Shown: piece by piece, positions 1-32,200 of the stretch
Layout: every line of letters begins with the position of its first letter
Position numbering within the stretch: position 1 is the stretch's first letter
Assembly (NCBI GenBank): GCA_023954745.1
Contig: JAGSHC010000049.1
Location: 1 to 32,200 of the forward strand
Source: Deltaproteobacteria bacterium
Lineage (GTDB): Bacteria; Myxococcota_A; UBA796; UBA9615
Reading direction: 5' to 3'
Length of the DNA: 32,200 nt
Notes under the pieces: model-generated
Seen by the model: only the letters and a program-made list of their open reading frames with translations
What the model was told of the DNA's origin: nothing
Databases searched by the model: none
Program-made: the position numbers and the translations under genes

Positions 1-771
1 GACCGGAGCAGTGACGACGACGACTCTGCCGCGGGGAGCGACGACGACGACGACGCGGGCGACGACGACGACGCCGCGGGCGACGACGACGACGCCACGG
101 GGGACGACGACGACGCCACGGGGGACGACGACGACGCCACGGGGGACGACGACGACGCGACGGGCGATGACGACGACGCCACGGGCGACGACGACGACGC
201 CACGGGCCCGCCGCCCACCGATCCCCTCGGGATGCTCGACGAGACCTACTGCCTGGACTGGAACTCGGTGAACGTCATTGAGCCCTCCGGCCTCATCAAC
301 ATCCTCGGGATCCTCGGGATCAGCATCACCGACTACCCGCTGCTCATCAGCCCGACGGTGGTGGATGTGGCGAACGAGGAGATCGAGATGCTGGTGACCG
401 GAGCCCTCCAGGGCACGTGTAACCAGGATCTCACGATCTCCACCGTCGACCTCGCGGCCGGGGGACCCGGCGTCTACACGCCGCCGCTCTTCGAGGTGGG
501 TCCCGCAGACTTCAGCACCGTGGTCGATGGCTTGCAGCTCACAATCTACGAGATGTTCCTCTCGGGGCAGTTCAGCGTCGACTCGTCTCAGATCTACGAC
601 GGCACGGTGCTGGGACAGTTCCTGGTCCCCGCGGAGTACGAGTCCACCGCCTGCGCGCTTCTGGCCTGCATTCCCTGCCCGGGGAGCACGCCGTCGTCGT
701 GCTTGAACTTCGTGGCTGAGGACGCGGTGTTCAACGACACCGGCGCCGGCGCGATGACCGTCGTTCCCTAA
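1..771 (+). CDS. Poly-Asp-linker surface protein, probable lipoprotein, 5' end missing
   Basis: The reading frame is open from the first base of the window, so the start and any signal peptide lie upstream; 256 codons are visible before the TAA at 769-771. The visible N-terminus is an acidic linker of about eight DDDDATG-like heptads (roughly residues 5-69). A folded domain of about 185 residues follows, with several cysteines (a YCLDW motif, and a CALLACIPCP cluster near the end) that could form disulfides outside the cytoplasm. I do not recognise this domain. By analogy with the three neighbouring proteins that carry the same linker behind a lipobox, it is probably an outer-surface lipoprotein whose linker holds the domain away from the membrane. 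That localisation is inference because the signal sequence is not in view. The next lipoprotein gene follows after 31 bases. Confidence 0.8.
   Translation, partial: DRSSDDDDSAAGSDDDDDAGDDDDAAGDDDDATGDDDDATGDDDDATGDDDDATGDDDDATGDDDDATGPPPTDPLGMLDETYCLDWNSVNVIEPSGLINILGILGISITDYPLLISPTVVDVANEEIEMLVTGALQGTCNQDLTISTVDLAAGGPGVYTPPLFEVGPADFSTVVDGLQLTIYEMFLSGQFSVDSSQIYDGTVLGQFLVPAEYESTACALLACIPCPGSTPSSCLNFVAEDAVFNDTGAGAMTVVP
13..207 (+). repeat. 21-base Asp-linker repeat array 1
   Basis: Tandem in-frame 21-base units (four GAC codons, then GCC/GCG, ACG, GGC/GGG) encode DDDDATG heptads. The first units are irregular (DDDDSAAGS, DDDDDAG) and the later ones nearly uniform. The unit length is a multiple of three, so gain or loss of a unit keeps the frame. 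No stop codon occurs within the unit in any frame. Confidence 0.9.
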
Positions 772-778
772 AAGACTT

Positions 779-796
779 GATCTGAGCGCTCAGGTC
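779..796 (+). terminator. Short GC-rich palindrome between lipoprotein genes
   Basis: GATCTGA (779-785) pairs with TCAGGTC (790-796), with one T-G wobble, around a GCGC loop; the core CTGAGCGCTCAG is a perfect palindrome. It sits 8 bases after the upstream stop. There is no T-tract, so it could be a weak terminator, an mRNA 3'-end stabiliser or a protein-binding dyad. Confidence 0.4.
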
Positions 797-802
797 TGGC
801 AA

Positions 803-3535
803 ATGCCGTGCGCCATGCGCATGTCTCACCACTTCCTGCTCGCCCTTCTCTCCCTCCTCATCGCTGGGGGGTGCTCGCAGACGATCCCGCCGATCGGCGT
901 GAACCCCGACGACGACGACGACGCGGCCAACGACGACGACTCCGCCGGCGACGACGACGACGCGACGGGTGACGACGACGACGCGACGGGCGACGACGAC
1001 GACGCGACGGGCGACGACGACGACGCGACGGGCGACGACGACGACGCGACGGGCGACGACGACGACGCCACCGGCCCCACCTCGTGTACCCCCGTCGGAG
1101 CTCTCTTCTGCGGTAGCTCCATCAGCGTGGACACGAACACCGGCGCCAACGCCGTGTCCGCATACTCCTGCGAGTCCTGGGACGAGAGCGGGCCTGAGCT
1201 CTCCTGGACCTTCGCCCCGTCCGAGAGCCAGGACGTCACCATCTCGCTGAGCAATCCGGGCCTCAACGCCGACCACGACATCTTCGTGCTCCCGGCGTCC
1301 GGTGGAGACTGCGACCCCGCCTCGTGCGTCGATGCTGGTGACACTGACCTCACCTTCGCGGCATCCCCCGGCGAGACCTACTACGTCGTCATTGACGGCT
1401 ACCTCGGTGATGCCGGTGTCGTGGAGTTCACGATCTCTTGCGAAGGCGCGGTTGGTGACGACGACGACGCCACGGGAGACGACGACGACGCGACGAGCCC
1501 GGGTCTCCTGCCCGGGGACATTGTGATCACCGAGATCATGAACAACCCCGACGGAGACGACGCCGACAAGGAGTGGTTCGAGGTCCTCAACACGACGGGC
1601 GCCAGCATCGACCTCGACGGCTTTGTCATTTCGGACCTCGGCGGGGACGTGCACACCATCTCCGGGACCCTGGTGGTGCCCGCCGGTGACGTGCTGGTGC
1701 TCGGCAACTCCACCAGCGCCGCGGCCAACGCGGGCGCATCCGTGGACTACGCGTACGGCGCGGACATCACGCTGGCCAATGGCGACGACGAGCTCCTCCT
1801 GACGTCTCCGGGCAGCGCCGTCATCGACGAGGTCGTCTATGACGACGGCGCCGGCTGGCCCGACGTGTCCGGCCGCAGCAAGACCCTGGACGGCACGGTC
1901 ACCTCGGGCATCGACAACGATCTGGTCGACAACTGGTGCGATGCGCCGGAGACCCAGACCTACGGGTCGGAGTCGAACTTCGGCTCCCCCGGCTCCCTCA
2001 ACCCCACCTGCCCCAGCGCCACCGTGGTGCTGCCCGGGGACGTGGTCATCTCCGAGATCATGGCCGACCCCATCGGCACGGACGGCGACCAGGAGTGGTT
2101 CGAGGTGCTGAACACGTCGAGCAAGGTCGTGGACATGTTGGGGTGGACCCTGTCCGACGGCGGGACGGACAGCCACGTCGTGGCGAACTCGGTCGTCCTT
2201 CAGCCCGGCGCATACGCAGTCATCGCGCGGTCGTCCAACACGACGGCCAACGGTGGGATCACTGCCAACTACGCCTACGGATCAGACATCACCTTCGAGG
2301 TCGCTGATGCCCTCACCCTCACGGAGCCTGGGGCTGCCGTCATCGACACGGTCGTGTGGACCAACGGCTGGTTTGGCGCCGAGGGGTTGAGCCTCGAGTC
2401 GCAGACCACGAGCGCTGTCGACAACGACAACGCCGCCAACTGGTGCTCGAGCACCGCTGCCTCCTACGGCGCAGGAGGCTCGGGCACCCCCGGAGCGAGC
2501 GCAAGCCCGTGCCCCTCGGGTCCGCCGGATCTCGACGGCGACGGGTTCGACAACACCGTGGACTGCAACGATGCGACCCCGGCGGTGGACCCGGCCGCCA
2601 CCGAGATTCCCTGCGACTCCATCGACCAGGACAGCGATGGAGTCGACCTCGAGCCCGACGCGGACGGCGACGGGTACGAGGACTGCGCCTCGGACTGCGA
2701 CCCCACCAACCCGGCGGTGAACCCCGGGGCGTTCGAGGTCGCCGGCAACGGGATCGACGATGACTGCGACGGGCAGATCGACGAGGCGACCGTGGGCTGC
2801 GACGGCGGCGAGGTCGAAGGAAACGACACCATCGCCACGGCGAACACCATCCTCGGCTCCCAGACCATGTGCGGCGTCATCAACCCGGTGGCCGACGTGG
2901 ACAACTGGCGCTTCACCATCGGGGCCTGGACCCAGGTCACCCTGGACATCGACGCCCAGGCGAACGGGAGCCAGCTCGACTCGTACGTCGACCTGCTCGA
3001 CGGCTCGGGCACCTCCCTCGCCGACAACGACGACGAAGCTGCCGGCAACCTCGACAGCCTGGTGGACGTGATCCTCGTCGACCCCGGCACCTACTACGCC
3101 GAGGTCAGCGACCTCTCCCTTCAGGGTGGGCCGCTGTACGGGTACGAGCTGAGCCTCACTGCGACCCAGGTGTGCGACGTGATCGAGCTCGAGCCCAACG
3201 GCAGCGAGCTGTTCGCCGACCCGGCGCTCCTCGGAGACGTGGCGTGCGGAACCATCACGAGCTTTCTCGACGCCGACTACTACGAGGTGACGGTGGTGGG
3301 CGGTACCACGGTGACCTTCGACGTGGACGCAGTGAGCATCGGCAGCGGCCTCGAGTCGCAGCTGACGTTGCTCAACAGCAGCGGCACCGAGCTGGACTCC
3401 GATGAGCCGTCGGGCTTCAACGACCCGTCGATCACCTACACGTTCTCCAGCACCGGCACCTACTACATCGTCGTCGAGTCGGACCTCATCATCCTCAACG
3501 ACGATGGGCCGTACATGCTGAACATCACGCTGTAG
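803..3535 (+). CDS. Large multidomain surface lipoprotein (PPC, two lamin-tail domains, MopE repeats)
   Basis: 910 residues. The N-terminus is a lipoprotein signal (hydrophobic FLLALLSLLIAGGC; Cys24 would be lipidated). Then: Asp-rich linker (about 36-91); a PPC-like beta-sandwich (about 92-215) containing DHDIFVLP and TYYVVIDGY; a second short DDDDATG linker (219-232); lamin-tail domain 1 (about 235-400, IVITEIMNNP and EWFEVLN); lamin-tail domain 2 (about 409-570); two MopE-type metal-binding repeats (about 574-660, DxDGDGF and GIDDDCDGQIDE); and two PPC domains (about 661-790 and 790-910, each ending in TYYxxV-like strands). The family picture is a calcium- or metal-binding adhesive or scaffold protein outside the cell; the ligand is unknown. 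No clear ribosome-binding site distinguishes the starts at 803, 815 or 821. The start at 815 would give the N-terminus MRMSHH, with its positive charge. Confidence 0.85.
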   Translation: MPCAMRMSHHFLLALLSLLIAGGCSQTIPPIGVNPDDDDDAANDDDSAGDDDDATGDDDDATGDDDDATGDDDDATGDDDDATGDDDDATGPTSCTPVGALFCGSSISVDTNTGANAVSAYSCESWDESGPELSWTFAPSESQDVTISLSNPGLNADHDIFVLPASGGDCDPASCVDAGDTDLTFAASPGETYYVVIDGYLGDAGVVEFTISCEGAVGDDDDATGDDDDATSPGLLPGDIVITEIMNNPDGDDADKEWFEVLNTTGASIDLDGFVISDLGGDVHTISGTLVVPAGDVLVLGNSTSAAANAGASVDYAYGADITLANGDDELLLTSPGSAVIDEVVYDDGAGWPDVSGRSKTLDGTVTSGIDNDLVDNWCDAPETQTYGSESNFGSPGSLNPTCPSATVVLPGDVVISEIMADPIGTDGDQEWFEVLNTSSKVVDMLGWTLSDGGTDSHVVANSVVLQPGAYAVIARSSNTTANGGITANYAYGSDITFEVADALTLTEPGAAVIDTVVWTNGWFGAEGLSLESQTTSAVDNDNAANWCSSTAASYGAGGSGTPGASASPCPSGPPDLDGDGFDNTVDCNDATPAVDPAATEIPCDSIDQDSDGVDLEPDADGDGYEDCASDCDPTNPAVNPGAFEVAGNGIDDDCDGQIDEATVGCDGGEVEGNDTIATANTILGSQTMCGVINPVADVDNWRFTIGAWTQVTLDIDAQANGSQLDSYVDLLDGSGTSLADNDDEAAGNLDSLVDVILVDPGTYYAEVSDLSLQGGPLYGYELSLTATQVCDVIELEPNGSELFADPALLGDVACGTITSFLDADYYEVTVVGGTTVTFDVDAVSIGSGLESQLTLLNSSGTELDSDEPSGFNDPSITYTFSSTGTYYIVVESDLIILNDDGPYMLNITL
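908..1075 (+). repeat. 21-base Asp-linker repeat array 2
   Basis: An irregular beginning (DDDDDAAN, DDDSAG) is followed by six DDDDATG heptads. About four consecutive units are identical at the DNA level. A stretch of about 61 bases of this array is identical to 7329-7389 in another lipoprotein gene. Confidence 0.9.
1457..1498 (+). repeat. Two-unit Asp-linker repeat inside the same gene
   Basis: Two more 21-base units (DDDDATG, DDDDATS) separate the first PPC-like domain from lamin-tail domain 1. The same linker module is therefore used twice in one protein, as an inter-domain spacer. Confidence 0.85.
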
Positions 3536-3544
3536 GCGCGTTCT

Positions 3545-3576
3545 CTGAGAAGCCGCTTGGGAGCGGTCGCTCTCAG
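3545..3576. terminator. Bidirectional hairpin between convergent genes
   Basis: The outer arms CTGAGA (3545-3550) and TCTCAG (3571-3576) and the inner arms CCGCT (3553-3557) and AGCGG (3562-3566) form a two-part stem with a TGGG loop. It fills the 37-base gap between the lipoprotein stop (3535) and the convergent gene stop (3573), overlapping the latter. There is no long T-tract, so bidirectional termination is plausible but unproven. Confidence 0.5.
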
Positions 3577-5192
3577 CGGGCGATGTAGCCGAGGCCTTCG
3601 AGCTGACGGGCGAGGCGCTCGGGGTCTGCCCCGTCCCCAGTGGGCTCGCGCCAGGGGAGCTCGTCGGTCCATCCCACATCGCACCCGAGCAGATCCGTCA
3701 TGGGACGGCCGTCCAGGCGGCGGGGAACTTCGATCCCGAGCAGGGCGAGCGCTGTCGGCGTCAGGTCGAGCAGCTTCTGTAGAGGGAGGTCGTCGCTGGG
3801 CCGGATGCCGGGCCCAGCGCCCACGAGCACGCCGTTCATGCGGTGGTTGCCGGTGTGTCCTACCGCGGCGGGTCCGAACAGCTCCCCCTTCGGGCCGATC
3901 TCGCGCCCAGCGCGCGTCATCCAGCGGAAGTCCTTGGGCACCACGATGAGGTCGGGGGCCTCCTCCAGCATGGGTCCCTCGTAGAGCTCTCCGCCTCGGA
4001 AGACCGCGTCGATGAGGGGCTCGCGGCCGTCCGGTGTCCGCAGGGCGAGGAGCCGCTCGCTGATCGTCGAGAGCAGCGCGTCTGCCTCGGGCCCTGGCTC
4101 GACCTGCCCCACGGGTTCCCGGCCGCGCAGGTTCAGGCTCACCTGGCCGAACAGCCCACGGGCGTAGGCTCTCGTGCCCTCCCAGCGGATGTCGCCGAAG
4201 CGCGGGACGTGCTCGGTGAAGCCTGGATCGCGCCGCCTCAGGGCTGAAGGAAGCCGACCCAAGATGCGCTCCGCGATGGACCCGATGAGGCCACGAGGGG
4301 CCTCGGCGGGACGCCACACGTCGAGCAGGCCCATCTCTTCGAGCACCGAGTTGAGGTAGATGTCGCCTTGCAGGTCTCCGAAGCCGTGGTCGCTGACGAC
4401 GAGCACGGCGGCGTCGGGGCCCGCGGCGTGGATCAGGCGCCCAAGGATGGCGTCCAACTGCACATAGACGTCCTTGATGGCGTCAGCGAACTTCCACCCG
4501 AGCTGGCTTCCGTCGCCGGTGGGGAGGGCTGCTTGTTGCCAGAAGGCGTGCTGCACCCGGTCGGTGGCGACGAACGTGCACACAAACAGGTCGGGTCGCT
4601 CCCTCCGGAGCAGCGCTTCGGCGACGACCCCTCGAGACTCGACCATCTGGTGCAACGCCGCGAGGAACTCGCTCGGATCCGCGTGCTCGTACGAGTTCAC
4701 GTCAATGGCGTACCCCGGGGTCTCGCTCTCGATGAGTCCGGCGAGGTTGCGAGGCCAGCAGGCGTCCTCGAGGGAGTCGGCACCGAGCCCAGGGACGAAG
4801 ACCCCCCGCGACGGCTTGGGTGCGGGGTGGCTCAGGGGCACGTTCATGACCACGGACCGCAGGCCGCAGTCTTCGGCGATGTCCCACAGGGTCGCGCCAT
4901 GGCGCATGGAGGCGTCGGTGTGGGCGACCTCGTAGGTGCCGGGCTTGAGCTGCCCGAAGTCCCAGATCCCATGCCGTCCCGGATTCAGTCCGGTGAAGGC
5001 CGAGGTCCAAGCGGCGGGGCTCAAGGGATGGAGGAGAGAGCGCAGCGGAGACCACGCTCCGCGCTTCGCGAGCTGCGCCAGATGAGGCAGCGTGCCGTCG
5101 GCCATCCAGGGCTTCACCAGCTCGGGCGTCGCGCCGTCCCATCCGATGATGACGAGGGGTCGGGCGGGCCGGCTCGCGTGGGCGGGCCTCAT
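3573..5192 (-). CDS. Alkaline-phosphatase-superfamily phosphodiesterase/phosphotransferase
   Basis: 539 residues, resembling type I phosphodiesterase/nucleotide pyrophosphatase-like proteins. The two-metal active site looks complete. It comprises IIGWDGATP with Asp19, PAAWTSAFTG with Thr63 in the usual nucleophile position, ATDRVQHAFW with Asp211 and His215, VVSDHGFG with Asp268 and His269, and VGHTGNH with His446. It should hydrolyse or transfer a phospho- or phosphodiester group. The substrate cannot be told from sequence, although in polysaccharide loci such enzymes are often thought to act on glycan or lipid-linked intermediates. There is no signal peptide or membrane segment. The ATG start overlaps the stop of the upstream sulfatase-like gene by 4 bases (ATGA), so the two should be translated together. 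Confidence 0.85.
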   Translation of the reverse strand: MRPAHASRPARPLVIIGWDGATPELVKPWMADGTLPHLAQLAKRGAWSPLRSLLHPLSPAAWTSAFTGLNPGRHGIWDFGQLKPGTYEVAHTDASMRHGATLWDIAEDCGLRSVVMNVPLSHPAPKPSRGVFVPGLGADSLEDACWPRNLAGLIESETPGYAIDVNSYEHADPSEFLAALHQMVESRGVVAEALLRRERPDLFVCTFVATDRVQHAFWQQAALPTGDGSQLGWKFADAIKDVYVQLDAILGRLIHAAGPDAAVLVVSDHGFGDLQGDIYLNSVLEEMGLLDVWRPAEAPRGLIGSIAERILGRLPSALRRRDPGFTEHVPRFGDIRWEGTRAYARGLFGQVSLNLRGREPVGQVEPGPEADALLSTISERLLALRTPDGREPLIDAVFRGGELYEGPMLEEAPDLIVVPKDFRWMTRAGREIGPKGELFGPAAVGHTGNHRMNGVLVGAGPGIRPSDDLPLQKLLDLTPTALALLGIEVPRRLDGRPMTDLLGCDVGWTDELPWREPTGDGADPERLARQLEGLGYIAR

Positions 5193-6439
5193 GGCGCTTG
5201 CGCCGTTCCGTGGGGGGCGGTCGTGGTGGCTGCCCCGAAGCGGTCCGTCAGGCGCGCGAACAGGCCTTCGGCCACGGGTCCGAACTCCGCTCCGCCCTTC
5301 AACAGGTTGCGGTCTTCACTGGGGTCTTCGCTCAGCGCGTAGAGGCGGCTGTCCTCCTTTCGGGGGTGAAGGGGCGCCTCGATGGGGGTGATGAGCTTCC
5401 AGTTCTCAGTGCGGACAGCCACATGGTCGACGCCGAAGAACACGAGGTCTTCGTGGACGGCGCCCTGGTTCCAGCCATGGAGGTGCGGCTCGAGGGAGCG
5501 ACCGACTCGAGGGCCACCGTCCGCCTCGCGCTCCAGGGGGGTACGCAGGTCGAGCACGTCGAGGATGGTGGGGGCGATGTCCGCGCTCTGCACGAGAGCG
5601 TCGAGCTCTCCGGCCGGGAGACCGTCGGCGAAGCGTAGGCCCATGAGGAGGGGGACCCGCAGTTGTGCATCCCAGGGCAGGTCGGGAGCGTCGGGGTGTT
5701 CTCCCGTCTCGAGGCCAGAGCCTCCGACCAGCACGACGAGCTGGCCACGCTCATCGGTCCGCGCGGCGGCGGCGACGGAGCGAACCGTCTCGCGGATGCG
5801 CTTGACTCGGAGCTTGTAGCGCTCTTGGAGCACGTAGGCCTCGGTGGTGTCGGAGTGCAGGGGTTCGTTGCCGAAGCCGAGGTTCACGAAAGCGAAGCGA
5901 GGTGGGTCGTCGGCTCCGCGTGCGGACCACCAGGCGGCGAGGGCGGCGGCCGAGCCGGTGGCGCTGTCCACCTTGGTCGCCACATCGAATGCGTCTCCGA
6001 GTCCATCGACGAGGGCGCCGTCGTCGTCGACGAGGATCGTGCGCCAGCCGGACTCCTTGAGGCGGGTGGGGAGGCTGAGGGGAGACGGTCCCGCGCGCAG
6101 GTCCCGCACGAGGTCGCCATCGAGGGCGCAGCGAGCGGAGCGCACGGGATCGGTGCTCTGGGCGAATGCGTTCGTCCACAGCTGCATGTCTGCGGGGTCG
6201 AAGTCGAGGTCGTTGGCGAGCGCGTGCAAGGGGGCGGCGCTCGCCCCCAGGCCTCCGGCGTGGATGACCAGCACGTCGAGGTTCGTGGGGTTTCGGGCGG
6301 AGTCCAGCCGGCGCGTCTCGGCGCGAACGAACGCCAGGCCAACGAGCGCGACGAGGAGGGCGGTGATGGCGAGGCGCTCCCGACCGGTCCAGCCGGAGGG
6401 CGGCAGGTCGGATGCGCCGATGGGGACGCGGTCCGGCAC
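5189..6439 (-). CDS. Degenerate sulfatase-fold membrane protein (probable pseudoenzyme)
   Basis: 416 residues from the GTG at 6439. This is the last in-frame start before the frame runs antisense to the gene at 6464, and it places a single membrane anchor at residues 24-40 (LAITALLVALVGLAFVRA). The order of blocks follows the sulfatase family: LDVLVIH strand (54-60), NAFAQSTDPVR (90-100), QLVVLVGGSG (234-242), and a C-terminal ENWKLI...LYALSEDPSEDRNL block (346-379). The catalytic residues are missing. The metal-binding Asp pair after the first strand is replaced by HAGGLGAS, the SDHG motif reads GGSG, and the nucleophile position is Thr97. It is probably a non-catalytic partner of the intact phosphatase-family enzyme with which it is co-translated; that role is inference. 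Confidence 0.75.
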   Translation of the reverse strand: MPDRVPIGASDLPPSGWTGRERLAITALLVALVGLAFVRAETRRLDSARNPTNLDVLVIHAGGLGASAAPLHALANDLDFDPADMQLWTNAFAQSTDPVRSARCALDGDLVRDLRAGPSPLSLPTRLKESGWRTILVDDDGALVDGLGDAFDVATKVDSATGSAAALAAWWSARGADDPPRFAFVNLGFGNEPLHSDTTEAYVLQERYKLRVKRIRETVRSVAAAARTDERGQLVVLVGGSGLETGEHPDAPDLPWDAQLRVPLLMGLRFADGLPAGELDALVQSADIAPTILDVLDLRTPLEREADGGPRVGRSLEPHLHGWNQGAVHEDLVFFGVDHVAVRTENWKLITPIEAPLHPRKEDSRLYALSEDPSEDRNLLKGGAEFGPVAEGLFARLTDRFGAATTTAPHGTAQAP

Positions 6440-6463
6440 GTCGCAGACGGTAGCATCGGGGTT

Positions 6464-7111
6464 GTGACGACCGCTGTGCCGCCAGCCTCCGGAGCCGCCC
6501 CGCAGATCCGCATTTGGCAGGGATCGAGCGAAGGGCCCCCTCCGCCCCTGGCCGGGGCTCTGAGCGCGTGGGTGCTTCGCGCGGGTGGAGACGTGGTCGT
6601 CGTGGATCCGCGAGGGGCTGGGGACTGGCCGGTGAATGAGGCGAGCGCAGGCTGGCCGCTCTGGGTGCACCTCGAGGGAGGTGCCTCCTGGGAGGGCGAC
6701 GAGGCGGCTGTGGCGGAAGAGCCCACGGTCTTCTTCGGGCCCGGAGTGGACGATGAGGCAGCGGTTGCCTCGCTGCTCTCTCGATTTCCCGAAGCCCGCG
6801 TCGTGCGAGGTGATCCCGAGGCTGGGTTGCCAGGACGGGTGGATCTGAGCGATCTCGGTGTCCTTCCCCTCACGACCTTCGGGGGCTTCGGCAGCCACGA
6901 AGGGGCCTTTCGCCTTCTGGCGGGGCGCGGCGACCGGGTGCGCCCGGTGTCGGCGGTGGTGCGCGAGGTGATCTACCTGGTGGAGACCCGCAAGCTGGGG
7001 CATGTGCTGTTCGACGACGCAGACCTCAGCGCGTACGGGGACTGGCTCGATCGCTTCGAGGTCGAGCTCGCGCACCTCCCTTGGAGGGTCACGTGGGAAG
7101 GAAGCAGGTAG
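6464..7111 (+). CDS. Cys-free fragment resembling the N-terminal part of a B12-binding radical SAM protein
   Basis: 215 residues from the GTG at 6464 to the TAG at 7109-7111. Residues about 14-130 look like a Rossmann-type domain of the B12-binding kind (GDVVVVDPRG at 42-51; a paired strand at PTVFFGPG). They are followed by VSAVVREVIYLVETRKLGHVLFDDADLSAYGDWLDRF (162-198), which parallels the helix-strand block after the Cys cluster in such radical SAM enzymes. Where the CxxxCxxC loop should be, the protein reads FGGFGSHEGAF (139-149). The whole protein contains no cysteine, and it stops near the end of the second core strand. So it is either a decayed remnant or a stand-alone domain with a new role. 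Its start is only 24 bases from the divergent GTG at 6439. No good ribosome-binding site is visible. Confidence 0.55.
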   Translation: MTTAVPPASGAAPQIRIWQGSSEGPPPPLAGALSAWVLRAGGDVVVVDPRGAGDWPVNEASAGWPLWVHLEGGASWEGDEAAVAEEPTVFFGPGVDDEAAVASLLSRFPEARVVRGDPEAGLPGRVDLSDLGVLPLTTFGGFGSHEGAFRLLAGRGDRVRPVSAVVREVIYLVETRKLGHVLFDDADLSAYGDWLDRFEVELAHLPWRVTWEGSR

Positions 7112-7185
7112 GAGCGCGCTGGCGACGTGAGATCCGTGAAGGGTCAAGGCTCAACGCCATGTGTATAACGTCGTCCCAAACCAAC

Positions 7186-7189
7186 GGAG
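7186..7189 (+). promoter_or_regulatory. Ribosome-binding site of the lipoprotein gene at 7199
   Basis: GGAG lies 9 bases before the ATG at 7199 and favours that start over the in-frame ATG at 7214. Confidence 0.6.
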
Positions 7190-7198
7190 ACCCTTTCG

Positions 7199-8293
7199 AT
7201 GCCTTCTCGCTCCATGCTCTTCCTCCTGATGCTGTCCCTGGCGCTGCTCCCTGGCTGCCCCACGACTGACGACGACGACTCCGCGGCCAACGACGACGAC
7301 GCCACCTCGGATGACGACGACGCGACGAGCGACGACGACGACGCGACGGGCGACGACGACGACGCGACGGGCGACGACGACGACGCGACCGGCGACGACG
7401 ACGACTCCGCGGGCGACGACGACGACTCCGCGGGCGACGACGACGACTCCGCCCCCGTGGACGGTGATGGGGATGGCTCCCCCGAAGGCGAAGACTGCGA
7501 CGACAACGACGCCACCAGCTACCCCGGCGCCATCGAGGAGTGCGGCTCGGGAGTGGACGAGGACTGCGATCCCTCCACCAACTGCGACGACACGTGCCTC
7601 CCCCGTTTCGACTTCGCCACCAGCTGCAACCTGCCGGCTCCTGCGCTGAGCCCCGTCGTGCACTGGGACTACGAGTCGGAGACCGCCGGCGTCATCTCGG
7701 ACTCGGGGACCAGCTCCACCAGCGGTACCTGGACGGGCACGCCGGCCCACACCCCCGGCTTCTGGGGCAACGGCGCCACCTTCGACGGGACCAACTGGAT
7801 CCTCGCCGGCGCCGCGCTGACCCTTCCCACCGACACCTTCACCTTCGTGACGTGGGTCAAGGCGGACATCGTCTCGGACAACAACTCGGAACTGCACTTC
7901 CTCATGAGCAGCGGCAATGGGAGCCCTGGCTACACCGGCGCGGGGATCTTCCTCACGGACGGAGAGGACACCCGGGGCCTCCTGGAGGCCCAGAACTCCG
8001 CTTGGGAGTCCCTCCCCACCGGTCCCACGATCTGTGATTCGAAGTGGACCCAGGTCGCCCTCGTCTTCGACCAGGGCACCGCGAACATCTACGTCGACGG
8101 CGCCGTGGCTACCTCCACGACTCCGTTCACCGACGTGGTGTGGGGTGCGCGGCCCTTCGGTGTGGCCAACGACCCGAACAACCTGGGCCGCTTCTTCGTC
8201 GGGGAGATGGACGAGAGCAAGGTCTATGGCTCCGCGCTGAGCGCCAACGACGTGGACACGATGCGCGCCTGGGAGCTCTGCAACCGCCCCTGA
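7199..8293 (+). CDS. Poly-Asp lipoprotein with MopE repeat and LamG-like domain
   Basis: 364 residues. The signal peptide ends in ALLPGC (Cys20 lipidated). An Asp-rich linker (about 24-85) mixes DDDDATS, DDDDATG and DDDDSAG heptads. It is followed by one MopE-type metal-binding repeat (about 87-125; DGDGDGSPEGEDCDDND, then EECGSGVDEDCD). From about 145 to the end is a concanavalin A/LamG-like jelly roll, with the typical TFTFVTWVKAD strand, WTQVALVFDQGTANIYVDGAV and GEMDESKVYGSALS blocks. Such domains bind glycans or proteins, so an exposed ligand-binding lipoprotein is likely; the ligand is unknown. A perfect hairpin at 8310-8345 follows the stop. Confidence 0.87.
   Translation: MPSRSMLFLLMLSLALLPGCPTTDDDDSAANDDDATSDDDDATSDDDDATGDDDDATGDDDDATGDDDDSAGDDDDSAGDDDDSAPVDGDGDGSPEGEDCDDNDATSYPGAIEECGSGVDEDCDPSTNCDDTCLPRFDFATSCNLPAPALSPVVHWDYESETAGVISDSGTSSTSGTWTGTPAHTPGFWGNGATFDGTNWILAGAALTLPTDTFTFVTWVKADIVSDNNSELHFLMSSGNGSPGYTGAGIFLTDGEDTRGLLEAQNSAWESLPTGPTICDSKWTQVALVFDQGTANIYVDGAVATSTTPFTDVVWGARPFGVANDPNNLGRFFVGEMDESKVYGSALSANDVDTMRAWELCNRP
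7268..7453 (+). repeat. 21-base Asp-linker repeat array 3
   Basis: About nine in-frame 21-base units encode DDDD(S/A)(A/T)(G/S/N) heptads. Bases 7329-7389 match array 2 (908-1075) without a mismatch. The last three units carry TCC GCG and read DDDDSAG. Confidence 0.9.
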
Positions 8294-8309
8294 GGGCTGT
8301 GCGTGGTCC

Positions 8310-8345
8310 GGGGGGCTCTTGCCACAACACGTGGAAGAGCCCCCC
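8310..8345 (+). terminator. Strong perfect hairpin after the LamG lipoprotein gene
   Basis: GGGGGGCTCTT (8310-8320) pairs perfectly with AAGAGCCCCCC (8335-8345). A further CCAC/GTGG pairing (8322-8325 with 8331-8334) lies inside, leaving an AACAC loop. It starts 17 bases after the stop codon. No T-tract follows, so it may act as a weak intrinsic terminator or as an mRNA 3' stabiliser. It argues against the upstream TTG (8319) and GTG (8331) as starts of the next gene, since both lie within it. Confidence 0.6.
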
Positions 8346-8396
8346 GCTTCACCCCCCTCGCAGCAGCCGCCCCCCGCCGCCGTCTACGATGGCGCC

Positions 8397-9452
8397 GTGC
8401 TCGGCGTCCCTGCCACCGAGGCTCGTCTCCCGGACGACGCCGCGCTGCCCTCTCTGCCCTCGCGCCTCCAGGTGGAGGTGACGAACCGCTGTCACCTGGG
8501 CTGTGAGTCCTGCGCGCGGCACCACTGGGAGCCCGCGGTGAACCCCGTAGGTGACATCGGGCCCGCCACCCTCGACCAGCTCCAGCCGCTCCTCGAGGCC
8601 GCTACCGAGGTGACCCTCGGGGGCTATGGCGACCCCACCGAGGCCCCCGACGCCCTCGTGGAGACCGTGCGCCGCGCCAAGGCCGCTGGGTCCTCGGTGA
8701 GACTCATCACCGGCGGCGCGAAGCTCAATGCCCCGCTGCTCGATCGCCTCGCGGACGCGGGGCTCGACCGCCTCGTGTTGTCCATGGATGGGGCGACCGA
8801 CGCCACGTTGCGCCAGCTTCGCGGAGTCTCGCTGCGCGCCTATCTCGGCTGGATCCGCGCGGCCCGGGCCCTGGCGGACGCCCGAGGGGGTGTCAGGCCC
8901 CTGGTTCAGCTCAACGTGGTGGCCCAGTGGGCCAACATCGCCGAGCTTCCGGCTCTGGTCGATCTCTGCGCGGACGAAGGCGTGGCTGGACTGCACGTGT
9001 TCCACCTCAAGGCCTACACGCCCGACACCTTCGATCGATGCCTGCTCACCGAGCCGGAGAAGGCACGGCCGTACTTCGTCGAGGCCCGCCGCCGCGCCAT
9101 GTGCCGAGGCGTCTTCCTGGCTCTGCCGACCCTCGACCCCTCGGTGCAGGTCTGCACCCAGCCCTTCGAACACCTCTTCGTGCGCCACGACGGCTCGGTG
9201 CGAGGGTGTTGCTCTGGCCTCTTCGAGCCAGCGGTTCACGGCCTCCTCGCGGGAGCGCTGCCGGGGACTCCCGCGGCCGCTCGCATGCCCGACGGCACCC
9301 CTGAGGAGCTCTGGCGCGCACCGATCCTCCAGCAGTACCGCGCCGCCGCCCGCGCGGGGGACGACGTCCGGCTGCCTACCCCGTGCCGCACCTGCGCGTT
9401 CCGGCTGCCCACCCTGGCCGCTCACCGCCGCCCACTCCGGGTGGTCTCGTGA
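8397..9452 (+). CDS. Radical SAM enzyme with SPASM-like C-terminal cysteines
   Basis: 351 residues from the GTG at 8397. Possible earlier starts (TTG 8319, GTG 8331) fall inside the terminator-like hairpin, and the region between them is a low-complexity Pro-rich stretch. The [4Fe-4S]/SAM motif is VTNRCHLGCESC, with Cys32, Cys36 and Cys39. LGGYGDPTEAP matches the GGE-like SAM-binding strand, and a TIM-barrel series follows (RLITGG, RLVLSMDGAT). C-terminal cysteines 253, 271/272, 330 and 333 (VCTQPFEHLFVRHDGSVRGCC, PCRTC) resemble a SPASM or twitch cluster. Such enzymes modify peptides, sugars or small molecules by radical chemistry; the substrate is not evident. Its stop overlaps the ABC permease start by 4 bases, placing it at the head of a polysaccharide export operon. 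Confidence 0.83.
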   Translation: MLGVPATEARLPDDAALPSLPSRLQVEVTNRCHLGCESCARHHWEPAVNPVGDIGPATLDQLQPLLEAATEVTLGGYGDPTEAPDALVETVRRAKAAGSSVRLITGGAKLNAPLLDRLADAGLDRLVLSMDGATDATLRQLRGVSLRAYLGWIRAARALADARGGVRPLVQLNVVAQWANIAELPALVDLCADEGVAGLHVFHLKAYTPDTFDRCLLTEPEKARPYFVEARRRAMCRGVFLALPTLDPSVQVCTQPFEHLFVRHDGSVRGCCSGLFEPAVHGLLAGALPGTPAAARMPDGTPEELWRAPILQQYRAAARAGDDVRLPTPCRTCAFRLPTLAAHRRPLRVVS

Positions 9453-10276
9453 GCGCGGTCGCTACTCCGCTCCCAGATGCTCCTGCGGCGCCGGCTGGCT
9501 GGCGCCGGCCCATGCGTCTGCTGTCCCACCTGGTCTGGTGGGACATGGTCTCGCTGTACTTCGGCAGCTGGGCGGGGTTGCTCTGGAACTTCGTCCTTCC
9601 GGCCGTCGTGATCCTCGCGTACCTGGCGATCTTCGAGCTGACACCCGGCTTTCGCTTCGGCGGGGGCCGCGAGGTCGTGGGCGGGTTCGGCATCAACCTC
9701 GTCGCCGGCTTGATCCCGTGGATGCTCTTTCAGGAGGGCGTCTCCCGGGCTTCGTCGGCTTTCATCGACAATCGGCACGTGCTCTCGCAGATCCCACTGC
9801 CCGCTCCGCTCTTCCCCCTCGCCAACGTCGGCTCCGCCCTTGTCCGGCACGTCGTGGCTCTGGGCCTCTTCGCCGCGATTCTCATCTGGTCGGGCCTGAC
9901 GCCCACCAAGCTCTGGCTGATGGTTCCTGTCCTCGCGGTCCCTCTGCTCCTGCTCACCGCGGGATGTGCCCTCGTGTTCGCTTGCCTCACGGTCCTCAGC
10001 CGCGATGTGGCTCCCACCGTGGGCGTCGCGATGCTGCCGCTCTTCTTCGGCACCCCGATCATCTACCCCACCTACATGGTCCCCGAGACGCTTCGGATGC
10101 TCATGGACCTGAACCCGCTGTCGGGAGTGGTGGTGGCCTACCGGGACGTGCTGATCACCGGCCGCATGCCCATGCCTGGCCCGGTGCTCTACTCCTTCGG
10201 AGTGGGCGCGCTGCTGGTTCTCCTCGGGGTGGTCCTGGTGCGCCGCATTGGCCCCGAGCTGGCGGAGCGGCTGTAG
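9449..10276 (+). CDS. wzm: ABC-2 type polysaccharide export permease (Wzm/TagG type)
   Basis: 275 residues from the GTG at 9449, which overlaps the preceding stop (GTGA). Six membrane segments can be placed at about 45-63, 82-98, 125-148, 158-182, 190-205 and 248-266. The motifs SRDVAP (184-189), TPIIYP (202-207) and LNPLSGVVVAYRDVL (221-235) are typical of O-antigen and teichoic-acid exporters. It should form the inner-membrane channel for an undecaprenol-linked glycan together with the ATPase encoded directly downstream. The symbol reflects family resemblance; the actual glycan is unknown. Confidence 0.88.
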   Translation: MSAVATPLPDAPAAPAGWRRPMRLLSHLVWWDMVSLYFGSWAGLLWNFVLPAVVILAYLAIFELTPGFRFGGGREVVGGFGINLVAGLIPWMLFQEGVSRASSAFIDNRHVLSQIPLPAPLFPLANVGSALVRHVVALGLFAAILIWSGLTPTKLWLMVPVLAVPLLLLTAGCALVFACLTVLSRDVAPTVGVAMLPLFFGTPIIYPTYMVPETLRMLMDLNPLSGVVVAYRDVLITGRMPMPGPVLYSFGVGALLVLLGVVLVRRIGPELAERL

Positions 10277-11506
10277 GTGTCGGCCGTCGTCGTACGCAAC
10301 GTCAGCAAGCGGTTTGCGGTCCGCCGGGACCCGCATGGCGGGGTGCGCAAGCGGGGCTTCTTCTCGAGCCCGCCGGTCGAGGACTTCTGGGCATTGCGGG
10401 ACATCGACTTCACCGTGCCTCCCGGAGGTGCCCTGGGCATCGTCGGCGCCAACGGCTCCGGCAAGTCCACGCTGCTTCAGATCGTCGCCGGAGTCCTCGC
10501 TCCGACGACCGGCCGCGTGGAAGCGACGGGGCGCGTCATCAGCATCCTCAACCCCACGGCGGGCTTTCACCCCGATCTGTCAGGCCGCGCCAACGTGCGC
10601 ATGCTCGGCTCCCTCTTTGGCCTCGACAGCAAGACCATCGAGGGCCGCATGGACGCGATCATCTCCTTCTCGGGCCTCGACGACTACATCGACCAGGCCC
10701 TGCGCACCTATTCGGCGGGGATGATGATTCGCCTCGGCTTCGCGACCGCCTCGCACCTCTCGCCGGACGTCCTCGTCGTCGATGAGGTGCTCAGCGCGGG
10801 AGACCTTGCTTTCCAACGGCGCTCTGTCGGCATGGCGCGCCAGCTCCGTGAGCAGGGCTGCACCGTGCTCGTGTCCACCCACGCATTGGGGGACCTGGCC
10901 ACTCTGTGCGACCGACTCATGCTGCTCGAGCAGGGCGCGGTGCAGGCTGAGGGCTCTGCCGACGAGGTGGTCGCCGCGTACATGCAGCGCATCGACGCCG
11001 CCGGCGGCAAGATCGCGGCGGGCCACCCGATGATTGGCTCCGCGCGACCCACGAGCCCCACAAAGGACGTCGAGCTCACCTCCATCGTCGTCAACGGCCA
11101 GGCCAGTCCCGACCACATCACGGTGCACACCGGAGAGCCGCTCCACGTGGAACTTCACTACGAGGCCCGCCAACCCGTCGACGACGCTGTGTTCCGCGTG
11201 CAGCTCTTCCGCAACGACGGGCTCTTCGTGCACGGGCAGAACACCGTGCGCGCGGGCTTGGACCTGGGCGTCCTCCAGGGGAGCGGTGTGGTCCGATTGG
11301 ACTACCCAGCCTTCGGGCTCCTGGGCGGCGACTACTACCTCAGCGTGGGCGTCTGGCCCGACGAATACCGCAGCTACACCACCGGCGAGGCCTACGATCA
11401 CCGACCGTCCGTGGGCATCGTGCACATGGTCGACCAGCGCTCCGACGGAGCCGGGGTCGCCGGCTTTCCTGCCCGCTGGGCCCACGACACTGGAGCCAAC
11501 GCTTGA
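10277..11506 (+). CDS. wzt: ABC polysaccharide exporter ATPase with Wzt-type C-terminal domain
   Basis: 409 residues. The GTG start directly abuts the permease stop. The nucleotide-binding domain (about 1-245) has Walker A GANGSGKST (57-65, Lys63), the signature YSAGM (145-149), Walker B VLVVDE with Asp169 and Glu170, and switch His202 in STHAL. The FAVRRDPHGGVRKRGFF insertion near the N-terminus resembles that of polysaccharide export ATPases. A C-terminal beta-sandwich (about 265-400, HVELHYEARQPVDDAVFRVQ) corresponds to the Wzt carbohydrate-binding domain. In Wzt proteins such a domain recognises the modified non-reducing end of a finished chain before export. This suggests a chain-termination step in this pathway. 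The stop overlaps the next gene (TTGA). Confidence 0.9.
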   Translation: MSAVVVRNVSKRFAVRRDPHGGVRKRGFFSSPPVEDFWALRDIDFTVPPGGALGIVGANGSGKSTLLQIVAGVLAPTTGRVEATGRVISILNPTAGFHPDLSGRANVRMLGSLFGLDSKTIEGRMDAIISFSGLDDYIDQALRTYSAGMMIRLGFATASHLSPDVLVVDEVLSAGDLAFQRRSVGMARQLREQGCTVLVSTHALGDLATLCDRLMLLEQGAVQAEGSADEVVAAYMQRIDAAGGKIAAGHPMIGSARPTSPTKDVELTSIVVNGQASPDHITVHTGEPLHVELHYEARQPVDDAVFRVQLFRNDGLFVHGQNTVRAGLDLGVLQGSGVVRLDYPAFGLLGGDYYLSVGVWPDEYRSYTTGEAYDHRPSVGIVHMVDQRSDGAGVAGFPARWAHDTGANA

Positions 11507-13728
11507 CTCGTCGCCGTATTGCCGTCGTCAGCTCGTGCTGTCCGCCCCTCCCTGGGTACCCCGTGACCGGGGGAGGGCTGCGTACCGAGCAGCTCATCGC
11601 CACGTTGCGCACCGCGAAGCACTCGGTGATTCCCGTCATCGAGGCGGCGGCGGTGCCGAGCGAGGCAGCCGGGGACTGGCGCACCTTTGGAGAGGGCGAG
11701 CTCGCCGCGGTGCTGCGAGACATCAAGCCACAGATCATCGTGCTCGAGCAGTGGGCGCTGGCTTCGCGGCTCGGAGATCCTGCCGACGGCGGCGCGCCCG
11801 ACGTCCCCCTCGTCATCGACCTGCACGGCTCGCTCTTGCTCGAGAACGTCTATCGGCGCGGCACCACCGACCTGACGCTGGACGGCAAGACGAAGCTGGA
11901 GGCATTGCGACGCGCGGACCTTCTCGTGACGCCGGCGCCGGCGCAGATTCATCACTTCGCTTCCTGGGCGACCCTCGCGGGCTTCGATGCTCGGGAGCTG
12001 CCGCTGGCGTTGCTTCCTCTCGCGACCACGCGGGTCGCCAAGGCGCGTTCGTCGAAGAAGCCGGCCTTGAAGATGGTCTACGGCGGTGCGCGCTGGCCGT
12101 GGATCGACTCGCTGCTCTGGTTGGAGACGGCGGCAGGCGTCGCCCAGTCCCACAAGGGCGCTCGCCTCGACGTCTTCACCTACGATCCACCGCGGCATGG
12201 ACTGCCATTCGAAGAGGATCTGGGGACGTGGCCCGACGTGGACGCGGCCCTGAAAGGTCGGACGCGGAAGGGAGTCAAGCTGCACGGGAAGACCGAGCAC
12301 GCGGACTTCGTGGACTTCCTCGAGTCCGAGGCCACGGTCGCGCTGGACCTGTGGGAGCCAAATCCAGAGCGCATGCTGGCGTCCACGACGCGGACGGTGG
12401 AGTTCCTCGCCGCGGGCTTGCCGGTGATCACCACGCGGGGCGCCTCCTGGTCTGAAGAGCTCGTCCAGGCGGGGGCCGGCTGGACGGTGGCGTCGGGTGA
12501 CCACGCGGAACTGACGGCCCTCCTCGAGGACCTCGTCGCGCACCCCGAGCGCATCGCCGAGGCCTCGCGGGCGGCACTCGCGCTTGCGTCGTCCAGAGCG
12601 GACCTCGCGTCGTCCGGTGCAGCGCTGCTCGCGTTCGCTGACACCCCCTCTCGCCCCCCGCGAGCGCCGCGCTCGGTGGTGGAGGCCATCGTGCATGTGC
12701 GCCAGACCCACCTCGACGAGACGCTTCGTTCCCTCGAGGGGGCCCATCGGGACGAGCACGCAACCATCGTCGCGTCGCACAAGGCGGAGACTGCGGAGCT
12801 GCGGGACCGCCACGGTGAAGAGGTCGAGCAGCTGCGGGCCGCTCATCAGGCGGAGGTTGCCGAGCTCCGTGCGGACGCGGACGCGCGCATGGAGAAGGCC
12901 ACGAAGCGTCACGACGAGCAGAGCGAGACGCTGCTGGCCCACCAGCAGGAGGTCTTGGAGCGGGCGGACGCTCAGCATCGCGAGGTCGCGGCGCGGCAAG
13001 AGGCGTTGATGGAGGAGGCGACCGCATCCCACCGGAGCGAGGTGACGCGCATCGGCGCGGAGCGGCGGGCCGAGATGGAGGAGGTCCGTGAGCGTCACCA
13101 GGAGGAGCTCCGAGCGCTTCGATCCAGCGCGCAGGAAGAGGTCGCTGCGCTGCAGGACAGGCTCGATGCTGCGCTGGCCGAGGCGTCATCGTTGGCGGAG
13201 GCCACGCGCCTGCGGACCGAGGAGCTCGCCCTGAAACAGAAGCTCGAGCTGGAGGAGCTGCGACTGCGCCTCGAGGGACTCGTGGCCGAGCGCCAGTCCG
13301 AGTTGGACGGCGTGAGAGAGACCCTCGCCGAGCGCGACCAGGCCCTGCGGGTGATGACGGAGGCCCGCGACGAGCTGAAGGGCCGCTGGACCTCGGACCG
13401 AGCCCAGGACAAGGAGGCGCGCACGAAGCTCGAGGTGGAACTGCGCGCGGAGATGACCGCGCGAGAGCAGCAACAGCGGACCCAGGCAGCGGCGGAGCTG
13501 GAGGCCCTGCGGGCCGAACTCACCGGTCAGCTCGAGGCCATGGGGGCCCGCAAGGTCGTGCGTCTGGCGGACAGCGTGCAGGGCGCCCTGCGCGGGGAGG
13601 GAGAAGGCCCCAGGGTTCCTGGAGCGGGGGTGGCGGCGCGGATCCTTGGGGAGACGGGGCGCATCGTTCCTGCGGCTCGCCTGGCGAAGCTGTGGACGGA
13701 GCATGCCCTGGACCGGGAGCACGACTAG
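11503..13728 (+). CDS. GT4-like glycosyltransferase with long C-terminal coiled coil
   Basis: 741 residues from a TTG at 11503 that overlaps the ATPase stop. Residues 1-385 look like a GT-B glycosyltransferase: IAVVSSCCPPLPGYPVTGGGLRTEQLI at the N-terminus, VIDLHGSLLLE near 105-115, and ERMLASTTRTVEFLAAGLPVITTRG before the C-terminal subdomain. Residues about 390-685 are an almost uninterrupted charged heptad coiled coil rich in E, A, R, L and Q, of the form LRDRHGEEVEQLRAAHQAEV. A short basic tail (686-741) follows. In the ABC-dependent O9a system, WbdD uses a coiled coil as a ruler for chain length. The same arrangement next to a Wzt with a C-terminal domain suggests a similar role here, which is inference. 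It could instead simply tether or oligomerise the enzyme. Confidence 0.82.
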   Translation: MTRRRIAVVSSCCPPLPGYPVTGGGLRTEQLIATLRTAKHSVIPVIEAAAVPSEAAGDWRTFGEGELAAVLRDIKPQIIVLEQWALASRLGDPADGGAPDVPLVIDLHGSLLLENVYRRGTTDLTLDGKTKLEALRRADLLVTPAPAQIHHFASWATLAGFDARELPLALLPLATTRVAKARSSKKPALKMVYGGARWPWIDSLLWLETAAGVAQSHKGARLDVFTYDPPRHGLPFEEDLGTWPDVDAALKGRTRKGVKLHGKTEHADFVDFLESEATVALDLWEPNPERMLASTTRTVEFLAAGLPVITTRGASWSEELVQAGAGWTVASGDHAELTALLEDLVAHPERIAEASRAALALASSRADLASSGAALLAFADTPSRPPRAPRSVVEAIVHVRQTHLDETLRSLEGAHRDEHATIVASHKAETAELRDRHGEEVEQLRAAHQAEVAELRADADARMEKATKRHDEQSETLLAHQQEVLERADAQHREVAARQEALMEEATASHRSEVTRIGAERRAEMEEVRERHQEELRALRSSAQEEVAALQDRLDAALAEASSLAEATRLRTEELALKQKLELEELRLRLEGLVAERQSELDGVRETLAERDQALRVMTEARDELKGRWTSDRAQDKEARTKLEVELRAEMTAREQQQRTQAAAELEALRAELTGQLEAMGARKVVRLADSVQGALRGEGEGPRVPGAGVAARILGETGRIVPAARLAKLWTEHALDREHD

Positions 13729-13735
13729 ACGGCGG

Positions 13736-14278
13736 TCAGTCCGGGGGCGGGGTGACGCGTCGGACCCCTCGCTCGGTGGCGAGATGGGTCATGGAGAGGT
13801 CGTGTGGCTCCATGGGCACCTCGGGGAGCAGGAAGCGTTCCAGGCTCACCCCCACGAACGATCGGCCGGGCAGCGTCGCGAGCAGTCGGTCGTAGTAGCC
13901 CTTGCCCCGGCCGAGACGTCCCCCGAGGCCGTCGAAGGCGAGCCCCGGCACCAGCACGATGCCGATCCCCTCGAGGTCAGCCTCTTCCGCGTCGCCGCGG
14001 GGCTGCTCGAACCCGTAGCGATGGCGCTCACGGGGCGCGTCGAAGGGGTGAACGGTGAGAGCGCCCTGCGGAGGCGTCCGCGTGGTGAAGAAGGTGTGCG
14101 GGGGCGTTTCTGCGAGTGCTTCGAGGGCCAGCTCCCCCGGCATCGAGAGGTACACAAGTACGCCGGTGGCTGGCTCATGGGCCCACCACCGGCGTAGCTC
14201 GTTCACTACGAGCGCAGACTCTTCGGGGCTCGCCGGGGCGAGCGCCTTGGCCCACTTGCGGGCGCTGCGCTTGTCCAT
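13736..14278 (-). CDS. ygfA: 5-formyltetrahydrofolate cyclo-ligase
   Basis: 180 residues, the usual length for the family. The enzyme converts 5-formyl-THF to 5,10-methenyl-THF with ATP in the cytoplasm. The diagnostic block VPGLAFDGLGGRLGRGKGYYDRLL (110-133) is intact, as are the N-terminal Lys/Arg-rich helix (KRSARKWAKAL) and YLSMPGELA (43-51). It is the second gene of a minus-strand pair: the upstream lipoprotein stop lies only 2 bases before its ATG. It converges with the glycosyltransferase gene, with 7 bases between the stops. In many bacteria this gene follows zapA and the 6S RNA; neither is seen here. Confidence 0.92.
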   Translation of the reverse strand: MDKRSARKWAKALAPASPEESALVVNELRRWWAHEPATGVLVYLSMPGELALEALAETPPHTFFTTRTPPQGALTVHPFDAPRERHRYGFEQPRGDAEEADLEGIGIVLVPGLAFDGLGGRLGRGKGYYDRLLATLPGRSFVGVSLERFLLPEVPMEPHDLSMTHLATERGVRRVTPPPD

Positions 14279-14280
14279 CT

Positions 14281-15336
14281 CTAGAACGCGGTGCCGTCCG
14301 CCTGGGTGCCCGGCGAGTAGAGCGCCGTGACGCTGCCAGCGACGGTGGAGTGCGCGTCGAAGGTCGTTCCGGTCACCTGAGGGCTGAGCGTGATGCTCTC
14401 GTCCAGGTTCGCGTCGGGCATGCCGTTGGTTCCCTCGCTGCCGTAGGCCAGCTCGGAGATGAGGTCGCCCGCGGGGTTGCGGAACTTCACGATGTCGCCG
14501 GTGGGGTCGAGGTGAAGGAAGAGGGCGGTGCCGGGATCGTTGGCGTTGTCAGCCACCACCACCGTCGCGCCGGTCGGCGTGATGTCCGCGGAGCCGCCTC
14601 CGAAGACGACGATGGACTGTCCGGGCTTCACGGAAGCACCTGCGGCGAACGTGTGGCGCGCGAGGTTGACGTCGAAGTCCCGCTCGAAGACCTGGCAGCC
14701 CTCGAGGTCGAGCTCGACCGCCGTCGTGTTGAGGAACTCGACGAACGCGTCCTCGTTGGCCTCGGCGGCGCCGTCGCCGTTGGCGTCGCCAGCGGTTCCG
14801 TCCACCAGGAGCTCGTGCACGATGATGTCGGTGGTGTTCACGGTCGCGCCGGTGAAGTTCACGGTCAGCGTGTTGCTCGTCGTGCCCTCGTACTCGGCCG
14901 TGATGTCGATGGTGGCGATGTAGGCAGACGTCAGGTTGGGCTCGGCCCAGGCCTCGTCGTCCGTGCCAGCGGTGGTGGTGAAGGTCACCACGAGGCCATC
15001 AGCCTCGGCGGGGTTCGTGGTGCTGGTGTCGGTCCAGTCGGCGGTGAAGGTCAGGGCGATCGTTCCGCGCGTGTCGACGCTCTTGCCGTCGGCGGAGATC
15101 GTCAACGCAGAGACCGTGGGGCCCGCGGAGTCGTCATCGTCGCCGGAGTCGTCGTCGTCGCCGGTGGCGTCGTCGTCATCGCCGGTGGCGTCGTCGTCGT
15201 CGCCGGTGGCGTCGTCGTCGTCGCCGGTGGCGTCGTCGTCGTCCGTGGCGGAGTCGTCATCGTCGTCCGTGGGGCAGCCCGACAGCGGCAGGGCGAGGAG
15301 TCCAAGGGTCAGCATCAGCAAGAAGCGGTCGTTCAC
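14281..15336 (-). CDS. Poly-Asp lipoprotein with Ig-like and lamin-tail domains
   Basis: 351 residues from a GTG at 15336, with GGAG-like sequence upstream. The signal peptide ends ALPLSGC (Cys21). The linker (about 24-71) holds DDDDATG and DDDDSAG heptads. A first beta domain (about 73-165; TVSALTISADGKSV, TSNTLTVNFTGA) resembles Ig-like or CARDB-type surface modules. It is followed by a lamin-tail domain (about 168-330; DIIVHELLVDG, EDAFVEFLNTTAVELDLEGCQV, PGQSIVVFGGG). It belongs with the other lipoproteins here as an exposed modular protein. It shares a transcription unit with the folate enzyme downstream, with no evident functional link. Confidence 0.85.
   Translation of the reverse strand: MNDRFLLMLTLGLLALPLSGCPTDDDDDSATDDDDATGDDDDATGDDDDATGDDDDATGDDDDSGDDDDSAGPTVSALTISADGKSVDTRGTIALTFTADWTDTSTTNPAEADGLVVTFTTTAGTDDEAWAEPNLTSAYIATIDITAEYEGTTSNTLTVNFTGATVNTTDIIVHELLVDGTAGDANGDGAAEANEDAFVEFLNTTAVELDLEGCQVFERDFDVNLARHTFAAGASVKPGQSIVVFGGGSADITPTGATVVVADNANDPGTALFLHLDPTGDIVKFRNPAGDLISELAYGSEGTNGMPDANLDESITLSPQVTGTTFDAHSTVAGSVTALYSPGTQADGTAF
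15124..15267 (-). repeat. 21-base Asp-linker repeat array 4 (inverted orientation)
   Basis: The same DDDDATG/DDDDSAG coding unit as arrays 1-3 but on the minus strand, with GCC ACC GGC as the favoured spacer codons and some GAT codons. Relative to arrays 1-3 it is an inverted repeat, at distances of about 8-15 kb. Confidence 0.88.
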
Positions 15337-15447
15337 AGCAGCTCTCCACGTTCCTCATCGGGGGAGGAACAGTTCTTTGGGCAGCGCGCACCCTGTCACG
15401 GGCAAACGCCCCCAGTCAACGCGTTCCCGAGGGTGCTGTTTTTGTTT

Positions 15448-15491
15448 TGAAATCGGTGTTTCATCTTGTGACAGGAAACAGGCATTTCCTG
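15448..15491. promoter_or_regulatory. Two dyads in the divergent intergenic region
   Basis: This locally AT-rich stretch lies between the divergent lipoprotein genes starting at 15336 (minus) and 15574 (plus). It contains TGAAA(15448-15452)/TTTCA(15459-15463) and the perfect pair CAGGAAA(15472-15478)/TTTCCTG(15485-15491), each with a 6-base spacer. They may be operators or part of divergent promoters. The remaining parts of 15337-15573 show nothing clear. Confidence 0.4.
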
Positions 15492-15492
15492 C

Positions 15493-15521
15493 TTGGATCC
15501 TGGCTCAAACGCGAATAAATC
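15493..15521 (+). promoter_or_regulatory. Possible sigma-70-like promoter for the 992-residue lipoprotein
   Basis: TTGGAT (15493-15498), a 17-base spacer, then TAAATC (15516-15521), about 52 bases before the ATG. Each hexamer matches the consensus at only three of six positions, so this is a weak call supported mainly by spacing and local AT content. Confidence 0.25.
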
Positions 15522-15573
15522 AGGGTCCCCCGCCGCTCGGAGTGGGAGCTTGCTTGACCTTCCTGGAGCCGAA

Positions 15574-18552
15574 ATGACCCGCACCGTTCTCTCTACCCTG
15601 CCCGCCGCGCTCGCCGCCGTGCTCATCGCTGGATGTGCACAGCCCGACGCGCTCCCGGCGCTCCCCGACAACATCGACATTCGCCAGGCGGCCATCACCA
15701 TCGCCGTGCCCGGCGACTACGGCACGATCGGCGCTGCGCTGGCTGCCGCCGTCCCCGGCGACGTCGTCGCGGTGGACGCGGGCAACTACGCTGAGGACCT
15801 GACGCTCCCCGGTGGAGTCATCCTGCAGGGCGCGGGCATCGACCAGACCATCATCGAAGGCGAGCTGACCGTCTCTGGTGGCCAGGCCGGCATCGTCTCC
15901 CTCAACCTCGTGGGCCCGGGCGCTTCTGCCAACACCATCGGGCTGCTCGTCGGCCCCGGTGACGGTGTCGAGGTCGTCTCCGCGCGCTTCAGCAACTGGT
16001 GGACGGCCATCCAGCTGAACACGGGTTCCTCCCCCGCGGGCGGGATCCCCGAGGTGCGGCGCCTGACGCTGCAGAACAACGGATACGGCGTGGTCGTCGA
16101 GTCCGGCGACGTGGACCTGAACAACAACTACTTCGCCTACAACATCCGCTCGGGCGCATACGCCTGGGACAACGCCTCGATGCAGGCCATCAACAACACC
16201 GCCTTCGGCAACAGCTTCGGCGGCAACACGGTGGACCGCGACGCGGCCTTCTCGCTGGGCACCAACGGCAACTCCGTTGTGCGCAACAACATCGTCACCA
16301 GCAACCTGTTCGGGCTGCAGTGCGACAGCTGCACGGCGGTGATGGACTTCAACAACGTGTGGGGCAACACGACGAACTACTCGGGCGACGCGTCCGCGAG
16401 CTCGGACGACCTCAACGTCGACCCCATCTTCATGGACCTCGCCACCGGCAACCTGCGCCTGCAGGAGACGTCTCCGATGATCGACGCGGGCAGCACCGAC
16501 GGTGCCCCGCCCGTCGACTGGGACGGCTTGGCTCGCCCCTCTGGCGCGGGCATCGACATCGGCGCCGACGAGTGGAGCCTCTCCTCCGTCACCCTCGTCA
16601 TCAACGAGGTCATGGCCAACCCCGGCGTCGAGAGCACCGGCGAGTACATCGAGCTCTTCAACGTGGGTCAGGACCCGGTCGACCTCGCGGGTCTCAAGAT
16701 CAACGACGGTGACCAGCAGGACACCCTGGAGGCCTACAACAGCGGCTCCACGATCGTGCCCCCCGGTGGCTACGCGGTGGTCGTCGACCCCGACTACGCC
16801 GGGCAGTACACCATCCCCGGTGACGCGACCCTCGTGACCACGGGCAACGCCAACCTCGGCAACGGCCTGAGCACGAACGACCCGATCCAGCTCGTCGAGA
16901 GCAACGGCTACGTCGTCATCAGCGAGTGGACCATCCCCTTCAACCCGGGCGACAGCATCTCGGTGGAGCGGGTGGACGTGACCGCCGGCAACGTGACCAG
17001 CAACTGGGTCGCCTCTCCCTGCGCGGCGGACAACAGCATTGGCGCCGTGAACTGCAGCGCCGGCGTCATCGCCCCGAACGACCCCTCCACGCTCATCATC
17101 ACCGAGATCCTCGCCAACGCGCTGGACGAGACCACCGGTGAGTTCGTGGAGATCTTCAACACCGGCACCGAGGACGTGGACGCCAACGGCCTCGTCATCG
17201 ACGACGGCGACAGCACGGACGCACTCATCGCGTACAACGCTGGCGACACGATCATCCCCGCCGGTGCCTACGCGGTCATCGTCGACCCCAGCTACGTCGG
17301 GCAGTACATCATCCCGGCGGACGCGGTCTTGCTGACCACGGGCGACGCGACCATCGGTAACGGCCTCGCCAACGCGACCGACCCGGTGAGCCTGTTCGAC
17401 ACCGACGGCGCCACCCTCATCGACTCGTACACCTTCCCCTCGGATCCGGGCGACGGCACCTCCATCGAGAAGGTCGACTACACGCTCGGCGACATCGCCA
17501 GCAACTGGGCCGCCAGCACCTGCCCCATCGAGCACTCCGGTGGGCGCCTCTCCTGCAACGCGGGCGGCGTCGGTGACGGCATCGTGATCAACGAGATCAT
17601 GAACAACCCGCTCAACGAGCAGACCGGCGAGTTCGTCGAGGTGAAGAACATCGGCCCCGGCTCCGTGGACCTCGCGGGTCTCTGGATCACCGACGGCGAC
17701 CAGCTCGACCAGCTCGTGGCCTACAACGGCTCGGCGACGGTCATCGCGCCGGACGAGTACGCGCTCATCGTCGACGCGAACTTCAACTCCGACTACGCCA
17801 TCCCGGCGGGCATCGCGGTGCTGACCACCGGTGACAACCACATCGGCAACGGCATCAGCACGACGGACCCCGTCCACCTGCTCGAGTTCGACGGTGCGTC
17901 CACCATCGACACCTGGCTCGCGCCCTTCAACCCGGGCAACGGCTTCAGCGTCGAGAAGGTGAACGCCCTGAGCGGTGACGTCGCCGCCAACTGGGAGGCC
18001 GCCACCACCTGCGCGGCGGGCTCCTCGCCGGGCCTCGACAACTGCAACAGCTACACGCCCATCGCGGCTGGCACGACCGACCTCGTCATCACCGAGGTGA
18101 TGGCCAACCCGCTGGTGGAGAGCACCGGCGAGTTCGTCGAGGTCTACAACGACGGCACGACCGCCATCGACCTCTGGGGCCTCATCATCTACGACGGGGA
18201 CGCCTGGGACTTCCTGCGGACGTTCGACGGTGGCACCACCATCGTGCAGCCCGGTGAGTACGCGGTCATCCTCGACCAGGACTACGCCGGCGAGTACACC
18301 ATCCCCGCCGGAGTGACGACGGTGACGGTGGACGACGGCAGCATCGGTTCGGGCCTCGCGGCCACCAACGACCAGGTGTTCCTGTACGAGGCGGATGGCT
18401 ACTCGGTCATCGACACGTACGGCTTCCCCTTCAACCCGGGGAACGGCACCAGCGCGGACCGCGTCGACCTGACGTCTCCGGACGCCGCGGCTACCTGGCA
18501 GGCCAGCACCTGCGCGGCCGGCAACTCCATCGGAGCTGCCAGCTGCCCCTGA
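15574..18552 (+). CDS. Giant lipoprotein: beta-helix plus four tandem lamin-tail domains
   Basis: 992 residues from the ATG at 15574, chosen because GGAG (15565-15568) lies 5 bases upstream and the N-terminus then is a lipoprotein signal ending VLIAGC (Cys21). Longer versions would precede the signal with low-complexity sequence. Residues about 45-325 form a right-handed parallel beta-helix (YGTIGAALAAAVPGDVVAVDAG, GVILQGAGIDQTIIEG, repeated NNxxxxN turns, ending IDIGADEW), as in pectate-lyase-like and NosD-type proteins. Four lamin-tail domains follow, starting near residues 338, 504, 668 and 836. Each has (I/V)xE(V/I)(M/L)xNxxxxxTGE(F/Y)(V/I)E, followed by a VDLxGLxIxDGD-type strand. There is no poly-Asp linker. 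It is probably a surface adhesin or glycan-binding scaffold; catalytic residues were not identified. Confidence 0.87.
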   Translation: MTRTVLSTLPAALAAVLIAGCAQPDALPALPDNIDIRQAAITIAVPGDYGTIGAALAAAVPGDVVAVDAGNYAEDLTLPGGVILQGAGIDQTIIEGELTVSGGQAGIVSLNLVGPGASANTIGLLVGPGDGVEVVSARFSNWWTAIQLNTGSSPAGGIPEVRRLTLQNNGYGVVVESGDVDLNNNYFAYNIRSGAYAWDNASMQAINNTAFGNSFGGNTVDRDAAFSLGTNGNSVVRNNIVTSNLFGLQCDSCTAVMDFNNVWGNTTNYSGDASASSDDLNVDPIFMDLATGNLRLQETSPMIDAGSTDGAPPVDWDGLARPSGAGIDIGADEWSLSSVTLVINEVMANPGVESTGEYIELFNVGQDPVDLAGLKINDGDQQDTLEAYNSGSTIVPPGGYAVVVDPDYAGQYTIPGDATLVTTGNANLGNGLSTNDPIQLVESNGYVVISEWTIPFNPGDSISVERVDVTAGNVTSNWVASPCAADNSIGAVNCSAGVIAPNDPSTLIITEILANALDETTGEFVEIFNTGTEDVDANGLVIDDGDSTDALIAYNAGDTIIPAGAYAVIVDPSYVGQYIIPADAVLLTTGDATIGNGLANATDPVSLFDTDGATLIDSYTFPSDPGDGTSIEKVDYTLGDIASNWAASTCPIEHSGGRLSCNAGGVGDGIVINEIMNNPLNEQTGEFVEVKNIGPGSVDLAGLWITDGDQLDQLVAYNGSATVIAPDEYALIVDANFNSDYAIPAGIAVLTTGDNHIGNGISTTDPVHLLEFDGASTIDTWLAPFNPGNGFSVEKVNALSGDVAANWEAATTCAAGSSPGLDNCNSYTPIAAGTTDLVITEVMANPLVESTGEFVEVYNDGTTAIDLWGLIIYDGDAWDFLRTFDGGTTIVQPGEYAVILDQDYAGEYTIPAGVTTVTVDDGSIGSGLAATNDQVFLYEADGYSVIDTYGFPFNPGNGTSADRVDLTSPDAAATWQASTCAAGNSIGAASCP

Positions 18553-18568
18553 TCACTGTCGAGTGCGG

Positions 18569-18595
18569 GCCGGCTGCCTCGTTTGGCAGGTCGGC
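18569..18595 (+). terminator. Imperfect hairpin after the giant lipoprotein gene
   Basis: GCCG/CGGC outer and CTGCC/GGCAG inner pairings surround a TCGTTT loop, with a small internal bulge, 17 bases after the stop. There is no T-tract. Confidence 0.35.
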
Positions 18596-18632
18596 GCGCC
18601 CTCGGTAGGGTTCGCGCTCCCAATCCTTGGGA

Positions 18633-18684
18633 AAACGAGATGACGGCGTCGCTTCCAAAGATGGAGGCGGCGCCGTCTTCGTTT
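18633..18684. terminator. Bidirectional intrinsic terminator candidate
   Basis: AAACGA (18633-18638) pairs with TCGTTT (18679-18684), enclosing GACGGCG (18642-18648) with CGCCGTC (18671-18677). An apical TCCA/TGGA stem with an AAGA loop lies inside. The A-rich left flank and T-rich right flank fit a terminator working in either direction. It is the best terminator-like structure in the 251-base gap before the oxidoreductase gene. Confidence 0.55.
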
Positions 18685-18781
18685 GCGTCCCCCAGTGCGG
18701 CGACTCCACCCCGCTCGAGGTCAGGCGTAGGGCGGCTGCTGGCGAGGGCGGGGTGCGCGGCGCCCTTGGGAGGCCGTGTAC

Positions 18782-18798
18782 TCTCCCGGCACGGGAGA
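18782..18798 (+). promoter_or_regulatory. Hairpin overlapping the ribosome-binding site of the molybdopterin enzyme gene
   Basis: TCTCCCG (18782-18788) pairs perfectly with CGGGAGA (18792-18798) around a GCA loop. The GGGAG ribosome-binding site (18793-18797) lies wholly in the right arm, 6 bases before the ATG at 18804. If the hairpin forms in the mRNA it would hide the site, giving possible translational control. Confidence 0.5.
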
Positions 18799-18803
18799 AA
18801 TGA

Positions 18804-21047
18804 ATGACCATTCAGTGGCACCAGGGCGCCTGCATCCTCTGCTCCATCAACTGCGGCATCCGCATCGGCACCGACGGCCCGCGCATCGCCAAGGTGAAGG
18901 GCGACAGGGAACACCCGGCCTCCCAGGGCTACATCTGCGAGAAGGCCACCCAGCTCGACCGCTACCAGAATGGCCGGGACCGCCTCTCCTCCCCCATGCG
19001 ACGCCGCCCCGACGGCACCTACGAGGCCGTCGACTGGGACACCGCCATCGCCGAGGTCGCGGCGGGACTTGCGGCGGTGCGCGATGAGCACGGCGGGGAG
19101 TCGATCTTCCACTACGGCGGCGGCGCCCAGGGCAACCACCTCATCGGCGCCTACGGCCGCGCCACCCGCGCTCTGCTCGGCAGCCGCTACACCAGCAACG
19201 CCCTCGCCCAGGAGAAGACCGGCGAGTTCTGGGTAGACGGCCAGCTCTTCGGCAAGGCGCGCTGCCACACGGCCCCCGACTTCGAGCACGCCGAGGTCGC
19301 TGTCTTCGTCGGCAAGAACCCCTACCAGAGCCATGGCTTTCATCAGGCCCGCGTCCACTTGCGCGCCCTCAGCAAGGATCCGGCCCGCACCCTCATCGTC
19401 ATCGACCCCCGCCGCACGGAGACCGCGCAGCTCGCCGACGTGCATCTCCAGGTGAAGCCCGGGGGAGACGCTTGGCTGCTGGGCGCCCTGGTCGCCGTCC
19501 TGCTCAAGGAAGAACTCGTCGCCAGCGACTTCATCGCCGAGCGCACCGTCGGCTTCGACGACCTCGTCACCGAACTCGGGTCCGTGGACGTGGACGATTG
19601 GTCTCGCAAGGCGGGCGTCGACTCGGACCAGATCCGCGCCGCCGCCCGCACCATCGCCGCCGCCGCGTCCGTCTCGGTCCTCGAAGACCTCGGCACGCAG
19701 CAGGCCCCGCATTCCACGCTCAACTCCTGGCTCGAGAAGCTCCTGTTCCTCCTCACCGGGAACTTCGGGGTGCGCGGGGGGATGAACATCCACAGCCGCT
19801 TCGCCAGCCTCGGGGGCGGCAAGGGAGCGGCCCGCGGCACGACGCCCGCCGGGAACCGCATCGTCACCGGCCTCGTCGCCTGCAATGACATCGCTGACGA
19901 GATCCTCGGGGACCACGAAGGTCGCTTCCGCGCGATGATCGTCGAGTCCACCAACCCGGTGCACTCCCTTGCCGACAGCCAGCGCATGCGCCAGGCCATG
20001 CGAGCCCTCGACTTCTCCGTGGTCATCGACGTCGCCATGACCGAGACCGCCCGCGAAGCCAGCTACGTCCTGCCTGCTGCCTCCCAGTACGAGAAGTGGG
20101 AGATGACGTTCTTCAACCTCGAGTTCCCCCACAACGTCGCCCACCTCCGCCCGCCGGTGTTTCCGGTGCGGGAGGGCACGCTCCCGGAGGCGGAGATCCA
20201 CAGTCGGCTCTTCGAGGCCCTCGGCGGCTTCGAAGGACTGCCCGTGGACGACCTGCGCGCCGCCGCAACGCAGGGCCGAGACGCCTACGCGATGGCGTTC
20301 ATGATGGCCGTGGGCAACAACCCACAGCTCATGAAGGTGGCGCCCGCCCTGCTCTACGCGACCATGGGCGACGCGCTGCCCGAAGGCGCCGAGGCCACCG
20401 CCGTGGTGTGGGCTCTCGCTCAGACCTGCGCGATGTCCTTCCCGGACAGCCTCGCCCGCGCGGGCTTCGAAGGTGCGATGCCGATCATGGTCGCCAACGC
20501 GCTCTTCGAGAAGATGCTGGCCGACCCTGCGGGAGTCGTCTTCTCCGTAGACGACTACGACGAGACCTGGCGACGGGTCGAGACGCCGGACCAGCGAGTG
20601 CGGCTCGTGATCCCCGAGCTGCTGCCCGAGCTGCGCACCCTCTTCGAGACCGAGCCGAGCAAGGACGACGCCTATCCCTTCGTCCTCGCCGCCGGCGAGC
20701 GTCGCTCCAGCACCGCCAACACCCTGTATCGCGACCCGGAGTGGCGACGGGGCCGGGACCACGAAGGCGCCCTGCGCGTCTCGCCGGGGGACGCCGCGCG
20801 GCTGGGGCTGGAGGACGGAGCCCAGGCCCGGGTCACCACGAAGCGCGGGTCTGCGCTGGCGGTCGTCGAGGTGTCGGACACCCTCCGAGACGGCCACGCC
20901 TCGCTACCCAACGGCACCGGCCTCTCCTACGCCGGAGCACCTGCCGCCGGCGTCGCCCCCAACGAGCTCACCGCCAGCGAGGACAAGGACTGGCTGGCCG
21001 GCACGCCGTGGCACAAGCACGTGAGGGCGCGCATCGAGGCCCTCTGA
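18804..21047 (+). CDS. Molybdopterin-dependent oxidoreductase with N-terminal [4Fe-4S] domain
   Basis: 747 residues. The N-terminal cluster motif is Cys10-x2-Cys13-x3-Cys17-x27-Cys45, as in formate dehydrogenase and nitrate reductase catalytic subunits. Next come DWDTAIAEVA (77-86), the pterin-binding core (VFVGKNPYQSHG near 168, VIDPRRTETAQLADVHLQVKPGGD) and a C-terminal beta-barrel domain from about 640 (ERRSSTANTLYRDPEWR, LRVSPGDAARLGLEDGAQARV). No Tat signal is seen, so it is probably cytoplasmic. Around the metal-ligand position the protein reads LAQEKTGEFW (134-143) with no Cys, Sec or Ser aligned by eye, so the ligand and reaction are uncertain. No partner subunits are encoded nearby. 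The stop abuts the convergent oxygenase stop with no gap. Confidence 0.87.
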   Translation: MTIQWHQGACILCSINCGIRIGTDGPRIAKVKGDREHPASQGYICEKATQLDRYQNGRDRLSSPMRRRPDGTYEAVDWDTAIAEVAAGLAAVRDEHGGESIFHYGGGAQGNHLIGAYGRATRALLGSRYTSNALAQEKTGEFWVDGQLFGKARCHTAPDFEHAEVAVFVGKNPYQSHGFHQARVHLRALSKDPARTLIVIDPRRTETAQLADVHLQVKPGGDAWLLGALVAVLLKEELVASDFIAERTVGFDDLVTELGSVDVDDWSRKAGVDSDQIRAAARTIAAAASVSVLEDLGTQQAPHSTLNSWLEKLLFLLTGNFGVRGGMNIHSRFASLGGGKGAARGTTPAGNRIVTGLVACNDIADEILGDHEGRFRAMIVESTNPVHSLADSQRMRQAMRALDFSVVIDVAMTETAREASYVLPAASQYEKWEMTFFNLEFPHNVAHLRPPVFPVREGTLPEAEIHSRLFEALGGFEGLPVDDLRAAATQGRDAYAMAFMMAVGNNPQLMKVAPALLYATMGDALPEGAEATAVVWALAQTCAMSFPDSLARAGFEGAMPIMVANALFEKMLADPAGVVFSVDDYDETWRRVETPDQRVRLVIPELLPELRTLFETEPSKDDAYPFVLAAGERRSSTANTLYRDPEWRRGRDHEGALRVSPGDAARLGLEDGAQARVTTKRGSALAVVEVSDTLRDGHASLPNGTGLSYAGAPAAGVAPNELTASEDKDWLAGTPWHKHVRARIEAL

Positions 21048-21779
21048 TCAAGGACGCGAGGTGTCCTGGGTCCCGCACCAGGCTGGGCAGCCCGATCCCT
21101 GTTGGGCGCGGTACGCGCGGCTCTTGCACCACACGATCAGATTGAGGCGCTCGCCCCGAGTCAACGGCAGCGCCTCGTGCCGGTGCATGCCGGCGTGGAT
21201 GATGGCGAACCCCGGCTCCTGAGCGACGGGGTAGCGCTCTCCGGGGCGGTCACGATCCTCGACGTGTGCAGCGCACCTCCGCCCCGACATCAACAGGTCG
21301 CCCCCCTCGAACTCGCGGCCAAGGCAGATGTTCACCGTGACCTCGCTGTCGTCGACGTGCAGGGACAGGTCTCGCTCCCAGCCTTCTCCGTAGTGCACGA
21401 CGAATCCGTGGTGGTGATCGAGACCCGTGGCATCGACCTCGGGGAAGAGTCCGGAGGTGAGAGGGACGAAGACGCGGGCGAGGAGCTCCGCGATGAGCGG
21501 GTCCAGGGCGAGGTCTGCGGCCAGCAAGCCGTAGCTGTGCATCGAGTTGGGGGCGGTCAGGGGGACCGACGTCGCGCGGGCCCGGTCCTCGAGGCTCCCC
21601 ACCGACTGGGCCAACTCGAGCGCCCACTCAGGGTCCAGCAGGGGGACCCGGTAGACATCGCTCCCCACGAGATCGACGAGCGCGTTCAGGGCGGCGGTAC
21701 CTTCGGAGAGAGCCACCCGCAGCGCTGGGTGGAGAGGCAGCCCTGAGGGGGCGGTCAGGTGTTCGGGCAACGCGAGCAT
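21048..21779 (-). CDS. 2-oxoglutarate/Fe(II)-dependent oxygenase
   Basis: 243 residues from the ATG at 21779, which overlaps the stop of the upstream lipoprotein gene (ATGA). The double-stranded beta-helix core is readable: FVVHYGEGWERDLSLHVDDSEVTVNICLG with the iron ligands His141 and Asp143, then GFAIIHAGMHRHEALPLTRGERLNLIVW with the distal His201 and the 2-oxoglutarate-binding Arg211. The core resembles prolyl/lysyl hydroxylase-type enzymes, which hydroxylate protein side chains. The substrate is unknown; coupling to a lipoprotein gene makes that lipoprotein or a related peptide a guess only. There is no signal peptide, so the reaction would be cytoplasmic. Confidence 0.82.
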   Translation of the reverse strand: MLALPEHLTAPSGLPLHPALRVALSEGTAALNALVDLVGSDVYRVPLLDPEWALELAQSVGSLEDRARATSVPLTAPNSMHSYGLLAADLALDPLIAELLARVFVPLTSGLFPEVDATGLDHHHGFVVHYGEGWERDLSLHVDDSEVTVNICLGREFEGGDLLMSGRRCAAHVEDRDRPGERYPVAQEPGFAIIHAGMHRHEALPLTRGERLNLIVWCKSRAYRAQQGSGCPAWCGTQDTSRP

Positions 21780-22624
21780 CAGGGGTAGTAGTAGAGCCCT
21801 CCGTTGCCCACTGTCTCGAACCGGACGGTGTCGTCGCCATCGGTCGCGGCCGAGTGATAGCGCTGGAAGGTGTGACTTCCGCACTCACCATGGGTCCAGT
21901 CTCCGGCCTCGAGAGCGTCCAGGAACGCATCAGCGACGATGAGCTCGCCGGTGTCCGGGCCCTCGCACTCGATCTCGGCCGCGGCAATGCCTCCGTGGGT
22001 CGCGATGCAGTCCGTCATGTGCAGCCGGATCCGCGCGTCGAGGATGGGGTTCGACCAACGCAGAGTTGCGTCCGCGTTCCCTCGAGACCTCAAGGCGTTC
22101 TCCCACGACCCCACCTCGGCGGGCGCGTCGATGGTGGGCGCTTCGAGCTCGAGTCCGTCCACCGAGATCGACACCTCGCCGGCGGTCTCCGCCGCGCCGG
22201 TCGCCCAGTAACCTCCGAGATCGTCGGGTTCCACGGTCTCCTCGCCGTCGGGCCACGTCCAGACCAGGTCGCCCCGGTCCATGCGCTCCGGGTACGCCAC
22301 GCATTGCCCCTGAATGCACTGTTCCCCCCCGACACACGCAGGAGTGCACGCCTCCGCGGTGTAGGTCATCAGCCGACAGTTGCCCTCGCGCTGCGACTCG
22401 ACGTGGAAGCGAAGCGGCGGACCGTCCGCGAACGACCCTTGGAGTGCTGTCTCGCCGTACTCGAACCAGGTCTGGACCTGGATCAGCCCCGAGGCGTCCG
22501 AGAAGTCGGGCCCGTCTCCGAGGGACCCCGAATAGTTGGCCGAGCCACCGGGCTGAGGCGTCGGTGTGCCCGGACAACCGAGCAGCGCGAGAAGGCAGAG
22601 CAAGCAAGAGAGGCGTGACGTCAT
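21779..22624 (-). CDS. Cys-containing lipoprotein of unknown function
   Basis: 281 residues from the ATG at 22624. The signal peptide MTSRLSCLLCLLALLGC gives lipid anchor Cys17, followed by a short Pro/Gly-rich spacer instead of the poly-Asp linker seen elsewhere. A small Cys-rich knot (CTPACVGGEQCIQGQC, about residues 92-107) resembles an EGF-like turn. The rest is beta-rich (LIQVQTWFEYGETALQGSF, EVSISVDGLELEAPTI) and ends in TVRFETVGNGGLYYYP. I do not recognise a named family. It is translated together with the downstream oxygenase. Confidence 0.8.
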   Translation of the reverse strand: MTSRLSCLLCLLALLGCPGTPTPQPGGSANYSGSLGDGPDFSDASGLIQVQTWFEYGETALQGSFADGPPLRFHVESQREGNCRLMTYTAEACTPACVGGEQCIQGQCVAYPERMDRGDLVWTWPDGEETVEPDDLGGYWATGAAETAGEVSISVDGLELEAPTIDAPAEVGSWENALRSRGNADATLRWSNPILDARIRLHMTDCIATHGGIAAAEIECEGPDTGELIVADAFLDALEAGDWTHGECGSHTFQRYHSAATDGDDTVRFETVGNGGLYYYP

Positions 22625-22627
22625 GGG

Positions 22628-22633
22628 TCCTCC
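22628..22633 (-). promoter_or_regulatory. Ribosome-binding site of the lipoprotein gene starting at 22624
   Basis: On the minus strand GGAGGA precedes the ATG at 22624 by 3 bases (4 from the GGAGG core). Together with the signal peptide it fixes this start, rather than more distant upstream in-frame codons. The rest of the 159-base divergent gap (22625-22783) shows no convincing promoter. Confidence 0.6.
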
Positions 22634-22783
22634 GGGTGCACGCGTCGTACCAGTCTCCCGGGTGTAGATCCGCTTCTTCTGGGGTTCCTCGACCTGCGCC
22701 GCGGCCCCCGAGCTCGGCCGGTCTGGGTCGGGGCCCACGTCGTCCGGTGGCGATCCGAGCGAGCACCGGCCAAGCTGACGCGC

Positions 22784-25357
22784 ATGCGCGTCCTGATGGT
22801 CCACCCCCACGACATCTACGATCCGCTGGAGCCGTGGACCATTCGGATCACGTCGCTGGCGCGCTGTCTCACAGAGCGCGGCCACGAGGTGAAGCTCGCC
22901 TACCACATCGCGCGGCCCGATCGGACGCCCGCTGAACTCCAGCACCGGCAGGAGTTTCCCTTCGAAGTCATCCCCTTCGTCCGCCACATGGGCCTGGGCC
23001 TGCGGAAGGCCAAGGAGCTGACCGCCCTGGGGCGCTGGGCCGACGTGGTGCACGTGCAGAAGGCCCTGGCTCACGCCGCGTTGCCGTCGGCGGTCGCCGC
23101 GTTCTGGAACCGGGTTCCGCTCCACTACGACTGGGACGACTGGGAAGCGCAGATCTACGCAGACAGCGTGGGTGTCGACCGGCACCACCGCCGCATCGAC
23201 CGCTTCGAGCGTGCTCTCCCCCGCATCGCCGACACCATCAGCGTCGCGAGCAAGGCCCTCGAGGAGCAGGCTCTGGCCCTCGGAGTGGCGCCCGCGGACA
23301 TCTTCGACGCGCCCGTGGGCGCGGATCTCTCCCGCTTCGATCGCGGCGGTGATGGCGAGTCCCTGCGCGAGGAGTTGGAGCTCGACGGCCCCATCGCCCT
23401 GTATCTGGGGCAATTGGCTGGGGCGCACGCCGCGCCGCTCTTCCTCGAGGCAGCGGCCCTTGTCCTGCAGCAGCGCCCCGACGCCGGCTTCCTGGTGGTG
23501 GGGGGAGGCCGTACGCTCGCCGCCTTGAAGGAGACGGCCGAGCGGCTCGGTGTCGCCCATCGGACTCGCTTCACGGGCGCGGTTCCGCACACGGAGGTCC
23601 CCCGGTACATGGACGTCGCCGACGTCGCGGTGGCCACTCTTCCCGACACGCCCCAGGCGCGCACGAAGTCACCGCTCAAGGTGGTGGAGTACATGGCGGC
23701 GGGCCGGGCCATCGTCGCTTCCGCCGTGGGGGAGGCCGTGCGCTTCCTCGGAGACGCCGGTCGCCTCGTGGAGCCAGGCAGCGCCAGCGCCCTCGCCGAT
23801 GCGGTGGCTGAGCTGCTGGGCGACCCCTACACGTCGAGCGAGCTCGGTGTCGCCGCCCGGGAGCGTCTACGCAGCAACTTCACCTGGATGCACACCGCCG
23901 CCAAGCTCGAAGAGGCGTACGTGCGAGCGCGCATCAAGCGGGGCCTGCTCCCCAGCGGTCGATCCCATAGCCGGGGCCTGGGTCCCGAGGGCACCGCCCC
24001 CCGCCCCAACGGCGCCCTGGGGGCCACCTTTGACGTCTCACCCAACGGTGTCCCGCAGACCCATCGAACACGCGTCCCCCAGAGCGGAATCGGCGCACCT
24101 CCTCCTCCTCCGGTCGACGAGGCCGCGGCCAGTTCGCTCCTGAAGGCGCCCGTCGCCCGGGTGCGCGAGTCGATGCGCGGACGCCTCGACCTCGCAGGCG
24201 TGATGCAGGGGGAGCTCGCCTACACCGGGCCGTGGACCATCCAGCTCGACGTCACGAACCGCTGCAACAACGACTGCATCGCCTGTTGGTTGCACAGCCC
24301 ACTCCTCGCAAAGACCGGTCCCAACGCCAAGGACCGTAGAGCCCAGCTTCGCTTCGATCTGGTCCGGCAGATGCTCGATGACGCCGCGGCGATGGGCACG
24401 CGAGACATCTACATGGCGGGGGGCGGCGATCCCATCGTCTATCCCTGGCTCAAGGAGACCGTGGAGCACGCCAAGTCCCACGGGATGACCGTCGCCATCA
24501 ACACGAACTTCGCCCTGGGTGACGAGGCGTGGTGCGACTGGGCGTGCGACGTCGGTCTCGACGACATGACGATCAGCGTGTGGGCGGGGACCGAGCGTGG
24601 TTTCGACGCCACCCACCCCAACAAGAAGCCAGCGGACTTCCACAAGCTCAAGCGCCTGCTGACCTACCTCAACAAGCGCAAGCGTGAGGTGGGACAGGGC
24701 CCGACGATCAAGCTCTACCAGGTGGTGAGCAACCTCAACTGGACCGAGTTCGACGCGATGTACGACCTGGTCGAGGAGACGGGCTCGGACGCCGTCGAGT
24801 ACACCGTGGTCGACACGGTGCCCGGGCACACCGACGTCCTGCTCTTCGACGACGACGCCCGCAAAGAACTCATCGTGCGCAGCGAGGCTCTTCAAGCGCG
24901 CCTGGAGGCCCGGGGTGAGAGCCATCGCCTCTTCGGCTTCGACCATTGGCTTCGGCGCATCAAGACCGACGGGGTCACCGAGGGGCTCGGGGACGCCTCC
25001 ATCGTGCACACCTTCCCGTGCACGATCGGCTGGACCTTCTTGCGCGTCATGCCCGACGGCAAAGTCACGAGCTGCTTGAAGTCCCACCGCATCCCCATCG
25101 GGAACCTCAATGACGAGCGACTCTCGGTCATGTGGAACAACGAGCGGCAGCGCTCCTTCCGGCGCATGACAAACGTGCGCGAGAAGAGCGATCCGTGGTT
25201 CTCGAACATCGGCAACGACCCCGACGTCGCCTGCGGGTGCGAGAAGAGCTGCGATGACCTGGGTCGCAACCTCGCCACCTGGAGGCGTCTGGAGCAGCTC
25301 AGCGGTCCGGAGAAGCTGCTCGTGCGCCACGCCAGCAAGGTCCTCACCGCGCTGTGA
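22784..25357 (+). CDS. Fusion of GT4 glycosyltransferase with radical SAM/SPASM enzyme
   Basis: 857 residues. Residues 1-385 are a GT-B fold GT4 glycosyltransferase: HPHDIYDPLEPWTIRITSLARCLTERGHEV at the N-terminus, IALYLGQLAGAH near 205-216, and TKSPLKVVEYMAAGRAIVASAVGE before the C-terminal helices. A Pro-rich linker (about 385-450; APPPPPPVDEA) leads to a radical SAM domain with VTNRCNNDCIAC (Cys494, Cys498, Cys501), the AGGGDP strand and a TIM-barrel series. A SPASM-like domain follows, with Cys746, Cys764, Cys817, Cys819 and Cys823 (FPCTIGWTFLRVMPDGKVTSC, CGCEKSC). One polypeptide would thus carry both glycosyl transfer and radical chemistry, perhaps on the same sugar or peptide. No frameshift or internal stop separates the halves. 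The stop overlaps the kinase start (GTGA). Confidence 0.88.
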   Translation: MRVLMVHPHDIYDPLEPWTIRITSLARCLTERGHEVKLAYHIARPDRTPAELQHRQEFPFEVIPFVRHMGLGLRKAKELTALGRWADVVHVQKALAHAALPSAVAAFWNRVPLHYDWDDWEAQIYADSVGVDRHHRRIDRFERALPRIADTISVASKALEEQALALGVAPADIFDAPVGADLSRFDRGGDGESLREELELDGPIALYLGQLAGAHAAPLFLEAAALVLQQRPDAGFLVVGGGRTLAALKETAERLGVAHRTRFTGAVPHTEVPRYMDVADVAVATLPDTPQARTKSPLKVVEYMAAGRAIVASAVGEAVRFLGDAGRLVEPGSASALADAVAELLGDPYTSSELGVAARERLRSNFTWMHTAAKLEEAYVRARIKRGLLPSGRSHSRGLGPEGTAPRPNGALGATFDVSPNGVPQTHRTRVPQSGIGAPPPPPVDEAAASSLLKAPVARVRESMRGRLDLAGVMQGELAYTGPWTIQLDVTNRCNNDCIACWLHSPLLAKTGPNAKDRRAQLRFDLVRQMLDDAAAMGTRDIYMAGGGDPIVYPWLKETVEHAKSHGMTVAINTNFALGDEAWCDWACDVGLDDMTISVWAGTERGFDATHPNKKPADFHKLKRLLTYLNKRKREVGQGPTIKLYQVVSNLNWTEFDAMYDLVEETGSDAVEYTVVDTVPGHTDVLLFDDDARKELIVRSEALQARLEARGESHRLFGFDHWLRRIKTDGVTEGLGDASIVHTFPCTIGWTFLRVMPDGKVTSCLKSHRIPIGNLNDERLSVMWNNERQRSFRRMTNVREKSDPWFSNIGNDPDVACGCEKSCDDLGRNLATWRRLEQLSGPEKLLVRHASKVLTAL

Positions 25358-27216
25358 CCGACCCCTTTCAGCTCCAGGACCCGTTTCGGGCCGTGGACGA
25401 CGAGACCGGTCGCGCCGAGCTACGCGAGCGGGCGGACAACTACCGCAAGCTGGGCCGAAGCGAGGAGGTCCTGGACATCTATTGGCGGCTGTCGGACTGG
25501 CAGCGCATGGCGGACTACCTCATGGAGCTGGAGCGTCCGGTCGAGGCTGGGACTGCCTGGCTGAGGCTGCTCCCGTTCCTTCCGGTGCGAGCCGACACGC
25601 TGACCCGGGTTGAGGCCATGGCGGCCCGGGAGGCGGCGCGGTGCTATGCGAGCGGGGGGATGCACCGCGCAGGCGCTGGCCTGCTCCTCAACCTGGGCGA
25701 CCGAGACGCGGCCATCGAGGTCCTCCGGGCCGGCGACCTGACCGACGAGATCGCAAGCGTCGAGGCGCACGAGAGCCTGGCTGGGAATCCCTGGCCTGGC
25801 GGCATGGTCTCGTCCAGAACTCCGGCCGGGGCGCGGGATGGCGCCGAGACATCCGAGCACCGCGTGGTTCGCCTCGGCTCCGAGGCAGCCGGCCCGGACC
25901 CCGCGGCCGACGACGGGTCCGGCTCCGCCCTCGACGCTCTGGTCCAGGTCCCCGTAGGCGACCCGCACTACCTCGATGTCGCGGACCTCGTGGCACGACT
26001 CGCGTTTCAACACGGCCTGATGTCGGCGAAGGTCGCGCTGTTCCTCGAGCCGCTCTTGTCGGGAGAGGGCCTCGATGGACGGCAGCCCGACGCCGACACC
26101 GTCTATAGACTCGGCCGCCTGCACGAGCGCATCGGAATCACCGAGAAGGCAACTGTGGCCTATGCGCACGCCCTCGCCATCAATCCCACGCACCGCGCGT
26201 CGGCCGTGCGCTCCGCGCGGCTGAAGAACCCCCAAGGGGGCGCTGAGGACGCGGTCGATGCCTTCTCCAAGAGCATGGAGATGGGGGCCTCGGAACACGA
26301 CCGGGAGCAGCTTCGAGCGCGGGTGGTCACCACCACCACGGAGTTCAACCTCGGTCCGCTGGTGCCGGGCTCGGAGGTCGCCGGGCGGTTCTTGTTGGAG
26401 GACCCCATCGGAGAGGGCGGATGCGGCGTCGTCTTTTCGGCGCAAGACCACCAGACCGGCAAGCGTGTCGCCCTCAAGATCTTGCGTTCGGGGGCCGGAG
26501 AGTTGCGGGCAGTCCAGCGGTTCCAACGCGAGATCGAGATCAGCAAGGGGCTGCGCCACCCCAACGTCGTGGAGACCATGGACAGCGGCGAGTGGCGGGA
26601 CCTCCACTGGATCTCCATGGAGCGGCTGGACGGCATCGACCTGGGGGTCCTGCTTCGCCGCATTGGCCGCCCGCTGCCCGTCGGTCCGTCGATCCGGGTC
26701 CTGCGCCAGACTCTCGAGGGCCTCTCTCACGCGCACGACAGCGGCGTCATCCACCGCGACATCAAGCCCTCGAACATCTTCGTGCTGAGGAAGACCCACA
26801 ACATCAAGCTGTTGGACTTCGGACTCGCCTTCATCACCAATGCCACGCGCTTCACTCGCGCTGGCACCACGGTGGGCAGCCCCCGCTACATGGCTCCTGA
26901 GCGGCTGCGGGGCGACGTCGACTTCGGTCCCTGGAGCGACCTGTATGCGCTGGGCGTGGTGGTCCACCGGATGCTGACGGCGACGATGCCGTTCAAGGAG
27001 AAGGACCTCGTCCAGCTGCTGGCGGAGATCAGGTCCGTCGACCCTCCGCCGCCGTCGACCCTGAACTCCAGCGTGCCCCCGGAGCTCGACGCCATGGTCG
27101 CGAAGCTGCTTTCGAAGGAACCACTGGAGCGCTACCGCGCCGCCGGGGAGGTCCTCGCCGACCTCGACCCCCTGGAGCACCGCCTCGCCGCGGAGCGAGG
27201 AACGAAGAGGAACTGA
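25354..27216 (+). CDS. Ser/Thr protein kinase with N-terminal TPR-like region
   Basis: 620 residues from the GTG at 25354, overlapping the preceding stop. Residues about 15-320 are helical and TPR-like (ADNYRKLGRSEEVLDIYWRLSDW, AREAARCYASGGMHRAGAGLLLNLGDRDAAIEVL, YRLGRLHERIGITEKATVAYAHALAINP), with a low-complexity spacer near 150-195. The C-terminal kinase domain (about 345-610) is complete: IGEGGCGVV loop (352-360), VALKIL with Lys375, HRDIKPSN with Asp469, DFG with Asp488, and MAPER. There is no membrane segment, so it is probably cytoplasmic. Catalytic-last order is unlike the usual bacterial PknB type with kinase first and a membrane anchor. Translational coupling to the glycosyltransferase-radical SAM fusion suggests it controls, or responds to, that pathway. 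Confidence 0.9.
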   Translation: MTDPFQLQDPFRAVDDETGRAELRERADNYRKLGRSEEVLDIYWRLSDWQRMADYLMELERPVEAGTAWLRLLPFLPVRADTLTRVEAMAAREAARCYASGGMHRAGAGLLLNLGDRDAAIEVLRAGDLTDEIASVEAHESLAGNPWPGGMVSSRTPAGARDGAETSEHRVVRLGSEAAGPDPAADDGSGSALDALVQVPVGDPHYLDVADLVARLAFQHGLMSAKVALFLEPLLSGEGLDGRQPDADTVYRLGRLHERIGITEKATVAYAHALAINPTHRASAVRSARLKNPQGGAEDAVDAFSKSMEMGASEHDREQLRARVVTTTTEFNLGPLVPGSEVAGRFLLEDPIGEGGCGVVFSAQDHQTGKRVALKILRSGAGELRAVQRFQREIEISKGLRHPNVVETMDSGEWRDLHWISMERLDGIDLGVLLRRIGRPLPVGPSIRVLRQTLEGLSHAHDSGVIHRDIKPSNIFVLRKTHNIKLLDFGLAFITNATRFTRAGTTVGSPRYMAPERLRGDVDFGPWSDLYALGVVVHRMLTATMPFKEKDLVQLLAEIRSVDPPPPSTLNSSVPPELDAMVAKLLSKEPLERYRAAGEVLADLDPLEHRLAAERGTKRN

Positions 27217-27245
27217 GGCCGGCCCTCCTCATCGACACCCACGAG

Positions 27246-27264
27246 ACCCGGGGCTGACCTGGGT
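27246..27264. terminator. Hairpin between convergent genes
   Basis: ACCCGGG (27246-27252) pairs with CCTGGGT (27258-27264), with one G-T wobble, around a GCTGA loop. It is followed by TCCTT. It lies in the 75-base gap between the kinase stop and the convergent gene ending at 27292. Confidence 0.4.
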
Positions 27265-27291
27265 TCCTTGGGACCTCGCGCGGCGAACGTC

Positions 27292-28038
27292 CTACAGGTA
27301 GCGGAACCAAAGCCCCGCGCGCTTTGCGGCGGCGCGTCGGTAGAGATTCGTCAGAGCCTCGAAGTCGTTCTCGAGCCAGGTCGCCGTCTCTTCGGCGCTC
27401 GGCCCGGTCCCGATGACGCCGTTGATGGCCTCGTCGAGAGTCGGCCGGTCGATGCCGTCGAGGGAGCTCGAGAGCTCGAGGACCTCGGCCGGCGGCCGGT
27501 AGGTGTGGCGCTCGGTGGGCGCGGACTGAGGCACCTCGAACACCAGGTCACCCACGTGGTCCTCGGGCGTCGCGGAGCCCTCGAGGATGCCGGGGAAGCC
27601 GTCCTCACCGATGTCGTCGGGGAAGAGCGCTTGAAGGACTCCAATGAGCTCGCTGCTCACGCGGACCGGCGCTCCACGCTTGCCGATGACTGACCAGCGA
27701 ATCGCGGCGTCGCGGACCTCGGGCAGGTCGAGGCGGGCGAGGTTCGAGGCGGAGCGGTCGTCGCCGTGCTCCAGGGCGATCTGGCGCTCGAGATCGTCGA
27801 TCATCGCGTCGCGGCCCGGCACGTCGAGGTCTTTCAGGCGGCGCTGAGCGGCCCGTAGTCGGTTCACCTCGTCGGGGTCGGCGCGATAGCCGGGAGCGAG
27901 GGCGGCTCGGTGGAGGATCGCGCGGTCTGCGCCCTTGGTGGCCACCTTCATGTAGGCCCAGAGCACCGTCTCGAAGAGACCTTCGTGGTCGACCGCGATG
28001 AGCTGTACCTGCACATCATCGCCAAACGGACCGTTCAT
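27292..28038 (-). CDS. Hypothetical acidic cytoplasmic protein
   Basis: 248 residues from the ATG at 28038, which overlaps the upstream stop by 4 bases (ATGA). That overlap decides the start against longer in-frame candidates lying antisense-like within the neighbour. The product is acidic and mostly helical, with a charged central segment (RLRAAQRRLKDLDVPGRDAMIDDLERQIALEHGDD) and a helical C-terminus ending AAAKRAGLWFRYL. No signal peptide, membrane segment or family motif was recognised. It is the last gene of a four-gene minus-strand unit with a glycosyltransferase and a VanZ-like/sulfatase-fold protein, so an envelope-related role is possible but unsupported by its own sequence. Confidence 0.72.
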   Translation of the reverse strand: MNGPFGDDVQVQLIAVDHEGLFETVLWAYMKVATKGADRAILHRAALAPGYRADPDEVNRLRAAQRRLKDLDVPGRDAMIDDLERQIALEHGDDRSASNLARLDLPEVRDAAIRWSVIGKRGAPVRVSSELIGVLQALFPDDIGEDGFPGILEGSATPEDHVGDLVFEVPQSAPTERHTYRPPAEVLELSSSLDGIDRPTLDEAINGVIGTGPSAEETATWLENDFEALTNLYRRAAAKRAGLWFRYL

Positions 28039-29435
28039 CCGAGCACCTCCAGCGCCACCTCTTGCAGCCGTATCAAGGCCGGCCCCCACTCGCGAAGGAG
28101 GGGCGCGGCGCGACCCCGGTCGAGAGCGACCGGGTCTCCCCAAGGCTGCGTGCGCGCCGCCGATCCTACGCGTGACAGCGCACGATCGGTGCGGCCAGCG
28201 AGATCCGCGTGCACGGCGTCGAGGGGCTCGAGGGGAGAGCGACCTGCTGCCAGCGCGATCACGCGGGGCCAGGCTCCGAAGATCAGCTCCCGCGCCTGGG
28301 CCGCGCTCCCGCCGCGAAACACCCCGCCCGTGACGCTGATCAGAGCGGCCACCTCGGCCCGCAGGTCCGTGCCCACGAAGTCGGTGCCCTGAAGCCCGTC
28401 GTAGATGACGTCCTCCCCCATCAAGCGCCGCGCCCCGAGACGCAGGGCGAGGCGCCGTAGGGGCCTCCGCCACAGACGCCGGCGAAGCTGACCGTGCAGA
28501 GTCGCGAGGCTCAAGACCAGAGGCTCCGTCCCGTCGGCGCAGGCACCGACGAGCAGGTCTCGGTCCACGAGCCCCAGGTGGGCCGACAGACGGCGCCGCA
28601 GGGCGGCCGCCCGATGCAGGGGGGAGTCGTCGGCGACCACCGCGACGAGCTGGTGGGCGTGCAACGTTCCCCAGGGCCCGGGGAGCAGGTAGAGCGCGAG
28701 CATCTCGTGTTGGATGTGTCGGGGCAGGTCAGCGAGCAGGGTGCGCTCGAGAGCCGCGAGGGCGTCTGCGTGGGGCGCCGGGGACTCCGGGCGGGCTTCG
28801 GGATCGAGCCTGGGCCCGTCGTCTGCCGTCACCTCGCCCGCAAAGGTGGCGTGGGCCACTCCAAAGGTGGCGGCGAACACGGCGTCGCTGTCTGCGCCCG
28901 CCGGTGGAATCGCGGGAAAGCGCGAGGGAAGGGTCTGTCGCTCGCACACGCGGCGGAAGCTCTCGGCGGCACGGACCGCCGCTCCCGCGGGGGCATCCCG
29001 GTGCATCCCTCGCGGGAGCTCCCACCACAGGAGCTCGGCTGCGTGACGCAGCGCCCGACGTCGATCTTCGACCTCGTCGTCTTCGACGCGCGGAAGTGCC
29101 TCGCCCCAGACGGGTGCGCTCGACGGATGCCCCACGACACCACCGGACCACACCTCCCACTCCCGCGTGGAGATGGCCAGCGAGGGCGTCGAGGCGGCGA
29201 TCTCGTAGAACCGCGCGCGCGCATCCGGTGGGCTGGGCTCGTGGATGAGGACCCACTGGGGCGCGTCGGGAAGGTGGGTTCCCTTCGGTCCCGCGAGGAC
29301 CGTCACTGGTGTCAGGCCCGCCTCCCGGGCGGCGTGGACGATGCGGTCAGGGGCACCCCGACCCTCGAGCCGACTCACGGCGCGAGCGAGAGGACCGGCG
29401 ACGGTGCGCAAAGGGACGGGGAGCCGACGAGACAT
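28035..29435 (-). CDS. Hypothetical Arg-rich protein in glycan operon
   Basis: 466 residues from the ATG at 29435, 27 bases after the upstream stop. The first ~100 residues alternate strands and helices (RIVHAAREAGLTPVTVLAGPKGTHLP, QWVLIHEPSPPDARARFYEIAAS), like an alpha/beta domain. The middle is helical with several His and Trp (HAAELLWWELPRGMHRD, LPRHIQHEMLALYLLPGPWGTLHAHQLVAVVADDSPLHRAAALRRRL). A basic stretch (LRRRLWRRPLRRLALRLGARRL) near 330-350 could sit on a membrane surface or bind nucleic acid. No family was recognised, and no catalytic motif is evident. Its stop overlaps the next gene (ATGA), so the two unknown proteins are probably made together and may act together. Confidence 0.72.
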   Translation of the reverse strand: MSRRLPVPLRTVAGPLARAVSRLEGRGAPDRIVHAAREAGLTPVTVLAGPKGTHLPDAPQWVLIHEPSPPDARARFYEIAASTPSLAISTREWEVWSGGVVGHPSSAPVWGEALPRVEDDEVEDRRRALRHAAELLWWELPRGMHRDAPAGAAVRAAESFRRVCERQTLPSRFPAIPPAGADSDAVFAATFGVAHATFAGEVTADDGPRLDPEARPESPAPHADALAALERTLLADLPRHIQHEMLALYLLPGPWGTLHAHQLVAVVADDSPLHRAAALRRRLSAHLGLVDRDLLVGACADGTEPLVLSLATLHGQLRRRLWRRPLRRLALRLGARRLMGEDVIYDGLQGTDFVGTDLRAEVAALISVTGGVFRGGSAAQARELIFGAWPRVIALAAGRSPLEPLDAVHADLAGRTDRALSRVGSAARTQPWGDPVALDRGRAAPLLREWGPALIRLQEVALEVLG

Positions 29436-29462
29436 GGCACGGCAGCATAGCCGCAGCCAGGC

Positions 29463-31313
29463 TCACTCAGCCGGGACGGGGGTCTGGAGGGCCTTCGCGA
29501 GGGCACGGGCCCGGCGCAGGAGTGGCTCCAACGTGCCATCGCACGCCGGCTCCTCCTGGTCTGCGCCATAACGGCACCACTCCCAGCGGTCCCCTTGCAC
29601 GGCGGCGACCCGCTCTGCTCGCCGCGGAGGAGGGCACTGCCAGCCGCAGGGAGAGCTCACGAACCAGGTGGTTGGCGCGGAGCCAGCCTCCGGGGACTCG
29701 AGGAGCACGGCGTCGCTTCGGTCCACGCCCACGAGGGTTGGATCCGCGGACGGAAGGGTCACCGCGACCCCGAGGAGCGGAAGAAGCGTGGGGAGCAGGT
29801 CCTGTTGCCGGAGGGAGCTGGACGAGCGCTGCCCCGCGCGGGCGCCATCGGGGAGCCGGATCAGCATCGGGATGTCCTGGAGCACCGGTCGAGGGACGCT
29901 GTCCAGGGTGGTGGAGGCGTGTCCGATGCCGTCGTTCTCGAGCAGCTCCTCGCCATGGTCCGCGGTGAGGACGACCAGCGTGCGGCCGAGCTCTCCGCTC
30001 GCTTCGATGGCAGACATCACGCGTCCCAGCGCTGCGTCGGCGTCCGCCACTTCCGCGGCGTAGAGCGCTCTGACGATGGGCTTCAGCCAGTCGTGACGTC
30101 CCGGGAAGGCAGCCCTCGGCACCGTGTAGTGACTGCGGGCCCGGTCGAGGATTGGCGCGCTGGGGATCTCCGAGGGCAGGCCGAGCTCCAACAGCCTCTC
30201 AGGGGTCGCGTCATAGGGCGCATGCACGTCGCGCAGATGGACCCACGCGAAGACCGGGGCCTCGTTGGTGACGAGCGCGTGTCCCAGGGCGGTGGCCTCA
30301 TCGCTCCGGTCGAGCTCGGTCGTGATGCCCAGGTGGCGGTAGTTCTCGGTGTCGTCGCCGGCGTGTCCGACGACGACCCACCCAGCGTCCGCCAGCTGCT
30401 CCAGCGGGAGCACCAGGCTGGGAGCGATGTCGAGGCCTCGCCCGTCGACCCCATGCACCGCGGGGTGGAGTGCGCTCAGGGTCGACACCATCGAGGGGCT
30501 GGTCCATGTCCCGGCGGCGACTCCAGCGAGGGCCAGCGACTCTGCGGCGAGAGCATCCATGGCCGGCGTCGGTACGGGAGCTCGCCCATGGGGAGGGACG
30601 TGATCAGCGCGAAGAGCGTCGATCGTGATGAGGACGACGTTGTGGTCGGCGTAGATGCCTTCGACGCGCTGGACCTCAACACGCTCTTGCGCCGCGGGGG
30701 CGTAGACCGGGACCTCCGCCGGGGGGCCATCCTGAGAACCACCGGTTCGGGGAGGTGGTGCGACGCCGATGGCCCGCTGGATTGGAGCAAATAGCAACGC
30801 CACCGTCACGAGAACCACTGGAGAGGCCCAAGCAGCCCATCCCCCGAGAGCCAGCAGCGGGACGATGGAGCCGCCGAGTCCATTGGCGAGCAGGTCCATC
30901 CAGTCGAACTGCCGCTCGGGATGCATGCCCTGCAACCCCTCGTCGCCCACCCCCGCGACGAGCACCAGTCCGATGGCGACCGCGCTCCTCGCCCGTCCTT
31001 CGCCGGCAGCTCGCCATGCGAGCCAGCCCAACGGCGGGTACAGCACGAGGTGGAAGCGCTCCTCGGGCAGCTCCCACTGCGAGAAGAGCAGAGCGGCGGC
31101 CAGGCCGGTGGCCAGGAGCACCGGGAGCGAAGGGGCCTCCTCTTCCTGGGCAAGGAACCAGCCGAGCCCGAGCAGGACTCCCCCGAAGGCGAGCATCACG
31201 AAGCTCGACAGGGCGTCGGCGCCGCGCAGCGCACTGGCGATGAGGCGGGCGGGTCCGACGGAGCACCAGACCGCGAGCACCGCCGCTGCGAAGAGCACGC
31301 GGTCTCGGATCAT
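29463..31313 (-). CDS. Membrane enzyme: VanZ-like domain fused to sulfatase-fold hydrolase
   Basis: 616 residues from the ATG at 31313, which overlaps the upstream glycosyltransferase stop (ATGA). Residues 1-180 are a membrane domain with about five or six helices. DEGLQGMHPERQFDWMDLLANGLGG (124-148) fits the VanZ-family pattern (E-x2-Q, Arg, Asp, Asn-x-x-Gly). A Pro-rich stretch (about 185-215) leads to a sulfatase-fold domain with ITIDALRADH (Asp232, Asp237), TWTSPSMVSTLSALHP with Thr271 at the nucleophile position, an HLRDVHAPYD metal-site block, and LTADHGEE (Asp452, His453). A Thr nucleophile excludes formylglycine chemistry, so phosphodiester hydrolysis or phospho-substituent transfer fits better than sulfatase activity. 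It probably acts at the outer face of the inner membrane on a lipid-linked or surface glycan. Confidence 0.85.
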   Translation of the reverse strand: MIRDRVLFAAAVLAVWCSVGPARLIASALRGADALSSFVMLAFGGVLLGLGWFLAQEEEAPSLPVLLATGLAAALLFSQWELPEERFHLVLYPPLGWLAWRAAGEGRARSAVAIGLVLVAGVGDEGLQGMHPERQFDWMDLLANGLGGSIVPLLALGGWAAWASPVVLVTVALLFAPIQRAIGVAPPPRTGGSQDGPPAEVPVYAPAAQERVEVQRVEGIYADHNVVLITIDALRADHVPPHGRAPVPTPAMDALAAESLALAGVAAGTWTSPSMVSTLSALHPAVHGVDGRGLDIAPSLVLPLEQLADAGWVVVGHAGDDTENYRHLGITTELDRSDEATALGHALVTNEAPVFAWVHLRDVHAPYDATPERLLELGLPSEIPSAPILDRARSHYTVPRAAFPGRHDWLKPIVRALYAAEVADADAALGRVMSAIEASGELGRTLVVLTADHGEELLENDGIGHASTTLDSVPRPVLQDIPMLIRLPDGARAGQRSSSSLRQQDLLPTLLPLLGVAVTLPSADPTLVGVDRSDAVLLESPEAGSAPTTWFVSSPCGWQCPPPRRAERVAAVQGDRWEWCRYGADQEEPACDGTLEPLLRRARALAKALQTPVPAE

Positions 31314-32200
31314 CCCGCCGGCCCGGGGTAGGCCGCGAGCAACGCCGGCGCGACGGCGTCCCACAGAAGCTCCGTCGCGCGGGTCGCCAGGGGACCGTCA
31401 GGACGGCGCCCGTGGGCCCAAGCGGCGGCCAGCGCCTGAGTCAGCGCCCTCTCGTCCCCCGGCGCGGTCCAGAACGCGCCCTCGGTCTCACCGAGCAGCG
31501 CCGGCGCGTGTCCCACGCGGCTACTGACTGTGGCGCAGCCCTCCAGGGCGGCCTCCACGGTGACCCGCCCCAGCACCTCGGTCCAGGAGGCGAGCACATG
31601 CACCCGCGCACGCCTCATCAATCCGCGCACCTTGTCGGCCGGGAGGGGGCCCAGCCATCGAGCGCCTTGTCGCTTGACGTTCTGGCGGAATCGACGGCCG
31701 TGCAGCATGTGACGCCCACGCACCATGCTTCCCACGAACACCACCGGCAGGCGCAGGCGTCGGGCCGCCGCCAGCACCGCCAGGGGGTTCTTCAAGGGCT
31801 CGATGCGCCCGACGCTGAGCACGAAGTCCCCCTGAAGCGGCGGCTTCGTCGGGGTGGCCTCGATGCGAGGCACTGCGGGGGGCACCACCGCGGTGCGCAG
31901 GGCGTCGGCACCACACCAGGTCCGGACCAGCGCCGCCTCGTTCTGGTGCGCAAGGAGGACGACCTCGGCGTTGGAGAGGACGTCGCGCGCGCGTCTGGCG
32001 ATGTCCCACCGGCCAGCCCGGAGCGACGCGAATCGCTTCGGGTCCGTCACGAGCCGCGCGGCCACCGCGTCGAGCCCTCGCCGTCCGGCGCGGTGGTACT
32101 CGTCCGTTGGGTGAAGCAGCGGCGTGACCACCAGCCGTGCGCCGATCTTCTGGGCGTGCTCTGGAAGGTCCGCCCAATCCCCGGCGCGCTGCGCGTTCCA
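31310..32200 (-). CDS. GT4 family glycosyltransferase, N-terminus beyond the window
   Basis: The frame is open to the window edge, so 296 C-terminal codons are seen and the start lies outside. Upstream of the GTG at 32131 the translation still reads as protein (GDWADLPEHAQKIGARLVVTPLLHPTDEY), showing that codon is not the true start. GT-B features are a sensor-like HPTDEYHRAG block, AEVVLLAHQNEAALVRTW, the nucleotide-sugar domain start FVLSVGRIEPLKNPLAVLAAA, KVRGLMRRARVHVLASWTEVLGRVTVEAALEGCATV (the donor-binding E-x7-E-like region) and a C-terminal helix. It should add a sugar to a surface polysaccharide or glycolipid. It leads an operon with the VanZ-like/sulfatase-fold enzyme and two unknown proteins. 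Confidence 0.87.
   Translation of the reverse strand, partial: WNAQRAGDWADLPEHAQKIGARLVVTPLLHPTDEYHRAGRRGLDAVAARLVTDPKRFASLRAGRWDIARRARDVLSNAEVVLLAHQNEAALVRTWCGADALRTAVVPPAVPRIEATPTKPPLQGDFVLSVGRIEPLKNPLAVLAAARRLRLPVVFVGSMVRGRHMLHGRRFRQNVKRQGARWLGPLPADKVRGLMRRARVHVLASWTEVLGRVTVEAALEGCATVSSRVGHAPALLGETEGAFWTAPGDERALTQALAAAWAHGRRPDGPLATRATELLWDAVAPALLAAYPGPAG

Follow-up and report, generated by a model that had tools for sequence, protein, structure and literature searches.

Domain layout of the fused gene

The window, which here designates the whole 32,200 nt stretch of DNA analyzed, contains an ORF that runs uninterrupted from an ATG start at 22784 to 25357 and codes for 857 aa, exactly as the first-pass annotation of this DNA had it. 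A glycosyltransferase and a radical SAM (rSAM) enzyme are joined in its product, with the following features:

22784..25357, + strand: fused gene, GT4 glycosyltransferase-linker-radical SAM/twitch, 857 aa (ORF, Pfam, fusion alignment, codon-position GC)
22784..23938, + strand: GT4 (GT-B) half, residues 1–385 (Pfam PF13439/PF13692, Foldseek, dN/dS)
23939..24118, + strand: proline-rich, variable, disordered linker, about residues 386–445 (pLDDT; unalignable among fusions)
24119..25354, + strand: radical SAM core and C-terminal twitch-like auxiliary-cluster domain, residues 446–857 (Pfam, AF2, BtrN profile match)
24263..24286, + strand: CxxxCxxC motif for the SAM-binding [4Fe-4S] cluster, Cys494/498/501 (invariant in 14 fusions and 42 rSAM rows)
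25019..25252, + strand: four auxiliary-cluster cysteines, 746, 764, 819 and 823 (C-x12-G-x4-C ... C-x3-C; invariant, the first two matching the spacing in BtrN)

Pfam assigns the GT4 domains to residues 22–184 and 203–347, Radical_SAM (PF04055) to residues 490–662 and SPASM to residues 746–796. The annotated union of both halves in one polypeptide thus stands, with Pfam domains of each in a single continuous frame: codon-position GC shows the coding frame to be unbroken from the GT half to the rSAM half, the signature being flattened only within the linker. This method is able to detect a wrong frame, and it revealed paralogous rSAM ORFs that are falsely extended at the N-terminus; L097 and L099 (883–943 aa) and L098 (truncated, 621 aa) were discarded as further fusions because their N-terminal parts are out of the coding frame. 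An AlphaFold model of the full-length protein, built with 70 related sequences, reached a pLDDT of 90.5 and a pTM of 0.54, leaving the halves without a defined relative placement, and the disordered linker imposes no fixed geometry; the rSAM half modeled alone (AF2) reached 95.5 and 0.92, respectively. The proline-rich linker noted at first pass is real, with a pLDDT below 50 at residues 392–439, and its sequence is neither alignable nor conserved in an alignment of 14 fusions (see below).

Both halves are members of known families. The GT half qualifies as GT4 by its GT-B fold and its sequence similarity to that family, and its best Foldseek matches were MshA, PimB' and BshA, which likewise have a GT-B fold and GT4 Pfam domains but no rSAM domain. 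E302 and the surrounding motif KSPLKxxEYxA are retained by 12 of the 14 fusions (the window lineage and 11 others). The EX7E motif of retaining GT-B enzymes, typical of GT4 although not defining, is incomplete: unlike in MshA, PimB' and BshA, its first Glu, eight residues before E302, is replaced, being Thr or Cys in most fusions. Two fused copies (L020:4904–7342 and L078:3814–6252) combine a normal rSAM half with a GT half that has diverged strongly (branch 2.3) and carries Q instead of E302. These replacements would fit a GT half that is no longer catalytic and serves the radical enzyme for glycan binding or targeting; nevertheless, the retention of KSPLKxxEYxA in the remaining fusions and a dN/dS of 0.13 for this half make that very unlikely. 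An intact-looking fusion copy, L016, shares a metagenome-assembled genome (MAG) with L020.

The C-terminal half belongs to the radical SAM superfamily by PF04055 above its cutoff, the invariant C494/498/501 and its fold. Only seven cysteines, 494, 498, 501, 746, 764, 819 and 823, are common to all 14 fusions and the 42 aligned rSAM domains; the annotated set also included Cys817, which occurs in 6 fusions and is missing from the other 8. Twitch domains are truncated SPASM domains with up to four cysteines for a single auxiliary cluster. SPASM domains, with two auxiliary clusters, are defined by the seven-Cys motif CX9-15GX4C-gap-CX2CX5CX3C-gap-C (PMC6231123). This motif is not present in the 14-fusion alignment, which has only four conserved C-terminal cysteines (C746, C764, C819 and C823, also invariant in the 42 rSAM rows). 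Since Cys817 is not conserved and the other four are invariant, the auxiliary site is, as judged from the alignment, of the one-cluster twitch type, and the SPASM label initially given to this half has to be replaced.

In profile searches, the best PDB match of the rSAM half was BtrN (2-deoxy-scyllo-inosamine dehydrogenase, a twitch radical SAM enzyme, PDB 4M7T; E 8.6e-11), with PqqE, BlsE, DesII and MoaA also among the matches, whereas structure comparison with Foldseek slightly favored SkfB, SuiB and anSME; therefore, the fold does not decide the substrate. None of the NCBIfam models for named rSAM families (TIGR04317, NF033640 and others) reached its curated cutoff, the best scoring 65.9 bits against a cutoff of 380. 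The CxxxCxxC core and a four-Cys auxiliary site are common to BtrN and the fusion, with equal C-x12-G-x4-C spacing in the profile alignment, although the last Cys pair is C-x2-C in BtrN and C-x3-C in the fusion and overall identity with the rSAM half is low (14%, Foldseek). Moreover, BtrN, with crystal chains of about 270 residues, is short and stand-alone, lacks a GT domain and acts on a free aminocyclitol; dehydrogenases of its type carry out the two-electron oxidation of a cyclitol or sugar alcohol. DesII and BlsE, radical SAM enzymes acting on nucleotide sugars in deamination and decarboxylation reactions, resemble the fusion in their rSAM core and sugar chemistry but are also stand-alone, with no GT fusion. 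The auxiliary cluster of BtrN is fully ligated by four cysteines and is the proposed electron acceptor in aminocyclitol oxidation (PMC9012708). The SkfB paper warns that in this subfamily function is not predicted by sequence similarity (PMC6231123).

Recurrence and origin of the fusion

A scan of genome contigs retrieved 80 loci, 13 of which hold other full-length fusions with the same domain order (L009, L010, L013–L022 and L078), giving 14 with that from the window. They come from MAGs labeled as Myxococcota/Deltaproteobacteria, Pseudomonadota, Wallbacteria, Cloacimonadota, Planctomycetota or unclassified, labels taken over from the MAG records, some of which may be incorrect. Within the window's own phylum the fused gene is rare, occurring in 3 of the 141 sampled genomes, its own included. 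The fusions group together in the trees of the GT half and of the rSAM half, and a single origin was not rejected for either (AU p 0.636 and 0.682, respectively), so these phylogenies are compatible with one origin for both halves. In comparison with a same-genus copy, dN/dS was 0.13 for the GT half and 0.18 for the rSAM half, values that indicate purifying selection on both.

The fusion is neither an assembly artifact nor a sequencing error, given the 13 further fusions from independent MAGs in several phyla, the purifying selection on each half and the continuous frame; it is natural, as the first-pass annotation had supposed. That annotation would have yielded to relatives with halves always separate and unlinked; instead, there are 14 fusions, and separate orthologs are linked in all 32 loci that have them. 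One apparent case of separate genes in a single MAG (L011/L012) is a copy split by a contig break near the linker. No relatives were found in the viral contigs and plasmids searched, and PADLOC matches to viperin reflect generic rSAM similarity.

A second fusion of GT4 and rSAM/SPASM domains, of 941 aa, was found in the genome of the window on another contig (C422; L104:8955–11777). It has the same order of halves, GT4 followed by rSAM/SPASM, but it probably arose independently, judging from an identity of only 23% to the window protein over the aligned part and from its rSAM half fitting a different local rSAM model. The true start of this ORF is probably downstream of its residue 1, and another rSAM/SPASM gene overlaps it. 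Glycosyltransferases of another family are also involved, with GT2 plus rSAM/SPASM in a protein from L040 and B12-dependent rSAM (B12-rSAM) plus GT2 in L019 and L097.

Gene linkage and glycan-export clusters

When the GT and rSAM orthologs are separate genes they are on the same strand in 32 of 32 loci, separated by a median of 1.65 kb, and in 31 of these the rSAM gene lies upstream. In the fusion the order is the opposite, GT before rSAM, and it therefore did not derive from simple read-through of genes so ordered. The distances of both orthologs are correlated (Mantel rho 0.59, p 0.0005), shared genome ancestry contributing to this value. Since the fusion is natural and recurrent, and the separate halves are linked and co-diverge, these comparisons suggest that both halves likely function in one pathway. 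The action of both on the same carrier, as originally postulated, is less certain in view of the pTM of 0.54 and of the L020/L078 subfamily, which keeps the rSAM half but has a strongly diverged GT half.

The neighborhood of the fusion in the window includes:

3573..5192, - strand: type I phosphodiesterase/nucleotide pyrophosphatase family protein (Pfam; also near fusions in L009, L019, L020 and L078)
8319..9452, + strand: separate radical SAM/SPASM gene that opens the exporter operon (Pfam; in L009, L015, L021 and L022 homologs lie upstream of the fusion)
9383..10276, + strand: Wzm-like ABC-2 membrane subunit (Pfam PF01061)
10277..11506, + strand: Wzt-like ATPase with a Wzt_C glycan-recognition domain (Pfam PF00005, PF14524)
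11503..13728, + strand: GTx, GT-B-like glycosyltransferase whose long tail is charged and coiled-coil-like (in L009 its homolog precedes the fusion by 3 bp)

The genes in 8319–13728 form one apparent operon, which lies upstream of the fused gene at a distance of at least 9 kb. In L009, the closest complete relative (67% identical by tblastn), the operon is rSAM-Wzm-Wzt-GTx-fusion, with a 3-bp gap before the fused gene; exporter, Wzt_C and glycosyltransferases thus share an operon with the fusion, resembling ABC-transporter-dependent (Wzm/Wzt) pathways for O-antigen or capsule. Co-located ABC-2 and ATPase genes, as expected for such a pathway, occur in the window (9383–11506) and in the adjacent operon in L009, and Wzm or Wzt is encoded in 23 of the 55 loci that span 12 kb or more. 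These 55 loci also include twitch rSAM (50 loci), B12-rSAM (41), GT2 (30) and carbamoyltransferase (13) genes, and a second rSAM/SPASM gene directly follows the fusion in L013, L015, L019, L021 and L022. To our knowledge, no known Wzm/Wzt pathway uses several rSAM or B12-rSAM enzymes or GT-rSAM fusions. There are 3.3 rSAM domains per 20 kb in fused and 4.1 in unfused loci, vs. 0.22 in the genome of the window (77 in 7.13 Mb), figures to be read with the loci being partly chosen via rSAM motifs and the background coming from one genome only. Unfused loci retrieved by a match to the GT half only and flanked by 5 kb or more on both sides (n=9) contain 2.5 rSAM domains per 20 kb, and 3 of the 9 have no rSAM gene.

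The exporter, the other glycosyltransferases and the carbamoyltransferase fit the glycan carrier that had been offered as one of two options for the substrate. Their presence, in particular that of Wzm/Wzt with Wzt_C and several glycosyltransferases per cluster, speaks for polysaccharide export and against a substrate such as the head group of a membrane lipid or some other small molecule. This alternative is unlikely, even though the GT half resembles MshA (inositol phosphate) and PimA and PimB' (phosphatidylinositol mannosides) and B12-rSAM and rSAM enzymes modify lipids in other pathways.

The second option, a ribosomal peptide that the enzyme would both modify and glycosylate, was dropped. 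RiPP maturases are numerous among SPASM/twitch enzymes, and the fold of the rSAM half resembles SkfB and SuiB; however, none of the small ORFs up to 1.5 kb from the fusions is independently conserved, and those that recur across lineages are shadows, on the minus strand, of a conserved gene downstream. Likewise, the models show no domain of the size of a RiPP recognition element (RRE) before the rSAM core, where only about 35 helical residues exist, too few for an RRE, and no NCBIfam RiPP-maturase model reached its cutoff. With neither peptide gene nor RRE, such an activity is highly improbable. C23, a small conserved ORF from Omnitrophota considered as a precursor peptide, resembles a membrane protein.

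Proposed role in surface glycan synthesis

We propose, with a probability of about 0.5, that the fusion is a bifunctional enzyme of a Wzm/Wzt-exported surface glycan, which adds a sugar and radically modifies the same or a neighboring sugar. From its family and neighbors, the GT4 half would use a nucleotide donor to add a sugar to the growing lipid-linked glycan on the cytoplasmic face. The rSAM half would reductively cleave SAM at the [4Fe-4S] cluster of Cys494/498/501, and the 5'-deoxyadenosyl radical would abstract a hydrogen from a carbon of the added sugar or of the adjacent one; the single auxiliary cluster (C746/C764/C819/C823) would most likely receive an electron from the substrate radical, in the way suggested for BtrN. 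The product would be a keto sugar, or an epimerized or deoxygenated sugar, and the flexible linker may hold both steps on one glycan. The profile matches to BtrN, as the best, and to the sugar enzymes BlsE and DesII favor this role, whereas the peptide and protein enzymes SkfB, SuiB and anSME among the structure matches, the warning on sequence similarity in the SkfB paper, the 9 kb that separate the exporter operon from the fusion in the window, the Thr/Cys in place of the first Glu of EX7E and the pTM of 0.54 count against it.

Both halves could instead serve the same glycan pathway on different molecules, the rSAM half making or modifying a nucleotide sugar or other precursor and the fusion only setting stoichiometry or location. 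This arrangement, rather unlikely in our estimation, agrees with BtrN, DesII and BlsE having small sugar-like molecules as substrates, with the lack of fixed geometry of the disordered linker, and with the rSAM domain of unfused loci being often joined to B12-rSAM (22 ORFs with architecture B12+RStw) and not to a GT. Conversely, the co-divergence of GT and rSAM, as well as the repeated GT-rSAM fusions of differing GT and rSAM types, suggest a tighter functional coupling.

More tentatively, the fusion may be the sign of a widespread and so far undescribed class of surface-glycan clusters rich in rSAM genes, present in Omnitrophota, Cloacimonadota, Wallbacteria, Myxococcota, DPANN archaea and other groups. 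In such clusters, the covalent coupling of glycosyltransferases to twitch- and B12-type rSAM enzymes would let radicals edit the polymer while it is being built. A limited search of open-licence papers found no description of the fusion architecture or of such clusters. Known radical SAM sugar enzymes, such as BtrN, DesII and BlsE, are mostly from antibiotic or nucleoside biosynthesis; the tie of a GT-rSAM fusion to glycan export, if true, would extend radical chemistry to the cell-surface polysaccharides of bacteria and archaea, in lineages many of which are known mainly from MAGs. Fused or neighboring halves in surface-sugar clusters of many phyla point to an uncharacterized route for radically modified cell-surface sugars, for which the fusion offers a single expressible protein to test both activities and the linked unfused loci a comparative set for pathway inference.

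Proteins with several rSAM domains were also seen. These include proteins from Omnitrophota, as well as single proteins of about 1400–2200 aa, some with B12-dependent domains (L072:3150–8936, L016:13649–20224, L032, L051 and L070). A 1902-aa ORF (L034:5543–11251) combines a Wzt-like ABC ATPase with B12-rSAM and twitch rSAM domains, and in an rSAM-dense stretch on contig C42 of the window's genome two proteins (L100:6191–8620 and 11558–13594) have two radical SAM-like domains each.

GTx and its relatives (window 11503–13728, L009:7466–9997 and L016:7173–9758) are found beside Wzm/Wzt in some loci and vary widely in tail length, with proteins of 488–861 aa; the tail is possibly a chain-length ruler. 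Additionally, the window encodes large proteins (803–3535 and 15493–18552) with Lamin Tail Domain repeats and extracellular-type domains (a metal-binding MopE motif, PPC and beta helix). A gene for a TPR and Ser/Thr kinase protein (25354–27216), whose GTG start overlaps the stop codon of the fusion by 4 bases, follows the fused gene in the window but not in L009.
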